The notes under the pieces: model-generated
What the model saw: the letters and a program-made list of their open reading frames with translations, nothing else
What the model was told of the DNA's origin: nothing
The model's database searches: none
Shown here: piece after piece, positions 1-64,000 of the stretch
How positions within the stretch are numbered: the stretch's first letter is position 1
Layout: each line of letters begins with the position of its first letter
Translations under genes and position numbers: made by a program
DNA from: Campylobacterota bacterium
GTDB taxonomy: Bacteria; Campylobacterota; Campylobacteria; Campylobacterales; Sulfurimonadaceae
DNA length: 64,000 nucleotides
Direction: 5' to 3'
Assembly (NCBI GenBank): GCA_040752835.1
Contig: JBFMGG010000008.1
Coordinates: 124,001-188,000, forward strand

Positions 1-888
1 GTTTTAGACAATGCTTCGACAGACGACACTCCAATCATTGTTCAAAAAAAACAGGCTGAATACCCACATATACGCTACTATCGGAACGAAACGACCATTG
101 ATCCCGACAGCAATTTCAAAAAGGCATTGGAACTTTCAACAACCAAGTATACATGGCTACTTGGCGACAGCTATAGATTGCCGGATGCCGGAATTGAATT
201 TTTGCTCCCCTTGTTATCTTCCGAAGAGAAAAAGTTTGATGCAATCGTTTTTAACCTTATTTCTTCTCGACGAAATAAAAGTCAAATATATACTGATGCC
301 AATTTGATGTTTAAAGACTTGGGAGCCATAATGACTTCTATCAGCAGTCTCATTTTCTCCAAAAAGTTGATTCAGAATGCTGATTTTGAGCGCTATAAAG
401 ATACCAATTTTCTCCAAACGGGCATTATTTTCGATTACATCGCAAAGCATCCGTTTAGAATTAAATGGATTCAAGAATACTCTGTCGAAAGTCTGAATTA
501 CCAGAAAAAAAAGAAGATTGCATGGAGCAATCAGCCTGTAGTTTTTGAAATTGCATGTAAACGATGGCAAAACTTTATTTTCAGCCTCCCGGATGTTTAT
601 TCAGAAGAATCGAAATTGAAAGTGATCCGTGACTTTGGTGCACTTTCGGGGATTTTCTCTTTTCGAAATCTTTTAAATCTTCGAAAGAAAAAAATTCTTA
701 CCTATGATATTTATTTAAAATATCAGCCATATTTTCAACGTGCCACCACTTTCCCGGAATCTATCGTTAAAATTATTGCCTTTTTACCGATCCCCGTGAT
801 ACTGGTGATACGTTTTTTGGCCAAAGTTTATGCCAAGTCTGGTCAGTTCGAAAAATACTGGAAACGTTTTAAAAATCGGTTCAGTTAG
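1..888 (+). CDS. Glycosyltransferase family 2, 5'-truncated by window
   Basis: The reading frame is open from the first base and runs 295 codons to a TAG stop, so the start lies upstream of the window. The first visible residues, VLDNASTDDT, followed by YRNE and a run ending in LLGDS, look like the nucleotide-sugar binding half of a GT-A fold family 2 glycosyltransferase. The C-terminal part is basic and has a hydrophobic stretch near its end that may hold it at the membrane. The acceptor and donor sugars cannot be read from the sequence. It sits beside a large surface-polysaccharide locus and is convergent with metK, with only 13 bases between them. Codon use is more AT-rich than in the rfb genes, which is common for polysaccharide genes. 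Confidence 0.75.
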   Translation, partial: VLDNASTDDTPIIVQKKQAEYPHIRYYRNETTIDPDSNFKKALELSTTKYTWLLGDSYRLPDAGIEFLLPLLSSEEKKFDAIVFNLISSRRNKSQIYTDANLMFKDLGAIMTSISSLIFSKKLIQNADFERYKDTNFLQTGIIFDYIAKHPFRIKWIQEYSVESLNYQKKKKIAWSNQPVVFEIACKRWQNFIFSLPDVYSEESKLKVIRDFGALSGIFSFRNLLNLRKKKILTYDIYLKYQPYFQRATTFPESIVKIIAFLPIPVILVIRFLAKVYAKSGQFEKYWKRFKNRFS

Positions 889-901
889 AAATCCGACTTT
901 A

Positions 902-2110
902 TTACAACGTTGATTTTAACTGTTCGAATTTTTTCAATTCGTCCAGTTTTTCCCACGGATAGTCGCTTTGTCCTACCTGTCCGCGGCTGGCGACGTCGGC
1001 GTAGAGAAACGTCTCTTCGCTGGGGTGGTCAAGATCGAATTTGCGGGTAATCCAGTTTGGTGTCAGCGGGAAATTGTCCATTACGAATTGAGAAAGAGTA
1101 TCGTCGTTTAGCCCTTCGACTACGGTTCCGTAGGTGTCGACCGCAACCGAAGTCGGTTTGGCGACGCCGATCGCGTAGCTGATCTGTACGACGCATTTTT
1201 TTGCCAGACCGGCTGCAACGATGTGTTTGGCCAGCCAGCGGCCGGCATACAATCCTGAACGGTCGACTTTCGTATAGTCTTTCGAACTTTGTGCACCCCC
1301 GCCGATAGGAGCGTATCCGCCGAAACTGTCGACGATGAGTTTACGCCCGGTCAGGCCGCTGTCGTGCAGGCTCGAATGGGAAACGTATTTACCTGTCGGA
1401 TTAATGTGGATAATACAGTCCTTCGGATCGAAAAGCTGCGTCGGAAGACCGGTGTCGAGAATCAGTTCCATGATCAGCTCGCGGACCTGCTCGATGTTCA
1501 TTGTGTTGACGCACGGTGCTGATACGACGATGGTGTGAATTTTCTGCGGTTGGCAGTTTTCGAAATTCTCTTTTTTGCCGTAGTCCATCGTCACCTGGGT
1601 TTTGATGTCGACACCCAGCTTGTGCGGATGGGCGAGGGCATAGTGGTAGACTTTTTCCATCAGCATGCGGGCATAGGTAATAGCGCTGGGCATGTAGTTG
1701 GCGGTTTCACTGTCGGCGTAGCCGAACATGATCCCCTGGTCCCCGGCACCCGTTTCGCCGTCTGCCTGGTCGACACCCTGATTGATGTCGGGGCTCTGGC
1801 GGTTGAGGAGAACCTGTACCTGTACGTCATCAGGATGGAGGCACTCTTCCCGGGTAAAATGGGGATGGCCGTTGTAACCGATTTTTTTGAGGGCATCAAG
1901 GGCGATTTGTTTGTACTCTTTAGTGCTAAGTTCGACTTTGGAGGTTACTTCTCCGCCGATAATGACGTGTTTTCCGGCCACGAAGACTTCGCTGGCCACC
2001 CGGCTTTTGGGATCGCCGATGATAAGACGGTCGACGATGCTGTCGGCAATAATATCGGCACATTTATCCGGGTGTCCCGGGCTGACTACTTCACTGGTAA
2101 ACAGGTACAT
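902..2110 (-). CDS. metK: S-adenosylmethionine synthetase
   Basis: This enzyme makes S-adenosylmethionine from methionine and ATP in the cytoplasm. The protein (402 aa) begins MYLFTSEVVSPGHPDK, the ATP-binding N-terminal signature with the SEVVSPGHPDK box. It also has the conserved GAGDQG loop and the GGGAQSSKDYTKVDRS region, written here with an Ala-Gln-Ser insert where most MetK have GGGAFSGKD. The frame stays open 27 codons further upstream, but those residues look random, and a GGAG ribosome site precedes the ATG at 2110, so I chose that start. It is a little longer than the usual 380-390 aa. It is transcribed divergently from the GT4 gene. Confidence 0.95.
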   Translation of the reverse strand: MYLFTSEVVSPGHPDKCADIIADSIVDRLIIGDPKSRVASEVFVAGKHVIIGGEVTSKVELSTKEYKQIALDALKKIGYNGHPHFTREECLHPDDVQVQVLLNRQSPDINQGVDQADGETGAGDQGIMFGYADSETANYMPSAITYARMLMEKVYHYALAHPHKLGVDIKTQVTMDYGKKENFENCQPQKIHTIVVSAPCVNTMNIEQVRELIMELILDTGLPTQLFDPKDCIIHINPTGKYVSHSSLHDSGLTGRKLIVDSFGGYAPIGGGAQSSKDYTKVDRSGLYAGRWLAKHIVAAGLAKKCVVQISYAIGVAKPTSVAVDTYGTVVEGLNDDTLSQFVMDNFPLTPNWITRKFDLDHPSEETFLYADVASRGQVGQSDYPWEKLDELKKFEQLKSTL

Positions 2111-2257
2111 ACGTTTGATTTTCTCCGTTTGCTCGATTCGCTGATGATAGCTGTCAAATATTGTAGACAAAAACAACTTAAATAGTGGCAAAATCGGTAC
2201 TTTCAGGGTTTCTTTGTTATTATCTTCACCTATAATTTATCCAACATACGGCGGGCC

Positions 2258-3346
2258 ATGGGAACAAAAATATGCGAACTGTGCCTCTCCCCTGATCTGG
2301 GAGGGCTGGAACTTTATATAATGCGCGCGGCGCATTATCTTCAGGGGCGCTGTATCAGCGTCATTAACGAAAAGGGGAAGCTGATGGAATATTTTTCCAG
2401 CAGCGGGGAACGTCATGTGGGGCTGAAACGTCGCAATGTCCTGCTTTCGTGGATCGGGGCGCGGGAATTGGCCCGCATCATCGACGCCGAAGAGGTCGAT
2501 GTGCTGCATCTTCACTGGACGAAAGACCTTCCTCTCGCGATTACCGCAAAGCTGCTCTCCAAACGCAAACCCAAAGTTGTGCAGTCTCGGCACATGACGA
2601 TGACCCGTTTTAAAAACGACGTTTATCATCGGTTCATCTACAAAAATCTTGACATGATGCTCGCCGTGACGCAGCAGGTCAAATCCCAGATCGAGAAATT
2701 CGTCCCGGCCGAAGTGCGTCCGCGTACCGAGGTGCTTTACATCGGCGCCGAACAGCCTCCCCTCATCGAACCCGATGAAAAGCGCTCCCGCCGTGATCGG
2801 TTGGGTTTGGGGAATGCTTTTACGGTAGGTATCGTTGGGCGCATCGAGCCGCCCAAAGGGCAGCATCTGGTACTGGAAGCGGTTGAAAAACTCCGCGCGG
2901 AAGGGATAGACGCGAAAGCGCTGATCGTCGGGCACGCAATGGATGAGGGGTATCTGGATTCTTTGAAGGGGCGTTATCCTGACGTCGGGGTTTTTACCGG
3001 CTTTACGAAAGAGGCGCAGGCCATGATGCAGTTGTGCGACGTAGTAGTGCTGGCAACCGAAAAAGAGACGTTCGGGCTGGTGCTGATCGAGGCCATGATG
3101 TGCGGAGTCTGCGTTGTCGCCAGCCGGAGCGGCGGGCCGCTGGAGATCATCGATGAGGGTCGTAACGGTTTATTGTTTACGACGTTCGACGCACAGGACC
3201 TGAACCTCAAGCTCCGAGAGTTGTACGATGCCCCGGAATTCCGGGTGCATCTGGCGCAGGAGGGAAAACGCAAAGCGCTCGATGTGTTCGAAAGCAAAAA
3301 ACAGTTTGAACGGATGACTAAAATTTTTGAAGAGATGCAGCAATGA
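2258..3346 (+). CDS. Glycosyltransferase family 4 (GT-B fold)
   Basis: A retaining GT-B glycosyltransferase of 362 aa. The N-terminal half begins with a glycine-rich acceptor-side loop (PDLGGLE). The C-terminal half has the usual family 4 landmarks: VGRIEPPKGQ, a GHAMDEGY/VFTGF strand, and the E-x7-E donor-binding motif in the segment EKETFGLVLIEAMMCG, followed by SGGPLEII. It probably adds a hexose during lipopolysaccharide or capsule assembly on the cytoplasmic face of the membrane. Its stop overlaps the start of the next gene by ATGA, so the two are translationally coupled. The exact sugar cannot be told. Confidence 0.85.
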   Translation: MGTKICELCLSPDLGGLELYIMRAAHYLQGRCISVINEKGKLMEYFSSSGERHVGLKRRNVLLSWIGARELARIIDAEEVDVLHLHWTKDLPLAITAKLLSKRKPKVVQSRHMTMTRFKNDVYHRFIYKNLDMMLAVTQQVKSQIEKFVPAEVRPRTEVLYIGAEQPPLIEPDEKRSRRDRLGLGNAFTVGIVGRIEPPKGQHLVLEAVEKLRAEGIDAKALIVGHAMDEGYLDSLKGRYPDVGVFTGFTKEAQAMMQLCDVVVLATEKETFGLVLIEAMMCGVCVVASRSGGPLEIIDEGRNGLLFTTFDAQDLNLKLRELYDAPEFRVHLAQEGKRKALDVFESKKQFERMTKIFEEMQQ

Positions 3347-4350
3347 AACTATGGTATGAAAAAGGGGCATGGGCAACCCGAAAAGCCAGAGAAACGGCGG
3401 CTTCGATGTCGCCCGAATCGGTTCGCTCGATTGTGGTGATTCGTCATGCGGCGATCGGGGATATGATGGTGATGCGACCGTTTCTGATTCAGGCGAGGGA
3501 GTTCTTCCCCAACGCGAAGATCACGTTGAGCATCGTGAACAACTATGCCTACGGTGCGCCCGAGGACCTGGTCGACCGCGTCCACGTGGTCCACAAGAAA
3601 AAAGAGGGGAAAAAAACGACCTACGCCGAACGCCTGCGCGACATCAAGGCGCTCGGGGAACACGACATCGTGTTCGATATGGCCGATACCTCGTTGTCCG
3701 GGATCATCTGCATGATGACCAAGGCACGCCTGAAAATCGGCTTCCCTTATCGCAGGTTCAAAAACAATCTGTTTTACGATATCGCCATTCTGCGTTCGGA
3801 CCTGGTACCGGAGGTGGAAACCCTGCTGCACATGCTTTATATCCTCGGAGCCCCGAAAAAGCAGATGCTCGAATACGGTTATCCGCCCTATGAAACCAAT
3901 CAGGAACGCCCCTACATCGTCTATTTTACGACCGCGTCGCTGGGCTGGAAGTGTTGGCCTCAGGAACGTTTTGCCGAACTGATTGAGCGATCGGTGGAAA
4001 ATTATCCCGATTTCGAGCATGTGGTTCTCGAAGGGATCCGCGATTACGAAAAAGTCGATGCCCTGATGGAGCGCCTGAGCGCTTACCCGAGCGTTCGCAA
4101 GCTTGATCCGATGCCGCTGGAGGAGTTAATGCCGTTTTTGGGGAAAGCGCGCATGGTCGTCAGCGGCGATACGGGAATCCGCAATATGGCTATTGCCGCC
4201 GGAACACCGACGGTCGGGATCTTTTTCTTTACCGTCCCCTACCGTTATCTGCCGATCGATGAACGCCATCACGCCGTTTTCAATGCCGAGGGAAGGGAGC
4301 CGTACAGCGAGGAAGTTCTACGCTTAATGGCGCGGAAACTACACAGCTGA
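3343..4350 (+). CDS. Glycosyltransferase family 9 (heptosyltransferase-like)
   Basis: A 335 aa GT-B protein of the ADP-heptose:LPS heptosyltransferase superfamily. Visible landmarks are IVVIRHAAIGDMMVMRPF at the N-terminus, the acceptor-side loop with Asp of the (A/G)IGD pattern, and VSGDTGIRNMAIAAGTPTVGIF near the C-terminus, which matches the donor-binding (S/T)xDTGxxH region except that the usual histidine is Arg/Asn here. It overlaps the upstream GT4 gene by 4 bases and converges on the ligase gene with a 12-base tail overlap. Probably an inner-core or polysaccharide transferase. WaaC and WaaF are the usual relatives, but I cannot assign which. Confidence 0.8.
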   Translation: MKLWYEKGAWATRKARETAASMSPESVRSIVVIRHAAIGDMMVMRPFLIQAREFFPNAKITLSIVNNYAYGAPEDLVDRVHVVHKKKEGKKTTYAERLRDIKALGEHDIVFDMADTSLSGIICMMTKARLKIGFPYRRFKNNLFYDIAILRSDLVPEVETLLHMLYILGAPKKQMLEYGYPPYETNQERPYIVYFTTASLGWKCWPQERFAELIERSVENYPDFEHVVLEGIRDYEKVDALMERLSAYPSVRKLDPMPLEELMPFLGKARMVVSGDTGIRNMAIAAGTPTVGIFFFTVPYRYLPIDERHHAVFNAEGREPYSEEVLRLMARKLHS

Positions 4351-5661
4351 TGGGGAGATCAGCTTGGAATCTTCGGGGCAGGGTTGAACGAGCGTAAGCG
4401 AGATGAGAAGTATCAATACTTTTCCGACTTCGGAAGGTATCAGAATGATGGAAGGTAATGAAACGATTGTGATTGTGAATGCCAAGAGGTATTGAATGTA
4501 TTTCAAGCGTGAATCAGGTTGAATATATCGGATCATTTGATAAATGATATTAAAAAAAATCAAAAGCCCAACGATGCCAAATTGTACGAGAGTGTCCAGA
4601 TACTCACTGTCGAAGCTTGCATGATCGCCGCTATGATAATTCATATAAAGCATATTTTTATTCGCAGGATCGGTTTCTTTCCTATCTATAATTTTGAACA
4701 CTTCTGCTATGTGATCTCCCGTTCCTACACCGAAAACAGAGTTTTCTTTGATGACTTCCCAGCCGTAAAGATAGTATGCAATGCGCATACCTTCTCCTGA
4801 AGTATAAGAAGCATTGAAGGACTTTCGGGTTTCTTCCGCGATGGCTGAAAATCGGTTTTTGAATATTTCACTATTTTCATAAGCGATAAGATAGGTTGTT
4901 CCTAGAAAAGCAACGATGATTAATATGGCCCGAAATAGGTATTGGCGAAAAACATACCCAATTGTTAATGAGATACTGAGACTGTATAAAATGTATCCCA
5001 ACCGGGATGCAATTAAAAAGACAACGCTACTGACACCGAGAAACAGGATAAACAAGGCAGCATTAAAGAAAAGACCGGGATGCCGATTTTTGAGCAGTGA
5101 AAAGAGAAGAATATTTGCCGTTATACTTAAGCTAATGCTGTAAGCAGTATAGCTGACCATGAACGGAACATTGACGTGCATGGCCGGATGCAATTCGATC
5201 AATGGGACGTAGTCTAACCATGCTGATACCGGGTAATCAAAAAATAGCAGGTAGGATGTGAGTGCACTGAAAATGATTCCAAGGATAAAACTTCCGAGAA
5301 TCATGAAGACAAACCGTTTTTGAACAATCATGTAAATAATAATTATATGAAGAATGTATTTGAATTCTTTGAGTTTAAAAAATGCTGTTGCAATGTGTTC
5401 GCTTCCTAAAGTCCAAAAAACGTACATTGTATAGAAAAGGATGAAGGAAATAATGACTTTGTTTTTAAGCGCATTGAAAAACTTCTCTTTTAGGTTCCCA
5501 CTAAAAAACATGATTAGTGCTGCGGCAATAAAAATTTGCGTTGCAGTTTTCGGTGCAACCGGGAGTAAAAAAGCGTAAAGTATCAGCAGATAGTTCGCGG
5601 CTAAAGCCGATTGTTCCCGATATGGGCGAATCGCCTCAAAAGAAAATAGCCGTAACATCAT
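4339..5661 (-). CDS. O-antigen ligase / polymerase family membrane protein
   Basis: A 440 aa polytopic inner-membrane protein with about ten to twelve hydrophobic segments. A large loop before the last helices contains the segment GVGTGDH and a long hydrophilic stretch with HSGDHASFDSEYLDTLVQFG. That arrangement is typical of the Wzy_C/WaaL superfamily, which joins finished O-chains to lipid A-core in the periplasm or polymerises repeat units. The pattern ...F-D-S-E-Y-L...Q-x-G-x-x-G is the usual ligase-family signature. It is the last gene of the minus-strand polysaccharide operon. Its start overlaps the end of the next upstream gene by 4 bases. Ligase and polymerase cannot be told apart here. 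It is AT-rich relative to its neighbours. Confidence 0.8.
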   Translation of the reverse strand: MMLRLFSFEAIRPYREQSALAANYLLILYAFLLPVAPKTATQIFIAAALIMFFSGNLKEKFFNALKNKVIISFILFYTMYVFWTLGSEHIATAFFKLKEFKYILHIIIIYMIVQKRFVFMILGSFILGIIFSALTSYLLFFDYPVSAWLDYVPLIELHPAMHVNVPFMVSYTAYSISLSITANILLFSLLKNRHPGLFFNAALFILFLGVSSVVFLIASRLGYILYSLSISLTIGYVFRQYLFRAILIIVAFLGTTYLIAYENSEIFKNRFSAIAEETRKSFNASYTSGEGMRIAYYLYGWEVIKENSVFGVGTGDHIAEVFKIIDRKETDPANKNMLYMNYHSGDHASFDSEYLDTLVQFGIVGLLIFFNIIYQMIRYIQPDSRLKYIQYLLAFTITIVSLPSIILIPSEVGKVLILLISLTLVQPCPEDSKLISPSAV

Positions 5662-6587
5662 GGACGGTTCGCGCGTATAGTCTGATTATAGCGCAGGCTC
5701 TCTTTGATCGGGGCACCGCGCAGGAAAAAAGCAAAGATATTCCATCCCCCCTTTTTGGTAGCGACGCGGCGGAGGAGTTTGAAAAAGAGGGCGGTTTTGA
5801 TCAGCATCCGGGGCAATCCCTGAAAATGTTTGTCTATGAGGAGGTTGTAGGAGATGTAAAATTCTCTTTCGAGGGCGGGATTTGTACCCGAACTGCCTCC
5901 ACCCTCGTGGAACACTTCGGCGTAGGGGAGAAAATAGACCGTTCGTCCGCTGTTCCATACCCGTTTGCAGATGTCTTCTTCTTCGCAGTAGAGGAAAAAA
6001 ACCGTGTCCAGGCCACCGAGCGCGCAAAAAACGTCGGCGCGGAAAAACATGCACGATCCGCTGATGATTTCGACCTGGGCAGGGAGTTCCAGACGTGCTT
6101 TGTTGCTGGGAAAAGGGTTTTTGGACAGCATCCGATGGGCGCTGTTCCCGAACCATTGTTTGACGACCGAGGGGAATTGTTTGTAGGATGAGGAAAAGTT
6201 GCCGTTTTCATCGGTAATCTTGGCGGTCAGGGCCCCGGCGTCGGGATGCGATTCCATAAATTCTTTCATGACGGTGGCAGCGTCGTTGAGAAGGAGGCAG
6301 TCGTTATTGATAAAGAAATAATACCGTCCCGATGCGACGTTGACCCCCAGCATATTTCCTCCCGCAAACCCGCTGTTGATCCGGTTGCGTAGGAGTTTGA
6401 CCGAAGGGGAGCCCTCGAGCGCGCTGTGTAGACGGTTATAGTCTTCGGCCTCGGAGGCGTTGTCGACGACGATGATTTCGTACGACGTTTGTCCGGAAAC
6501 GCGGGACCGGATACTTTCAACGAGTGCGATCGTATGGGCCGACGAGTTGTAGTTGACGGTGATGAAAGAGATGTCGAGGCCGTTCAT
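5658..6587 (-). CDS. Glycosyltransferase family 2, rhamnosyltransferase-like
   Basis: A 309 aa GT-A enzyme. The N-terminus reads DISFITVNYNSS, then EIIVVDNAS. The segment SGFAGGNMLG followed by FINNDCLLL gives the N-x-D form of the metal-binding D-x-D motif, and a C-terminal region contains CEEEDICKRV, a good candidate for the catalytic ED pair. This layout is typical of the WbbL-type family that transfers rhamnose from dTDP-rhamnose. The dTDP-rhamnose biosynthesis genes a few kilobases upstream in the same operon fit that reading, but donor specificity is inferred. The gene overlaps both neighbours by four bases. Confidence 0.83.
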   Translation of the reverse strand: MNGLDISFITVNYNSSAHTIALVESIRSRVSGQTSYEIIVVDNASEAEDYNRLHSALEGSPSVKLLRNRINSGFAGGNMLGVNVASGRYYFFINNDCLLLNDAATVMKEFMESHPDAGALTAKITDENGNFSSSYKQFPSVVKQWFGNSAHRMLSKNPFPSNKARLELPAQVEIISGSCMFFRADVFCALGGLDTVFFLYCEEEDICKRVWNSGRTVYFLPYAEVFHEGGGSSGTNPALEREFYISYNLLIDKHFQGLPRMLIKTALFFKLLRRVATKKGGWNIFAFFLRGAPIKESLRYNQTIRANRP

Positions 6588-7357
6588 CGCAAGAGTGTTT
6601 CCAGCCGTTTTCGGATGCTGTAAAAGAATTTTTTATTGATGAAGCGGTTGAATAGCGGTGCGCAGGTGATAAGCATCATGGTACAGGTGGTGCGGATCGC
6701 CATCGGGCGGATGATCCGTGCGTATTTGTCCATAAAGGCGTTTTTTGACGCAAAAAAGCTTTCGTTACAGTTGCCGCCGCTTTTGTGGTAGAGATGAAAA
6801 TCGATGACATAGGCATTCCAGCCGAGGATATTGGCAAGGGTACACAAGTCGGTGGCGTAGAGATGAAAACCTTTGAGATCGTGAGAAAGCGCCAGGTTGG
6901 CGTCGTTTTTGACCAGGAGAAAATTTTCATCGAGACTGCGGGCCCGCGCGGGGAGGGTCCCGATTTTCTGGTCGGCTCCCCAGGGATCGGTGATCCGGTA
7001 GAGTTTGGTGCTGAAATCACCGTAACCGGCATTTCCCAAAACCGCCCAGTCGGGGTCGAGCCGGTCCATCTCCGCAATCCGCTCCGCCAGAACACCGATG
7101 TCGTCAAACTCAAGCAGGATATCCTGATGGCAGACGATGATGTATTTGCCGGAAGCACGATTCAAAAATTTGTTCAAACCGCTGTACCCGTCCTCGGTGT
7201 TCCCGTTTGAGTTGTCGACGTATAAAAATTCGGTGTTGGCATCGGTGAAACCCGCACGGTTGAACGACGCGACCATATCGCGGTATTCCGTATGATCGGT
7301 AACGAGGGTACAGACGGAATAAGTGAGAGGATAGGTCGAATCATTCAGGCAACGCAT
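6584..7357 (-). CDS. Glycosyltransferase-like protein (GT-A-type N-terminus)
   Basis: A 257 aa protein with a GT-A-like beginning: YSVCTLVTD, then EFLYVDNSNG, then a D-x-x motif in IIVCHQDILL. It resembles the family of glycosyltransferase-like proteins in which the D-x-D is replaced by HQD, seen in streptomycin-biosynthesis StrF-like domains. It also has a conserved FHLYATDLC segment and a DFHLYHKSGG segment. The C-terminal 50 residues are basic and hydrophobic. It lies between two clear GT2 genes, overlapping one by 4 bases and abutting the other, so a role in the same polysaccharide is likely. The reaction is unknown. Confidence 0.6.
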   Translation of the reverse strand: MRCLNDSTYPLTYSVCTLVTDHTEYRDMVASFNRAGFTDANTEFLYVDNSNGNTEDGYSGLNKFLNRASGKYIIVCHQDILLEFDDIGVLAERIAEMDRLDPDWAVLGNAGYGDFSTKLYRITDPWGADQKIGTLPARARSLDENFLLVKNDANLALSHDLKGFHLYATDLCTLANILGWNAYVIDFHLYHKSGGNCNESFFASKNAFMDKYARIIRPMAIRTTCTMMLITCAPLFNRFINKKFFYSIRKRLETLLR

Positions 7358-8200
7358 TTAGCAAGCCCCTGGAGAGAGTTTCTCGATGCCGTTGACGCAT
7401 ACGAAGCGGTTTTCATCGAAGTTCGCTTTGAGAATGCGGTTATTGATGATCCCTTCTTCTTCGGCAAAGCGTTTTTTGTGCCACAGGTGCATCATGCAGG
7501 CGTTGTTGCGGCACGATTTGAGCTCGATCCCCAGGCCGCGGAAACGCCATCCAAGGTCAATATCCTCTCCCACGGAAGGGAGGCGGTAGGTTTCATCGAA
7601 GCCGTTGATTTTGAGCATGTCTTCTTTAAAGCACGAGAAGTTGCAGCCGATGATGTAGCGGACGTAGCGTTTGGTGATATTGCTCAACAGACTGCCCGAG
7701 GAGAAATAAAAACCTTCTTCAACGTGTCTTGCACCGTCTTTCACCATCCATGGCAAATGCCACAGGAAATGTTTTTCAAGCTGTGCAAAGGGGAGGGTAT
7801 GTTGTTTGACTTTGGCCGTATATTCCGGCCCCAGTTCGAAACGTTTCCCGCACAGGACAATCCCTTTTTGCGCGTTTTCGACGTGGCCTTGGATAAATGT
7901 GCTGTAAGGTACGCAATCCCCGTCGATGAAGATCAGATATTCATGGCTTGCGGCTTTGATCGCGTTGTTCATGGCAATATTTTTCCGCCACCCCTCGTCG
8001 GCCTGGGTCAGGTGGACGAGATGGGGGAACCGCCCTTTTTGCGCCGCCACGAATTCCGCCATTTCGTTAGAATCGCCGTCTTCGGAAATGATGATCTCAT
8101 CGGGCGCGACGCTCTGGTGTTCGAGGCTGTCGAGGATGAACCCGAGCGCTTCGGTGTCTTTGTAGACCGAGATGATCAGGGTTGAACGGGGATAGGGCAT
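7358..8200 (-). CDS. Glycosyltransferase family 2 with galactosyltransferase-type C-terminus
   Basis: A 280 aa GT-A transferase. It starts STLIISVYKDTEAL, has a IISEDGDS strand and a FIDGDCVPY D-x-D metal site at about residue 94. Its second half contains IGCNFSCFKEDMLKINGFDE and GEDIDLGWRF, the acceptor/catalytic ED block of the chondroitin-polymerase and galactosyltransferase C-terminal family. It is likely to add a hexose or N-acetylhexosamine to the cell-surface glycan. It follows the GT9 gene by 32 bases in the same operon. Confidence 0.85.
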   Translation of the reverse strand: MPYPRSTLIISVYKDTEALGFILDSLEHQSVAPDEIIISEDGDSNEMAEFVAAQKGRFPHLVHLTQADEGWRKNIAMNNAIKAASHEYLIFIDGDCVPYSTFIQGHVENAQKGIVLCGKRFELGPEYTAKVKQHTLPFAQLEKHFLWHLPWMVKDGARHVEEGFYFSSGSLLSNITKRYVRYIIGCNFSCFKEDMLKINGFDETYRLPSVGEDIDLGWRFRGLGIELKSCRNNACMMHLWHKKRFAEEEGIINNRILKANFDENRFVCVNGIEKLSPGAC

Positions 8201-8232
8201 AGGGGGATTCTCCGGAATGTAATGGCCTTATT

Positions 8233-9252
8233 TTACAGGATATTAGCTGATTTTAACGCTGAGAGTACCGTTTCGGCTGAAAGATCCTTCATGCAGACGT
8301 TGTCGGTGCACGCTTTCATCGTCGGGGTTTTGTAACACGGCGAACATGCTAACCCCAACGAAAGAATGTGGACTTCGTTCGTTGCCGAACGATAGGGACC
8401 GGTGACGTGAGCGGGGGTGGGACCGATCAGGCAGAAAACGGGGGTATTCATCGCCGAAGCGATATGTGCCGTTCCTGTATCGGTCACGACAAGGGCCCGC
8501 GCATGGCCGATGACGCTGATCATTTCGGCAACGGTCGTGCGTCCGACAAGATCGATGACGTTGGGAGGATAAGGGCGGATTGCTTCGAAAAACGGTTCTT
8601 CCCCTTTTCCGCCGACGATCACGATGCTGAGATCCGAGGGGAGAAGGGCAATGAGCTTTTTCCAATGGCTTTGCGGCCATGCACGGTAGTTCAGGCGGCT
8701 TTTTTTGTTGTGCGAGTTGCTGGGGCTGAGGACGATGTAGCGCTCGGGCAGCTGGAGTTTTGCCTGTACCTCGGGAAATTTTTTGCCGATAATCCTAGGA
8801 GCGGCCTGTTGAAGGACGTCTTGGGTAACGACCGGGGCGTAAAACGATTTGCAGATATCGACCATATGGTCATTTTCTCCGAAAACGGGCTGCTCAAAAA
8901 ACCATCCGCTTTTGTGGCGTGCCCGGATGGCGTTGCACAGGGTTCGGAACTGTTTACCCATCTCGAAATTGATGAACAGGTCGTACGGATTCTGTCGCGA
9001 TGCACGGATGATGGAGCGTTTTTGCGGGCTAAGCCACACGGGGAGTTTTTTATGCCTGAGATGAAAAATATGGTTGATGCGGGGATCGTTTTCAAATAAT
9101 TTCGCGGTTCCGGGCGTCGTGATAAAGTCGATGACCACTCCGGCACCGTATTCGGCACGGAGGGCATCGATGACGGAGGTCGCGTACACCAGATCCCCCA
9201 GCGCTCCGCAGCGCAATACCAAAACCCGTTTGATGTCCTCGGGAATATGCAT
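8233..9252 (-). CDS. Glycosyltransferase family 9 (heptosyltransferase-like)
   Basis: A 339 aa member of the heptosyltransferase superfamily. The N-terminus reads RVLVLRCGALGDLVYATSV, with the Asp of the GD motif. The C-terminal half has IVIVGGKGE, LVGRTTVAEM and VVTDTGTAHIASAMNTPVFCLIGPT, the classic donor-binding DTGxxH signature, intact here unlike in the other GT9 protein of this window. The frame is open 13 codons upstream, but the ATG at 9252 lies 2 bases after the rfbB stop and fits the family N-terminus better. A C-terminal group of cysteines (ACSPCYKTP, CTDNVC) is typical of WaaC/WaaF-like proteins. Confidence 0.85.
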   Translation of the reverse strand: MHIPEDIKRVLVLRCGALGDLVYATSVIDALRAEYGAGVVIDFITTPGTAKLFENDPRINHIFHLRHKKLPVWLSPQKRSIIRASRQNPYDLFINFEMGKQFRTLCNAIRARHKSGWFFEQPVFGENDHMVDICKSFYAPVVTQDVLQQAAPRIIGKKFPEVQAKLQLPERYIVLSPSNSHNKKSRLNYRAWPQSHWKKLIALLPSDLSIVIVGGKGEEPFFEAIRPYPPNVIDLVGRTTVAEMISVIGHARALVVTDTGTAHIASAMNTPVFCLIGPTPAHVTGPYRSATNEVHILSLGLACSPCYKTPTMKACTDNVCMKDLSAETVLSALKSANIL

Positions 9253-9254
9253 CG

Positions 9255-10280
9255 TTATTTGTCGCCTTGGGTGTATTTTTCCAGATACCATTCGATCGTT
9301 TTGACGATACCGGTGTCGAAGTTTTCATCAGCCTTCCACCCCAGCTCGGTTTCAAGTTTCGTTGCATCGATCGCGTAGCGTCGGTCGTGCCCGGCACGGT
9401 CTTCGACGTAGGTAATTTGCGTTTTGTAGCTTTGTCCGTCTTTGCGCGGATGCATCGAATCCAGCAGCGTACAGATACGGTCGGCGATCTGGTTGTTGTT
9501 GCGTTCGTTGCGTCCTCCGATATTGTAAACCTCTCCGTTACGGCCGTTGCGGTAGACCAGGTCGATCCCTTTGCAGTGGTCGAGAACGTAAAGCCAGTCC
9601 CGGATGTTTTTGCCGTCGCCGTAGATGGGGATATTTTCGCCGCGAAGCGCTTTGCGGATAACGGTCGGAATCAGTTTTTCGTCGTGTTGTTTGGGACCGT
9701 AGTTGTTCGAGCAGTTGGTGATGACGGTATCCATTCCGTAGGTGTGGTGGTAGCTGCGCACGATCATATCGCTTCCGGCTTTGCTGGCGCTGTAAGGAGA
9801 GTTCGGTGCGTAGGGGGTCGTTTCACTGAACAGTCCGTTCTCGCCGAGCGTTCCGTAGACTTCGTCGGTGCTGATGTGGTGGAAACGGCACTCCTCGTAT
9901 CCCTGCTTGCATACGAACGGTTTTTCCATCCAGTGCTTGTAGGCGACGTCGATGAGGGTGAAGGTACCGTTGACGTTGGTCTGGACGAAGACGCCGGGAT
10001 TTTTGATCGAATTGTCGACATGGCTTTCGGCGGCAAAATGGATGACGCCGCGGATGTCGTACGTCTCAAAGAGCGATTCGACAAGGCCGCGGTCGCAGAT
10101 GTCCCCTTTGATGAAAACGTGGCGTTCGTTGTTTTCGACTTCGGCAAGGTTTTCGAGATTCCCCGCATAGGTGAGGAGGTCGAGGTTGACGAGGCGAATA
10201 TCGGGATGTTTTTCCAGAAAATAGGGGACGAAATTGCTGCCGATGAATCCGGCGCATCCGGTGACCAAAAGTGTTTTCAT
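9255..10280 (-). CDS. rfbB: dTDP-glucose 4,6-dehydratase
   Basis: Second step of dTDP-L-rhamnose synthesis: NAD-dependent dehydration of dTDP-glucose to the 4-keto-6-deoxy sugar. The protein (341 aa) starts MKTLLVTGCAGFIGSNFV with the Rossmann GxxGxxG. The short-chain dehydrogenase tyrosine-lysine pair is in PYSASKAGSD, with STDEVYGTLG ahead of it. The frame extends 54 codons upstream inside rfbD, but the ATG at 10280 matches the family start and overlaps the rfbD stop by 4 bases. It is the fourth rfb gene of the operon, transcribed after rfbD. Confidence 0.96.
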   Translation of the reverse strand: MKTLLVTGCAGFIGSNFVPYFLEKHPDIRLVNLDLLTYAGNLENLAEVENNERHVFIKGDICDRGLVESLFETYDIRGVIHFAAESHVDNSIKNPGVFVQTNVNGTFTLIDVAYKHWMEKPFVCKQGYEECRFHHISTDEVYGTLGENGLFSETTPYAPNSPYSASKAGSDMIVRSYHHTYGMDTVITNCSNNYGPKQHDEKLIPTVIRKALRGENIPIYGDGKNIRDWLYVLDHCKGIDLVYRNGRNGEVYNIGGRNERNNNQIADRICTLLDSMHPRKDGQSYKTQITYVEDRAGHDRRYAIDATKLETELGWKADENFDTGIVKTIEWYLEKYTQGDK

Positions 10281-11146
10281 TGTTTCTCTCCTAATAGTGT
10301 GAGGCATTCTTTGAGCGAATCTTTCCAATAAGGAATCGTAACCCCCAGAGCGTTTTTGATCTTGGATTTGTTCAGCAAGCTGTAGTGCGGGCGCACCGCC
10401 GGGGTCGGGTACTGATCGGTGGTTAGCGCTTTGAGGTCGCACGCGATGCCTGAGAGTTCGAAGACCGCTTGGGCAAAATCGTACCAGCTGGCAACCCCTT
10501 CGTTGCTGTAGTGATAGATTTCGGGACGTTCGTTTTGCAGCCGCGGAAGGATTTCGAGGATCACCCGGGCCAGGTCCCGGGCATAGGTCGGGGTTCCTAC
10601 CTGATCGAAGATGACGCCCAGCGAATCGCGTTCACGCCCCAGGCGGAGCATTGTTTTGACAAAATTGTTGCCGAAGCTCGAATAGACCCACGAAGTGCGG
10701 ATGATGGCGGTGTTTTTGGGCGCTACCGAGAGGATCGCGTTTTCACCGTCGCGTTTGGTGCGGCCGTACACCCCCTGCGGATCGGTCGGATCGGTCTCGA
10801 TATAAGGGCGATGGTTGCGCCCGTCGAAGACGTAATCGGTCGAAACGTGGATCAGGGAGCTTCCCGCACGTTTCGCGATTTTGGCCAGCATCGAAACGAA
10901 ACGGTGGTTGACCGCGTCGGCGCCCTGGGGATCGGATTCGGCTTTGTCAACCGCCGTGTAGGCGGCACAGTTGATGATGGCATCGAATGTTTTACCCTCA
11001 AAAAAATCTTCCATTTTGCACAGGTTCGACAGATCGAGCGCGGAACGGTCGGTAAAGGTAAAAACGTAATCCGGATACGACGAAGCCAGTGTGCGGATTT
11101 CGCTGCCGAGTTGTCCGTTCATGCCCGTCACAAGGATATTACGCAC
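10277..11146 (-). CDS. rfbD: dTDP-4-dehydrorhamnose reductase
   Basis: Last step of dTDP-L-rhamnose synthesis, reducing the 4-keto group with NAD(P)H. The product (289 aa) reads [16 protein letters not shown] at the N-terminus. The segments CAAYTAVDKAE and STDYVFDG are family hallmarks, and YGRTKRDGE holds the catalytic Tyr-Lys pair. There is no ATG at the right place. The GTG at 11146 directly precedes the Rossmann strand and overlaps the rfbC stop by 8 bases, so I take GTG as the start. Confidence 0.93.
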   Translation of the reverse strand: MRNILVTGMNGQLGSEIRTLASSYPDYVFTFTDRSALDLSNLCKMEDFFEGKTFDAIINCAAYTAVDKAESDPQGADAVNHRFVSMLAKIAKRAGSSLIHVSTDYVFDGRNHRPYIETDPTDPQGVYGRTKRDGENAILSVAPKNTAIIRTSWVYSSFGNNFVKTMLRLGRERDSLGVIFDQVGTPTYARDLARVILEILPRLQNERPEIYHYSNEGVASWYDFAQAVFELSGIACDLKALTTDQYPTPAVRPHYSLLNKSKIKNALGVTIPYWKDSLKECLTLLGEKQ

Positions 11147-11729
11147 GGGCACCCTTTGGGGCATAAAGATCAATCCCGTATTCGAACAGGTCCGCGTTCT
11201 CCAGTAGAGGCTGCGCGCCGTCTTTGGCCGAAAGCTGCAAATACTCGCCAGGAACGATCCAGTCGATACCGATTGCGGGATCATTGAACGCGACGCCCCG
11301 ATCGCATTCGGGGCTGTAATAGCTGTCGACCTTGTACGCGAAGGTGCAGGTTTCGGAAAGGACGACAAACCCGTGGGCGAAACCGCGGGGAATGAAAAGT
11401 TGGCGTTTGTTTTCGCCCGAGAGGCGTACGGCGACGTGCTGACCGAACGTGGGGGAACCTTTGCGAATATCGACGGCGACGTCGAGCACTTCTCCTTCGA
11501 TCACGCGTACCAGTTTGCTTTGCGCATGGGGCGGAAGCTGGTAGTGCAGCCCCCGCAGCACCCCGTAGCTGCTCGCGGATTCATTGTCCTGGCAAAAACT
11601 GACTTCGAAGCCGGCGAATTCCGCAAATTTGTCGGCGCGGAACGTTTCGACGAAATAACCCCGCGCGTCTCCATGGACCTTGGGATCGATGATGATCACG
11701 TCGGGGATGGCGGTACGCTGGAATGTCAT
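11139..11729 (-). CDS. rfbC: dTDP-4-dehydrorhamnose 3,5-epimerase
   Basis: Third step of dTDP-L-rhamnose synthesis, a double epimerisation of the 4-keto sugar. The product (196 aa) is a cupin with the family landmarks [31 protein letters not shown] (with the catalytic His in GLHYQ), [14 protein letters not shown] and [13 protein letters not shown]. The frame is open 73 codons further, but those overlap rfbA and look random. The chosen ATG overlaps the rfbA stop by four bases. The length is slightly above the usual 180-185 aa because of a short C-terminal tail. Confidence 0.95.
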
Positions 11730-12616
11730 CGCAGTACTTTCCCCTCGTTGGCCCGCCGGATCAGGTATTGCCCGTACTGGTTTTTGGAGAGGGGCTGTGC
11801 AAGTTCCAACAGCTTCTCTTTGGTGATGTATCCCATTTCGAAGGCGATCTCTTCGATACAGGCGACTTTGAGCCCCTGGCGGTTTTCGATGGTCTGGATG
11901 AACATGCTCGCTTCGAGGAGGCTTTCGTGGGTCCCCGTATCGAGCCACGCGTAGCCGCGCCCCATCAGTTCGACTTTGAGGGCGTTTTGGGCCAGGTAGG
12001 CCTGGTTGACGCTCGTAATCTCGAGTTCTCCCCGGTCGGAGGGTTGGACATTGCGGGCGATCTCGACGACGCTGTTCGGGTAAAAATAGAGCCCGACGAC
12101 CGCATAGGAACTTTTGGGCGCCTTGGGTTTCTCCTCGATCGAGAGGACGTTCCCCGTTTCGTCGAATTCGGCAACGCCGTATCGCTCGGGGTCTTTGACC
12201 CAGTAGCCAAATACCGTCGCTTTGTTCTCTTCGGTCACGTTTTTGACCGACTGTGCCAAAAGTTGGGTGAGTCCGTGCCCGTAGAAGATATTGTCTCCCA
12301 GGACGAGGCAGACGTCATCGTCGCCGATGAAATCGGCCCCGAGGATGAAGGCCTGCGCAAGGCCGTCGGGGGAGGGTTGGACGCAGTATTCGAACCGCAT
12401 TCCGATATCGCTGCCGTCCCCGAGCAGTTCTTCGAAACGGGGGAGATCGTGGGGTGTGGAGATTATGAGCACTTCGCGGATACCGGCGAGCATCAGTACC
12501 GAGAGAGGATAATAGATCATCGGTTTGTCGTAGATGGGGACGAGTTGTTTACTGACCCCTTTCGTGATCGGATAAAGACGCGTACCGCTTCCGCCGGCTA
12601 AAATAATCCCTTTCAT
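11726..12616 (-). CDS. rfbA: Glucose-1-phosphate thymidylyltransferase
   Basis: First step of dTDP-L-rhamnose synthesis: joins dTTP and glucose-1-phosphate. The product (296 aa) has the nucleotidyltransferase signature [18 protein letters not shown] and [17 protein letters not shown]. The segment [13 protein letters not shown] (as [12 protein letters not shown]) and the EEKPKAPKS loop are also typical. It is the first gene of the minus-strand operon that carries rfbC, rfbD, rfbB and then five glycan genes. A GGGAG ribosome site lies just before the ATG. Confidence 0.96.
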
Positions 12617-12652
12617 GGCACTCCCGTAGGTAAACTGAATAAAATTAAAAGG

Positions 12653-12658
12653 ATTATA
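12653..12658 (-). promoter_or_regulatory. Candidate -10 box of the rfb operon
   Basis: On the minus strand the sequence reads TATAAT about 37 bases before the rfbA start codon, a perfect -10 hexamer. No good -35 hexamer is apparent, which is common in Campylobacterota promoters. The rest of the 160-base gap up to the tRNA genes shows no gene. Confidence 0.5.
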
Positions 12659-12777
12659 CGCAATGACGGATTAGATATCAATTTAAATAGCGGGGATTTC
12701 GAGAGAATTCAGATCAATCAGTGGCCAGAGGAAAAGGCTTGTCGGACGTATTCGGGGATTTTAAAAATAGGGAAGGG

Positions 12778-12852
12778 TGGCTCCGGATACTGGATTCGAA
12801 CCAGTGACCAAGTGATTAACAGTCACCTACTCTACCGCTGAGCTAATCCGGA
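12778..12852 (-). tRNA. tRNA-Asn (GTT), copy 1
   Basis: On the minus strand this folds as a complete tRNA with a 7-bp acceptor stem (TCCGGAT/ATCCGGA), D-arm GCTCAGCGGTAGAG, anticodon loop around CTGTTAA giving anticodon GTT, a T-arm with GGTTCGAATCC, and an encoded CCA. It is identical in sequence to the copy 28 bases upstream of it in transcription direction. Confidence 0.95.
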
Positions 12853-12880
12853 ACAGAAAAAAAGGAAATTCTTAAAACGG

Positions 12881-12955
12881 TGGCTCCGGATACTGGATTC
12901 GAACCAGTGACCAAGTGATTAACAGTCACCTACTCTACCGCTGAGCTAATCCGGA
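12881..12955 (-). tRNA. tRNA-Asn (GTT), copy 2
   Basis: A second 75-base tRNA-Asn with encoded CCA, identical to the copy at 12778-12852. The two are separated by 28 bases and are probably cotranscribed. This looks like a recent tandem duplication or one kept identical by gene conversion. Confidence 0.95.
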
Positions 12956-13013
12956 ATGTTTTTAAGAGGCGTAATTATACGGTATGAAGGTGCGATTGTC
13001 AATAAAAAAAGCG

Positions 13014-13952
13014 TTATTTTGAGCGTTTTCTGGCGATATTTTTCGCGGGAATATAAAAGACGACGTTGGAACGTTCGGTTCGGGCTATTTTTCCTTCCGA
13101 ACAGAGTGTTTCGAAACGGCGTAGCGTCCCAGTATCGAAAAGCGCCTCGATGTCGTCACGGGTCAGGGGGCGTTTGTCGAGGGTATTGAGTATCTCGTCG
13201 TCGCTATACGGCGAGGGGGTAGCGTGCGCGTGGGTGCGTGAGACGATATGGATCGGTAATGCGGGATCAAAAAGACCCGCAATGGCGTGCAGTTCGGTGA
13301 AACTCAATCCTTCGACGGGATAGGCCGGAGGGCGGTCAATGGTTCCGATATCGATCCGTTCACAGGTAACTTCCCGTAAAGCACGGTTGAGTGCGGCGAT
13401 TTGTGCGGGGGTGTCGTTGACCCCTTTGACAAAGAGGATCTCGATGAAAAGTTTCCCGCGGAAAACACGGGAAAAGCGGTGGATCGAATCGATTATCGAT
13501 CGGACCTCTATCCCTTCTGCGGGGCGGTCAATTTTTTTAAAGACTTCCTGCGTGGCGGCATCGAGGGAGAGTTTGACCTGATCAAGGCGCAGCAGGGTAT
13601 CGAAGACGACCGGATCGTTCAGGCAGGCGCTGTTGGAGAGAATCAGGGTTTGTGCGTTCCCTTTGATTGCGTCGATTTGTTCGACGAGCTCGCGCAGGTG
13701 GGGATACATCGTCGGCTCGCCGTTGGCCGTGATGGTGATGACGTCGATGGCGGGATGTTCGTTCAGCGCTTTTTGTAGATCGGCAATGACGCTGTTGAGG
13801 GGAATGACGTCATGCTGTGTTTTCACCGCCTTGGCGGGCGAGAGCTCGCAGTAGAGGCAGTCAAAATTGCACTGCTTGTGATCGGGCGAGAGATCGACAC
13901 CCAGCGACGCGCCGAAACGACGGGAATAGACGGGGCCGAAGATCGTCTTCAT
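13014..13952 (-). CDS. Radical SAM Fe-S oxidoreductase
   Basis: A 312 aa radical S-adenosylmethionine protein. The cluster motif C-x3-C-x2-C lies at residues 28, 32 and 35 (CNFDCLYC), followed by [11 protein letters not shown], the GEP-type SAM-binding strand, and [10 protein letters not shown]-terminal winged-helix-like domain begins near residue 235. It belongs to the uncharacterised radical SAM group often annotated as Fe-S oxidoreductase, and its substrate is unknown. The frame extends upstream, but the ATG at 13952 overlaps the hemE stop by ATGA, implying translational coupling with haem synthesis. That pairing may only reflect operon packing. Confidence 0.8.
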
Positions 13953-14995
13953 TTGATCTTTTTGCTGACTCTGTGGCACTCGCGGACGAAGTGTTGCGCA
14001 TTCTCGACGGGGACGTCGGGGAGAATGCCGTGGCCGAGGTTGAAGATATGGCGACGGCCACCCATGATCTCCTGGATCGCTTCGACACATGCGGTCGTCT
14101 GCTCTTTGGAGTAGAGGCGGCAGGGCTCCATGTTCCCCTGCAATACATAGCGCTCTCCCAGCTTTTCCTTGGCCAGCGCCATCGGCGTGCTCCAGTCGAC
14201 GCCGAAGACGTCGAAGTTGCCGTAGACCTTGTCCAAAAACGCGGGAATCCCTTTGGGGAACATGATCACGGGGATGTGAGGATATTTGCCTTTGAGGTAT
14301 TCGGCGATTTCGACCATGTAGCTCCAGGAGAACTCATCATAACGGCTCGGCTCGATCGCCGCGGCCCAGCTGTCGAAGATCTGCACCACGTCTACGCCCG
14401 CTTCGATCTGGTGTTCCATGTAAAGTTTGACCACGTCGGTCACTTTGCGCAGGATTTTGTGGAGCAGCTCGGGATTGGAATACATCATCTTTTTGCAGAT
14501 GTTGTAGGTTTTGGTCCCCTGACCTTCGATCATGTAGGTGGCCAGCGTCCACGGCGCCCCCGTAAAGCCGATGAGGGCTTTTTCGTCGCCGCGCTCGTCG
14601 AGCTGTGCGCGCAAAATTTTGATCGTGTCGTAGACGTAGGTGAGGCGCGATGCCGCTTCGTCTCCGCCGACCAGATCGTTCAGGTCTTCTTCGGTTGCTA
14701 TCGGTTTGTCGAAGACCGGCCCTTCGCCTTTGACGAAGTCGAGTTTCATCCCCATTTCGTTGGGGACGACGAGGATGTCGCTGAACAAAATCGCCGCATC
14801 GACACCGACGAGGTCGAGGGGCTGGATCGTGACTTCGGCGGCCATATCGGGGGCGTGGCAGAGGTTGAGAAAATTCCCGGCGCGCTTGCGTACCTCCATA
14901 TACTCGGGAAGGTAGCGCCCGGCCTGGCGCATCATCCATACGGGGGTGTAGGGGGTTTCTTTGCCGAAGCAGGCATCGACGAAAATTTTGCTCAT
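13949..14995 (-). CDS. hemE: Uroporphyrinogen decarboxylase
   Basis: Converts uroporphyrinogen III to coproporphyrinogen III in the haem pathway. The product (348 aa) shows the N-terminal signature [16 protein letters not shown] with the substrate-binding arginines, the [13 protein letters not shown] segment, [16 protein letters not shown], the catalytic region [10 protein letters not shown], and C-terminal [13 protein letters not shown]. Length and motifs are normal. It is upstream of, and coupled to, the radical SAM gene. Confidence 0.96.
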
Positions 14996-15023
14996 TATTG
15001 AATCCTTTTCAAAAATTATTTTT

Positions 15024-15551
15024 TTAGTGGTCGTGATGACCCACTTTGCTCAGGAAATAAAGCCCTACGGCGACGGCCGTGATGGAGAGGGCGAGATAGA
15101 GCAGTTCCAGTGCTCCGGTGAACGCCGTGTGTCCCACTTTTTGGAAAAACCCGACGACGAGGACCATGACGATGACTTTGGAAATCTTGTCTTTGAGCTG
15201 GTCGAGGGAGTGGACGGCGAGGAGCTGGTTCTCCTTGCCGTGTTCGTCCTTGGCCGGATCGATGTCGGAAATGAACAGTTCGTAAAGGCCGAACGAGAAG
15301 ATGATCATCACGACCCCGATGAGGTAAAGGTCGACCGCCCCGATGATCCCCCCGACGATTTCCTCATGGAAGTGTGCGGGATGGGCATGGGCGGCATAGG
15401 TCTGAATGACGTAGGCCGCGGTATTGTAGACGTCGACGCTGGCGACGGCAAAAAGGACAAACGCTCCGATGAGGCCGAACACGACGGCAAGCAAAATGAC
15501 GAGCCGCGTACTCCACAACCCGTGTTCAAAGAACTTTTCGATGAAATTCAT
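15024..15551 (-). CDS. YqhA/UPF0114 family membrane protein
   Basis: A 175 aa inner-membrane protein with three or four helices: about residues 14-38, 66-92, 120-145 and 145-168. The segment [32 protein letters not shown] matches the conserved core of the YqhA/UPF0114 family. A histidine-rich periplasmic or cytoplasmic stretch ([12 protein letters not shown]) and a C-terminal GHHDH could bind metal. Its function is unknown. I chose the ATG at 15551 over an upstream extension because of the AGGAG-type site that precedes it and the family start MNFIEKFFE. Confidence 0.75.
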
Positions 15552-15552
15552 C

Positions 15553-16581
15553 TTATTCTCCTTGCATTTCCACCCATTTTTGGGCGATACGGACCGCATT
15601 CGTCGCCGCACCGACGCGGAGGTTGTCGGCGACGACCCACAGGTGCAGGACATTGTCGCGGTAGAGGTCGCGGCGAATGCGTCCTACGAACGTCTCGTTC
15701 TGGTCCATACACATCGAGGGCATGGGGTAAACGCTGTTTTCAGGTTCATCCAGAACGATGATGTTGGGTGCTTTGCGGAGCAGCTCGCGGGCTTCGTCGG
15801 CGTCGACGGCACCGTCGAACGTCAAAGTCAGTGTTTCGGCATGGCCGCGCAGTGTCGGGATACGGACACAGGTTGCGCTCACTTCGATCTCCTTGTGCAT
15901 GATCTTTTTCGTCTCGTTGACCATTTTGAGCTCTTCTTTCGTGTAGCCGGTGTCGGTGAACGAATCGATCTGCGGGATCGCGTTAAGGGCGATGCGGTGG
16001 GCGAATTTTTTCGGCTCCACTTCGTCGAGCTTGAAGGCGAAAAAGGCCTGCATCTGTTCGACGAGCTCTTCCATCGCCGATTTTCCGGCACCCGAGGTCG
16101 CCTGGTAGGTGCTGACGTCGACGCGGATCAGGTCGTACGCTTCATCCAGGGGCTTGAGCGCCTGTACCATCTGGATCGTCGAGCAGTTGGGGTTGGCGAT
16201 GATCCCCGTGTTGGTCCACTGGGCGATATCTTCGGGGTTCACTTCGGGGACGACGAGCGGAACGTTGTCGAACATACGGAAATGGCTGGTGTTGTCGATG
16301 ACGACCGCTCCGGCTTTGGCCGCGTAAGGGGCAAATTCGGCCGATACGCTTCCGCCCGCGCTGAAGAGGGCGATATCGATCTGTTCTTCGTCAAATACGG
16401 TCGGCGTGAGTTCTTTGATCACCAATTCCTGGTCATTGAACGTGACCGTAGTTCCGGCGCTGCGGGCGCTTGCGAGAGGTACGATCTTGGCATAGGGGAA
16501 GTCGATCTCTTCGAAAATGCGCAAGATCTCTTCGCCGACGGCGCCGCTGGCACCGACGATTGCAACGTTGTAACGTTTCAT
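15553..16581 (-). CDS. asd: Aspartate-semialdehyde dehydrogenase
   Basis: Reduces aspartyl phosphate to the semialdehyde for lysine, methionine, threonine and cell-wall diaminopimelate synthesis. The product (342 aa) has the NADP-binding VAIVGASGAVGEE, IALFSAGGSVS, the catalytic cysteine in IIANPNCSTIQM, and TYQATSGAGK. The frame opens 44 codons earlier, but the ATG at 16581 follows an AAGGAT-type ribosome site and matches the family N-terminus. Its stop is one base before the start of the YqhA-type gene. Confidence 0.95.
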   Translation of the reverse strand: MKRYNVAIVGASGAVGEEILRIFEEIDFPYAKIVPLASARSAGTTVTFNDQELVIKELTPTVFDEEQIDIALFSAGGSVSAEFAPYAAKAGAVVIDNTSHFRMFDNVPLVVPEVNPEDIAQWTNTGIIANPNCSTIQMVQALKPLDEAYDLIRVDVSTYQATSGAGKSAMEELVEQMQAFFAFKLDEVEPKKFAHRIALNAIPQIDSFTDTGYTKEELKMVNETKKIMHKEIEVSATCVRIPTLRGHAETLTLTFDGAVDADEARELLRKAPNIIVLDEPENSVYPMPSMCMDQNETFVGRIRRDLYRDNVLHLWVVADNLRVGAATNAVRIAQKWVEMQGE

Positions 16582-16648
16582 TGGAGGGTATCCTTGAAGG
16601 TGATAAAATTCACCGCATAATTTTTGGGCGATTATACCCAAACGGTGC

Positions 16649-17803
16649 TTATATTCGCCCCAAACCGCGCGCTTCGAGGAAGAGCTCTTCGGCGCCGATC
16701 CGATTTCCGTCACTGAGAATCGCGGAGCGTTCCACGACGGAGATCAGTTCGCGGATATTTCCCGGCCAGGAGTAGTTTTCCAGCGCCGCTTTGGCTTCGG
16801 GACTGAATGTTTTGGATTCAAAACCGTATCGCGCGCAGTAGCGTTCCAGCGCGGCTTCGGCGATCGGAAGAATCTCTTCGCGCCGCTCGCGCAGCGGAGG
16901 GATCAGAAGGGGGATCGTATTGAGGCGGTAATAGAGGTCTTCGCGGAAGCCCCCCTCTCCGATTTTCCGGCTGAGGTCGGCATTGGTAGCGGTGATGATC
17001 CGCACGTCGATTTTGGTGTTTTTCGACGATCCAAGCCGCCGGATTTCGCGCTCTTGCAGTACCCGGAGCAGTTTGGCCTGCAGGGAGTAGGGCATTTCGC
17101 CGATTTCGTCCAAAAACAGGGTCCCCCCCTCGGCGAGTTCGAATTGCCCCGCTTTGGCTTCGGCGGCATCGGTAAAGGCCCCTTTTTCAAATCCGAAGAG
17201 CTCGCTTTCGATCAGATTGTCGGGGATGGCGGCCATGTTGATCGCGACGAAAGGCTTGGAAGCACGGGGGGAAGAGTGATGAATGTGGCGGGCGAGGACC
17301 TCTTTTCCCACGCCGCTCTCTCCGAGGAGCATGATGCTCGCATCGGTTGCAGCCGCTTTGGCGAGGCGCTCGAGGAGTTTTTCGAGGGCGGGGGAGGTAC
17401 CCAGAAACGATTCGCCCCCTTCTGTCTTGGCCGCCCCCGTTTTGGGGGTTTTGTGAACGACCGTCGCACTCCGTTCGATCGCGGCGATGAGGGTTTCGAT
17501 TTCGAACGGCTTGAGGAGAAAATCCTTGACTCCCAGTTGGATCGATTCGATGGCACGGGTGAGGGTGGCGTTTCCGGTGATGATGATCACTTCGTATTTT
17601 CCGCCAAGCGTTTTGACGAATTCGATGCCGTCCATCCCGGGCATGTTGATGTCGCTGATGATGAGGTCGAACGTATCGTCGAGCTTTTTAAGGGCGTCAC
17701 GGGCATTTTTGAAAGTGTGGACGTCGTATTGCTCGAAATCGCCCATGGCGATTTCGAGGGATTTACGCATGTTGATATCGTCTTCGACAATCGCGATTTT
17801 CAT
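16649..17803 (-). CDS. flgR: Sigma-54-dependent response regulator, FlgR-type, without HTH domain
   Basis: A 384 aa transcription activator. The receiver domain (about 1-120) has the acidic pocket EDD at 7-9 and phospho-acceptor Asp51 in [12 protein letters not shown], with the lysine in FLLKPF. The AAA+ sigma-54 domain (about 145-375) has Walker A GESGVGKE, the sigma-54 contact loop written GAFTDA instead of GAFTGA, and Walker B GGTLFLDE. The protein stops about nine residues after the AAA+ lid (WPGNIREL...), so the usual Fis-type DNA-binding helix-turn-helix is missing. Helicobacter pylori FlgR is known to have this layout and to activate flagellar sigma-54 genes from solution. The partner kinase FlgS is not in the window. 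Confidence 0.82.
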
Positions 17804-17821
17804 CCGGGGCCTTTTCAACGG

Positions 17822-18226
17822 TTATTTGATCAGGGCGATTGTAACAGACTCATCATTAAACTCGACTGCGTAACAGCGGGTAGGGAGGGTAAGGATCTCC
17901 TGCGTGCGGATCTGCGATTGTACGGTGCGGGTATCGCTTTTGATCCGCCCCGTTTCGAAGAGGGCATATTCGAGGAAAGCGCTTTTTTCTCGTTCCAAAA
18001 CCTCTTTGAGAGGTTCTTGCGGACGACGTTGAAGGAAAAGTTCCTCCGAAATCCCACCGGTGCAGGTGCGCATCGCTTTGGAAACGTCGAAAGCTTCGTA
18101 AACGGGTTGGGAATTTTGGGTGGCGAGCCGGTACCCTACATAGTAGTGGTCGGCTCCGAAGCAGAGGGTAGGGATTAACGCAATACCCGTGAGTAAGACA
18201 GGGCGATTTCCATTTCGACTTCGCAC
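17822..18226 (-). CDS. Small exported protein, possible FlgQ-like partner
   Basis: A 134 aa protein with an N-terminal export signal: basic MRSRNGNR, hydrophobic VLLTGIALIPTLC and a likely signal-peptidase site after CFG-A. The mature part has two further cysteines (in RTCTGG and TRCYAV) and ends in a beta-rich segment. The only good ATG overlaps the upstream LPP20-family gene by 52 bases; an internal ATT start would shorten the overlap. In Campylobacter jejuni, flgP and flgQ are adjacent and both are needed for motility. The order here next to flgR suggests a FlgQ counterpart, but this rests on gene order alone. Confidence 0.5.
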   Translation of the reverse strand: MRSRNGNRPVLLTGIALIPTLCFGADHYYVGYRLATQNSQPVYEAFDVSKAMRTCTGGISEELFLQRRPQEPLKEVLEREKSAFLEYALFETGRIKSDTRTVQSQIRTQEILTLPTRCYAVEFNDESVTIALIK

Positions 18227-18630
18227 AGACCCTCTTTGAACGTCGTATTGGTGACGTTGGCGCCGCGTACCAGCGCTTCGACCGACGTGCGGGTACTCGA
18301 CTGGACGAGCATCAGGTTTTTAATGGTATCTTGCCCTTCGACCTGGACCCCTTTGACCTTTTCGGCAATCTGGCGGTAGCCGTCGGCCATGGCCGCGCGC
18401 TTGGCCAGCGCGTAAGCCTGTGCCGGAGAAGCGGTGACCGAAGGGGCGACGCCCTGGCCGGTGACGGTGATGACGAGTTCACTGTCGGATTTGAGAATGG
18501 GCTCGACACAGTTTCCGTCCGTGCCGCTGTAGACACATTTGACCTGTGTCTCCGATTCGTTGCCCGACAAAAAGCCCGCGTGCAGGGCGGATACGCTCAG
18601 AAATAACGCAAGAGCTGCAGAAATTCGCAT
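18175..18630 (-). CDS. LPP20-family exported protein, FlgP-like
   Basis: A 151 aa protein with a signal peptide (MRISAALALFLSVSALHA). The mature part carries the LPP20 pattern: TGQGVAPSVTASPAQAYALAKRAAMADGYRQI (seen in pieces as AQAYALAKRAA and DGYRQIAEKV) and a TSVEALVRGA stretch. FlgP of Campylobacter belongs to this family and forms the basal disk of the flagellar motor. Unlike LPP20 and FlgP, no lipobox cysteine is seen at the cleavage site, so this version is probably not lipidated. Its position two genes upstream of flgR supports a flagellar role, which is inferred. Confidence 0.6.
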   Translation of the reverse strand: MRISAALALFLSVSALHAGFLSGNESETQVKCVYSGTDGNCVEPILKSDSELVITVTGQGVAPSVTASPAQAYALAKRAAMADGYRQIAEKVKGVQVEGQDTIKNLMLVQSSTRTSVEALVRGANVTNTTFKEGLCEVEMEIALSYSRVLR

Positions 18631-18676
18631 ACTGTGTTCCTTAAAGTTTCATTGACTTGGCTGATTTCAGCAAAAA

Positions 18677-21157
18677 TCATTCCAATTCGAACGAACCTTC
18701 GTCGTTCTCGCCGTCGCCTTCTTCTTCGTCGTTTTTCGGGCAGCGTGAAATGCTCGCGACGTCATCCCCTTTGACGATGTATACACCGCTGGTGTTACGT
18801 CCGGATTTGGCAATCGTCTGCATGTCGACGCGGATCATTTTGCCCGCTTTGGTCAGCGCCATCATGTCCATGCTCTCGTCAACCATCAGACATCCGACGA
18901 CGGTCGAACCTGTTTTGGCGTTGAGTTTCATCGCGATGACTCCGGACCCGGCACGGTTGGTGAGGCGGTATTCTTCCGCGGTCGTCCGTTTGCCGATCCC
19001 TTTTTCGCTTACCATGAGGATCTCTTCGTCGTCGGATTTGATGATGTTCGCATCGACGACCTGGTCGCCCTCGATCTTGAACTTGATACCGCGGACCCCG
19101 CGGGTGCTGCGTCCCTGGTCACGGGTTTTGTCAATTTCAAATTTGATGCACTGCGCGAATTTGGTGACGATGAAGAGGTATTTGGTCTCTTCGTTTGCAA
19201 TGTGGGCAGTGACGAGAGTGTCCCCCTCATCGAGCACGATCGCACGAACGCCGGTGCTGCGGATGTTGGAGAATTCGTTCAGCGCCGTACGCTTGACGAT
19301 ACCGTTTTGGGTAAAGAAGACGAGCGATTTGTTTTCGTCGAAGTCGGTCGTCGGGATCACCGAACGGATCTTTTCGTCCGCTTCGAGGTTGATCAGGTTG
19401 ACGACCGCTTTTCCTTTCGCCGTGCGTGATCCTTCGGGGATCTTGTACACTTTGAGCCAGTGCAGCTGTCCCCGGTCGGTGACGAACATCAGCGTATCGT
19501 GCGTGTTGCAGGTATAGAATTTTTCGATGAAGTCGTCGTCGTAGGTCGTGACGGCGACTTTGCCTTTGCCGCCGCGGCGCTGTTTTTCGTAAGCGGCGAG
19601 CGGTACCCGTTTGATGTAGCCGCGGTGGGTGATCGTAACGACCATCGGTTCGTTGGGGATCAGGTCTTCGATGTTGATATCGTCGTAGTTGTCCTCGATG
19701 TCGGTCAGACGCGGGATGTTGTACTGTTCGACGAGCTCGGTGAACTCCTCTTTGATGATCCCTTTGAGAACCTCTTCGCTGCGGAGGATGCTCTCGAGGT
19801 ATTCGATGTGTGCGAGGATTTCGCGCAGTTCGTTTTCGATTTTTTCACGCTCGAGTCCGGTGAGGCGCTGCAGACGCATGTCGAGAATCGCCTGCGCCTG
19901 GATGGGGGAGAAACCGAATTGCTCCATCAGGCCGTTTTTCGCGCTCTCGCCGTCCGCGCTGCCGCGGATCAGTTTGATGATCGCGTCGATGTGATCGAGC
20001 GCTTTTTTCAGACCTTCGAGGATATGGGCGCGGGCTTTGGCTTTTTCGAGATCGAAAATCGTGCGGCGGATAATGACCGTTTTGCGGTGATTGATGAAAT
20101 GGCCCAACATTTCGAGCAGGGTGAAGACGCGGGGCTCCTGGTTGAACGTCGAGAGCATGATGATCCCGAACGTCGTCTCCATGTTCGTCGATTTGTAAAG
20201 GTTGTTGAGGACGATTTCGCTCATCGCGTCACGTTTGAGTTCGATAACGACACGGATCCCTTCACGGTCGGATTCGTCGCGGATTTCGCTGATCCCCTCG
20301 ATAAATTTGTCTTTGACGAGTTCGGCGATGCTTTCGATCAAGCGCGCTTTATTGACCTGGTAGGGGAGTTCGTCGATGACGATGACGTCTTTGTTCGATT
20401 TTTTCTCGATGTGGGTTTTGGCCCGTACGCGGATACGTCCCCGGCCGGTTTCGTACGCGTCCAGGATCCCTTTTTTCCCGTAGATGGTACCGCCCGTCGG
20501 GAAGTCGGGGGCTTTGATAAACTGCATGATGTCGATCAGCGAAGCACCCGGATTGTCGATCAGGTAGACGAGCGCCTGAAGCACTTCCTGGGGATTGTGG
20601 GGAGGAATGTTCGTCGCCATACCGACGGCGATACCGGCCGAACCGTTGATCAGAAGATTCGGAACGCGGGTCGGAAGGACGTCGGGTTCTTGCGTCGTGC
20701 CGTCGTAGTTGTCGACCATGTCGACGGTGTCTTTGTCGAGGTCTTTAAGCAGTTCCCCCGCATAGCGGGTCATCCGCGCTTCGGTATAACGCATGGCCGC
20801 GGCGTTGTCGCCGTCGACCGAACCGAAGTTCCCCTGCCCGTCGACGAGCGGTGCGCGCATCGAGAACGGTTGGGCCATACGGACGAGGGCGTCGTAGACG
20901 GAGGTGTCGCCGTGCGGGTGGTACTGACCGATGACATCCCCGACGATACGGGCTGATTTTTTGTACTTGGCGCCTGCGGAGAGGTTGAGTTTATCCATCG
21001 CGTAGAGAATACGGCGGTGTACCGGTTTGAGCCCGTCGCGTACATCGGGAAGCGCCCGCCCGATGATGACGCTCATCGAATAGTCGAGGTAACTGCTCTT
21101 GAGGGTGTCCTCAATATTAATATCGTTGATTTCGCTGTTGTCTAGCAGATCGTTCAT
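18677..21157 (-). CDS. gyrA: DNA gyrase subunit A
   Basis: Type II topoisomerase subunit that cuts and rejoins DNA during supercoiling. The product (826 aa) has the N-terminal breakage-reunion domain, with catalytic Tyr124 in [10 protein letters not shown] and the quinolone region [10 protein letters not shown] at residues 80-89. Threonine stands at the position of E. coli Ser83, as in wild-type Campylobacter jejuni. The C-terminal beta-pinwheel includes the gyrase-specific QRRGGKGK box, which separates it from ParC. An acidic tail ends the protein. It is transcribed divergently from glnB. Confidence 0.97.
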
Positions 21158-21187
21158 TTCGTCCCCGGAAAGTGAAGATTGGTTGGC

Positions 21188-21217
21188 TGATTATAGCTCA
21201 ACGAGACTTAAAGTCTC
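21188..21217 (-). promoter_or_regulatory. gyrA promoter with embedded palindrome
   Basis: On the minus strand, TTGAGA (21212-21217) and TATAAT (21188-21193) are separated by 18 bases, upstream of gyrA. The 15-base perfect palindrome GAGACTTTAAGTCTC, at 21201-21215, overlaps the -35 hexamer. A very similar palindrome precedes groES. The placement over the -35 suggests an operator, but no regulator is identified. Confidence 0.6.
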
Positions 21218-21263
21218 AAAATCTGTTTTTTTCGGATCGACGGGCGCTTCATTGCTTAATTAA

Positions 21264-21659
<396 letters not shown>

Positions 21660-21676
21660 TCCCCTTTATTAATGTA

Positions 21677-21694
21677 CCCGCGCGCCCGCGCGGG
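21677..21694 (+). terminator. GC-rich hairpin after glnB copy 1
   Basis: CCCGCGCG, a 2-base loop CC, then CGCGCGGG forms a perfect 8-bp stem 17 bases after the stop codon. It is followed by a pyrimidine-rich tract (CCCCTTTCCCCCC, then ATTTTT), so it could end or attenuate transcription between glnB and amt. Confidence 0.55.
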
Positions 21695-21742
21695 CGGCCC
21701 CTTTCCCCCCATTTTTGACTGCTTTCTAAATGATCTTTATAA

Positions 21743-21761
21743 TTGATTAAAAAATAATCAA
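21743..21761. promoter_or_regulatory. Palindrome upstream of amt copy 1
   Basis: Inverted repeat TTGATTA-N5-TAATCAA. It ends 31 bases before a TACAAT -10 box (21793-21798) of the downstream amt gene. The same palindrome occurs at nearly the same distance from the -10 of the second amt. This points to a shared activator or repressor site for ammonium uptake genes. Confidence 0.6.
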
Positions 21762-21861
21762 CAACGTGCATCTTCTTGATTCCCTTAGCTTGTACAATGG
21801 TACGTGACATTTCAGTTAATACGGGATTGTTCGAAGGATCAACCTACATAAGGAGAGGATA

Positions 21862-23545
<1,684 letters not shown>

Positions 23546-23567
23546 CGCTGATGCATACACCCCCCCC

Positions 23568-23604
23568 GGAAGTTGCCCGCATCTTTTGGATGCGGGCAGC
23601 TTCC
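23568..23604 (+). terminator. Strong intrinsic terminator after PII copy 2
   Basis: GGAAGTTGCCCGCATC, a 5-base loop, then GATGCGGGCAGCTTCC forms a 16-bp stem with a single G-T pair, followed by ATTTTGATT. It ends the glnB-amt-glnB unit before the second amt. Confidence 0.8.
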
Positions 23605-23607
23605 ATT

Positions 23608-23626
23608 TTGATTAAAAATTAATCAA
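23608..23626. promoter_or_regulatory. Palindrome upstream of amt copy 2
   Basis: Inverted repeat TTGATTA-N5-TAATCAA, ending 30 bases before a perfect TATAAT (23657-23662). It matches the site before amt copy 1 in sequence and in distance to the -10, so it is probably a shared regulatory site. The arms are too far apart (9 bases between TTGAT and ATCAA) for an FNR/CRP box. Confidence 0.6.
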
Positions 23627-23693
23627 TTATTCTTCTCTGTTCCCTACGATTGCATTTATAATGCCCGTCTTGATATTCTGATAAAGGCGAAGT

Positions 23694-24872
23694 ATGGATC
23701 TTTCCTACGCACTTGATACCCTGTTTGCCCTTTTTTCGATCACCTTGATCATCCTGATGGTCCCCGGTTTCGCCATGCTCGAAGCGGGTCTGGTACGGAC
23801 GAAAAACGTCTCCAGCGTGTTGACGGTCAACGTCATGATCTACGCCGTGGCGTCGATGGCGTTTATCCTCGTCGGATTCGAGCTGGCTTTTGGCGGTTAT
23901 CACAGCACCTCGATGAGCCAGTGGGCGTTTTTCATGTTTCAGATGGCGTTTGTCGGTAAAGCGATCAACATTATGAGCGGCGGTGTCGGCGAGCGTGCGA
24001 AACTGCTTCCTCTCACCCTTTTCACCGTTATCATGGGTGCCTTGATCTACCCCACGTCGGTCAACATCAGCTGGGGGAGCGACTGGCTCAAGGATACGGT
24101 GCTGGATCTGAACTTCGTCGATCTGGCCGGTTCCACCGTCATCCACTCGACGGGGGGATGGGCGCTGCTGGCCGCGATTCTCATCATTGGGGCGCGTAAA
24201 GGGCGTTATGCCGGAAACCAGATCCGGGTCATCCCCGCATCCAATATCCCGCTCGTCGTTCTGGGCGCGATGCTGCTGTGGATCGGATGGTTCGGGTTCA
24301 ACGGCGGATCGGTCGGTAGCATCGCGACCAAAGAGGCCGCCGACAGCGTCGCGCTGACGGTATTCAATACCAATACGGCCGGACTGGCCGGTGCGATTGC
24401 GGCGGGAGTGCTGATCTACATCCGCTACCGTCTGTTTGATATCACGATGATTCTCAACGGGGCGCTGGGGGGACTCGTCGCGATCACCGCCGGCCCGCAC
24501 CTTTATGCGACGGCGGATGCAATCGCGGTCGGGGGGATCGGCGGCGCGCTGGTCGTTCTGGCGGTTCCGCTGTTTGACCGTTTCCGAATCGACGATCCCG
24601 TCGGGGCTTTGTCGGTGCACCTGGTAAACGGAATCTGGGGGACCCTGGCGGTCGGAGTGTTCGCCGCGGATCCTGCCGGCGGGGTGACGTTTCTCAACCA
24701 GCTCAAAGGAGTTGCGGTCATCGGGGCGTTCGTATTTGGCGTGTCGTTTGCCCTGATTTACCTGATCAACATCGTGATTCCGTTCCGTGCAAGCGACGAG
24801 GAACAGCTTCAGGGCCTCGACGTCAGCGAATGCGGGCTGGAGTCGTATCCCGAGTTCAAACGGGCTATTTAA
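23694..24872 (+). CDS. amt: Ammonium transporter (copy 2)
   Basis: A second ammonium channel (392 aa), shorter than copy 1 and without a signal peptide; it starts MDLSYALDTLFALFS. It has ILMVPGFAMLEAGLVRTKNVSS, the pore histidines in STVIHSTGGWALL and LSVHLVNGIWG, and a C-terminus EEQLQGLDVSECGLESYPEF. The sequence differs a good deal from copy 1, so the two genes are ancient paralogues and not a recent tandem copy. It has its own promoter and the same upstream palindrome. Confidence 0.93.
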   Translation: MDLSYALDTLFALFSITLIILMVPGFAMLEAGLVRTKNVSSVLTVNVMIYAVASMAFILVGFELAFGGYHSTSMSQWAFFMFQMAFVGKAINIMSGGVGERAKLLPLTLFTVIMGALIYPTSVNISWGSDWLKDTVLDLNFVDLAGSTVIHSTGGWALLAAILIIGARKGRYAGNQIRVIPASNIPLVVLGAMLLWIGWFGFNGGSVGSIATKEAADSVALTVFNTNTAGLAGAIAAGVLIYIRYRLFDITMILNGALGGLVAITAGPHLYATADAIAVGGIGGALVVLAVPLFDRFRIDDPVGALSVHLVNGIWGTLAVGVFAADPAGGVTFLNQLKGVAVIGAFVFGVSFALIYLINIVIPFRASDEEQLQGLDVSECGLESYPEFKRAI

Positions 24873-24986
24873 CACTGCTGTAACATTTCTTCACTATTCT
24901 TTCCGCGGAGGTTTTTCCTCCGCAAAGACTCTTTTACCAACCTCGTTGTATAATCGGTTATTGTTTATGAAGTGAAAAGGGATTTG

Positions 24987-26357
24987 ATGAGTATATACCG
25001 TGAATATGACATCCGGGGCATTTTTGACAAAGAACTGAACGAAGAGACGATTACCCGCCTGGGGTACGCGCTGGCCGATGAAATGCGACCGTTCGGAGAG
25101 TACGTCGCGGTCGGATACGACGCGCGCAGCCATTCGCCGATTCTGTTTGAATATCTTGCCGCCGGGTTGAATGCCGGAGGGATGAAAGTGCTCGGGATGG
25201 GGATGGTTCCTACCCCCGTTAACTATTTTTGCAATTATCAGGAATTCGAGGGAATTACACCTTGTGCATCGGTAATGATCACCGGATCGCACAATCCGAG
25301 CGAATACAACGGATTCAAAATCACGATCAACAAGGCTCCGTTTTTCGGTGAGCAGATTTATGCTTTAGGACGTAAAATCGACACCTTGCCCTTTCCGCCG
25401 AAAGTGGATCGCGACGTGACGCCAATCGATGCGTTGAGCCGATACAAATCGTTCATGATCGATGCCTTCGCGCATCTCAAAGGGATGAAAACCAGGATTG
25501 TTTACGATTGCGGCAACGGGGTCGCCGGATTGGGGCTGGTGGATATTTTCAGCGCGTTGGAACTCGATACGAAAGGGATTTACGTCGATCCGGACGGAAC
25601 GTTTCCCAATCACCACCCCGATCCGAGCGAAGAACACAATCTCGAAGATGTCAAAGCGTTGTTGGAAAAAGAGGGGGACATCGCGTTCGCCTACGACGGC
25701 GATTCCGACCGCATTGCGGTATTGACGCCTAAAAACAACATCAAAGGGGATATGATGGCCCTGTTGTATGCGATGAAAATGGAACATCCGACCGTCATCG
25801 GAGAGGTGAAATGCTCGCAGGTGATGTACGATACGCTCCGCGAGCGCGGAGCGACGGCGGTGATGTACAAAACGGGACACTCCAACCTCAAAGTGAAGAT
25901 GAAAGAGCTTCATGCCGACCTGGCGTGCGAAGTGAGCGGTCACGTCTTTTTTGCCGACCGTTATTTCGGGTACGACGACGCGATCTACGCGACGCTCCGG
26001 ATGCTGGAGCTGATCCAGGAGGGGATCGACCTCGATGCCGAGATCGCCAAGCTTCCGAAAGTGTTTTCGACCGAAGAGATCAAGGTGAAAACGACCGAGC
26101 AGGAAAAATTCCCCCTTATCGCGAAACTCAAGGAACTGCTGAAAAATCCGCCTGCCGGATTTCCGGCCATCCGCGAGATCATCGATGTCGACGGGGTACG
26201 GGTCATTTTCGACCACGGATGGGGGCTGGTCCGCGCCAGCAACACGACCCCGGTCCTCGTCACCCGCTTCGAATCGACGGATGAGGCCGAAGCCAAACGC
26301 TACGAAGAAGCCCTCAACGCCCTCATCCAGACCGCTCAACAAGAACTAAAGGCATAA
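24987..26357 (+). CDS. Phosphomannomutase / phosphoglucomutase
   Basis: A 457 aa alpha-D-phosphohexomutase that moves phosphate between C6 and C1 of glucose or mannose, feeding sugar nucleotides for glycan synthesis. The four conserved loops are present: the phosphoserine loop ITGSHNPSEYNGFK, metal-binding YDGDSDRIAV, the sugar loop CEVSGHVFF, and the phosphate-binding ASNTTPVLVTRFE. I chose the ATG at 24987 (MSIYREYDIRGIF) with an AAAAGGGA ribosome site over a GTG five codons upstream. Its relative AlgC acts on both sugars, so the specificity is left open. Confidence 0.9.
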   Translation: MSIYREYDIRGIFDKELNEETITRLGYALADEMRPFGEYVAVGYDARSHSPILFEYLAAGLNAGGMKVLGMGMVPTPVNYFCNYQEFEGITPCASVMITGSHNPSEYNGFKITINKAPFFGEQIYALGRKIDTLPFPPKVDRDVTPIDALSRYKSFMIDAFAHLKGMKTRIVYDCGNGVAGLGLVDIFSALELDTKGIYVDPDGTFPNHHPDPSEEHNLEDVKALLEKEGDIAFAYDGDSDRIAVLTPKNNIKGDMMALLYAMKMEHPTVIGEVKCSQVMYDTLRERGATAVMYKTGHSNLKVKMKELHADLACEVSGHVFFADRYFGYDDAIYATLRMLELIQEGIDLDAEIAKLPKVFSTEEIKVKTTEQEKFPLIAKLKELLKNPPAGFPAIREIIDVDGVRVIFDHGWGLVRASNTTPVLVTRFESTDEAEAKRYEEALNALIQTAQQELKA

Positions 26358-26360
26358 CCC

Positions 26361-27368
26361 ATGAAAACAATCACCCTCACGATGCCGCTGGACATGCACC
26401 TTCACCTCCGCGACGGCGAGATGCTCGAAACCGTCGCCCCCCTGACGTCGTACAGTTTCAGCGGGGCGCTCGTAATGCCCAACCTCGTCCCCCCTGTAAC
26501 GACCAAAGAGATGGTGCTGGGGTACAAAGAGCGGATTTTGCATGCGACGGGGGCGGATGATTTCGAACCCTATATGACGTTGTTTTACCAAAACTACAGC
26601 CGTGCTTTCCTCGAAGAGGTCAAAGACGACATCACTGCGATCAAACTCTACCCCAGCGGGGTGACGACGAACTCCGAAGGGGGCGTCGCCTCCTTCGACA
26701 TCGAGTCGATGCGCGAGACGCTCGAAGCGATGAGCGATCTTGGGATCGTCCTCTCGGTACACGGCGAGACAAACGGTTTCGTCATGGACCGCGAAGCGGA
26801 ATTTATGAGCGTCTACGAGATGCTGGCCTCCCATTTTCCGAAACTCAAGATCGTGATGGAACACATCACGACCCGCGATGCGGTGGAGATGCTGGACAAA
26901 TACGACAACCTTTATGCGACGATCACGGTGCACCATCTTCTGATCACGCTTGATGACGTTGCGGGGGGATTGTTGCGGCCGCATCTGTTCTGCAAACCGA
27001 TCGCCAAGCGCCCCCACGACCGTGACGCACTGCTGAGCGTGGCGCTCGAAGCGCACCCCAAGGTGATGTTCGGCTCCGACAGCGCCCCCCATCCCAAACA
27101 CACGAAAGAATCGTGCGGCTGCGGGGCCGGGGTCTTTACCGCCCCCATCGCGCTGCAGCTGCTGTGCGAGATTTTCGACGCCCACGGCAAGCTCGACAAC
27201 CTGCAGGCGTTCGTCAGCGACAACGCGCAGCGGATTTACGGCATCTGTGCGGAGTACAAAGAAGTAACCCTCGCAAAACGCGAATTCCACGTCCCCGACA
27301 TCTACGGCAGCGTCGTACCGATGAGGGCGGGCGAAATTCTCAAATGGTCGATCGAGCGTGTCGACTAA
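26361..27368 (+). CDS. pyrC: Dihydroorotase
   Basis: Zinc enzyme of pyrimidine synthesis that closes carbamoyl-aspartate to dihydroorotate. The product (335 aa) has the metal motif DMHLHLRDG, the carboxylated lysine in AIKLYPSG, later histidines in SVHGETNG and MEHITT, and [11 protein letters not shown] with the catalytic Asp. This is the short, class II PyrC form. It begins 3 bases after the phosphohexomutase stop and overlaps the next gene by 11 bases. Confidence 0.95.
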
Positions 27369-28014
27369 AATCCTCCTCCTCGAAGACGACCTCCTGTTCG
27401 GCGAATCGATCGCCGATTTATTGGAGGAAGAAGGATTCGAGGTCTGTTTTTGCCGCAACGGCCAGGAAGCGCTGGACGCAACCTATGTCAACCATTTCGA
27501 TCTGTACCTGCTTGACATCAACGTTCCGCTGATCGATGGCCTCTCCCTGCTGCGTGAACTCCGGCGCGCCAACGATATGACCCCCACGATTTATCTCACT
27601 TCCCATCAGGAGACGGGAGTGCTCTCCGAAGCGTTCGAAATCGGTGCCGAAGATTACCTGAAAAAGCCTTTTGATACGGAGGAACTGATCGTCCGGGTCC
27701 ATGCCCTTCTGCGCCGGAGCAAGGGGAATACCCGACGGTGTGCGGGGGATTTGTGCATCGACGAGCGGCACAAATGCGTGATGCTCGGTGACAAAGAGAT
27801 CCCTTTTACCCTCAAAGAATACCAGCTCATGGCGCTGTTCATCCAAAACGTGGGAGAGATTGTCACGAAAGAGATGATTATGGATGCGTTGTGGAGCCCG
27901 TCGGAAATGATCAGCGAAGGGGCGGTGCGGGTCTATATCAACCGTCTCAAGCAGGAGATCGGCTCGGAGCGGATTGTCAACATTCGCGGCGTGGGGTATC
28001 GGCTTGTTCCGTAG
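27358..28014 (+). CDS. Two-component response regulator, OmpR/PhoB family
   Basis: A 218 aa DNA-binding response regulator with a GTG start inside the end of pyrC. The receiver domain (1-115) has EDD at 9-11, phospho-acceptor Asp in [13 protein letters not shown] and Lys in EDYLKKPFD. The C-terminal winged helix (about 125-218) has [29 protein letters not shown] and [12 protein letters not shown], the standard OmpR end. It is cotranscribed with the overlapping histidine kinase gene. Targets are unknown. Confidence 0.92.
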
Positions 28015-28849
28015 TGTCGAAATCGCCCTCACGTCGCTGTACGTTTTCACGACGGCGGTACTGGTCGGAGGGATCTATTACCTGCATCAGGTGATCGGGT
28101 TTCAGCAGTGGGGGGTGATTGCCCTGGGGGTGCTGCTCGTAACCGTCGGGGTGGGAAGGATCCTGGCCAAAATCGCCCTCGATCCGCTCAGAGAACATTT
28201 TGACCATCTCGAACGCCTCTCGAAAGAGACGCTGCACGAGCTTAATCTCCCGGTGAACACCATCACCGCCAACGTAGAGATGCTTCGTAAAACGAATACC
28301 GACGAAAAAAGCCTCAAGCGGCTCGAACGGATCGAGACGGCGGCAACGATGCTCAAAGAACGGTATAATGAGCTCGATTATTTGATCAAAAAGCAGATGG
28401 AACGTGAGCGGATCGAAGCGTTCGATCTCGAATCGGCGGTTCGCGAACGGCTCGATTTTCTCCGTCCCCTCTACCCCGGGACGGCGTGGGAAGTGCGTAC
28501 CGTGCCCCACAACGTGGAATGCGACCGGATAGGATTGGGAAAGGTGATCGACAATCTCGTTGAAAACGGGATCAAGTACTCTGCCCAGTCCCCCGTCATT
28601 TCGATCGTTATGGAGTCCAATACCCTCAGCATCTGCGACAGGGGAAAGGGGATGGACGAGATCACCCTGATGCGGATCTATGATCGTTATTACCAAAGCG
28701 ATGATGCGATGGCGGGGTACGGGATCGGCCTGGGACTGGTCAAACGTTATTGCGACCGTCACGGCATCGGATTGCATGTCGCTTCCCGACCGGGGGAGGG
28801 GACGTGCGTCAAACTTGAATTTAAAAAAGGAGAAAAACAGAATGGATAA
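27974..28849 (+). CDS. Sensor histidine kinase with almost no periplasmic domain
   Basis: A 291 aa kinase. Two transmembrane helices (about 14-36 and 46-64) are separated by only about nine residues, so it probably senses in the membrane or through a partner. The H-box is LSKETLHELNLPVNTI, followed by a HATPase domain with N-box KVIDNLVENGIKYS, G1 CDRGKGMDE and G2 GYGIGLGLVKRY. The start is uncertain: a TTG at 27974 has a GGAG just before it, while a TTG at 28004 would cut the overlap with the regulator gene to 11 bases. Confidence 0.85.
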   Translation: MSTFAAWGIGLFRSVEIALTSLYVFTTAVLVGGIYYLHQVIGFQQWGVIALGVLLVTVGVGRILAKIALDPLREHFDHLERLSKETLHELNLPVNTITANVEMLRKTNTDEKSLKRLERIETAATMLKERYNELDYLIKKQMERERIEAFDLESAVRERLDFLRPLYPGTAWEVRTVPHNVECDRIGLGKVIDNLVENGIKYSAQSPVISIVMESNTLSICDRGKGMDEITLMRIYDRYYQSDDAMAGYGIGLGLVKRYCDRHGIGLHVASRPGEGTCVKLEFKKGEKQNG

Positions 28850-29288
28850 CAGTTGGCTTACGTGGGCGGAACAGGCACTTGACTACGGAGTAATCGGGAT
28901 TTTGGTGGTGATGAGCGTCGTGTCGCTGTGGTTTTTTATCGAGCGTCTGATGACCTACGGGTCGATCCGCATCGGGGATTACGAGACGAAAGAGGAGCTC
29001 GAGCTGGATCTAGGCAACAACGTCAGCACCATTGCGACGATCGGATCGAACGCCCCTTACGTAGGGCTTCTGGGAACGGTTTTGGGGATTATGATCACTT
29101 TTTATGCCCTGGGAGACGCCGGTGCGGTCGATCCCAAAAAGATTATGACGGGTCTGGCATTGGCGCTAAAAGCGACGGCGATGGGTCTTGTGGTCGCGAT
29201 CCCCTCGATCGTGTTCTACAATATCCTGCTGCGGAAAATGGAAAAGATCATCACCCGTTGGGAAATCCAGAACAAAACCAAAGGATAA
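28842..29288 (+). CDS. exbB: ExbB/TolQ-type proton channel protein
   Basis: A 148 aa inner-membrane protein of the MotA/TolQ/ExbB family. Helix 1 is near residues 16-33; helices 2 and 3 carry APYVGLLGTVLGIMITF and GLALALKATAMGLVVAIPSIVFYN, the pore-forming signature. With ExbD it harvests the proton gradient to drive a TonB-type partner. It is shorter than E. coli ExbB and matches the small epsilonproteobacterial form. It overlaps the kinase gene by eight bases. No tonB gene is seen nearby. Confidence 0.9.
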   Translation: MDNSWLTWAEQALDYGVIGILVVMSVVSLWFFIERLMTYGSIRIGDYETKEELELDLGNNVSTIATIGSNAPYVGLLGTVLGIMITFYALGDAGAVDPKKIMTGLALALKATAMGLVVAIPSIVFYNILLRKMEKIITRWEIQNKTKG

Positions 29289-29291
29289 CCG

Positions 29292-29678
29292 ATGAAGAAA
29301 ATGAAACGGATCGATTCGATCAACGTCATCCCCTTCATCGACATCATGCTGGTGTTGCTGGTGATGGTGCTTACCACCGCGACGTTCGTCAAAACGGGAC
29401 TGATCCCCGTCGATCTCCCCGAAGCCAAAGGCGCTTCGGCCGAGCATAAGCCCAGCGAGCTGAAGCTTACGATCAAAAAAGACGGGACGCTGTGGATTGA
29501 CGAGAAGACGCAGGTGAGCCTGGAACAGTTCGAACAACAAGTGATCCGGGGGGGCAAGGAGATGACGGTGGTCCTCTACAGCGACAAAGAGGCCGCATTC
29601 CAGAACTTTGTCGGCGTTATGGACGTTCTTAAACGTCTCGGGCACGAGCAGCTCTACATCGTCACCGACAAAAAGTAA
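29292..29678 (+). CDS. exbD: ExbD/TolR-type protein
   Basis: A 128 aa partner of the preceding ExbB. It has a short cytoplasmic start (MKKMKRIDSINVIPFIDIMLVLLVMVL) in which the helix includes the conserved Asp that carries protons, then a periplasmic domain with VDLPEAKGAS and ending YIVTDKK. It begins three bases after the exbB stop. The pair probably powers TonB-dependent import. Confidence 0.92.
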   Translation: MKKMKRIDSINVIPFIDIMLVLLVMVLTTATFVKTGLIPVDLPEAKGASAEHKPSELKLTIKKDGTLWIDEKTQVSLEQFEQQVIRGGKEMTVVLYSDKEAAFQNFVGVMDVLKRLGHEQLYIVTDKK

Positions 29679-29681
29679 ACC

Positions 29682-30377
29682 ATGCATCGGATCAGCAACT
29701 ACGTTTACGCCCGTGACGAGCTGCTGGGGATGGAGATACCCACCAAACGTCTTCCCAACCCCTACCGCGATTTTCCCTACATGGTGCTCGAAGGGGTTCT
29801 AAGCCCCGCAGAGTGCCGTGCCATCACCGAGTCTGCGTTGGCGGACCGCGACGGGGTAGCCGCAGAACTTCGGGGAAAATCGCTCGACACGGCGATCCGT
29901 AAGACCGATATCCATACGCTGACCCCCGGCCATCGTGCGGTGTATGAGGCCTGTTTTGCCGCGGTTCGCACGGAAATTGAACAATTTTTTGCCCTCTCGC
30001 TGGGGGGTGGGACCGATGTGCAGGTCCTGGGGTATGGGCCCGGATCGTTTTACGTCCGGCACTCGGACGATTCGAGCGAACTGCGCGACAGTGAGGGGAA
30101 CACGATAGGATTTCGCGCCGTCGCCCCGGAGCGGAAGCTCACGACGGTGTTGTTTACGACCTCTTACACCCCCCATCCGACCGATACGGACCACTTCAGC
30201 GGAGGAGAACTGCTTTTCAACTACCTTTGCGACGAGTCGGGAAACACGATTACGCTGCGTCCCGAAGCGGGGGATATGGTCGTGTTTCTTTCCAACCCCT
30301 ATTTCTCTCATGAAGTACTTCCGGTTAAAGAGGGATTCCGCCTCTCACTCGTACAGTGGCACGATGCCCACTTTTAA
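29682..30377 (+). CDS. 2-oxoglutarate/Fe(II)-dependent oxygenase, prolyl-4-hydroxylase-like
   Basis: A 231 aa oxygenase of the P4H superfamily. The facial triad can be read: H-x-D in FYVRHSDDS, and the distal histidine in PYFSHEVLPV, with the 2-oxoglutarate-binding arginine in EGFRLSLVQW. FSGGELLFNY is the usual strand between them. The substrate is unknown. It follows exbD by three bases, so it is probably in the same operon, and iron linkage (exbBD, Fe(II) enzyme) fits PiuC/PKHD-type proteins that accompany siderophore receptors. That is inferred. Confidence 0.82.
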   Translation: MHRISNYVYARDELLGMEIPTKRLPNPYRDFPYMVLEGVLSPAECRAITESALADRDGVAAELRGKSLDTAIRKTDIHTLTPGHRAVYEACFAAVRTEIEQFFALSLGGGTDVQVLGYGPGSFYVRHSDDSSELRDSEGNTIGFRAVAPERKLTTVLFTTSYTPHPTDTDHFSGGELLFNYLCDESGNTITLRPEAGDMVVFLSNPYFSHEVLPVKEGFRLSLVQWHDAHF

Positions 30378-30443
30378 AAAGATTAAAAAGACGAAACCAA
30401 TTTCCGGTTATAAGTTATAATTTCTCCATCAATTATAACGAGG

Positions 30444-31430
30444 ATGCAGATGCGTTACTTTTACAGTTCGTTCGCAATCATGGCCATCGGTCTGATTACG
30501 GCGTATTTTCTGGGCGGCCTGGCCGCGGTGTACATCACCTTTTTGTTGACGGTATTGGAGATTTCACTCTCGTTTGACAATTCCGTCGTCAATGCCAAGG
30601 TGCTGGAGACGATGGACCCGATTTGGCAGAAACGGTTTATCCTCTTCGGTATCCCCATCGCGGTGTTCGGAATGCGTCTGGTGTTCCCGCTGGCGATCGT
30701 GTCGTTTGTGACGGGCATGGGGATGATCGAAACCCTTCAGGTGGCGATGAATCAGCCCGATGAGTACGAAAAGGTGCTCAAAACGACCGAGGGGACGATT
30801 TTCGCGTTCGGGGGAGCGTTCTTGCTGATGGTGTTTCTGGACTTTTTCTTTGAGGAAAAGGACATCAAATGGGTGACCTTCGTCGAAGGTTCCAGATTCA
30901 TGGAAAAAGCCTCCAGTGTCAACAACATCGAGCTTATCACGGCTATCATGGTCGGGATTGCGCTGGGGCACATCACGCAGGATTTCGGGATCGTTCAGGC
31001 CTTCATGTACGGTGTACTGCTGCACTCCCTGCTGGGGATGCTGGACCATTTCCTCTCTTCCGAAACGGTCAAGAGCGGGATCGCTGGCTTCGTTTACCTC
31101 GAAGTGTTGGACGCCAGTTTCAGTTTCGACGGCGTCATCGGGGCGTTTGCGCTTACCAGCAACATTTTCATCATTATGATCGGTCTTGGTGTCGGAGCGA
31201 TGTTCGTGCGGAGTATGACCATCTATTTTGTCGAGCATAAAACCCTCTCGCATTTCCGCTATCTCGAACACGGCGCCCACTACGCGATCGGTATCCTCGC
31301 GCTGATCATGCTGATGAAGATTACGATGCACGTCAGCGAACTCGTGACGGGGACAATCGGAATCGGACTGATCCTGATTGCCTTTTTGCATTCCGTCTGG
31401 GAAAACAAAAGAGCCAACGAATCCCTCTAA
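30444..31430 (+). CDS. DUF475 family integral membrane protein (TerC-like)
   Basis: A 328 aa protein with about nine helices. The repeated acidic membrane motifs SLSFDNSVVNA and DASFSFDGVIGAFA are the signature of the DUF475/TerC superfamily, in which the buried aspartates are thought to bind a metal ion. TerC-type relatives have been linked to manganese export and tellurite resistance, but this subgroup is not characterised. It probably starts a unit of its own, with a TATAATT-like stretch just ahead. Confidence 0.8.
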   Translation: MQMRYFYSSFAIMAIGLITAYFLGGLAAVYITFLLTVLEISLSFDNSVVNAKVLETMDPIWQKRFILFGIPIAVFGMRLVFPLAIVSFVTGMGMIETLQVAMNQPDEYEKVLKTTEGTIFAFGGAFLLMVFLDFFFEEKDIKWVTFVEGSRFMEKASSVNNIELITAIMVGIALGHITQDFGIVQAFMYGVLLHSLLGMLDHFLSSETVKSGIAGFVYLEVLDASFSFDGVIGAFALTSNIFIIMIGLGVGAMFVRSMTIYFVEHKTLSHFRYLEHGAHYAIGILALIMLMKITMHVSELVTGTIGIGLILIAFLHSVWENKRANESL

Positions 31431-31705
31431 TCTTCCAAGCCGTCGCTTGCGGCGGCATTCTTGCGTACTTTAAAATACTTCAGAATACCGTAAAAACTGA
31501 TCATCAGCCAGATGAACTCCATCAGAAACGATGCCAGATTCCAGTCAAACATCAGCGAGACGATGATCAACAGTGCACCGATCGCGTTGAGCAGTGAAAA
31601 ACTCAGATCCCGCGCGTCCATTTTTTCGACCTGCAGCAGGATGTAGGCGATGACGATGAGTACGACTCCGAAAATACCGATGAGGTCGGTGAGTGAAAGT
31701 TCCAT
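31427..31705 (-). CDS. Small membrane protein, CBU_0592-like
   Basis: A 92 aa protein with three hydrophobic helices (about 7-25, 33-51 and 56-74). The sequence LIGIFGVVLIVIAYILLQ and LLNAIGALLIIVSL match the pattern of the CBU_0592-type family, seen widely in bacteria with no known function. It overlaps the end of the DUF475 gene by four bases on the opposite strand. Confidence 0.65.
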   Translation of the reverse strand: MELSLTDLIGIFGVVLIVIAYILLQVEKMDARDLSFSLLNAIGALLIIVSLMFDWNLASFLMEFIWLMISFYGILKYFKVRKNAAASDGLED

Positions 31706-31977
31706 GAGGACTCTTTAGCGTGAGGTGGTTCGTATTATAGCGTGTGGAGGGAAAAGGGGTATAATATTGGTATTTTACAGTTTTTAGCAGTTTAAAACAT
31801 GTTTGTTTTCATTTTGTTCTGAAGCCTTCGGCAGTGCTACGCACAGCGCCTACGGTTTCGTTCGGGCAAGCGTGACGGGATTGCTATTTTATATTAAGCC
31901 GCCAGCGGTACCTTCGGTACAACGCTTTTGGTTTCGTTCGCCGAAACGCCAAGCAGTTGGCGTTTCTTAGAGCGAAC
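31706..31977. other. Intergenic stretch with hairpins
   Basis: No credible gene is seen in these 272 bases. It has several short stem-loops. One is GTACC-TTC-GGTAC, near 31908. The strongest is AAACGCCAA-GCAG-TTGGCGTTT at 31944-31965, just after groEL, which may end the groESL transcript although it lacks a clean T-tract. Confidence 0.5.
31944..31965 (-). terminator. Possible groESL terminator
   Basis: A perfect 9-bp stem with a 4-base loop lies 13 bases after the groEL stop. It is not followed by a good run of T, so it may act as an mRNA-stabilising 3' hairpin instead. Confidence 0.45.
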
Positions 31978-33609
<1,632 letters not shown>

Positions 33610-33624
33610 TTACTCCTTGAATAA

Positions 33625-33885
33625 TTATTTGATGATTCCAAGCAGATCGTCTGCATCGATTACGAGGTACGTTTTACCTTCCAGAGTCAGTTCATTGCCG
33701 GCATATTTCCCGAAAACGACGGTATCACCTGTAGAAACGTTTTCGACCTGGCTACTTACGGCAACGACGGTTCCCTGAGAAGGTTTCTCTTTTGCGTTGT
33801 CGGGGATGATGATTCCCGAAGCGGTTTTGGTGGCCTCTTCGAGGCGCTCAACCAATACACGGTTTCCAAGTGGTTGGAAGTTCAT
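33625..33885 (-). CDS. groS: Co-chaperonin GroES
   Basis: The 10-kDa lid of GroEL, 86 aa. It starts [19 protein letters not shown], has the mobile loop [23 protein letters not shown], and ends [11 protein letters not shown] placed the start at the ATG at 33885 because of length and the AAAGGAAACG ribosome site before it; the open frame upstream covers the promoter. Confidence 0.97.
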
Positions 33886-33922
33886 AGCGTTTCCTTTTAT
33901 GAGATGAATTTTTACGGCGGAG

Positions 33923-33951
33923 ATTTTACAGGAGTTTAGCTCAAATGTCAA
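33923..33951 (-). promoter_or_regulatory. groESL promoter
   Basis: On the minus strand TTGACA (33946-33951) and TAAAAT (33923-33928) are separated by exactly 17 bases, a near-consensus housekeeping promoter. It lies 38 bases before the groES start. No CIRCE element is seen. Confidence 0.75.
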
Positions 33952-33958
33952 TAGTCTT

Positions 33959-33971
33959 AGTCTTAAAGACT
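33959..33971. promoter_or_regulatory. Palindrome upstream of the groESL promoter
   Basis: AGTCTT-T-AAGACT on the minus strand, a perfect 6-bp inverted repeat, just upstream of the -35. With its flank it reads TTGAGTCTTTAAGACT, close to the TTGAGACTTTAAGTCT in the gyrA promoter. Confidence 0.5.
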
Positions 33972-34067
33972 CAATAGTAGTGAGTATTGCCGAATACATA
34001 AAAGTGAGTGCTTTTGTGCTCCCAAAGGGTTCGTTTCACTTTTAGCTAACAATAAGTTAATCATCAT

Positions 34068-34073
34068 TATAAT
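34068..34073 (+). promoter_or_regulatory. -10 box of tRNA-Met
   Basis: TATAAT lies 19 bases before the tRNA 5' end. No clear -35 is seen. Confidence 0.5.
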
Positions 34074-34092
34074 TCCGGTCTTCCATTACGAT

Positions 34093-34169
34093 GGCTGGGT
34101 AGCTCAGCTGGTTAGAGCGCTGGTCTCATAAGCCGGAGGTCGGGGGTTCGAGTCCCCCCCCCGCCACCA
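34093..34169 (+). tRNA. tRNA-Met (CAT), integration target
   Basis: A 77-base tRNA with encoded CCA. The anticodon loop is CTCATAA (anticodon CAT), the T-arm is GGGGG-TTCGAGT-CCCCC and the D-arm is GCTCAGCTGGTTAGAGC. The acceptor stem GGCTGGG/CCCCGCC has a T-C mismatch at pair 4-69, which is unusual. CAT could also be a tRNA-Ile with lysidine, but the overall form is that of elongator Met. Its last 14 bases form the left attachment site of the mobile element. Confidence 0.85.
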
Positions 34170-34174
34170 TCGAA
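34156..34174 (+). repeat. attL, left attachment repeat
   Basis: CCCCCCCGCCACCATCGAA spans the last 14 bases of tRNA-Met and five bases beyond. The same 19 bases recur at 47383-47401. The sequences diverge on both sides, as expected for site-specific insertion. Confidence 0.9.
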
Positions 34175-34293
34175 ACATTTAAATCACTTCAGCTTCATTC
34201 AAAAAACCCTTTAAAACTCCGCAAAATAGCCACTTTTTCAGCTTTTTATCCTCTAATGTCCGTTAAGGTATTTCAACATAAACTAAGATTTTA

Positions 34294-34353
34294 AGGGGTA
34301 CATTTAGGGGTAGTTTGCTTTAGGGGTATCAAAACCTCTAAAAAAATACCCCT
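34294..34353. repeat. Left AGGGGTA repeats, probable integrase arm sites
   Basis: AGGGGTA occurs at 34294-34300, 34306-34312 and 34322-34328, and inverted (TACCCCT) at 34347-34353. The whole group sits between attL and the integrase start. The first two are 12 bases apart, the same spacing as the pair near attR. Such repeats beside att sites are typical of integrase arm-binding sites, and they overlap the likely int promoter. Confidence 0.7.
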
Positions 34354-34371
34354 AAAAAGTGAGGTTTTACG

Positions 34372-35664
34372 TTGGCTCGCAAAGTTGTACCCCTAACCGA
34401 TACCGAAATAAAAAAGGCAAAACCAGCCGAAAAAGATTATAAACTCTTTGATGGCGGCGGGTTATTTTTGCTTATTAAACCAACCGGTGGTAAGTTATGG
34501 CGTCTAAAATATCTCTTTGAGGGGAAAGAAAAACTCATCTCGTTAGGAACATACCCCGAAACGACGTTGGCGGAAGCGAGAGCCAAACGGGACGAATACA
34601 AACGAGAAATCGCCAAAGGGATAGACCCATCCGCAGAGCGCAAAGAATCAAAAGCGAAAATCGAAGAAAAAGTGATGGAAGAACAAGCCGCCATAGAGGG
34701 GCAATTTCATCGTGTGGCATATGAATGGCTCAACTCATTAAACAATGATGAGAGTACGCATAATAAGCGTGTTTCATCGTTTGAAAAAGATATCTTTCCC
34801 TACCTATGTACTTATAACGAACGACATTCCATTATCTCGTCGAAGCATATTAAGGACATCACCCATCCTGAACTACTGAAAATCATTAAGACAAAAGAGA
34901 AAACGGCTCCAGAAGTAGCTATCCGCCGCTTTAGAGACTGTAACCGGCTGTGGAGATATGCGATCAATCATGGTTACACTGAAAGCAATATCACTGATCG
35001 AATCAGCAGCGATGCATTCGCTCCACGGCAAGAGAAACACTTTGCAAAGATCACGGATGAAAAAATCTTAGGAGAGCTTTTGAGAGGCATAGAGGATTAT
35101 AAAGGTGAGGGAGGCGTGATTGTACGAAATATTCTCCGTTTTGTCTCTATCATGCCTTTACGTGCTGATAATCTATGTAAATTACGATGGGATCAGGTTG
35201 ATTTTGAAAAATCGATCATTACGATATCCCGATCCGAGATGAAAGTTAAAGATCAAAATCTACCCGACTTTGTATTACCGCTCCCGAGACAAGCGATCAA
35301 TATCCTCAAAGAAGTAAGAGAAATCACGGGATGGGGACAATGGGTATTTCATGGAGTACGCAACAATCTTACCCATGCGAATAAAGAGAGCGGGAATAAA
35401 GCGTTGAGATCATTGGGATTTATTGACGAAGTAAACGGGCGCAAACAAACGCTGCATAGTTTTCGAGGTACTTTTCGATCACTTAGCGAAACACATGCTA
35501 AAGAGCATGGCGTGAGCTTTGAAGTACGGGAACGTGTGCTAGATCACCATGAAGAAAATAAAGTCATTAGAGCCTATACCCATAAAGCGGATTACACTGA
35601 GCAGATGAGAGAACTGATGCAATGGTGGGCGGATTTTTTGGATCAAACAAAGGTGAGTAAATAA
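34372..35664 (+). CDS. int: Tyrosine integrase, P4 family
   Basis: Site-specific recombinase that inserts and excises the element. The product (430 aa) has the N-terminal P4-type arm-binding domain (LTDTEIKKAKP, YKLFDGGGLFLLI, ISLGTYPETTLAEAR), a core-binding helix bundle, and a catalytic domain with Arg264 in PLRADNLCKLRW, the H-x-x-R box His362-Arg365 in LHSFRGTFRS, His392, and nucleophile Tyr402 in IRAYTHKADY. The start is TTG at 34372 with a GAGG ribosome site. Placement beside the tRNA it targets is typical. Confidence 0.93.
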   Translation: MARKVVPLTDTEIKKAKPAEKDYKLFDGGGLFLLIKPTGGKLWRLKYLFEGKEKLISLGTYPETTLAEARAKRDEYKREIAKGIDPSAERKESKAKIEEKVMEEQAAIEGQFHRVAYEWLNSLNNDESTHNKRVSSFEKDIFPYLCTYNERHSIISSKHIKDITHPELLKIIKTKEKTAPEVAIRRFRDCNRLWRYAINHGYTESNITDRISSDAFAPRQEKHFAKITDEKILGELLRGIEDYKGEGGVIVRNILRFVSIMPLRADNLCKLRWDQVDFEKSIITISRSEMKVKDQNLPDFVLPLPRQAINILKEVREITGWGQWVFHGVRNNLTHANKESGNKALRSLGFIDEVNGRKQTLHSFRGTFRSLSETHAKEHGVSFEVRERVLDHHEENKVIRAYTHKADYTEQMRELMQWWADFLDQTKVSK

Positions 35665-35665
35665 G

Positions 35666-36649
35666 ATGGCACGCCCAACGAACCAACAAAAAGCAGATCG
35701 GGTTAAAAATGAGGAAATATTAAAACGAGATATTTTCCTTTACACTGATTTTGAAAGAAGATGTAGATCAATAGCAGCATATTTTAATGATGAAGCTTTC
35801 ATGGCACATGAAATGACGCGTGAATGTGTGATGCGTTATTATGAAGATGACATTATTAAAATAATCAAAGATATGGATGCTGAAAATCAATACATAGAAG
35901 AATGTAAAGCAAAAGATAATTATGCACATAGACTTAGAGAATATGAATTGAGCAAAAAAACAGATTTTGAAAGATATTTTAGTATTGGATACCCCATTTT
36001 AGAGTTTTTAAAAGATAGTGGAAATGAAAAGATTCTCCAAGATTTTGGTTCTCCAGTTGATGAATATTATCAAGAAATTGACTCTGAAGTTCAAGTGTGT
36101 TGCAGTCATACAGCAAGAGAAGCTATACAAGAACTTTATGGAGATGATGTAGAACTGAATAAGAAATTTTTCAATATGCCTGTTATTGCACAAAGTGGAA
36201 CTGTAGATTTTTATAATAAAAAAGCTCTTGTCCAAATTGATTTCACAAAATCAAAAAAAGAAATTATGCAAATTGTATCGAAAATAAAAGATGAATTTGA
36301 TGCAGAGCCTACTACGATATTGGGATTAGATGAATACCTTGGAATCGAATCTTTTAAAGATGTGTACAGTTTTACAAAGACAAATGAAAATGCTATTTAT
36401 AGACATGGCAAAACAAAGTCTTTAGAAGGACGTTTAGGTGATGTTCTTTTTATTTATGATTGCCATAAAAAAGGCTTAACGTCTGAATATATCATCGGAG
36501 AGATTAATCGTTATTGGCGTGATATCAAGAAAAAATATACAGATGAATTTCAGAAAAAAACGTATAGAGCTTATTTAAAATTTGCAAAAAATGAAATTGG
36601 CAATCGTGGATTTGTTCGTTTCATATCAGGGGTTAATTTACCCAAATGA
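35666..36649 (+). CDS. Unknown AT-rich protein beside the integrase
   Basis: I do not recognise this 327 aa protein. It is soluble, rich in charged residues and mostly helical by eye, with Cys-Cys at VQVCCSHTA and a tyrosine-rich C-terminal half (YRHGKTKSLEGRLGDVLFIYD, INRYWRDIKKKY). It starts one base after the int stop with no gap, and is far more AT-rich than int, so it may be a cargo gene added between int and the regulator. The segment around residues 235-290 looks like a small alpha-helical domain of the kind seen in phage-related unknown proteins. No function is proposed. Confidence 0.7.
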   Translation: MARPTNQQKADRVKNEEILKRDIFLYTDFERRCRSIAAYFNDEAFMAHEMTRECVMRYYEDDIIKIIKDMDAENQYIEECKAKDNYAHRLREYELSKKTDFERYFSIGYPILEFLKDSGNEKILQDFGSPVDEYYQEIDSEVQVCCSHTAREAIQELYGDDVELNKKFFNMPVIAQSGTVDFYNKKALVQIDFTKSKKEIMQIVSKIKDEFDAEPTTILGLDEYLGIESFKDVYSFTKTNENAIYRHGKTKSLEGRLGDVLFIYDCHKKGLTSEYIIGEINRYWRDIKKKYTDEFQKKTYRAYLKFAKNEIGNRGFVRFISGVNLPK

Positions 36650-36758
36650 TAAATAGGGGTGCTTAAATCCCAATTTAAAAACCTCTATTTCCTCTTCCTC
36701 TAATCTGCAACAATGTCATTCAGTCAAGCGCAAGACAATCTAAATTCGAGGATTTGCT

Positions 36759-37001
36759 ATGCCAAAGGCAGAACAAAAAGTAGAAATACAACAATTTATG
36801 CAGGTGGATAATCAGCAGTTAAAAGACAGACAATTTCTAAGAGATAAACAAGCGGCTGCATGGTTAGGGATTGGATGTTCAACTGTGTGGATGTATGTCC
36901 GGCAAGGAAAGCTTAAATCAATCAAATTGTCTCCAAAGGTAACCGTTTTTGCAATAACGGATTTAGAAGCATTTGTTCAGAGTCGAATGAATATAGCATG
37001 A
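36759..37001 (+). CDS. AlpA-like helix-turn-helix regulator (excisionase type)
   Basis: An 80 aa DNA-binding protein. Residues 27-65 read FLRDKQAAAWLGIGCSTVWMYVRQGKL, the MerR/AlpA winged-helix pattern in which the helix after STVW contacts DNA, then KLSPKVTVFAITDLEAFV. Proteins of this kind control integrase expression or act as excision directionality factors in P4-like elements. It overlaps the next gene by ATGA. Confidence 0.82.
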   Translation: MPKAEQKVEIQQFMQVDNQQLKDRQFLRDKQAAAWLGIGCSTVWMYVRQGKLKSIKLSPKVTVFAITDLEAFVQSRMNIA

Positions 37002-37780
37002 AAAATTTTTTCAAAAAAACATCATGCTACACCACTTTACCAAATGCTTTTGCTCAAGACGATCGTTTATCTATTGAAGCTCGTGGGCTTGGACTTCTTA
37101 TTTTTTCTTTGCCCGATGATTGGGTCTTTCAACAAACGTGGTTCTACGAAAAAGCAGGTGGTAACAGGAACAGACGAAAAACAGTCGTGAAAGCGCTTAA
37201 TGAACTTATCCGTTTTGATTACCTCTGTCGAATACAAGATCGCAAAAAAGGGAAATTTGACGGTGCTATATGGTTTTTTGACCCGGAAGAAAATGCTCAA
37301 GCCGAGCTTAAAGCGATACTCGCCGTAGGTACTCACGGGACAAACGGCACCGTAGGTACTCTTAGTGCCAGCCCTGATAGTGCCAGCCCTAAGAGTACCA
37401 CTACAAAAGAAATAGAAACAAAGGAAGAAATAAAAAAAGAAATATCTTCTTCCTCTTCATTTCCTCCAATATCTGTTATCGATCCTTATGTCAATCTCCC
37501 AGATGAAGTTGATGGATTGTCTCGAAAAATCATCATCGAAGAGGTCGAAGCGATTGCGAAGGAGCGAGGAGGAGATTTTGAGAAGTATCGAGAGGCGCTT
37601 GTGAAAGAAGTCCTTTCAGGGAACGGTAGGACGATTACGAATATCCGTATCCGTCGTTCGAGGATCAACAAGCGTGAACATGGTGAAATGGTGCAGGCCG
37701 CTTTACAAGCTAACGGCTATGCGAACATATTTGATTATTTGGAGGACGCACATGGAAGAGCTAATGAAAACGTTCAGTGA
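36998..37780 (+). CDS. Rep-like protein with N-terminal winged helix
   Basis: A 260 aa protein. The N-terminal 90 residues (TLPNAFAQDDRLSIEARGLG, FSLPDDWVF, GGNRNRRKTVVKALNELIRFDYL) match the helix-turn-helix of plasmid and phage replication initiators. A low-complexity linker rich in Gly, Thr and Ser follows (residues 110-155), then a helical C-terminal domain. The DNA encoding the linker holds short direct and inverted repeats (37323-37399) that could serve as binding sites. A replication role during transfer is plausible but unproven. Confidence 0.6.
   Translation: MKNFFKKTSCYTTLPNAFAQDDRLSIEARGLGLLIFSLPDDWVFQQTWFYEKAGGNRNRRKTVVKALNELIRFDYLCRIQDRKKGKFDGAIWFFDPEENAQAELKAILAVGTHGTNGTVGTLSASPDSASPKSTTTKEIETKEEIKKEISSSSSFPPISVIDPYVNLPDEVDGLSRKIIIEEVEAIAKERGGDFEKYREALVKEVLSGNGRTITNIRIRRSRINKREHGEMVQAALQANGYANIFDYLEDAHGRANENVQ
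37323..37399 (+). repeat. Repeat cluster inside the Rep-like gene
   Basis: CCGTAGGTACTC occurs at 37323-37334 and 37350-37361; AGTGCCAGCCCT at 37364-37375 and 37379-37390; GGTACTCTT (37355-37363) is inverted as AAGAGTACC (37391-37399). This density is unusual for coding DNA and resembles iterons of a rep-encoded origin. Confidence 0.5.
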
Positions 37781-37985
37781 GATCGAAATGTATCTGGATC
37801 ATTCGAGAGAGTTGTTAAACGGTTTGCAAATGACCGAAGACGTAAAAACCATACAGCGAGTACAGCAAAAATACAGCGATTTGATTACGACCTGGATGGA
37901 AGAAAACAACATCCCAAAAGTACAATTTTCCCATCATCAGAGAAGCATGGGAGTCGAATACTCAATCCCAGGAGCTAAAAAATGA
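37752..37985 (+). CDS. Small helical protein of unknown function
   Basis: A 77 aa protein, MEELMKTFSEIEM at the start, mainly one or two amphipathic helices. It has no motif that I recognise. The ATG at 37752 is preceded by a GGAGG ribosome site and overlaps the Rep-like gene by 29 bases. It is translationally linked to the next gene through ATGA. Confidence 0.6.
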   Translation: MEELMKTFSEIEMYLDHSRELLNGLQMTEDVKTIQRVQQKYSDLITTWMEENNIPKVQFSHHQRSMGVEYSIPGAKK

Positions 37986-38212
37986 AGACAACAACTCATG
38001 ACAGAATCGAAAAAGAGATGTCCGAAATCTATCGTGCTTTCCTGGAACGTGAAAAAGCGAAAAAGCGAAAAGTCCAAGCGTTGATTTCTGACTATGCGAA
38101 CAAAGCTGCTGAGCTTGAAGGGCAAAAACAGTTCAAAGCACTGGTAGCTGACTTTAGAGATAAAGTTCTTAAGATTTACGAATATGATCCAAAGGTACAA
38201 ACATGCAGTTGA
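37982..38212 (+). CDS. Small coiled-coil protein of unknown function
   Basis: A 76 aa, highly charged helical protein (EREKAKKRKVQALISDY) with coiled-coil character. It overlaps the previous gene by 4 bases and trbJ by 10 bases, so it is in the same operon. Function unknown; it may belong to the transfer module. Confidence 0.6.
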   Translation: MKTTTHDRIEKEMSEIYRAFLEREKAKKRKVQALISDYANKAAELEGQKQFKALVADFRDKVLKIYEYDPKVQTCS

Positions 38213-38979
38213 TCAAACTTTCTCTGGCCGCTGCACTGCTGCTCTCGTCACCAACCGTATTCGCAGCGGGCGATGCGTCCCAGGCATTACAAACTGTTCA
38301 ATGGGCTACTGCCGAGATTGGGAACGCAATGAACCTCTCAAAGCAGTTGGAGCAAATCGCTTTGCTTACTCAAACGTTGCAGCAGAACATCCAGGCGGTG
38401 CAAATGGCACAACAAAACCTCCAGGCGTTGAGTGCCATGGATTTTAGCAACTTCAACACCTACGTTGACCAGTTGGCCAATGTCATGGTCGCAACGAACG
38501 GGATCAGCTATCAGATGGGAAACCTCGATACGAGATTCGGGCAGCTTTTTCCAGGCTATGACGAACATACTCGAATCGGTGCAATGGGAGATATCAGAGG
38601 CCAAGCGTCATCGTATGCCCAATACTACCGAACCTTGACGGACGCGAACCGCGGAACCGTTCTTGGGACGCTTCGCAACCTGGCCGCCGTCAACAACGAC
38701 CTAAGAGCGGATCAGCTCTCGATGAATATGCTCAAGCTTCAAAGCCGCAACGCGGTCGGGAACAAGTCGGCGATCCAGGCGGCGAACGAGATTGCGATGC
38801 ATCAAACGGAGACGATCAAAAAACTTCATTCGACGATGCTCGCCCAAACAAACCTCATGGCGCAAAACGTCGCGGATGAAAACGAACGCAGAGCATTGCG
38901 AGAGGCTAAAAAAGATGCTTGGTTGACGGGTGGTAAAAAACCTATCAAGGGCGATGAGAAAGATATCAAAACCTGGTAA
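38203..38979 (+). CDS. trbJ: TrbJ-like conjugation protein (VirB5-type)
   Basis: A 258 aa periplasmic protein with a signal peptide (MQLIKLSLAAALLLSSPTVFA). The mature region reads LQTVQWATAEIGNAMNLSKQLEQIALL, the helical core typical of TrbJ in IncP-type transfer systems. TrbJ is thought to sit at the tip or base of the pilus like VirB5. The last 16 residues end in KKPIKGDEKDIKTW, almost the same as the end of the next protein. It is followed by trbK- and trbL-like genes, the RP4 order. Confidence 0.82.
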   Translation: MQLIKLSLAAALLLSSPTVFAAGDASQALQTVQWATAEIGNAMNLSKQLEQIALLTQTLQQNIQAVQMAQQNLQALSAMDFSNFNTYVDQLANVMVATNGISYQMGNLDTRFGQLFPGYDEHTRIGAMGDIRGQASSYAQYYRTLTDANRGTVLGTLRNLAAVNNDLRADQLSMNMLKLQSRNAVGNKSAIQAANEIAMHQTETIKKLHSTMLAQTNLMAQNVADENERRALREAKKDAWLTGGKKPIKGDEKDIKTW

Positions 38980-38992
38980 TAAAGGAGAAAAA

Positions 38993-39289
38993 ATGAAATT
39001 CGATGGAAAAACAAAAGTACGATTACTGGCCGGTTCAACTGCCGTGCTAGGTCTGATCGGAGGGGCGTTTCTCATCGCTTCGATGATGAAGAGAGTGGAA
39101 ACAGCGCAAACAAAAGAATATTTCCTGGCGCATATCGACGAAGCAAAGCAAACCGCGCAGAAGTGTAAAAATCTCGCCGACCATAACGAGATCCAACCTG
39201 AGGTATGTGCAGCTGCAAAGACAGTCGCATTTTTTCATAGCGGCAAAAAGCCCATCAAGGGCGATGAAAAAGAAATAAAAACATGGTGA
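38993..39289 (+). CDS. trbK: TrbK/EexN-like entry-exclusion candidate
   Basis: A 98 aa protein with an N-terminal membrane helix (VRLLAGSTAVLGLIGGAFLIASMM) and a small domain TKEYFLAHIDEAKQTAQKCKN followed by a second cysteine in PEVCAAAK. The Y-x-x-H...E...C-K-N...C pattern is that of EexN/TrbK entry-exclusion proteins, which stop a cell from receiving a second copy of an element. It lacks a lipobox but is anchored by the helix. The C-terminal tail KKPIKGDEKEIKTW repeats that of TrbJ. The RBS AAAGGAG precedes the ATG at 38993. Confidence 0.65.
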   Translation: MKFDGKTKVRLLAGSTAVLGLIGGAFLIASMMKRVETAQTKEYFLAHIDEAKQTAQKCKNLADHNEIQPEVCAAAKTVAFFHSGKKPIKGDEKEIKTW

Positions 39290-40428
39290 AGAGATCTCTT
39301 TTAATCCTCTTGCTGATACTGCCGACGTTCGCGTTTGCCGGGATCGATGCGAACAACAACGCACAGACGATCTTACAAACGTTCATTGCTGCTTCGAAAC
39401 AATGGACGGCAGCGATCAAACCGGCAGGGATGTATCTGTTCGGCGCGTTCGCAGCCATCGACATGGTGATAACGTTCGGTTTCATTGCATTAAAGGGGAC
39501 AGAAATTGGTGAGATCTTCGGTGAACTCATAAGAAAGATCATGTGGATCGGTTTTTTCCTGGCGTTATTTAAAACTGCAGAATGGTTGACCATGATCCCC
39601 GAATCATTCTCGGAGCTTGCACTCAAAGCATCGGGAATGAGTATTCAACCTGACACGATCCTGGAATCGGCAATGCGACTTGTCGAAGCAGTTTGGAACG
39701 GTGCGGGTGTTCTCGATATCGACGGATGGGCTGCACTGTTTGCAGGGGTCATCTGCCTGGTTGCATTCGCTTTGATGGCAGCGCAGCTGTTCGTCGTCCT
39801 GGTGAAGATCCAGGCCATTATCGCCGGATCGTATCTGATCTTCGCGTTTGGTGGTCTTTCTTATACCCGGAACATGGCGATCAATCCACTTAAAGCCCTT
39901 TTCGCGGCCGGCATGGAGCTAATGTTCATCAAGTTGTTTTTGGCGCTCACCATTTCATCGATGGAAGGGTTTGAAAACAACGCATCGCACGATATGCAAA
40001 CCGCGATGATCGTCATTGCGGTTTCGGTGCTGCTTGCATCGGTCGTAAGCATGATCCCCGGCATCGTCAATTCACTCATGAGCGGATCGCTTGGTGGTAA
40101 TTCAACATCCGGGCTTGCGGTCGCGGCCGCAGCTGCCGGTGGAGCTATTGCAGGTACTGCCGCACTAGGAAAAAACTCTGCCGGTATGTCGGACGCATAT
40201 AAATCGGCCAAGGCGCTTGCCGCTGCCGGTGAAGGAACGACGTTTAGCAATCTTACCAAAGCAATCCAGCAAGACATGTCCCATACTATTCGCGGAAAAA
40301 ATGATCGGGATACTACTTCGAGTGGATCTCGCGCAGCGGATAAGATGACGCAGCAAGTAAAGAGCATGGAAGAAGCGAATGCTTCATCCTATACGAACGG
40401 TATTTCTCCGTCGGCATTTAATGAGTAA
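39283..40428 (+). CDS. trbL: TrbL/VirB6-like mating pore protein
   Basis: A 381 aa polytopic inner-membrane protein with a signal-like N-terminus (MVKRSLLILLLILPTFAFA) and six or seven further hydrophobic segments (to about residue 290), then a hydrophilic Ala/Gly/Ser-rich cytoplasmic tail. The helix block WAALFAGVICLVAFALMAAQLFVVLVKIQ is typical of TrbL. VirB6/TrbL forms the inner-membrane channel of type IV secretion. It overlaps trbK by 7 bases. It is the last gene of the plus-strand trb block; no trbB-trbI genes are present. Confidence 0.85.
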   Translation: MVKRSLLILLLILPTFAFAGIDANNNAQTILQTFIAASKQWTAAIKPAGMYLFGAFAAIDMVITFGFIALKGTEIGEIFGELIRKIMWIGFFLALFKTAEWLTMIPESFSELALKASGMSIQPDTILESAMRLVEAVWNGAGVLDIDGWAALFAGVICLVAFALMAAQLFVVLVKIQAIIAGSYLIFAFGGLSYTRNMAINPLKALFAAGMELMFIKLFLALTISSMEGFENNASHDMQTAMIVIAVSVLLASVVSMIPGIVNSLMSGSLGGNSTSGLAVAAAAAGGAIAGTAALGKNSAGMSDAYKSAKALAAAGEGTTFSNLTKAIQQDMSHTIRGKNDRDTTSSGSRAADKMTQQVKSMEEANASSYTNGISPSAFNE

Positions 40429-40431
40429 AAA

Positions 40432-40794
40432 CTAGTTGAGGATACGTTTCGGATCTATTTTCGTAGCATGTGGGTTGAAAGGTTTGTGTGAACCTTTACC
40501 GCCCACGGTAAAGATCAACGGGCCGCCGCCTTCGTCATCCTCTTGTTGAGTTGCTTCGGCAGCTGCCGGAGCCGTTACGTTTTTGACGGGCATTTTTTCG
40601 GTTTGGTGTTCTTTGTTCTTGATCTCTCTATTGAAGTAACGTGTAAAGTTTTTATAACTCATAGAGATTTTTTCGGCTGTCAGCAATTCATCATAGATAG
40701 CTGATGCAAAGACAACACCTTCTTCATATCTTTTTCGGATCAGAGCAAGGTTAGTATAAAACTGGATTTTTGGTGCCGGTATCTTTGTTTCCAT
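40432..40794 (-). CDS. traK: TraK-like oriT-binding protein candidate
   Basis: A 120 aa protein read opposite to traJ. It has a helical N-terminal domain (FYTNLALIRKRYEEG, IYDELLTAEKISMSYKNFTRYF) that looks like a DNA-binding helix bundle, then an Ala/Pro/acidic linker and a basic tail. In RP4, the small TraK protein is encoded on the other side of oriT, reading away from traJ-traI, and bends the origin DNA. The position and size here match. Sequence support alone is weak. Confidence 0.6.
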   Translation of the reverse strand: METKIPAPKIQFYTNLALIRKRYEEGVVFASAIYDELLTAEKISMSYKNFTRYFNREIKNKEHQTEKMPVKNVTAPAAAEATQQEDDEGGGPLIFTVGGKGSHKPFNPHATKIDPKRILN

Positions 40795-40939
40795 CGTAAC
40801 TCCAATTTTTTTGGAGTCATTATAGTAAATAGTTCATTTATTTTCATAAATTGAGATTTTTATTCAATAATTGTCAATATTTCTTGCAAGCAGAAAGTTG
40901 AAAAAAAATGAATAAAGATGTCAATGATTGTAATTGACG

Positions 40940-41006
40940 AAGCGGGCAGGATGTGTAAAGGTTTAACTTTTTGCTTCACAAAAAGATGAAACTTTCCATC
41001 CTGAAA
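40940..41006. other. Origin of transfer (oriT) with IncP-type nic
   Basis: The 253-base gap between traK and traJ has no gene. On the minus strand it reads CATCCTG/CCCG, the IncP nic sequence, with the nick expected between bases 40947 and 40946. An imperfect inverted repeat flanks it: GGATGTGTAAAGGTTT (40949-40964) against AAACTTTCCATCC (40988-41000). A second CATCCTG lies on the plus strand at 40997-41003. Confidence 0.78.
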
Positions 41007-41047
41007 CTTATTCGCACAAAGTGCTCAACGTGTAAAAAGGATCTTCG

Positions 41048-41440
41048 GTGCCACCGAAAAAAGTCAAATCCCCGGACGAATTACGCCAAAAAATGATTGG
41101 TGTAAAAGCGAACCAGTCAGAATACGATGCGATACATGAACAGGCAAAACGATTCGGATTGTCTGCGCCGGAGTTTATGAGATCCGTTTCGATGAATTAT
41201 CCGATCCGGTCGGTCATCGATGAAAAAGCGGTAGCGGATCTTCTTAAAACAAATGCGGATCTGGGACGGCTCGGTGGACTTTTAAAAATGTGGCTCACCC
41301 GGAATGGGGGAGACAAAGACGATTTCAGTGCCAAGAGATCCTACAAAGACATCGATGAACTGGTGGACGAGATCGAGGTTGCGCAAAAGATTCTAAAAGC
41401 CCAGGCATTAAAAATCATGGGAGTATCGGATGATCGTTAA
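41048..41440 (+). CDS. traJ: TraJ/MobC-like relaxosome protein
   Basis: A 130 aa relaxosome accessory protein with a GTG start. The N-terminus has a ribbon-helix-helix-type region, KMIGVKANQSEYDAIHEQAKRFGLSAPEFMRSVSM, as in MobC and TraJ. The C-terminal half is an amphipathic helix bundle (LGRLGGLLKMWL, DELVDEIEVAQKILK). It probably binds the inverted repeat at oriT and loads the relaxase. Its end overlaps traI by eleven bases, as in RP4-like operons. Confidence 0.85.
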   Translation: MPPKKVKSPDELRQKMIGVKANQSEYDAIHEQAKRFGLSAPEFMRSVSMNYPIRSVIDEKAVADLLKTNADLGRLGGLLKMWLTRNGGDKDDFSAKRSYKDIDELVDEIEVAQKILKAQALKIMGVSDDR

Positions 41441-43031
41441 GACCGTATCCAAAAAGACCCAGGGTACATCCAACTTCGGAAGTCTGGCCGCGTATATGCT
41501 TGATGAGAAAAATGCCGGTCGAAAAGTCGAAGATTACCGTTTCACTAATTGCTCGTTCGACCAGGACAATCACAACTTGGCCGAGATACAAAATACACAA
41601 GCTCTCAATACCCGATCCAAGTCAGACAAGACCTATCACATGGTTGTTTCTTTTCAAGCTGGTGAGAACCCGACCCCGGAGATCCTCGAAGAGATCGAAA
41701 ACGAGCTTGTCAAAGCTATCGGCATGGAACGGCATCAGAGGTTATCGGTCATCCATGGAAACACCGGCAATCTACACATCCATATAGCGATCAATAAAGT
41801 TGATCCGATGACGTACCGAAATGTCGATCCCTCTTTTGATAAAACCAAACTCCAGGAGAAAGCGGCGCAGCTTGAAAAGCAATTCGGATTGATGATCGAC
41901 AACCATACGCCGAACAAAGAGAAGATGCCGCGAGAGCTTGGCGAGATCCATTCGGGGATCGAGAGTTTTAAATCATGGGTGAAAAGCGAGGCGGTTCAGC
42001 AGCTTACCGAAACACTGGCCAGACCCGAAGCGAAATGGGAAGATCTGCACAAAGCCCTGGGTGAATACGATTTGGAGATCCGGCAGCGCGGGAACGGGTT
42101 CGTAATTGCTGCAAGAGATGGCAAGCTGTTCTGTAAAGCGTCGGACGTATCGCGCGACCTATCCAAAGCAAAGCTCGAATCAAAATTCGGAGCATTTGAA
42201 AAGCCGGCAGAGATCATCGAAGCCAAAACACGGTTTGGCGAGCGAAGTGCTTTGATGAAGGAATACTGGACAGAATATCGGGAACAATCCAATGAGAACC
42301 GATCCAAAAAACCTGTTTTGCTTACAGAACTCAAACGCAAATCTACTCAGGAGAAATCAACCATACTGTCCGAGTATAAAAAAGCCCGTGGCGAGATCCA
42401 GGCGGCCGATTACTTGAACGGTAAGGAAAAGCGTGAGAAGTATTCGGAGTTGGCAGATAAAAAGCGAAAAGATCTCAATGTTCTCTATCAAAAAACTCAA
42501 AAGCAGCGCAACGAGATTTATGCACAGATTCGGCACGTTTCTTTCAAAGACCATTTGATCCATAAAGCCATCGAGGGAGATACCAACGCCCTCAAGCTGC
42601 TGCGGAGCATGAAGCCTGACCAGGTAGAGATCCCGAAAGATGCAAACGTCTTTATCGGTAAAGAAGGCAAGCCGGTTATCCGAACGGAATATAAGCCGAT
42701 TATTACGCAATCCGGGGACGTAATCTACAAACTTGGCAATCGGACACGGATCATGGATCAGGGTAATACCATTCGGATCACGGAGCTGCGCAAGGAATCA
42801 GAGTATGTTCAGGCGTTAATGCTTGCCAGAGAGAAATTCGGCAAATCTCTTGATATCCAGGGCAGCGATGAGTTCAAGAAGCAGATCACCGCCGCAACGA
42901 TCAAATACAACCTTGATGTTGAGTTTAAAGACCGCAGCATGGAAGATGCGAGATTGGCAGTGAGCAAAGTGATTGATCACGCAAAAGAGCAAGAAATAGA
43001 AAAGTCAAAAAGTAAGAGGATGGGATTGTAG
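41430..43031 (+). CDS. traI: Relaxase, TraI/MOBP family
   Basis: Nicks oriT and stays covalently bound to the transferred strand. The product (533 aa) has all three relaxase motifs: Tyr22 in GSLAAYMLDE, Ser74 in MVVSFQAGE, and the H-x-D-like metal motif with His109, His116 and His118 in HGNTGNLHIHIAINKV. Tyr22, Ser74 and His116 are the catalytic residues of RP4 TraI at the same numbers. The C-terminal half is helical and charged with no primase seen. It is shorter than RP4 TraI (732 aa). Confidence 0.92.
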   Translation: MIVKTVSKKTQGTSNFGSLAAYMLDEKNAGRKVEDYRFTNCSFDQDNHNLAEIQNTQALNTRSKSDKTYHMVVSFQAGENPTPEILEEIENELVKAIGMERHQRLSVIHGNTGNLHIHIAINKVDPMTYRNVDPSFDKTKLQEKAAQLEKQFGLMIDNHTPNKEKMPRELGEIHSGIESFKSWVKSEAVQQLTETLARPEAKWEDLHKALGEYDLEIRQRGNGFVIAARDGKLFCKASDVSRDLSKAKLESKFGAFEKPAEIIEAKTRFGERSALMKEYWTEYREQSNENRSKKPVLLTELKRKSTQEKSTILSEYKKARGEIQAADYLNGKEKREKYSELADKKRKDLNVLYQKTQKQRNEIYAQIRHVSFKDHLIHKAIEGDTNALKLLRSMKPDQVEIPKDANVFIGKEGKPVIRTEYKPIITQSGDVIYKLGNRTRIMDQGNTIRITELRKESEYVQALMLAREKFGKSLDIQGSDEFKKQITAATIKYNLDVEFKDRSMEDARLAVSKVIDHAKEQEIEKSKSKRMGL

Positions 43032-43202
43032 ACCCGTAGTAGATGACAAGAATTGAGATATTGAACGGAATCGGTCGGAGAAAAGGGGGATGAGAATATA
43101 GCCGGATATTTGAATTAAGTTATATTAATTTAATTCAAATAACGTATACAAGTATTTAAAATGAATGTTGTTGTAGGATAGAATATTAAAAAGGGATTAA
43201 GC

Positions 43203-43604
43203 ATGAATGATTTAAAAATGAAATTGTATATAGACCCTTTAATTCGAGATTTGCATATCCCGCCGGAAACAGTTGAAAAAGGGATAGCTGAATATTTCTC
43301 GGTTGGTGGCTTGCTTATGCTGGTCTGTTTCTTTCTAATAAGTCATAATCGTATTGATAAAGATGAGGCAGCTTATTTGGAAGAGATAGCGCGTCTTAAT
43401 GCTGCAAAGAAAATGGCTGAAGCCGAACGAGAAGAATGGCTCCGTGATAAATATAAAATGCTGAAAATAGCTTCAGGCGTATCGTCAGATGTTTTCTCTG
43501 CTATAGATGCGATTTTATTTCCTGACCCCATGTCAACACTTAATGATGCAGTAGCAAAGCTGCAAAAGTTACCTAAGCGGAGTAATCCTATCCAAAACTT
43601 TTGA
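43203..43604 (+). CDS. Small membrane protein of unknown function
   Basis: A 133 aa protein with one helix (about residues 33-47, GGLLMLVCFFLIS) and a long charged region with coiled-coil character (AAYLEEIARLNAAKKMAEAEREEWL). It is AT-rich and preceded by AAGGG at the ATG. It is not recognisable as a known family. It may be part of the element's cargo. Confidence 0.55.
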   Translation: MNDLKMKLYIDPLIRDLHIPPETVEKGIAEYFSVGGLLMLVCFFLISHNRIDKDEAAYLEEIARLNAAKKMAEAEREEWLRDKYKMLKIASGVSSDVFSAIDAILFPDPMSTLNDAVAKLQKLPKRSNPIQNF

Positions 43605-43634
43605 TTATCTGCCGTTTAGAAGGTTAAAGATATG

Positions 43635-44108
43635 TTATTGCTTATTGATTCTTTGCCATGAAAGTTTAATATGTGTACCGCGACTAATTTCGTATATTCC
43701 ATCTCTTGAGCTTACTAAATTTTTATAATCTTCAAGATTCTGAGTTTTTTGATACATATCTTGATTTGCTTGAATTGTGCTATCGGGTAAGTATTTATGA
43801 ATTGTAGGAATACCCTCTATTTCATTCTTGTCCCAAATGTTAACTTTCGCTTCAACATCTATTAGTTTATTTTGCAATATACATGAAACACGTGCATTTT
43901 TTAAAAATCCCCGTGTCTTATCAATATAAATATCACCTAAAATTCGACATCCTGAGTATTCTCCAGATTCAATGTCAATAAGAACTGGCCGTTCCCAATG
44001 CTTGAGCATATCTGCCCCAACCAATAATACACCATCTGCTTTGTCTAAAGACGATGCATTCAATATTGAAAACATCATCATAGGAGTGAATAGGAGCACT
44101 TTTTTCAT
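43635..44108 (-). CDS. Exported protein of unknown function
   Basis: A 157 aa protein with a signal peptide (MKKVLLFTPMMMFSILNASS). Two cysteines (SGCRILG and VSCILQ) lie 27 residues apart within a beta-strand-rich segment. This loosely recalls the beta-barrel of TraB/VirB10-type proteins (GCxxLxxxYxD), but it is far too short to be a full VirB10. It is read on the minus strand after the methylase operon. I cannot assign a function. Confidence 0.5.
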   Translation of the reverse strand: MKKVLLFTPMMMFSILNASSLDKADGVLLVGADMLKHWERPVLIDIESGEYSGCRILGDIYIDKTRGFLKNARVSCILQNKLIDVEAKVNIWDKNEIEGIPTIHKYLPDSTIQANQDMYQKTQNLEDYKNLVSSRDGIYEISRGTHIKLSWQRINKQ

Positions 44109-44135
44109 ATTGCTTTTCCTTTGAATATCAAGAGA

Positions 44136-44990
44136 TTAAGATACAAGTTCTTTTGTATCTTTAATATTAAGATTGTCAGAAAAAAAGAAAACCTCACTCC
44201 CCTTGCGCTTTGTTCCTGCTGTATAGCTCAAAGTCATTTCCATTAATTGCGTTTTTGAATATAAATCCCGGATTTCTAGTTCATCATCATAGGAAACGAC
44301 CCAATGGCATTTAAGGTCATTTTTGACTATATAGGCAATCTTGTAATGATCACTAAAGACATAATGATTTTTATATAGTTGTTTACCTTTTACAAAGTAA
44401 GGAGGGTCTAAATAAACCAATGTTTCATTTGTTGGAAGTTTAGTAACTTCTTGTTGTAAAAAATATGCGGCGTCAAGATTTGAGAGATGAATATTTGAAG
44501 CTCTGGATGCAATTTTTTCAATTCGTTTTATAAGATCAATTTTATTGTATCTTACATCCATTTTCCAGTCGCCTGCTTGAGCTTTTCCACCAATCATTCC
44601 AGCTTCTAAGATGCCGGAACGATTGGTGCGGTTTAGAAAGAAAGTTGAAAAACCAACGTCTAATGTTGAATATTCTGTATTTTGATTCCGAATCGATTTT
44701 TGTTTGATCCACTCATCCGGGGTAACAGATGTATCTATGATTTTTTTACATAGAGCATCTGTTTCATTCAATACCGCATACCAAAAGCAATAAACCGAGT
44801 AATCCAAATCATTTAAATAAATTGCTTTTGCAGTTCCACTAAAAAGAAGTCCAAGGGCAACTCCTGCACCACCTGCATAGGGCTCGACATAATTGATTTG
44901 ACTTAAATTATTTGATTGAATGATATCGTCAAAAAAGGATGTAAATTTGGCTTTACCTCCGGGATAACGTAAAGGAGTGTAGAAACTCAT
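44136..44990 (-). CDS. D12-class DNA adenine methyltransferase
   Basis: A 284 aa N6-adenine methyltransferase of the Dam (D12) type. The SAM-binding motif is YVEPYAGGAGVALG at 34-47, a FFLNRTNRSG box lies at 117-126, and the catalytic motif DPPY is at 195-198. RYPGGKAKF at the N-terminus is the usual start of this class. It is the last gene of a three-gene minus-strand operon, overlapping the gene before it by ATGA, and could protect host DNA against an activity encoded upstream. Confidence 0.9.
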   Translation of the reverse strand: MSFYTPLRYPGGKAKFTSFFDDIIQSNNLSQINYVEPYAGGAGVALGLLFSGTAKAIYLNDLDYSVYCFWYAVLNETDALCKKIIDTSVTPDEWIKQKSIRNQNTEYSTLDVGFSTFFLNRTNRSGILEAGMIGGKAQAGDWKMDVRYNKIDLIKRIEKIASRASNIHLSNLDAAYFLQQEVTKLPTNETLVYLDPPYFVKGKQLYKNHYVFSDHYKIAYIVKNDLKCHWVVSYDDELEIRDLYSKTQLMEMTLSYTAGTKRKGSEVFFFSDNLNIKDTKELVS

Positions 44991-45976
44991 AGTATTTCTT
45001 CTCCTATTCGCTCACGCTGAGCAATAACCCATGTTTTTAAATCATCAAGCTTATCGATCTTGTCTATATGTGATGCACCTGCATTAAATAGTGAAACACC
45101 TTTATCAATGGCCGGCGGTAAGGTAAAACGCCAAAGAATATAACCGAATTTTACACTGTTTACTTCTTCGATATCTTTTCGATCGCCATCAAACTCTGGG
45201 TGCAAATCGAAAGGAATTGATATACCAACATTCATTTGTGCATCTGGTTTTCTTGAAAACCATTGTCCAAATTGATCTGATGCTTTGAAATGCATTAATG
45301 ATTTGCTTTTCCAATTTGCACCTGAAGCACATTGTGTTAGATACAAAGTATAGCCCGGGCGCCAATCTATTGGCCATGCAATTACATCGAGTTCTCCGTC
45401 TTTAATATAAGGGCTTGAACCTGGACGTAATTCTTCAATCACTTTACCATTATTGAGTTTGTCTTCAAAAATATGTTTAAGTCTGCCTAAAAAACCTGAA
45501 TTATCATCACATGGAAAACCAAAATGATATGAGTGAGCGTTAAAACTGCCTGCAACTGCAACTACACTACAATATTCAAAAAGATTGCGTTCATTATTGC
45601 TTATGGTGATATTATTGAGTTTCTTTTTAGGAATATTGGACAGCAAGAGACAAAACAAATAGACGTATGCACCTTCGGTGAGATCGTCAGGGCTTTTTAA
45701 CATTAGTTTGGTTTGACACGGTGAATAAGTAAATGGATAAGAAGTTCCAATTTGGCTTGATCTATTAGCTATCTCAGAATATAAATCAAGGAGATAGGTT
45801 TCCATTTCAAGATTTGCACCTTCGAAGTCCGTTTCTTCATTTTCTCGTCTAACATCAAAAATTCGCCCTACATTCTCAATGGATGCTTCCCCGCACCGGT
45901 AAGCGCAAAGTTCTAAAATATCAGCTATATCCCAAAGGTCTTCATCTAAAGAGATTTCAAGGCAATATTTACTCAA
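44987..45976 (-). CDS. Unknown protein with a possible nuclease core
   Basis: A 329 aa protein that I do not recognise by family. Its middle has an acidic-hydrophobic strand ELDVIAWPIDW (Asp197), then LYLTQCASGANWKSK (Gln215, Lys225). The D...Q...K spacing fits a PD-(D/E)XK-like restriction nuclease core, with the Q replacing E, and a similar Q-C-A-S-G-x-N-W-x-x-K pattern is, from memory, seen in unknown proteins of defence islands. The C-terminal third is helical. It sits between a ParB-like gene and the methyltransferase, with a 3-base gap and a 4-base overlap. Confidence 0.5.
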   Translation of the reverse strand: MSKYCLEISLDEDLWDIADILELCAYRCGEASIENVGRIFDVRRENEETDFEGANLEMETYLLDLYSEIANRSSQIGTSYPFTYSPCQTKLMLKSPDDLTEGAYVYLFCLLLSNIPKKKLNNITISNNERNLFEYCSVVAVAGSFNAHSYHFGFPCDDNSGFLGRLKHIFEDKLNNGKVIEELRPGSSPYIKDGELDVIAWPIDWRPGYTLYLTQCASGANWKSKSLMHFKASDQFGQWFSRKPDAQMNVGISIPFDLHPEFDGDRKDIEEVNSVKFGYILWRFTLPPAIDKGVSLFNAGASHIDKIDKLDDLKTWVIAQRERIGEEIL

Positions 45977-45979
45977 ATC

Positions 45980-47095
45980 TTATGCCTTTTTTACTTTTCT
46001 TTTGACATACTCTAAAATATTTTCACTCATTTTATAAATTTCTTCGGACATTTCTAAAAGATGTGCTTCACCATCATATTTATCCATCATCCCCTGTGCT
46101 TTACGGAGATGTATATAGCAATTTGTTAGAGAACTTTCGAACACATCAGATTTTTCTTTTGTTTCTACCAGAGCTTTATCCAAATCCCTTGTGTCTTTTA
46201 GGATAGCGTGTGCGATAGGATTAGAAATTACCATCCCAAGATTTTTCAAATCAGGATTTTGGCTTTTAATTAAAGGTGGGATGTTGTCTGTTTTTGAGCC
46301 ATAAAAATATTGAAAAACTTCACCAAAACGTTCTTTTTGTTTATCTGTTTTGATGGGTTGAAGATCAGGATTTTTATCCCATCCTAATTCTAAATCAAGA
46401 TATTTTGAGTATTCTTTTCGTCCGAGTGCTGTGTATAAATGAGAAAAGCCAAAGCGTCCACGATTATATTTATCGCTAATTTTAAATAAGCCTTCATTTT
46501 CTGCTTGATCTAAAATGAGCATTGAAGAGATAAAAGAACGGATTGTATCATTTGAATCTCCTATCTTTTTGGCAATTTCTTCAATAGCAATGGGTGTACC
46601 TGCTTCTTTTGAACGGACATACCAATCTGTTACAAATCTTGCTTTAGCGTATGAATCCCAACGAAAAGCACCATTAACATGCTTAAATGCAATATAGGAT
46701 TCCGCGTCAAATCTGTTGTTGACAACGACTGCTGAAAGATTTTCAAAACTTTTGGATGCACTTTGTTGGCATCCTTCAGGAATATTGATTTTACATTCTG
46801 TAGCTAATACTGGATTTGAAATTAGTTTAAGGGTTGCTAATCTTCGATTTCCTTCTAAAACTGTATAAGTTTCTGGAGTTGTACCTCTTGGTAATACGAT
46901 TAGAGGCTCAATGTCTAAATAGCCATTCGCACAAATTGAGTTAATTAATTCAGATAAATCAGCAATTTCATGAAGGGTTTGAATAATAGTATCGTCTTGA
47001 GAAGGGGTGTTGTTATCACCTCGTACAAGTCTTGGATTCTCAATATCAAAGTATAATGACTCAATTGAAAGTGAAAGTTTGTTAAATAATGACAT
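45980..47095 (-). CDS. ParB/Srx-fold protein
   Basis: A 371 aa protein whose N-terminal 100 residues form a ParB-like domain: IENPRLVR near the start, then the second box VLEGNRRLATLKL with Glu81-Gly82-Asn83-Arg84-Arg85. A central helical region (YAKARFVTDWYV, IAKKIGDSNDTIRSFISSMLI) resembles the ParB helix-turn-helix. Proteins of this superfamily can be CTP-dependent clamps or nucleases. Here it opens a three-gene operon with an unknown protein and a methyltransferase, so a role in plasmid-type partition is less likely than one in DNA modification or defence. Confidence 0.7.
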   Translation of the reverse strand: MSLFNKLSLSIESLYFDIENPRLVRGDNNTPSQDDTIIQTLHEIADLSELINSICANGYLDIEPLIVLPRGTTPETYTVLEGNRRLATLKLISNPVLATECKINIPEGCQQSASKSFENLSAVVVNNRFDAESYIAFKHVNGAFRWDSYAKARFVTDWYVRSKEAGTPIAIEEIAKKIGDSNDTIRSFISSMLILDQAENEGLFKISDKYNRGRFGFSHLYTALGRKEYSKYLDLELGWDKNPDLQPIKTDKQKERFGEVFQYFYGSKTDNIPPLIKSQNPDLKNLGMVISNPIAHAILKDTRDLDKALVETKEKSDVFESSLTNCYIHLRKAQGMMDKYDGEAHLLEMSEEIYKMSENILEYVKRKVKKA

Positions 47096-47110
47096 AATTA
47101 CCCTTCGTCT

Positions 47111-47154
47111 ATATAGCTAAACGCTATATTATATCTAACATTACATTAATGTTA
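47111..47154. promoter_or_regulatory. Two palindromes at the promoter of the ParB-like operon
   Basis: ATATAGC-N5-GCTATAT (47111-47129) and TAACATTA-CAT-TAATGTTA (47136-47154) are perfect inverted repeats. On the minus strand a TATAAT (47128-47133) sits between them, 33 bases before the ParB-like start. One lies in the spacer upstream of the -10 and the other over the transcription start, a layout of tight repression, perhaps by the operon's own products. Confidence 0.6.
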
Positions 47155-47312
47155 TAATGATATTAAAACAATATTATTATAATACTATGAAAGCAAAAAA
47201 GTTACAGATTAGCTATTTTTTATATCGAAAGATTGTGGTTTTTTAGGCCTCAATTGTTCAATTAATAAGAACCGTAAAAAAGTGGTAAAACACCATATAA
47301 GCAATAGTTTAT

Positions 47313-47331
47313 AGGGGTATTTTTAGGGGTA
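47313..47331 (+). repeat. Right AGGGGTA repeats, probable integrase arm sites
   Basis: AGGGGTA at 47313-47319 and 47325-47331, 12 bases apart, as in the left group. The 438-base gap between the ParB-like gene and the hydrogenase (47096-47533) otherwise holds only the operators, attR and a promoter. Confidence 0.65.
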
Positions 47332-47382
47332 TAATTTTTGATAAAGTCAAATAAAACCCTAAAATATGTCTATAGTGGTAGT

Positions 47383-47401
47383 CCCCCCCGCCACCATCGA
47401 A
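47383..47401 (+). repeat. attR, right attachment repeat
   Basis: CCCCCCCGCCACCATCGAA, identical to the end of tRNA-Met at 34156-34174. Downstream sequence is chromosomal and leads into the hydrogenase island. Confidence 0.9.
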
Positions 47402-47491
47402 TCCTCACAGTTTCTGTAAACACAATTCCTAAAATCCGAATTTACCGTACTATATTTCATCCGTCGTATTTACCTCTATACACCACTTTGC

Positions 47492-47497
47492 TATAAT
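47492..47497 (+). promoter_or_regulatory. -10 box of the fused hydrogenase operon
   Basis: TTGCTATAATC contains a perfect TATAAT 36 bases before the start codon. It lies outside attR, so the operon keeps its own promoter whether or not the element is inserted. Confidence 0.5.
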
Positions 47498-47533
47498 CCC
47501 TCATCAACGAAGAGAGACGGCAAAGGGGTAACC

Positions 47534-49966
47534 ATGCGGATCGTGATTGTCGGCGGCGGGATCGTCGCGGCGTATATGGCCAACGCGCTTTACGATCAGG
47601 CCCCCGAACACGACGTCGTGATCGTCACCAAAGAGGCTTATCCCCCCTATGACCGTATCCACCTCTGTGCGCTGGTAAACCACAGCGCGACGATCGATCA
47701 GCTCGCTCTGGACCTTCCGCCCAAAACCCGTGTCGAGCTCAATTCCGAAGTCACCCGCATCGATACCGACGCCAAGCGGATCTATACCGCTTCGTCCATG
47801 ATTTCGTACGATGTCCTCGTCATCGCGACCGGTTCGAAGCCCCGCAGTCTGTTCGATACGCGAGGGATCTCCAATGCGGTGACGTTCCGCAGCGCCGAGG
47901 ATTCCGAATGCATCGCCAGACGGATCGCTGGAAAAAACGTCATCATCATGGGGGTCGGACCGATCGGGCTGGAACTGCTCGATACCCTTCGCACAATGGA
48001 AGGGCCGCGTAAAATCTATCTCGTATCGCGGGGATCGCACCTCTACGACAAGGCGATGACGCCCGAAGCGGTTGCACTGATGAAGCGGGTGTACGAAGCG
48101 TCCGATCCTCGCGTCGAAATTATTTTTGAAGACGAGATCCGTGAGCGGAGCGTCGAAAACGGCGAAATCGTCCGCGTCGCGCTCAAATCGCGTACGATCG
48201 ACGACCCGTTTATCGTTTTCGGGGTGGGGATCGCTCCCAGCATCGAGTGTGCCAAAGAGTCGCTCGAATGCGACCGGGGGATTCTCGTCGATGAACGCAT
48301 GCGCACCTCCGCCCCCTCGGTGTATGCGGTGGGAGAAGCGGCACAGATGCGCAACGGCTACATCGCCGGACGGGTCAAGGAGTGTACGCTGCAGGCCGAT
48401 GCGGCGGTCGCGAGCATTCTGGGGAAGGAGGGAGAGGGGTTCGCGGAATTCGTCACCATCGACGGCCTCAAAGTGGGGTCGTTTCTCCTCAGCGACGTCA
48501 CGTCGACGGCGTATGTCGCTGGGGATGCCTACAATGAAGACATCGTCATCGCCTCACGCGGCGAAGAGCGGATCGACCACTATATTCTAAACCGGGAACG
48601 GTTGGTGCGGTTTATCGGGATCAACAGTAACATCGACGCCCTGGCGCTGAAGCGGATGATGGAACGGGGAGAAAAAGCCGACGCGGCCTATTTTTACGCC
48701 AACCGCCTCATCAGCGAAAAAGGGAAACTTGTCTGCAGCTGCACGGGCTCCTACGAGCAGGACCTGATTGCCCTGATCAAGGAAGAGTGTATCGAGGATT
48801 TCGCCTCTCTCAAGCCTTTCAGCGAAGCGGGCAGGGTGTGCGGCCGATGCAAAAAAGACATCATGGCGCTGATCGCCTCGACTCCCGTCGATCCGGCCGA
48901 AGCGGCCCGGATGCGTGCTGAGCGCGAAGCGGCGGCGAAAGAAGCCGAGCTTTCAAGGGTACGGGAGCGGATCGAAAAATACAATCGCCTCCACCCCAAA
49001 AACCGGCTCAGTACCGAGAACCTCGCAGAAGCGCTCGAGTCGTTCGACATGGGGCGCGAGTTCAACCGCTGGGTGTCGATGATCACCGCGTCGATGGATC
49101 TGCCGCCGCGGTTTGAGGAGACGGTTGCCGAGGGGGTCCGGCAGTTGAACAAAATTCCGATCGTCTGGCTCGAACTCGCCGACTGCTCGGGCAATTCCGA
49201 AGCGTTTATCAAAACAGCCCATCCCAAGGTGGATGATCTGATCCTTAAATACATCTCGCTTGATTATCACGAGGTGCTGATGGCGGGATCGGGAGATCAG
49301 TCCGAATCGGCGCTTGATGCCGTGATCCAAAACGATGCGGGGCGCTATATTCTCGTCGTCGAGGGGGCGGTGCCGCTGGGGATGGAGGGGAAATTTCTGC
49401 GGATCGGCCCCAGGGGGGAGACGGGGCTGGCCCTGCTACGGCGCGTCGCGGCGGGTGCCGCAGCGGTAATGGCCGTGGGGTCGTGCGCCTACGACGGCGG
49501 CGTTGTTGCCGCCGAACCCAATCCCACGGGAGCCGTCGGGGTTGCCGAGGCGCTGGGGAGAAACGACGTCATTAACCTACCCGGATGCCCGACCAATCCC
49601 ATCAACATTGTCGGAACCCTGCTGCACTACATCATGTTCGACGAATTCCCGAAACTGGATGAAAAAAACCGCCCCCTCTGGGCGTACGGGTTCCGCGTAC
49701 ACGACAACTGCGAGCGCAGGGGCCATTACGAACTGGGCGAATTCGTCAAAGAATGGGGAGACGAAGGGGCGAAAAAAGGGTGGTGTCTTTTTGAGATGGG
49801 GTGCAAGGGGCCTTATGCCGATCTCAACTGTTCGCTCGTCAAATTCAACGACGCGACCAGCTGGCCGGTGCAGGCGGGGCACGGCTGTTTCGCCTGCGGT
49901 CAGGGGAAAATTGCGTTCGACCGTTACGCCAACCACCGCAAATTACCGGAGCAAGAACATGAATAA
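47534..49966 (+). CDS. Fusion: FAD/NAD(P) oxidoreductase + BFD [2Fe-2S] + [NiFe] hydrogenase small subunit
   Basis: An 810 aa protein. Residues 1-320 are an FAD/NAD(P) disulfide-oxidoreductase-type flavoprotein like the N-terminus of NirB: FAD loop VIVGGGIVAAY, a middle Rossmann VIIMGVGPIGLELL (136-149), and VYAVGEAAQ for FAD closure. Residues 398-445 form a bacterioferritin-associated-ferredoxin-type site with Cys401, Cys403, Cys436 and Cys439. Residues 540-795 are a hydrogenase small subunit: DCSGNSEA (Cys551), GSCAYDGG (Cys651), LPGCPTNP (Cys685), and the distal and medial cluster region (HDNCERR, GCKGP, CFACG). Residues 507-513 (GREFNRW) are a decayed Tat motif. No C-terminal anchor is present. 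Probably cytoplasmic, linking H2 oxidation to NAD(P). It overlaps its large subunit gene by eight bases. Confidence 0.9.
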   Translation: MRIVIVGGGIVAAYMANALYDQAPEHDVVIVTKEAYPPYDRIHLCALVNHSATIDQLALDLPPKTRVELNSEVTRIDTDAKRIYTASSMISYDVLVIATGSKPRSLFDTRGISNAVTFRSAEDSECIARRIAGKNVIIMGVGPIGLELLDTLRTMEGPRKIYLVSRGSHLYDKAMTPEAVALMKRVYEASDPRVEIIFEDEIRERSVENGEIVRVALKSRTIDDPFIVFGVGIAPSIECAKESLECDRGILVDERMRTSAPSVYAVGEAAQMRNGYIAGRVKECTLQADAAVASILGKEGEGFAEFVTIDGLKVGSFLLSDVTSTAYVAGDAYNEDIVIASRGEERIDHYILNRERLVRFIGINSNIDALALKRMMERGEKADAAYFYANRLISEKGKLVCSCTGSYEQDLIALIKEECIEDFASLKPFSEAGRVCGRCKKDIMALIASTPVDPAEAARMRAEREAAAKEAELSRVRERIEKYNRLHPKNRLSTENLAEALESFDMGREFNRWVSMITASMDLPPRFEETVAEGVRQLNKIPIVWLELADCSGNSEAFIKTAHPKVDDLILKYISLDYHEVLMAGSGDQSESALDAVIQNDAGRYILVVEGAVPLGMEGKFLRIGPRGETGLALLRRVAAGAAAVMAVGSCAYDGGVVAAEPNPTGAVGVAEALGRNDVINLPGCPTNPINIVGTLLHYIMFDEFPKLDEKNRPLWAYGFRVHDNCERRGHYELGEFVKEWGDEGAKKGWCLFEMGCKGPYADLNCSLVKFNDATSWPVQAGHGCFACGQGKIAFDRYANHRKLPEQEHE

Positions 49967-51656
49967 CCTCAAAAAGATCGTCATCGATCCCGTGACCCGC
50001 ATCGAGGGGCATTTGCGGATCGAGGTGGAGATCGACGAAAGCAACACGGTACGCGAGGCATGGGCTTCGGGGCAGCTGTTCCGCGGCATCGAGACGATTC
50101 TCAAAGGGCGTGATCCCCGCGATGCGGGGCTGATCGCCCAGCGGATCTGCGGGGTGTGCACGAACGTCCATTACCGCGCGTCGATCAGTGCGGTCGAGGA
50201 GGCTTACGGCATCACGATTCCGCCGAACGCCGAAATCGTCCGCAACCTGGTCACCCTGTCGCTGTTCGTGCAGGATCACATCGTCCATTACTACCATCTC
50301 CACTCGCTTGATTTCGTCGACATCACCGCAGCGCTCGGCGCCGATTGCGAGAAAGCCTCCGCCGAAGCGCTCAGATGGTCGTCGCATCCCTACCGTAATT
50401 CGGCGGGGCATCTGGAAAGCGTGCGGGAAAAACTTGAAGGATTCGTCAAAGCGGGGCGGCTGGGACTATTTTCGAACGGCTATTGGGGGCACAGCGCCTA
50501 TCGTCTGAGCCCCGAACAAAATCTCGTCCACATGAACCACTACCTCGAGGCGTTGCGGATCCAGCGGGAAATTTCGCAGGCAATCGCGATTTTCGCCGGG
50601 AAAACGCCCCATCCGCAGAACCTGGTGGTCGGTGGTGTAACGAGCGTCGCCGATATGCTCAACCCCCAGCGGTTGAACGACTTTCTTTTTATTATCAAAG
50701 AGGTGCGGGATTTTGTCGAAAGGGCTTACGTCCCCGACCTGAAGATGACCGTCGATGCCTATCGCGAATCGATCGCCCGAGGCGAAGGGCGCGCGCGCGG
50801 GAATTTTATGTGCTGCGGCGGATACCGTTTCGGGAAAGGGGAAGTTCTTTTTGAGGACGGGGTGATCTACGGACACGATTTTAGCCGCGTCGAACCGTTC
50901 GATCCCTCGAAGATCACGGAAGAAGCGTCGCGTTCGTGGTATGAGAACGATGCTCCCCTTTCCCCTTACGAGGGGGAGAGCGTGCCGTTCTACACCGACC
51001 TTAACGACGACGGAACCCTCCGCAGCGAAGGGAAATACACGTGGGTCAAAGCTCCCCGTTACGGCGGCGAGGTGATGGAAGTGGGACCCCTCGCGCGGAT
51101 GATCGTGGGGTATGTGAAAAACTCCCCCGTGATCCGCCCTTATATGGAACGGTTCATGGAGGCAACGGCCCTGGAATTGGGCGATTTTTCGACCACCGTC
51201 GGCCGCAACGCGGCGCGCGCGGTCGAAGCGCAGATTTGCTGCGACTATCTGTTCGATATGATGAGTGACCTGATCGAGAACGTCAAATACTACGATGAAG
51301 AGACCTGGACAAAGTACGTTTTCGAGGAACTGCCGCAAGAAGCCAGGGGGGCGGGGATCTTTGAAGTGCCGCGCGGGGTTCTCTCCCATTTCGTCCGGAT
51401 CGAGGACGCCAGGATCGCCAATTACCAGGCCGTGGTTCCCACGACGTGGAACGCTTCGCCCAAAGACGCGCGCAACGTCCGGGGGGCGTACGAAGAAGCG
51501 CTGATCGGCATCACGCTCGCCGATCCTGCCGCACCGCTGGAGGTGCTTCGGGCCGTCCATTCATTCGACCCCTGCCTCGCATGTGCGGTGCACGTGATCG
51601 ACACGAAAGGGCGGGAACTGTCGCACTATAAGATTCTGAACCGTTGTTCGCTATAA
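49959..51656 (+). CDS. [NiFe] hydrogenase large subunit, partner of the flavoprotein fusion
   Basis: A 565 aa catalytic subunit. The N-terminal Ni-Fe ligands are in RICGVCTNVHY and the C-terminal ones in DPCLACAVH. A 20-residue tail (VIDTKGRELSHYKI and on) follows the final His and should be removed by a maturation protease. It resembles HydB of this window over its whole length (for example FRGIETILKGRDPRD against FRGIEEILKGRDPRD), so it is a paralogue of the membrane enzyme that moved into a new complex. The ATG overlaps the fusion gene's end. The open frame upstream of the ATG is an antiparallel artefact within the small subunit gene. Confidence 0.94.
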   Translation: MNNLKKIVIDPVTRIEGHLRIEVEIDESNTVREAWASGQLFRGIETILKGRDPRDAGLIAQRICGVCTNVHYRASISAVEEAYGITIPPNAEIVRNLVTLSLFVQDHIVHYYHLHSLDFVDITAALGADCEKASAEALRWSSHPYRNSAGHLESVREKLEGFVKAGRLGLFSNGYWGHSAYRLSPEQNLVHMNHYLEALRIQREISQAIAIFAGKTPHPQNLVVGGVTSVADMLNPQRLNDFLFIIKEVRDFVERAYVPDLKMTVDAYRESIARGEGRARGNFMCCGGYRFGKGEVLFEDGVIYGHDFSRVEPFDPSKITEEASRSWYENDAPLSPYEGESVPFYTDLNDDGTLRSEGKYTWVKAPRYGGEVMEVGPLARMIVGYVKNSPVIRPYMERFMEATALELGDFSTTVGRNAARAVEAQICCDYLFDMMSDLIENVKYYDEETWTKYVFEELPQEARGAGIFEVPRGVLSHFVRIEDARIANYQAVVPTTWNASPKDARNVRGAYEEALIGITLADPAAPLEVLRAVHSFDPCLACAVHVIDTKGRELSHYKILNRCSL

Positions 51657-51658
51657 TG
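51653..51658 (+). promoter_or_regulatory. -10 box upstream of the TetR/sensor hydrogenase genes
   Basis: CTATAATGG contains TATAAT that overlaps the stop codon of the preceding large subunit and lies 28 bases before the TetR start. It suggests a separate promoter for the regulator and the sensor-type hydrogenase. Confidence 0.45.
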
Positions 51659-51685
51659 GCGCAACACGATACCTAAGGAACATCA

Positions 51686-52279
51686 TTGGCCCGTCCGAGC
51701 AAAGAAGAGCGCAAAGTCTCGATCATGACCAAAGCACTGGAACTCTTTTCGAAAGAGGGGTTCTATCAGACGACAATGCCTTCCATTGCCGAAAAAATCG
51801 GAATGAGCGTCGGGAACCTCTACAATTATTTCGCCTCCAAAGAGACGCTTGCCAAGGAACTGATCCTCTACATCGCCAATATGCTGGGCGAAGAGATCCG
51901 CCGGATTAACGAAAGTCCGTTGGATACGCGGGAAAAAATCGTTGCGATCGTCCACATGTATTTCAAAATCGCGCAGGAACGCCCCGAGACGATCGAATAT
52001 TTTCTTCGCGTCTACCTCTCCAACCGCGAAGTATTCCGCGAAGGGTGCGAGGGGATGATCTGCGTATCGGCGTTCGTGACGGAACTGATGATCTTTTTTG
52101 AAGAGGGGGTTCGCTCGGGCGAACTGCGCGACCAGGATTTTTTCAGCGCGTTCGGACTCTTTATGGGATACCTGGGGGGGATGGTGTTCCTCAACGGCGA
52201 GCGGATTCTCCCGAACGCGCTGGAAAGCTACGAAGCGTCCATCGCCGAAAACATCTACAATGCCCTCAAAGCCCGCTAA
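51686..52279 (+). CDS. TetR family transcriptional regulator
   Basis: A 197 aa regulator with a TTG start and AAGGAA ahead of it. The N-terminal helix-turn-helix reads KALELFSKEGFYQTTMPSIAEKIGMSVGNLYNYFASKETL, typical of TetR. The C-terminal ligand domain is helical (FLRVYLSNREVF, FGLFMGYLGGMVFLNG). It lies directly before, and overlaps by 20 bases, the sensor-type hydrogenase small subunit, so it is a good candidate for the output of H2 sensing. In well-known systems a histidine kinase fills that role. The direct link is inferred. Confidence 0.85.
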   Translation: MARPSKEERKVSIMTKALELFSKEGFYQTTMPSIAEKIGMSVGNLYNYFASKETLAKELILYIANMLGEEIRRINESPLDTREKIVAIVHMYFKIAQERPETIEYFLRVYLSNREVFREGCEGMICVSAFVTELMIFFEEGVRSGELRDQDFFSAFGLFMGYLGGMVFLNGERILPNALESYEASIAENIYNALKAR

Positions 52280-53156
52280 ATTCCAGATCGTCTGGCTACA
52301 GGGGATCACCTGCAACGGGAATACCCATTCGTTTCTGAATGACCCTTTGCTGGGGAGCCTGCTGGACAAAGTCCGTTTTCTGTACCATCCGATTCTCCCT
52401 TCGCAGATGTCGTTGCGTGAACTTGTCGTCAAAATTCCCAAATCGGATCTCCTGATCGTCGAGGGGGCCTACCGGGGTGATTTCGAAAGAGGGGGGGCGG
52501 TCATGGAAAAACTGCTTCCGGCCCTGGCCGCGCGTGCCAAAAACATTGTCGCGCTGGGGAGCTGCGCGAGCTTCGGGGGGATTTTCAAAGAAGCTTCCCC
52601 CGAATCGATCAGCGGGATCGTCTACGACAAAAGCGAAGCGACGGGGCCGCTGGCGGCCATGCGCGAAAAGGTGATCAACCTCGGCGGCTGTCCCGCCCAT
52701 CCCGAATGGCTGAGTTTTGTCATCGGAATGATGCTGAACAAAAGAAAGGTCGCCCTCGACGAACTCGGCCGTCCCAAAGAACTCTACGCCTATACGGTCC
52801 ATAACGGATGCCTGCGCAACGACTATTTCGAATGGAAAGTCGACAGCCGGAGCTTCGGCACCAAAGAGGGGTGCCTGTACTACGAGCAGGGGTGTCAGGG
52901 CCCCTTCACGCACGGCAGCTGCAACAAGATTCTCTGGAACGGCGTCGCCTCGAAGACCCGTGCGGGGACTCCGTGTTTCGGGTGTACCGAACCCACCTTC
53001 CCCAAAACCGACCTGTTCCGGACCAAAACCTATATGTCGATCCCCTCGGAGATGCCGCTGGGAGTTCCCAAGCGAAGCTATCTTGCGCTGGCCGGGGCGG
53101 CCAAATCGTTCCACATCAAACGGCTCGAAGAGAGGCTGATCGATGATCACGCATGA
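52260..53156 (+). CDS. [NiFe] hydrogenase small subunit, sensor-like
   Basis: A 298 aa small subunit with no Tat signal or membrane anchor, so cytoplasmic. Landmarks are QIVWLQGITCNGNTHSF (Cys18), LGSCASFGG, LGGCPAHPEW, HNGCLRNDYF, QGCQGPFT and GTPCFGCTEP for the three clusters. The start overlaps the TetR gene, and its end overlaps the large subunit by 14 bases. Cytoplasmic group 2 hydrogenases of this kind are often H2 sensors (HupU/HoxB). The function is inferred from the C-terminus of the partner subunit. Confidence 0.85.
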   Translation: MPSKPAKFQIVWLQGITCNGNTHSFLNDPLLGSLLDKVRFLYHPILPSQMSLRELVVKIPKSDLLIVEGAYRGDFERGGAVMEKLLPALAARAKNIVALGSCASFGGIFKEASPESISGIVYDKSEATGPLAAMREKVINLGGCPAHPEWLSFVIGMMLNKRKVALDELGRPKELYAYTVHNGCLRNDYFEWKVDSRSFGTKEGCLYYEQGCQGPFTHGSCNKILWNGVASKTRAGTPCFGCTEPTFPKTDLFRTKTYMSIPSEMPLGVPKRSYLALAGAAKSFHIKRLEERLIDDHA

Positions 53157-54444
53157 ACTGATCGAGCGGATTGAGGGGGAGGCGCTCATCGATTTTCGTA
53201 CGGACCGCAGCGGGCGGGTACAGGACGCGCAGATCCGTTTTTTGCATTTTCGGGGAATGGAGGCGATTTTGGAGGGGCGCCATCCGCTCGATGCGCTTGT
53301 CATCGCCCCAAGGGTATGCGGAATCTGCGGCCATTCGCACCTGATCGCGGCGGTCGAGGCGATCGAAGCAGCTTACCGGCACAGCGGTGCGGAGGTCAAG
53401 CTGAGCATGAAAGCACGCAGTATCCGCAACGTTACAAAATTTTCCGAACTGCTGCAAAACCATCTTAAATGGTTGTATCTCATCATGCTGGGCGAAAGTG
53501 CCAAGCTGCTACGCGAAGAACACCCGTTGCCCCTCAAGGCACTCAATGCCGCATCGCAGGCCAATCGCCTTGCCGCGCTGTTCAGCGGCCAGTGGCCCCA
53601 CAGCTCCTATGCGCTTCCCGGCGGTGTGACGTGCGACCCGACCCACATCGAAATCATGCAGGCGCTCAAAATCCTCGCCGAACTCGAACGGTTCGTCGAG
53701 GCCGAGGTTTTGGGGTGCTCTTTTGGGGAGTTTGAAACGATCCGCTCCTATCGGGATCTGACGGCGCTGGGGGGGGATTTCGGAAAATTGCTCCAAAACG
53801 TGGAGCGGCTGGGCCTCGCGGACACCGGGCACAGCCACGGCCGTTTTCTCGTTTTGGGGGAACATCCCGGATGCCGCAGTATGGCCATCGACGGCAACAC
53901 CCGCCGCGCTGCCGACGTTGCCAACGTCAGCGAAGACGCCTCGGCGGTGATCGAAGGGAAAACGTATGCCAAAAACGCCCTGTACGAAGGGGCGTTTTAC
54001 GAGACGGGTCCTTTGGCCAGGGCACTGGTCTCGGGCCGGAGCGTCATCGGGGCGATCCACGAAGCGCACGGCGACAGCGCATCGGTACGGATCGCCGCGC
54101 GGATGGACGAAATGGTCGATCTGCTCAAAAACATCCGTCGTCTGATCGAAACGCTCGACCTTTCCGAGCCGTCGTATATCGCCCCTCCCCCGATCGAGAC
54201 AATCAGCGGGGAGGGGAGGGGAATCGTCGAAGCGCCTCGCGGCAGCCTGATCCACACCCTCCGCATCGAAAAAGGGAAAATCATCGCGTACGCGATGATC
54301 ACCCCGACGCAGTGGAATCTCGGTAACGGTACCGCCGTGTCGCCGGGGGTGGCGCAAAAAGCGATGATCGGTGCCCAAAGCCGTGACAAAGCCTCTTTTC
54401 TTTTCCGGACGTTCGATGTCTGCTCCGTCTGCACGACCCACTGA
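53143..54444 (+). CDS. [NiFe] hydrogenase large subunit, sensor-like, without cleavable tail
   Basis: A 433 aa large subunit. The N-terminal Ni ligands are in RVCGICGHSH and the C-terminal ones in the last residues DVCSVCTTH. The protein stops exactly at the terminal His, so no protease-cleaved extension exists. This is the hallmark of regulatory H2-sensing hydrogenases (HoxC/HupV), which mature without an endopeptidase. The usual Asp-Pro-Cys before the last motif is Asp-Val-Cys. It is shorter than the two other large subunits. It begins inside the small subunit gene. Confidence 0.88.
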   Translation: MITHELIERIEGEALIDFRTDRSGRVQDAQIRFLHFRGMEAILEGRHPLDALVIAPRVCGICGHSHLIAAVEAIEAAYRHSGAEVKLSMKARSIRNVTKFSELLQNHLKWLYLIMLGESAKLLREEHPLPLKALNAASQANRLAALFSGQWPHSSYALPGGVTCDPTHIEIMQALKILAELERFVEAEVLGCSFGEFETIRSYRDLTALGGDFGKLLQNVERLGLADTGHSHGRFLVLGEHPGCRSMAIDGNTRRAADVANVSEDASAVIEGKTYAKNALYEGAFYETGPLARALVSGRSVIGAIHEAHGDSASVRIAARMDEMVDLLKNIRRLIETLDLSEPSYIAPPPIETISGEGRGIVEAPRGSLIHTLRIEKGKIIAYAMITPTQWNLGNGTAVSPGVAQKAMIGAQSRDKASFLFRTFDVCSVCTTH

Positions 54445-54542
54445 TATCTCCTTCGTTTAGTCCCAAATATAACTAAGAATTTATCTTTTTAAATCAGTTT
54501 TATGTTTTAAATATTGGTTTAAGTTATTCGGATTTATCATAC

Positions 54543-54556
54543 TGAACGATCATTCA
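54543..54556. promoter_or_regulatory. Quasi-palindrome before hydA, candidate TetR operator
   Basis: TGAACGATCATTCA, symmetric around GATC with TGAA and TTCA arms, lies 18 bases before the hydA start and four bases before its AAGGAGG ribosome site. TetR-type operators often have this form. The 129-base gap is AT-rich and holds no gene. Binding of the nearby TetR protein is a guess. Confidence 0.4.
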
Positions 54557-54573
54557 CTAAAAGGAGGGGGACC

Positions 54574-55809
54574 ATGGCCGAGCGTAGAGAAGCGTTTAAA
54601 ATGCTGTTTAGTGCAAACAGCGCGAAAGTGGAGACGAACAAAGGGGATGCGTACTACGACAGACTCTTCCAGCAGTGCCGTGCGCGGCTTGACGAGCTCA
54701 AAGCGTCGCAGCCGCTTCAGGCGATCGATTTTCACGAGATTCTCAGCGACGAAGGGTACGATCGCCGCGAATTCATGAAATGGGCGAGCGCGGCGACGGC
54801 GATGCTGATGTTGCCGCCGATGTTTACGCCGCTGGTGGCCGAAGCCGCCGAACTGATGACCCGTGTTCCGGTCATCTGGCTGGAACTGCAAGACTGCGCG
54901 GGGAATTCCGAAGCGTTGCTGCGCAGCGACGGGCCGAAAATCGACGAGATTCTGCTCGACATCATTTCGCTTGAATTCCACGAGACGTTGATGGCGGCGG
55001 CGGGGCATCAGGCGGATGCGCAGCTTGAAGACGCGATGCACGCTTTCAAAGGCAAATACCTCCTCTTCGTCGAAGGGGCGATTCCAATGGGGATGGAAGG
55101 GCAGTACGGTACGATCGGCGCGAGCGGAGAGACATTCCATGAACATCTTGTTCGGGTTGCCGCGGACGCGGCGGCGGTCGTTGCGGTCGGAAGCTGTGCC
55201 ACCTACGGCGGTATCCCGGCGGCGGCTCCGAACCCTACCGAAGCGGTCGGCGTCATGGATGTCCTCAAAGGCAAACCGATCATCAACATTCCCGCCTGTC
55301 CGGCGAATCCCGCCAACATGGTGGGGGTCATCTTGCATTTCGTGTTAACGGGGCAGGTCCCCGAACTCGATTCGCTGCTGCGTCCGAAATTCGCGTTCGG
55401 ATACCGTATCCACGACAACTGCGAACGCCGTGCCCACTTTGACGCCGGCGAGTTCGTCGAAGAGTGGGGGGACGAAGGGGCGAAAAACAATTTCTGTCTC
55501 TACAAAATGGGTTGTAAAGGGCCGATGACGTTCAACAACTGTTCGATCGTCCGCTACAATGAAGGGGTCAACTGGCCGATCGGGGTCGGACGGGGATGCA
55601 TCGGATGCTCCGAGCCCGATTTCTGGGATAAATACGCGTACGAGCGTCCGATGAGCGACGCCAACATCAAAGCACCGACCGGAGGCGTCGAAAAAACCGT
55701 CGACCAGTTCGGTCTGGGCGTTTTGACCGCCACGGCGGTCGGTATCGGAATCCATGCCGCCGCGAGCGCGGTCGCGGGTAAAAAATCAGATGAAGGGGAA
55801 GCACAATGA
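54574..55809 (+). CDS. hydA: [NiFe] hydrogenase small subunit, Tat-exported, membrane-bound
   Basis: A 411 aa small subunit. The Tat motif is RREFMK at 64-69, preceded by an unusually long 63-residue N-terminus and followed by a hydrophobic stretch. Mature landmarks are VIWLELQDCAGNSEA (Cys108), VGSCATYGG, IPACPANP, HDNCERR, MGCKGP and CIGCSEPDFWD. A C-terminal helix (GLGVLTATAVGIGIHAAASAV) anchors it to the membrane with the active site outside, as in Wolinella HydA. It carries electrons from the large subunit to HydC. AAGGAGGGGG is a strong ribosome site. Confidence 0.95.
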   Translation: MAERREAFKMLFSANSAKVETNKGDAYYDRLFQQCRARLDELKASQPLQAIDFHEILSDEGYDRREFMKWASAATAMLMLPPMFTPLVAEAAELMTRVPVIWLELQDCAGNSEALLRSDGPKIDEILLDIISLEFHETLMAAAGHQADAQLEDAMHAFKGKYLLFVEGAIPMGMEGQYGTIGASGETFHEHLVRVAADAAAVVAVGSCATYGGIPAAAPNPTEAVGVMDVLKGKPIINIPACPANPANMVGVILHFVLTGQVPELDSLLRPKFAFGYRIHDNCERRAHFDAGEFVEEWGDEGAKNNFCLYKMGCKGPMTFNNCSIVRYNEGVNWPIGVGRGCIGCSEPDFWDKYAYERPMSDANIKAPTGGVEKTVDQFGLGVLTATAVGIGIHAAASAVAGKKSDEGEAQ

Positions 55810-57536
55810 GTAAACATATCGTAATCGATCCGATCACGCGTATCGAGGGGCATCTGCGCATCGAAGCGGTGATTGACGACAACAACACGATCGTCGACGC
55901 CTACAGCTCGTCAACGATGTTCCGGGGAATCGAGGAGATTCTCAAAGGACGTGACCCGCGCGACTGCGGCCTGCTGGCGATGCGGATCTGCGGCGTCTGT
56001 ACGGGGACCCATTACCAGCGCTCCATCGAGGCGGTCGAACACGCGTTCGGCGTGACGATTCCCAAAAATGCCCGTCTGGTCCGGAACCTGATTCAGGGTG
56101 CGCTCTACGTCCACGACCACGTCGTCCATTTCTACCATCTCCACGCGCTTGACTGGGTCGACATCACCAAGGCGCTCGAAGCCGATCCGGCCAAAGCGGT
56201 TGCCGAAGCGCAAAAGTGGGCTTCCGTCGCGGGTGTCGCGGCGTGGGGCGACAGCGAATCGGCGTACAAAGCGGTGCAGGAACGGCTGACGAAATTTGTC
56301 AAACAAGGGCGCCTCGGACCGTTTGCCAAAGGGTACTGGGGGAACAAGCATTACAAACTCACCCCCGAACAGAACCTTGTCGCGGTTTCGCACTACCTCG
56401 AAGCGCTCGACCTGCAGCGCGACGCCGCGAAAATGCAGGCGATTTTCGGGGGGAAAAACCCGCATCCGCAGAGCATCGTCGTGGGCGGCGTCACCTGTGT
56501 GCAGGACATTCAGAACCCCGCGCGGATCGCCCTGTTTAAAAACCTGCTTCTTAAATTCCGCGATTTCATCAAACGCGCCTATCTCCCCGACGTCTACATG
56601 GCCGGGACGATGTATGCCGACGAAGCGCTGGACGGGACCGGCGGCGGGCTCAAAAATTATCTCAGCTACGGCGATTTCCGCCTCGACGACACCGAGTTTT
56701 ACAAATCGGCGCTCCTCTTCCCCAGCGGTATCGTCGTGGGCGGGGATATTTCCAAGGTGATCCCGCTCGATCAGGGAAAAATCGCCGAGGATGTCACCCA
56801 CTCGTGGTACGAAGGGGCCAAACCGCTGCACCCCTATGATGGGCAGACGATCCCCAACTACACGGGATTCGGTAAAAAAGAGGGGGGAATTGCCTACCTT
56901 GACACCGAGAAAAAATACAGCTGGATCAAGTCGCCGATTTACGACGATACCCGGATGGAAGTCGGACCGTTGGCCCGTATGGTCATCGGTGTGGCTGCCA
57001 AGGACGAGCGGATTACCAAATACGTCACCAACTTCCTTACACGCGGAAAACTGCCGACGTCGGTCCTGTTCTCGACCGTCGGGCGGACTGCGGCGCGTGC
57101 GATCGAGACCGAGCTGATGGCGGATGTGATGGTCGAATGGACCGACGAACTGGCCGCCAACGTCGCCGCAGGCGATCTGAGCACCTGGACGGAGTTTGAT
57201 TTCAACACCGTCAGCAAAAGCGCCAAAGGGTACGGAATGGCCGAAGCCCCGCGGGGGGCGTTGGGGCACTGGGTGCGCATCGAGGAGGGGAAAGTCGCCA
57301 ATTACCAGGCGATCGTCCCTTCGACCTGGAATGCCGGGCCGCGCGACTACAAAGGACGGATGGGGGCGTATGAATCGAGCCTTATCGGTACCAAAGTTGC
57401 CGATCCCGAACAGCCGCTGGAGATTTTGCGTACCATCCACAGTTTCGACCCGTGTATCGCGTGTGCGGTCCACCTTGTCGATACCAAAGGCAGAGAGCTC
57501 GGCGTCTACAAAGTCGACAGCGTTTGCGCGATCTAG
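55806..57536 (+). CDS. hydB: [NiFe] hydrogenase large subunit, membrane-bound uptake enzyme
   Basis: A 576 aa catalytic subunit of H2 uptake. Active-site ligands are in RICGVCTGTHY and DPCIACAVH. A 20-residue tail (LVDTKGRELGVYKVDSV...) after the last His is expected to be cut by the HyaD-type protease encoded downstream. It is co-exported with HydA through the Tat signal of the latter. It overlaps hydA by four bases, showing tight coupling. Confidence 0.97.
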   Translation: MSKHIVIDPITRIEGHLRIEAVIDDNNTIVDAYSSSTMFRGIEEILKGRDPRDCGLLAMRICGVCTGTHYQRSIEAVEHAFGVTIPKNARLVRNLIQGALYVHDHVVHFYHLHALDWVDITKALEADPAKAVAEAQKWASVAGVAAWGDSESAYKAVQERLTKFVKQGRLGPFAKGYWGNKHYKLTPEQNLVAVSHYLEALDLQRDAAKMQAIFGGKNPHPQSIVVGGVTCVQDIQNPARIALFKNLLLKFRDFIKRAYLPDVYMAGTMYADEALDGTGGGLKNYLSYGDFRLDDTEFYKSALLFPSGIVVGGDISKVIPLDQGKIAEDVTHSWYEGAKPLHPYDGQTIPNYTGFGKKEGGIAYLDTEKKYSWIKSPIYDDTRMEVGPLARMVIGVAAKDERITKYVTNFLTRGKLPTSVLFSTVGRTAARAIETELMADVMVEWTDELAANVAAGDLSTWTEFDFNTVSKSAKGYGMAEAPRGALGHWVRIEEGKVANYQAIVPSTWNAGPRDYKGRMGAYESSLIGTKVADPEQPLEILRTIHSFDPCIACAVHLVDTKGRELGVYKVDSVCAI

Positions 57537-57545
57537 GGGGAAAAC

Positions 57546-58253
57546 ATGAAACCCGGATACGAAAAAATCAAACGGATGACTCCCGCCATGCGGATCATCC
57601 ACTGGGTGAACGTGGTCTCCATCCTCGCGGCGGTAATCACAGGGCTTTACATCGCCCATCCCTATTACCAGAGTTTTATCGCCGACCCGGCGGTGGACAA
57701 ATACGTAATGGCGTGGAACCGCTGGATCCATTTCATCGGGGCGATTTTGCTCGACGTTACGTCGGTGGCGGTGGCATACCTCTACTTTTTCAGCCGGTTT
57801 GAAAAACCGTACAAAAAGCTGGTCCCCAACGCGCGGAACGTGACGGAGTTCAAAGAGGTGCTGATTAATCTGCTCACCCTCAACCGCCGCAAAAATTTCG
57901 ATTCCAGCCACAGCGACAGTTTCAATGTCGTCTATTTTACGATCATGCACCTGATGCTGATCCTGATGCTGCTGACCGGATTGCAGATGTATGTGCACGG
58001 CCTGGCGTCGGGCGAGAGCAGCATCGGCGCGTGGTGGCCGTGGATGCTTCACATGACGACCGACTGGACGTTGTGGGTGTTCGGCGGAAATATGGGGGTG
58101 CGGTACGTGCACCATCTAATGATGTGGTGGATCGTCGCATGGGTGATGTTCCATGTTTATTATCAGATATGGCGGACCATTTTCTGGCAGGAGGGGGATA
58201 TCGCCATCGCCTTCGGCGGGTCCAAATTCAAAAAAAGTTCCGAAACAGAGTAA
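57546..58253 (+). CDS. hydC: Hydrogenase cytochrome b subunit
   Basis: A 235 aa membrane protein with four helices. The haem-ligating histidines are in IIHWVNVVSI, RWIHFIGAI, FTIMHLMLILMLLTGLQMY and YVHHLMMWWIVAWVMFHVYYQIW. It accepts electrons from HydA and passes them to menaquinone. The pattern matches the HydC/HyaC family. It starts 9 bases after hydB. The fourth helix is followed by a cytoplasmic tail. Confidence 0.93.
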   Translation: MKPGYEKIKRMTPAMRIIHWVNVVSILAAVITGLYIAHPYYQSFIADPAVDKYVMAWNRWIHFIGAILLDVTSVAVAYLYFFSRFEKPYKKLVPNARNVTEFKEVLINLLTLNRRKNFDSSHSDSFNVVYFTIMHLMLILMLLTGLQMYVHGLASGESSIGAWWPWMLHMTTDWTLWVFGGNMGVRYVHHLMMWWIVAWVMFHVYYQIWRTIFWQEGDIAIAFGGSKFKKSSETE

Positions 58254-58273
58254 AATCCCCTATCGGATACGGT

Positions 58274-58289
58274 GGTGCCTTCGGGCACC
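58274..58289 (+). terminator. UUCG hairpin between hydC and hydD
   Basis: GGTGCC-TTCG-GGCACC is a perfect 6-bp stem closed by a very stable UUCG tetraloop, in the 88-base gap after hydC. No T-run follows, so it more likely stabilises the hydABC message or limits readthrough than stops it fully. Confidence 0.5.
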
Positions 58290-58341
58290 TCGGTTGAGAC
58301 CGCAGGGGCGGTTTTAGCCGAGTCAAACACAAAGGGCATTC

Positions 58342-58899
58342 ATGAAAAGCGTCGTGGTCGTCGGTATCGGCAATATCCTCTTCAAAGACGAAGGGGTGGG
58401 GGTGTATGCGGGACGGTATCTGGATGAAAACTACCGTTTCGAACCCTCCATCGACATCATCGACGGAGGGACGCTCGGATTCAAACTGATGACTTACTAT
58501 CAGTCCTACGACAAGGTGCTGATCCTCGATACCGTCTCCATCGACGATGCGCCCGGATCGGTCTACCACCTCCCGGCCGAGGCATTGATGGGGTTGGGAA
58601 GCTACCGTCAGACGGCTCATGAAGTGGAAGTCGTCGAAATGCTCGAAATCTGTTCGTTGCTGGATAAAATGGCCGACGTCAGCGTCGTGGGGATTATCCC
58701 CGAAGATATCGAAAGCGTCGAGATAGACCTTACCCCGACGCTGCACGGGCGGTTTGAAGCGATGATCGAAACGACGCTGGGCGAACTCAAAAAGGCCGGG
58801 ATCGAGGTCATCCCCAAAGAGAGCCCCAAGCCTCTCGCCCAGATCATCGATCTTTACGCCAATCCCACGATGGCATCGTTTCATGCGCTCAACCCCTAA
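58342..58899 (+). CDS. hydD: Hydrogenase maturation protease
   Basis: A 185 aa endopeptidase of the HyaD/HupD/HoxM family that cuts the C-terminal tail from the large subunit after nickel insertion. The N-terminus reads VVVGIGNILFKDEGVGVYAG, with Asp and Glu binding nickel, then DGGTLGFKL and ILDTVSIDDAPGSVY. HydB and the fused hydrogenase's large subunit both have tails of the kind it cuts; only one protease is present in the window. Confidence 0.93.
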   Translation: MKSVVVVGIGNILFKDEGVGVYAGRYLDENYRFEPSIDIIDGGTLGFKLMTYYQSYDKVLILDTVSIDDAPGSVYHLPAEALMGLGSYRQTAHEVEVVEMLEICSLLDKMADVSVVGIIPEDIESVEIDLTPTLHGRFEAMIETTLGELKKAGIEVIPKESPKPLAQIIDLYANPTMASFHALNP

Positions 58900-58908
58900 G
58901 GAATAACC

Positions 58909-60828
58909 GTGGCGTTCATTTTCGAAATCGGGTGCGATACCCATCAAAAGACGATTGCCAATACGCTGGTGTCGATTCTCCGCCTTTACGGAATCGAGGC
59001 TTCGGTCACCCAGGACAAAGGGCGCATCACCTGTGCGATGAATCAGGACCATCCGAGACTGCAGGAGGCGTTTGACGCGATGGGTTCGCTCCTCCCCGCA
59101 TCGCTCTTCATGCGCGGCAGTTCACACCGCTTTGACGATACCCGCATGACGCAGCTCCCGGAGTTCCTGGAACGTCTCCCGTTGGGCCTCGGGGTGTGTC
59201 CGCGCTGTATGCGCGAGATGTTCGATCCCGCTTCACGCCGTTACTATTATCCTTTCACTTCATGCAACCATTGCGGGGGGCAGTACGCATTTTTCGAAGC
59301 GTACCCTTATGTTCGGGAGAATACGGCGCTGCGCGCTATTTCTCCTTGCCCGGCGTGCACGGAAGAGTTTTCCGAAGATGCGTTTCGTCAGGGGTACCCG
59401 CAGATCGGATGTCCCGAATGCGGTGTCGAGGTGACGCTGCGGGAGGGGGAAACCCTTTGGTGCGCGAAGTCCTCGGCCGATTTTAAAGCGTTGTTCGAAC
59501 GTGCCGCCGCCGCCGTGGCCCGAGGTGAACGGGTCCGTATCCAAACGACGATGGGGGTTCGCACGTTTGCGCTCCCGGCTGCGGCGAGTGATGATTCGAT
59601 CGTGATGGTATTCGACGCATCGAAACTGAGCGAGCTTTTTTCGCTGATCGATGAAGAGTTCAACGCCCTTCTTTCCCTCGAACGCCCCATCTTGCACGTC
59701 GCGCTCAAAGACCCGTTTTTCAAAGCGTCATTGGGCGATACGGTCGACGCCCAGTACGCCGATGACGGATTTACGCTGCTGCTGGGACGCGAGCTGATCG
59801 GATTGGGAATCGGGGCGGCAGTTTACAGCACCGACGAGGGAGCCGATGCCGATGTGATGATCGGATACGACATCGCCATCAACACCCAGTCTCCCATGCG
59901 CCTATTCCTCAACAAAGAAGTCCGCTTCGTCGCACAGGGGGAGAGGGGAAGCTTCCCGGCCTATATCGCTCCGGCGGTCGATGTCGCCGGTTTCGCCCAT
60001 TCGCTGGCCGCGGTCCGTGTGGGAGAGAAGATGCTGATCGACCGCCCCGAACACCTTGGGGGGACGACGACGTCGAAAGTCAATGCGCTTGCGGGGGAGG
60101 AACTGGGATTTTCGCACGGGAATCTTCACCGTTTCGATCAGGACACGGCCTCGTTCATGGCGGTTCTGGCGGAAAACGGTCTGCGCAAAAACAGCGCCGT
60201 TTGCGCCTACTTCGACGAAACGATCACTTTTTTGTACACCAAAGGCGAGCACATCACCCGCGTCATTCCCGCCGAACCGTTCGTCTCTTCGGGGCTGATC
60301 GGACGGATCGGATCGTTGCGCGAGGGATCGGACCGTCTGATCGACAACCTCCGGCTGCAGCGTGCCGAATTGTACGGTGTGCTCGAAACCATCGAAGGTT
60401 CATCGTGTTCTTTGTTCGAAGCGGCCGCAATGATCGTCGGGCTGAAAAATCCGGGGATGAACGCCCTTGTCAAAGAAGCCCTTCGTTTTGTCGGTAAAGG
60501 GGGGCTGCAAATCGATACGAAACTGCGGGACAACCGTTTTGATTCGGTCGCTTTTCTGGCCAGCATCATCAGCTATCGCCTCGCCGACGTTCCGACGCCG
60601 CTGTTGTGTTATTCGGTTTTCGAGTCGTTGGGAGACTATTTCAGTGATATACTTACTGAACTTAAAAACCGTTCCAAAGCGGAACATGTGGTGTTGTGCG
60701 GAAGTGGGTTTGCCAATCAAAGCCTTTACAGCCGCGTAATGCGAAACCTCAAAAACACGCCGCCGGTATTGTCGCGGAGTTTTCCGATAGGGAGGGAAAA
60801 TGGAGTCGTCGGAGGGATTTATCTCTAA
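58909..60828 (+). CDS. hydE: HydE: HypF-like maturation protein lacking the acylphosphatase motif
   Basis: A 639 aa protein built like HypF. It has four CxxC pairs (Cys97/100, 119/122, 147/150, 168/171) in the same zinc-finger frame as HypF (CPRCMREMFDPASRRYYYPF), and a C-terminal half with a decayed Kae1-like signature (VLCGSGFANQSLYSRV). The N-terminal acylphosphatase motif GxVQGVGFR is missing. Wolinella and Helicobacter hyd operons end with a HydE required for hydrogenase activity, which I take this to be. It begins 9 bases after hydD and overlaps hypF by 29 bases. Confidence 0.8.
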   Translation: MAFIFEIGCDTHQKTIANTLVSILRLYGIEASVTQDKGRITCAMNQDHPRLQEAFDAMGSLLPASLFMRGSSHRFDDTRMTQLPEFLERLPLGLGVCPRCMREMFDPASRRYYYPFTSCNHCGGQYAFFEAYPYVRENTALRAISPCPACTEEFSEDAFRQGYPQIGCPECGVEVTLREGETLWCAKSSADFKALFERAAAAVARGERVRIQTTMGVRTFALPAAASDDSIVMVFDASKLSELFSLIDEEFNALLSLERPILHVALKDPFFKASLGDTVDAQYADDGFTLLLGRELIGLGIGAAVYSTDEGADADVMIGYDIAINTQSPMRLFLNKEVRFVAQGERGSFPAYIAPAVDVAGFAHSLAAVRVGEKMLIDRPEHLGGTTTSKVNALAGEELGFSHGNLHRFDQDTASFMAVLAENGLRKNSAVCAYFDETITFLYTKGEHITRVIPAEPFVSSGLIGRIGSLREGSDRLIDNLRLQRAELYGVLETIEGSSCSLFEAAAMIVGLKNPGMNALVKEALRFVGKGGLQIDTKLRDNRFDSVAFLASIISYRLADVPTPLLCYSVFESLGDYFSDILTELKNRSKAEHVVLCGSGFANQSLYSRVMRNLKNTPPVLSRSFPIGRENGVVGGIYL

Positions 60829-63049
60829 ACGTCTGCTCATTACACTCCGGGGGATTGTACAGGGGGTCGGTTTCCGCCCTTTTGTCTACCGTATCGCCAA
60901 ACGCTACGGGATACGCGGATACGTGACCAATACCCCCGAAGGGGTTTTGATCGACGCCGAAGGACGGTCCCTCGAAGCGTTCCTCCATACCCTTCAGAAC
61001 GATTTGCCCCCTTTGGCGCGGATCGATGCGCTGGAGGCCTCGGAGGAGGCCGTGGTCGGGCATGAGGCGTTTGAAATCCGTGAAAGCCGGATGGGGGAAG
61101 GGAGTACGGCGATTCCCCTTGAAAGCGCACTGTGCAACGCATGTGAACGCGAGATGCGCGATCCTTCCAACCGCCGTTACGGCTATCCTTTCATCAACTG
61201 CACCGACTGTGGACCCCGGTACACGATCATGCAGATACCTCCTTACGACCGCGTCCGTACGTCGATGAAACATTTTGCGATGTGCGACGCGTGCCGCGCG
61301 GAATACGACGATCCCAGATCACGCCGGTTCCATGCCGAACCGATCAGCTGTCCCGAATGCGGGCCGAAGCTCCGGCTGCTCGACGCTGCGGGCAACGAAA
61401 TCCGAGAAAATCCGATCGAAGGGGCTGCCAGACGGCTGAGGGAAGGGAAGATCGTCGCGCTCAAAGGGCTGGGGGGATTTCACCTGATGTGCGACGCCAC
61501 GTCCGAAGCGGCGGTGGTCGATCTTCGCCGCCGCAAACGCCGCCGTGCCAAACCCCTGGCGGTGATGTTCGCTTCGATGGAACAGTTGCGCTTCCACGCC
61601 CGGATCGATGAGGATGAAGCGGCGTTGATCGAGGGGAACATCAAGCCGATCGTCCTCGTGGATGCCGATCCCGCATCGTCGCTGGCCCCCTCGGTCGCAC
61701 CCGGGATCGGTCGCATCGGGGTCTTTCTTCCCTATACCCCGCTGCACCGGATGCTCTTTGAATCGGTTGATTTTCCGCTGGTGGCCACCAGCGCCAATAT
61801 CAGCGACGAACCGATCCTCATCCGGGCCGAAGAGGTGATCCAGAGACTCGGCGACGTCGTCGACGCGATTCTCGATCATGACCGGAGCATCGTCAACGGG
61901 CTCGATGACGCCGTCGTCCAGGTGGCGGGCGGGAAGACGCTGATGCTTCGAATGGGGCGGGGATACGCGCCGTGTACGTTTTTGCTTCCCGCACCGTTGC
62001 CCAAACCCCTTTTGGCGGTCGGTGCGCATCAAAAAAGCGCCGTGGCGCTCGGAGTCGGCCGTAGCCTCGTCCTGGGCGGTCACATCGGGGACCTGGGAAG
62101 TATCGAAGCCGAGGAATATTTCGAGCGCAACGTTCATACCCTGGAGCGCTTTTACCGCTGCACGCCCGAAGTGATCCTCCACGACGCCCATCCCGCTTAC
62201 GCATCCACCCGATACGCTTCGCAGCGGACCAAAACGACCGCCGCGGTACAGCACCACTATGCCCACATACTCGCCTGCATGGCCGAACACGCCCTGAAGG
62301 AAACGGTGATCGGATTTTCGTTTGACGGGACGGGATACGGAGAAAACGGGACGATGTGGGGCGGCGAGGTACTGATCGCCGACGTCAGGGGATATGAGCG
62401 GATCGGGTTTATCAAACCTTTTGCCCTGTTGGGAGGAGACAAAGCCATCAAAGAGCCGCGCCGCATCGCTTTGGCGTTATTGTTCGAACGCTATTCTCTT
62501 GACGAAGTACTCGCGATGGACATCCCTGCGACCGCAGCGTTCTTGCCGCATGAAATCCGGCAGCTCCACCATATGTGGAGCAAGAATCTCAACGCTCCGC
62601 GATCGAGTTCGATGGGACGGCTCTTCGACGCGGTCGCATCGCTGGGGGGATTCGTCCAGAGTCTCGATTACGAAGGGCAGGGGGGGCTGATCATGGAAGG
62701 TTACGTGCGGGAGAGGGAGGCGGAACCGTTTACGTTTACGATTGAAGAGGGATGCATCGACGTCTTGGGGATGGTGGATCAGATCATTGCTCTTCTGCCT
62801 TCGGAAGAGGCGAAATACACCATCGCCGGACGCTTCATCGCCACGGTCTCCTCGATCATCGAAACGTTGGCGTCGCGTTACCCCGATCTTCCCGTCGTCA
62901 TCGGGGGCGGGGTATTCCAAAACCGCGCGCTGATGAGCCGCCTGTACCGCCGTTTTGAGGGCAAACGGTTTTATGCCCAGCAGCGTACCCCCATCAACGA
63001 CGGTTCGATCGCGCTTGGGCAGGCATGGTGGGGCGTCCACAACGTTTAG
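60800..63049 (+). CDS. hypF: Carbamoyltransferase HypF
   Basis: Makes thiocarbamate for the cyanide ligands of the [NiFe] site. The product (749 aa) has an acylphosphatase domain (GIVQGVGFRPFVYRIAKRYG, residues 18-37), two zinc-finger blocks (CNACEREMRDPSNRRYGYPF, CTDCGPRY, CDACRAEY, CPECGPK), a YrdC-like domain (KGLGGFHLMCDA, RKRRRAKPLAVM), and a C-terminal Kae1-like domain (FDGTGYGENGTMWGGEVL, GGGVFQNRAL). All parts are complete. The start lies inside hydE, and the downstream gene runs the other way with a 4-base overlap. Confidence 0.96.
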   Translation: MESSEGFISKRLLITLRGIVQGVGFRPFVYRIAKRYGIRGYVTNTPEGVLIDAEGRSLEAFLHTLQNDLPPLARIDALEASEEAVVGHEAFEIRESRMGEGSTAIPLESALCNACEREMRDPSNRRYGYPFINCTDCGPRYTIMQIPPYDRVRTSMKHFAMCDACRAEYDDPRSRRFHAEPISCPECGPKLRLLDAAGNEIRENPIEGAARRLREGKIVALKGLGGFHLMCDATSEAAVVDLRRRKRRRAKPLAVMFASMEQLRFHARIDEDEAALIEGNIKPIVLVDADPASSLAPSVAPGIGRIGVFLPYTPLHRMLFESVDFPLVATSANISDEPILIRAEEVIQRLGDVVDAILDHDRSIVNGLDDAVVQVAGGKTLMLRMGRGYAPCTFLLPAPLPKPLLAVGAHQKSAVALGVGRSLVLGGHIGDLGSIEAEEYFERNVHTLERFYRCTPEVILHDAHPAYASTRYASQRTKTTAAVQHHYAHILACMAEHALKETVIGFSFDGTGYGENGTMWGGEVLIADVRGYERIGFIKPFALLGGDKAIKEPRRIALALLFERYSLDEVLAMDIPATAAFLPHEIRQLHHMWSKNLNAPRSSSMGRLFDAVASLGGFVQSLDYEGQGGLIMEGYVREREAEPFTFTIEEGCIDVLGMVDQIIALLPSEEAKYTIAGRFIATVSSIIETLASRYPDLPVVIGGGVFQNRALMSRLYRRFEGKRFYAQQRTPINDGSIALGQAWWGVHNV

Positions 63050-63729
63050 ACTCTCGCCTCCAGCCATAGCCGTTTGAGGATGTGCGACTGCTCGGGGAGG
63101 GGGTAGTTGAATTTGAATTCGGCCTCTTTGAGATAATAGACGAAGTGCTCCGATTCTACCCCGCGGTACTCCAGGATGAACGATTCGAAAAATCCCCAGA
63201 AACGGGTGATCGCATTGTTTCGTTTCTGGAGCTTCGCAATGCGGTTGAGACGGAGAAACTTCGTGAACTCCCGATAATAGACGTCGTGTAGATTGTCATC
63301 GAGAAACTGCTGTTTGTAGCGGTGCAGGGAGGGCATCATCAGGGTGTAGACCCATCCGCCGTAATCGAACGTAATAAAATTGTGGGCGTCGAAAATATGA
63401 CGTTCGTCGTGGCGCTTGGCCGCTTCGAGATAGATGTATTCTTCGTACTCCCCGATCGCTTCGGAACGGTTCTGGTAACGGAGTTCGAGATGTTCGGTAA
63501 TGAGGGTGCGGAGCCGATCGTAGCGTTTTTTGACGGTGACGTAATTGAGGTTCAGCTCCCGTGCGGCGGCGGACGCGTTGGCACCGGTGCAAAACGCATC
63601 GATGACCGCCATATCGGTGTGCAGTTTGGAGGGGCTGTATTTTTTCCGGCACGACGGGCATTTGACCATTCCCTCGGCCAGATGATAGAGCCTTCCCCCG
63701 CAAAAAATGCATTGTATCGTCGGTTCCAT
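63046..63729 (-). CDS. Transposase-derived DNA-binding protein (IS1595/ISXO2-like), possibly domesticated
   Basis: A 227 aa protein. The N-terminus is a zinc ribbon (CIFCGGRL ... CPSCRKKYSPSKLHTD), followed by a helix-turn-helix (SAAARELNLNYVTVKKRYDRLR). The C-terminal region AITRFWGFFESFILEYRGVESEHFVYYLKEAEFKFNY recalls the end of ISXO2/IS1595 transposases. The catalytic DDE residues cannot be placed with confidence, and no inverted repeats are seen around it. It may be a domesticated regulator or an IS remnant. The ATG at 63729 matches the zinc ribbon start. Confidence 0.6.
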   Translation of the reverse strand: MEPTIQCIFCGGRLYHLAEGMVKCPSCRKKYSPSKLHTDMAVIDAFCTGANASAAARELNLNYVTVKKRYDRLRTLITEHLELRYQNRSEAIGEYEEYIYLEAAKRHDERHIFDAHNFITFDYGGWVYTLMMPSLHRYKQQFLDDNLHDVYYREFTKFLRLNRIAKLQKRNNAITRFWGFFESFILEYRGVESEHFVYYLKEAEFKFNYPLPEQSHILKRLWLEARV

Positions 63730-63850
63730 AGCGACTATTGTAGCATCTCTTGGTCCTGAAACCATATAAGAATTTCCCTTTTTTAGATTACTTTCATTCT
63801 AAAAAAATATAATACCTGAATAATGATTCATAAATAAAGGCGGCAGAGCG

Positions 63851-64000
63851 ATGGAAATAGGGTTGCTGGTAATTTTCTGGTACGGCATTCTTCACGCTTT
63901 CGGTCCCGACCATCTCACCGCCATTGCCGATTTCTCGATCGGCAAAAACGCGCGCAGGACGTTTTTCACCGTCGGTGCGTTTGCCATCGGGCACGGGGTT
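63851..64000 (+). CDS. Probable nickel permease, 3'-truncated by window
   Basis: Only the first 50 residues are visible. The first helix has GILHAFGPDHLTAIAD, which carries the H-x4-D-H nickel-binding motif of NiCoT-type permeases, although the usual RHAFDADH wording differs. Placed after hydrogenase maturation genes, it may supply nickel. Gene continues beyond the window. Confidence 0.65.
   Translation, partial: MEIGLLVIFWYGILHAFGPDHLTAIADFSIGKNARRTFFTVGAFAIGHGV

Follow-up and report, generated by a model that had tools for sequence, protein, structure and literature searches.

The question raised by this locus is whether three tightly coupled genes, carried by a mobile element in a member of the Campylobacterota, encode a system that restricts foreign DNA, and to what extent such a system is already known. 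The genes lie within a window of 64,000 nucleotides (the whole stretch of DNA that was analysed) and are referred to here as P (ParB-type protein), N (predicted nuclease) and M (methylase). An initial annotation, made from the letters alone, had proposed them as a candidate undescribed defence or modification system.

The operon and its mobile element

P (45980-47095; 371 aa, ATG start), N (44987-45976; 329 aa, TTG start) and M (44136-44990; 284 aa, ATG start) are intact open reading frames on the minus strand, separated by a gap of 3 bases between P and N and overlapping by 4 bases between N and M, in agreement with the coupled gene order originally described. The proposal that they are cargo of a mobile element was likewise borne out. 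They are located at one end of a 13.2-kb mobilizable element inserted at a tRNA-Met gene (34093-34169), which encodes a tyrosine integrase (34372-35664, plus strand; Pfam Arm-DNA-bind_3 and Phage_integrase) and a MOB relaxase (41430-43031, plus strand; Pfam Relaxase, 5.4e-31, TraI_middle and LPD7). A 19-bp exact direct repeat, CCCCCCCGCCACCATCGAA, is present at the tRNA-Met 3' end (34156-34174, plus strand) and again just upstream of P, at the end of the element (47383-47401, plus strand), representing the att sites. The AT-richness noticed initially is evident as well, with a GC content of 33-37% in P, N and M vs 54-58% in the flanks.

Two strong palindromes had also been reported upstream of the operon. 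Both exist (8-bp arms with a spacer of 3 and 7-bp arms with a spacer of 5) but they are weak, and the best inverted repeat upstream of P (p ~0.013) is longer, AT-rich and distinct from them. A conserved operator was rejected, since the region upstream of P in relatives showed no enrichment of inverted repeats (5/109 at p<=0.05); the palindromes are thus not a general feature of the module.

N is a single-copy gene in the source genome (2.13-Mb assembly) and was not detected in 396 other genomes of the phylum using the single window sequence of N as query. Two further D12 methylases of unknown specificity are encoded in the source genome, one (G000 C7:661094) adjoining a lytic-transglycosylase-like gene and the other (G000 C6:130193) located ~5 kb from a ParA/ParB-like pair. 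On the same strand as the operon, 27 bp after M, starts a protein of 157 aa (43635-44108, minus strand) whose N-terminus resembles a signal sequence and which had no match in a Pfam scan; it could be the fourth gene of the P-N-M transcript or other cargo of the element.

The three proteins

P contains an N-terminal ParB/Srx-type nucleotide-binding domain, a central HTH and a helical C-terminus. Its match to NCBIfam parB_part (E=2e-7) is below the cut-off and a PDB sequence search with the P profile gave nothing useful. Conversely, the AlphaFold model of P (pLDDT 92.8) matched KorB (8qa9, E 1.3e-6), ParB-CDP (6sdk), Noc (7nfu) and Spo0J over ~260 columns in Foldseek, and on this basis P is assigned to the ParB-CTPase fold with an HTH, supporting the ParB-fold call of the initial annotation. 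The motifs NPR (residues 20-22), EGNRR (81-85; 46841-46855, minus strand) and FKHxNG (137-142, with x being I or V) are invariant in 75/75 homologs. The second of these is a Box I-like nucleotide-binding motif that aligns with AGERR of the host ParB (hhalign p 2.6e-5). P has both the Box I G-x-R-R and the ParB N-domain fold. The fold and the HTH are shared with the CTP-gated DNA clamps ParB, KorB and Noc. In contrast to these, P has KHxNG as Box II in place of the canonical ENxQR, is not accompanied by ParA and has a predicted nuclease and a methylase as partners. Due to the departure in Box II, CTP is not assured as the ligand of P. Members of the ParB-CTPase fold bind CTP, ATP or GTP and, according to a section heading in the accessible part of a 2025 survey, sequence does not reliably predict which of them (PMC12704722); the P-N-M module is not described in that part of the survey. 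A role of P in chromosome partition was considered and rejected, given the absence of ParA and the constant predicted nuclease partner.

N of the window matched no family model in Pfam, NCBIfam or PADLOC, and a scan of 86 members of its family against the same collections gave no family hit beyond isolated weak ones. It does match phrog_14650 (E 3e-30), a PHROG of unknown function, and a PDB sequence search with the N profile returned nothing useful. The AlphaFold model (pLDDT 91.7, pTM 0.92) displays an N-terminal winged helix followed by a mixed alpha/beta core with PD-(D/E)XK-like topology, in which D197 enters one strand, Q215 ends the next and K225 lies just before a helix. Together with D193 these residues form the predicted active site (45302-45400, minus strand), an assignment supported by their conservation in the 86 homologs (D193 and D197 in 86/86, Q215 in 85/86, K225 in 84/86). 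The two homologs lacking K225, L080 (D) and L081 (S), are exactly those that carry K217, where GQCKTG provides a canonical Q-x-K. Judging from this alignment, K225 is the putative catalytic lysine, migrated from position 217, and the migration would represent one event, since L080 and L081 form one clade. The alternative Q-x-K state is found in N at L080:7105-8037 and L081:7080-8009.

Alignment of the N family with Mrr_cat (hhalign p 0.0056) placed D197 and Q215 in register with the aspartate of GGxD and the Q of QxK, respectively. A Foldseek search with the N model produced no individually significant match (E >= 0.05); the top matches, each of them weak, were mostly PD-(D/E)XK nucleases, including Nt.BspD6I, Card1, Can2 and an arenavirus cap-snatching endonuclease, all of which have this fold. 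Against viral predicted structures the N model again gave weak matches, the best of which included Mrr-like and PD-(D/E)XK proteins. Thus, N shares the D...Q-x-K register with Mrr_cat and the D-QxK restriction nucleases, with the canonical lysine retained in L080 and L081, and differs from them in having the lysine 8 residues further on in nearly all members, in lacking a Pfam hit and in its N-terminal winged helix. The suggestion that the middle gene could encode a PD-(D/E)XK nuclease is therefore supported by fold and by a near-invariant motif with a migrated lysine, both obtained by computation, and DNA cleavage by N is an inference from them.

M belongs to the D12 class of N6-adenine DNA methyltransferases, as annotated initially. 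It matches Pfam MethyltransfD12 (E=6e-17), with the motifs RYPGGK and DPPY, PDB entry 7m6b (1.4e-18) and, over 281 residues, the PADLOC model PD-Lambda-5_B (PDLC04018, E 1.6e-116).

Recurrence of the module and exchange of the methylase

When single sequences of N and P were used as queries, no relatives were retrieved from viral and genome contigs, and alignments were therefore needed. P alone served as the query for most of the homologs, which introduces no bias towards N or M; two plasmid loci were fetched with N. An N gene comes next after P, in the same orientation, in 114 cases, with a gap of <=20 bp in 110 and a median gap of -4. P without N corresponded to contig ends, fragments or the longer PD-Lambda-5_A type, except at three loci (L039, L069 and L077) where P is present and N was not found. 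A methylase was located at <=400 bp from the P-N pair in 103/114 cases vs 7/354 control ORFs taken elsewhere in the same loci. The methylases of the 103 pairs, of which examples were checked by Pfam, belong to the D12 (60), N6/N4 (39) and C5 (4) classes, and those of the D12 class are convergent with P-N in 39 cases, co-directional in 16 and upstream in 5. At least 8 switches of methylase class map to the P tree, and the number rises to 15 when orientation is scored together with class. In the D12 set the distance correlation was 0.97 for P-N vs 0.88 for P-M. P and N evolve as a pair, and the class of the accompanying methylase is exchanged.

The module is present in Pseudomonadota, Myxococcota, Actinomycetota, Acidobacteriota, Chloroflexi, Cyanobacteriota, Rhodothermota and other phyla, many of the hosts being MAGs, and is carried by ICEs, plasmids and P2-like phages; many copies are chromosomal, in contigs from both isolates and MAGs. 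The initial annotation had made its reading depend on the recurrence of the three genes together, and this was fulfilled across phyla, phages and plasmids. Neighbouring genes are mixed (matches to AbiLi, AriA, MADS, type I and type III methylases, together with many housekeeping genes). For this reason, and in the absence of a matched baseline, no enrichment in defence islands is claimed.

An early regex scan pointed to many loci devoid of methylase, which was rejected because most of them carry full-length methylases. Where sequence was available, five P-N pairs lack a methylase nearby (two at L007 and one each at L009, L010 and L030) and L049 also contains P-N without methylase, while in L057, a near relative of L049, an internally deleted N6/N4 methylase (8080-8420) lies beside open P and N genes. 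At L012 the genome containing L057 (Methylumidiphilus) has another P-N-D12 module, which is complete. Some of these loci have particular arrangements. The phage record MT835579 (L007:3968-8807) has two convergent P-N pairs with no methylase either between or beside them, and in a Neorhizobium plasmid (L010:2827-3900) the methylase-less P-N is directly preceded by a Z1-domain gene and an annotated protein with a PD-(D/E)XK motif. At two further loci (L056:3135-5987 and L066:3212-5974) a protein of 920-950 aa with an N6_N4 methylase domain (checked by Pfam in L066) overlaps the start of P, and the usual methylase after N is also present.

Relationship with PD-Lambda-5 and other known systems

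The closest known system is PD-Lambda-5, a prophage-borne ParB plus D12 methylase pair with measured broad antiphage activity, described as a compacted RM+Abi system (Vassallo et al. 2022, PMC9519451). As with P and M, its ParB-fold protein A adjoins a D12 adenine methylase B, and M fulfills the requirement of a D12 methylase of the PD-Lambda-5_B type. Conversely, the PADLOC PD-Lambda-5_A model matches P (5e-25) only through residues 7-156, corresponding to roughly one third of the length of the model. PD-Lambda-5_A is a protein of about 430-510 aa with a different C-terminus and no N gene, whereas P has ~370 aa, lacks the C-terminal part and has a separate PD-(D/E)XK-like partner, and the methylase next to P-N may be C5 or N6/N4 instead of D12. 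A two-gene layout without N is not what is found in the P family, with its 114 P-N pairs, and in loci with the long ParB N is absent unless P is also present. In eight loci a single D12 methylase is common to P-N and a PD-Lambda-5_A-like long ParB, in at least three gene orders: P-N-long ParB-D12 (L022, L059, L070), long ParB-D12-P-N (L083, L087, L089) and P-N facing D12-long ParB (L032, L068).

A 2013 survey of HEPN proteins, of which a part was available, reports operons combining HEPN with ParB and a DNA methylase (MAE_28990) as well as HEPN-ParB fusions (Saro_3948) (PMC3710099). As far as that part goes, these conflict operons resemble P-N-M in joining ParB and a DNA methylase and differ in the effector, a HEPN RNase instead of a PD-(D/E)XK-like nuclease, and N is not described in it. 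Type IV restriction by GmrSD resembles P and N in combining a ParB/Srx-fold protein with a nuclease; unlike P-N-M, it has an HNH nuclease, lacks a methylase and targets modified DNA. The combination of a DUF262 ParB-like domain with HNH was not met, as neither P nor N of the window had a GmrSD or HNH match, and GmrSD_N was touched by 1/75 P proteins. In a PADLOC scan, the matches of P, N and M were limited to models of PD-Lambda-5, PDC-M38A and generic methylases; signature genes of BREX, DISARM, Dnd, Menshen and MADS were absent from the three genes. Two of the features expected of a Type II R-M system are present, namely adjacency of methylase and nuclease genes, at the frequencies given above, and a known REase fold in N, by topology and motif, with weak Foldseek matches. 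For another, retention of the methylase beside an intact nuclease, there are observations on both sides, as M is spared in the disrupted E. coli copies (see below) and carries a deletion next to open P-N in L057.

No description of the N family, the N-P pairing or the methylase swapping was found in the open-licence literature searched (a description elsewhere is possible), nor is the module named there or in the family models of Pfam, NCBIfam and PADLOC. The term "undescribed" thus holds for the nuclease-bearing type and not for a wholly new kind, as the scheme of ParB, effector and methylase was known in outline from PD-Lambda-5 (PMC9519451) and, from the available part of the survey, the HEPN operons (PMC3710099). 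The best reading is that the module is a nuclease-bearing sister type of PD-Lambda-5. This extends PD-Lambda-5 to a general scheme in which a ParB switch is combined with an exchangeable effector and an exchangeable methylase, in a module that is broadly distributed among phyla, P2-like phages, ICEs and plasmids and essentially unnamed, with a predicted nuclease family missing from the three collections of family models.

Proposed function

The reading we favour, with a probability of about 0.68, is that P-N-M constitutes a three-component restriction-modification-like defence module; no activity has been measured and the function is inferred. M would methylate a single DNA motif, both in host DNA and in that of the carrying element. 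P would bind DNA through its HTH, with nucleotide-dependent closing or loading by the ParB-CTPase fold and, alone or with N, would discriminate unmethylated from methylated motifs, bringing N to the DNA so that unmarked DNA is cut. Cleavage by N, the blocking of cleavage by the M mark and phages or plasmids as the target are all inferences, as is the role of P as loader or specificity factor, which is deduced from its ParB fold and its pairing with N. This reading is supported by the recurrence of the triad, the exchange of the methylase class around P-N pairs that evolve together, the near-invariant predicted active site of N, the ParB fold of P, the hotspot position and the disruption pattern of the E. 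coli copies (see below), and the D12 methylase common to some triads and a PD-Lambda-5_A-like gene, PD-Lambda-5 being a system with antiphage activity. Weighing against it are the individually insignificant Foldseek matches of N, the divergent Box II of P and the mixed neighbourhoods. The P-N pairs devoid of methylase and the deletion in L057 indicate that P-N without methylase is not always lethal and argue against a strictly lethal classical R-M system; either cleavage is tightly gated, another methylase provides protection or these copies are silent.

The same methylase-less pairs would be compatible with an abortive-infection or guard module, in which P-N is a latent killer nuclease that is triggered by a phage event and attacks host DNA, with M either ensuring that the host genome does not set it off or serving a neighbouring PD-Lambda-5-type system. 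The hybrid loci with one D12 methylase common to P-N and the long ParB point in this direction, as does PD-Lambda-5 itself, whose ParB N-terminus is of the type seen in P and whose partner is likewise of the D12 class, in being called a compacted RM+Abi system (PMC9519451). This alternative is nevertheless considered unlikely: P is devoid of the long ParB C-terminus, the predicted active site of N is of the DNase type, and P-N is followed by three methylase chemistries, a diversity more readily explained by self-marking than by guarding.

Solitary methylases and ParB proteins are frequent on mobile elements. This fact and the ParB-CTPase fold of P would accommodate a module unrelated to defence, in which P serves in regulation or partition as a ParB-type protein, M shields the element from host restriction as a solitary anti-restriction methylase and N is an accessory enzyme; the lack of a ParA gene in the operon, the nearly obligate P-N pairing, the predicted nuclease active site of N and the many chromosomal copies in MAGs and isolates speak against it, and it is regarded as improbable. 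A selfish addiction R-M system, in which post-segregational killing serves mainly to retain the ICE, plasmid or prophage that carries it and defence is secondary, is also improbable. The occurrence on ICEs, plasmids and P2-like phages and the AT-richness of the cargo speak for it, but in a few genomes the methylase is missing or broken beside open P-N, and P-N without M thus seems to be tolerated.

Within the favoured restriction-modification-like reading, one possible mechanism, held only tentatively, is that P acts as a nucleotide-gated ParB-type clamp that is loaded at unmethylated sites, slides and hands the PD-(D/E)XK nuclease to the DNA. If this were true, a CTPase-fold switch would drive restriction, in place of a helicase motor or of a site-specific enzyme acting on its own. 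Under the favoured reading the module would link DNA restriction to the ParB-CTPase switch, a fold with functions outside partition that are for the most part unknown.

Copies in Escherichia coli

The P2-like phages Wphi and 12474 carry P-N with a C5 methylase; in Wphi the triad corresponds to orf98-orf96-mth. Their methylases are 97.8% identical, whereas P (33.8%) and N (26.4%) are divergent, showing that P-N is exchanged as a unit while the methylase is kept. Four disrupted copies were found in E. coli (two with IS insertions in N, one with a split N and one with IS2 upstream of P) and M is intact in all of them. The sparing of M fits an R-M system, although the number is small and 0/4 is not significant alone. 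The Wphi-type module was detected in 103/5,426 E. coli genomes, including E. coli W, where an intact natural copy in prophage Wphi makes the module directly testable in laboratory strains. A further 36 E. coli genomes contain a methylase with 90-95% identity without the Wphi-type P-N DNA; two of these were inspected and both have the 12474-like layout. The Wphi and 12474 types adjoin the phage portal gene in P2-like prophages, a neighbourhood that is a defence hotspot (PMC9519451).

Follow-up and report, generated by a model that had tools for sequence, protein, structure and literature searches.

The locus described here raises the question of what a single protein can do that joins a flavoprotein to the small subunit of a [NiFe] hydrogenase, and whether such a protein exists at all. 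The gene lies in the 64,000-nt stretch of a Sulfurimonadaceae contig that was analysed as a whole and is referred to below as the window. All coordinates are positions within this window, and residue numbers are those of the 810-aa fusion protein (Table 1). The open reading frame and the Pfam and NCBIfam matches bore out the preliminary description of one chain with the order flavoprotein, BFD-type [2Fe-2S] site and small subunit. Pfam assigned Pyr_redox_2 to residues 1-273, Fer2_BFD to 399-448, Oxidored_q6 to 551-698 and NiFe_hyd_SSU_C to 718-792, all above the gathering cut-offs. With NCBIfam, residues 3-449 matched positions 1-467 of the 794 positions of the NirB profile (TIGR02374), and residues 508-791 matched hydA (TIGR00391). 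The small subunit is complete, as had been claimed, and is of the group-1 type; in a phmmer search this part matched small subunits of the E. coli Hyd-2 type with an E value of 1e-79. The four cysteines of the BFD site were found at exactly the positions given before (401, 403, 436 and 439) and were kept in 66 of 66 fusions. The flavoprotein is indeed NirB-like, but its end had been set too early at residue 320; it reaches about residue 390 because the third (interface) domain of the ferredoxin-reductase fold belongs to it. The AF2 model of the 810-aa chain was good only in the N-terminal half, with mean block pLDDT values mostly above 90, while most of the small-subunit part had a pLDDT below 50. 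The top Foldseek matches of the N-terminal part were putidaredoxin reductase and BphA4.

Table 1. Features of the fusion gene and of the adjoining hydrogenase cluster in the 64,000-nt window
Feature	Position	Strand	Evidence
Fusion gene: flavoprotein, BFD [2Fe-2S] site and [NiFe]-hydrogenase small subunit, 810 aa	47534..49966	+	
FAD, NAD(P) and interface domains of the ferredoxin-reductase (BphA4, NirB) type, residues 1-390	47534..48703	+	Pyr_redox_2, AF2, Foldseek
Cys45 in PPYDRIHLC, adjoining the flavin-binding loop	47666..47668	+	Fusion alignment; loop per PMC7397466
Arg166, putative 2'-phosphate (NADP) site	48029..48031	+	Fusion versus control alignment
Cys284 in RVKECTLQAD	48383..48385	+	Fusion versus control alignment
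BFD-type [2Fe-2S] site, Cys401, 403, 436, 439	48728..48877	+	Fer2_BFD; invariant in 66 fusions
Mostly helical linker, residues 454-540	48893..49153	+	AF2 secondary structure
Decayed Tat-signal region EFNRWVSMITASMDLPP; compare RREFMKWASAATAMLMLPP in the exported paralogue at 54574	49058..49108	+	
Group-1 [NiFe]-hydrogenase small subunit, residues 540-797	49151..49924	+	TIGR00391; phmmer
Asn554, replacing the second proximal-cluster cysteine (C-x-G-N)	49193..49195	+	Fusion/HynA alignment
Cognate hydrogenase large subunit, 565 aa; RICGVC (L1) and DPCLACAVH (L2) intact	49959..51656	+	
TetR-type regulator	51686..52279	+	PF00440; gene order shared with locus L050
Small subunit of the second (group 2d-like) hydrogenase; start codon uncertain	52260..53156	+	
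Second hydrogenase large subunit, group 2d-like	53143..54444	+	
HynA: exported small subunit of group 1, with a Tat motif and likewise C-x-G-N	54574..55809	+	
HynB: large subunit of the exported hydrogenase, with 50% identity to the large subunit paired with the fusion	55806..57536	+	
HynC, cytochrome b subunit	57546..58253	+	PF01292, TIGR02125
Hydrogenase maturation protease, HycI family	58342..58899	+	PF01750
HypF maturation protein	60800..63049	+	TIGR00143 above cut-off

A frame error or an assembly artefact that merged two separate genes, the objection raised in the preliminary description itself, has a probability of practically nil. Full-length fusions in an open frame were counted in 74 of 151 Sulfurimonadaceae genomes, with identities of 52-94%, and these homologues exclude a frame error; no evidence in favour of one was found. 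The 74 include the copy in genome G138, which has one in-frame TAG. Seven further genomes of the 151 had incomplete copies, mostly at contig ends. At thresholds of E <= 1e-50 to 1e-60 the N-terminal module was present in 27 of 249 genomes sampled across the order and in 39 of 397 sampled across the phylum, and additional families of the Campylobacterales were among the carriers of the fusion. None of the matches listed from these two samples was a free-standing module: they lay in open frames of at least 806 aa, except for an interrupted copy in genome G542. This copy (locus L232, G542:C1:28841-32968) is interrupted by about 2.8 kb within the flavoprotein part, and another broken copy, L061, is split over frames. 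Named carriers among the matches listed were Sulfuricurvum, Sulfurovum and other records of Campylobacterota, and the Pfam order was identical in five named relatives. Outside the phylum the matches listed in the contig scan were generic ones of 23-29%, and no fusion was found in plasmid sequences.

The fusion is not new. In strain XCL-2 it was noted in 2006 by Scott et al., who are cited in both of the later papers (PMC4744846, PMC6501319). Hansen and Perner (2016) reported an 813-aa small subunit with a pyridine nucleotide-disulfide oxidoreductase part in Thiomicrospira crunogena XCL-2, which has no Tat signal and was presumed to be cytoplasmic, and they listed the same oversized gene for Sulfuricurvum kujiense, Sulfurimonas autotrophica, Sulfurovum sp. 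AR, Arcobacter nitrofigilis and Thioalkalimicrobium microaerophilum (PMC4744846). The same 813-aa protein was described for Hydrogenovibrio SP-41 by Gonnella et al. (2019). The large-subunit gene of this homologue was expressed, most strongly with H2 as the sole electron donor, and the hydrogenase activity of SP-41 was found in the membrane and attributed to another hydrogenase (PMC6501319). In XCL-2, whose only [NiFe] hydrogenase is of the fusion type, no hydrogenase activity was detected in any fraction (PMC4744846). The fusion in the window belongs to this published kind. The XCL-2 sequence was not among the matches listed in the contig scan.

The small-subunit part of the fusion was compared with HynA. 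The linker ends near EFNRWVSMITASM, which can be aligned with RREFMKWASAATAM of HynA but has no twin arginine. An RRx[FL] motif N-terminal to the proximal site was absent from every fusion examined, while all Tat-type HynA proteins compared have the Tat motif. The tail after the last medial cysteine measured 17-27 aa in the fusions versus 59-69 aa in HynA. The twin arginine and the membrane tail that characterise the Tat-exported membrane uptake hydrogenases (Hyn/Hyd) are thus both missing. Judged from the sequences, this double loss throughout the fusions is a new observation, and it fits a soluble enzyme that would be located in the cytoplasm. In a tree of small subunits the fusions formed one clade in 68% of the bootstrap trees, with weak support (69/50), and a single origin of this clade would be compatible with the tree. 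A simple derivation of the small subunit from the neighbouring HynA was considered and dropped, as the tree gives three separate sets (fusions, Tat-type HynA with C-x-G-N and HynA with C-x-G-C) and its root is uncertain. Loci L246, L247 and L248 encode proteins of 544-574 aa that resemble small subunits, carry a long extension at the C-terminus and have no Tat motif; they are probably HydE-like.

The paper of 2016 suggested that Fe-S sites were lost in the small subunit of XCL-2 (PMC4744846). The ligand set of group 1 comprises four proximal cysteines, three medial cysteines and a distal histidine with three cysteines. All medial and distal ligands and three of the four proximal cysteines were invariant in 69 fusions; only the second proximal cysteine differed, position 554 being Asn in 69 of 69. 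Contrary to the earlier suggestion, the predicted ligand set is near-complete, with one proximal cysteine changed to Asn, and since all other ligands are present the fusions are not generally stripped of Fe-S sites. The same replacement (C-A-G-N) was found in 31 of 31 Tat-exported HynA proteins of type A in the order, including that of the window (54574-55809), while a second type of HynA keeps C-T-G-C (Cys in 8 of 8). From the alignments, the C-x-G-N motif is common to the fusions and to a widespread exported enzyme.

The large-subunit gene, with both of its active-site motifs intact, begins 8 bases before the end of the fusion gene. At most fusion loci it lies within about 140 bases 3' of the fusion. 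At loci L045 and L051 a gene for a SulP-type transporter on the opposite strand stands between the two genes, and at L046 the two genes are about 9 kb apart. Three [NiFe] hydrogenases are encoded in the whole genome, namely the fusion pair, the group 2d-like enzyme and HynABC. In this genome, which is 99.5% complete, Complex1_51K (PF01512) had no match and the transhydrogenase PntB was not found; Complex1_51K was also absent from 8 of 12 other fusion carriers. By the families searched, there is no other candidate enzyme for exchange between H2 and pyridine nucleotides in this genome. Upstream, positions 36000-47500 form a low-GC stretch (37-43% versus about 57% downstream) that stops just before the fusion gene. 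It contains a MobA/VirD2 relaxase gene (41430-43031) and a gene that by eye resembles a DNA adenine methylase (44136-44990), and it looks like a mobile element integrated beside the hydrogenase cluster. Directly 5' of the complete hypF a 639-aa HypF-like protein is encoded (58909-60828), which matches only the zinc-finger part of HypF and, weakly, its end.

The dinucleotide site was examined against 43 NirB-like control flavoproteins. Together with the FAD site, the dinucleotide motif was conserved, as GxGxxG in 43 and GxGxxA in 21 of 66 fusions; the NAD(P) site, failure of which the preliminary description had named as fatal to its proposal, is therefore intact. In all 66 fusions, judged by sequence only, the acidic residue that follows the second strand of the dinucleotide domain gives way to a basic one, Arg166; Arg stands there in 6 of the 43 controls. 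The preceding position is mainly V, S, I, A or L, with no acidic residue among the common states. In the NADH-specific wild type of BphA4, Glu175 at this site binds the adenosine ribose (PMC7397466), and the best PDB matches of the N-terminal half in phmmer were BphA4 mutants with T176R/Q177G, at 84.9 bits compared with 78.1 for the wild type. Many fusions have the triplet V-R-K at the Arg166 site. When the glutathione reductase of E. coli was switched from NADP to NAD, this same triplet (V197, R198 and K199) was what was changed (PMC5817062). On sequence grounds NADP(H) is the likelier partner. The site thus looks to be of the NADP(H) type rather than the NADH type, a signature that appears to be new here and is more specific than the NAD(P) acceptor first proposed. 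Cofactor preferences predicted in this way can mislead, because FdR9 breaks the GxGxxG rule (PMC7397466).

With moderate confidence we propose that the fusion and its large subunit form a soluble, cytoplasmic, two-subunit and probably reversible H2:NADP+ oxidoreductase. The large subunit would split H2 at its NiFe site, and the electrons would travel along the three clusters of the small-subunit domain (proximal, medial, distal) to the BFD [2Fe-2S] cluster on the far side of the linker, from there to FAD and, as hydride, to NADP+. A path from H2 through the small-subunit clusters, the [2Fe-2S] cluster and FAD to NAD(P) would fit all of the sequence evidence. Such an enzyme would amount to NirB run backwards, with the siroheme half exchanged for a hydrogenase. 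Its likely task in a lineage of autotroph type would be to supply NADPH for CO2 fixation directly from H2, and in the reverse direction excess NADPH might be disposed of as H2. A more detailed version is offered tentatively, with slightly more doubt than confidence: a group-1 small subunit would have been retargeted from export and combined with a NirB-like module, its proximal cluster would be held by three cysteines and Asn (or be a [3Fe-4S] cluster), and the two polypeptides would provide a direct route from H2 to NADPH in Campylobacterota that oxidise sulfur, of which at least some lack a transhydrogenase and a diaphorase-type hydrogenase. The strongest fact contrary to an H2:NADP+ enzyme is that XCL-2 showed no hydrogenase activity. 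The membrane location of the activity in SP-41, ascribed to another hydrogenase, and the change of the second proximal cysteine to Asn also count against it.

A link to NAD(H), with some other purpose for Arg166, was assumed in earlier papers and appears fairly unlikely to us. An NADH-binding site was described by the earlier authors (PMC4744846), GxGxxG prevails over GxGxxA, and the relatives PadH, AorC and BphA4 are NADH enzymes, but Arg166 is invariant and Glu or Asp is absent from the common states at position 165. Reduction of CoA disulfide, persulfide or polysulfide at the flavoprotein end, with H2 as donor and by way of Cys45, is another reading, which we regard as quite improbable. In its favour, the hosts oxidise sulfur, the best profile matches in the PDB include CoA-disulfide reductases, and Cys45 and Cys284, both within motifs of the flavin domain, are specific to the fusions: Cys45 was found in 65 of 66, with Ser in most relatives, and Cys284 in 65 of 66 versus none of the 43 controls. 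However, the catalytic cysteine of the CoA-disulfide and persulfide reductases, located in the first turn that follows the FAD motif, aligns with Ile42, and Cys45 lies three residues further on. Each of the two cysteines is also missing by itself from one natural sequence that retains the other, which means that they are not a strict pair. The offset and the independent losses weaken any equation of Cys45, alone or with Cys284, with the cysteine of CoA-disulfide reductase, and the fully conserved NAD(P) site likewise speaks against reduction of a sulfur compound.

Another protein, a ferredoxin or flavodoxin, could be the acceptor, or the enzyme could bifurcate electrons from H2 to both NADP and ferredoxin in the service of reductive carbon fixation. 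The ferredoxin-reductase fold would suit such a role, and low-potential electrons have been proposed to come from a cytoplasmic hydrogenase in Sulfurimonas (PMC4149538). This is improbable given that there is only one flavin and one [2Fe-2S] cluster, the gene pair having neither a second flavin domain nor an extra ferredoxin module, and that the neighbouring group 2d-like enzyme is the usual candidate for that task (PMC5401914). That the fusion is a decaying, non-working hydrogenase, as suggested for XCL-2, would agree with the inactivity of that strain (PMC4744846), with C-x-G-N at the proximal site and with the few broken copies (G542, L061 and G138). We consider it very improbable, as about 75 in-frame copies across several families have invariant cofactor sites and intact large-subunit motifs, and as C-x-G-N is shared by all 31 exported HynA proteins mentioned above. 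An H2:NADP+ oxidoreductase remains the reading we prefer.

If it is correct, many Sulfurimonadaceae and related bacteria would have a one-step route from H2 to NADPH, and enzymes at present classed as respiratory uptake hydrogenases of group 1b would be biosynthetic. A soluble H2:NADP+ enzyme encoded by two genes would also be a compact catalyst for cofactor regeneration. The sequence evidence addresses two published doubts, the supposed loss of Fe-S sites and the supposed NADH site, and the question why an apparently silent hydrogenase persists in XCL-2 becomes a matter for direct assays.

Among known systems, HoxFUYH and HoxEFUYH (group 3d) share with the fusion only the proposed reaction, the cytoplasmic exchange between H2 and pyridine nucleotide. 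The diaphorase is unrelated, no Complex1_51K gene is present in this genome and the small subunit is of the exported group-1 type, so that any likeness is functional only and the earlier view of the fusion as a simpler bidirectional hydrogenase than HoxFUYH is not supported. In NirB nitrite reductase the half with FAD, NAD(P) and BFD [2Fe-2S] sites aligns with residues 3-449, but NirB continues into a siroheme sulfite-reductase half, which by Pfam is absent from the fusion, and the hydrogenase small subunit stands in that place. The BphA4-type ferredoxin reductases rank among the top matches, in both fold and sequence, to the N-terminal 400 residues; in the fusions Glu175 is replaced by Ser, Val or Ile with Arg adjoining, and Cys45, Cys284, the BFD part and the hydrogenase part are added. 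HynABC of the same genome (54574-58253) has C-x-G-N in common with the fusion, and the small subunits are about 50% and the large subunits 50% identical. Unlike the fusion, HynA has a Tat motif, a membrane tail and a cytochrome b partner, and it has no flavoprotein. The closest likeness is to the XCL-2-type enzyme of Thiomicrospira/Hydrogenovibrio crunogenus XCL-2 and SP-41. Although the BFD [2Fe-2S] site, the NADP signature and the near-complete Fe-S ligands were not found in the available parts of the two papers (PMC4744846, PMC6501319), no difference from the window fusion is evident when the two are likened by published description. Both have a small subunit of about 800 aa with an N-terminal pyridine nucleotide-disulfide oxidoreductase, both are without a Tat motif and an adjoining cytochrome b of their own, and both have a large subunit with the L1 and L2 motifs of group 1b, which in the window read RICGVC and DPCLACAVH.
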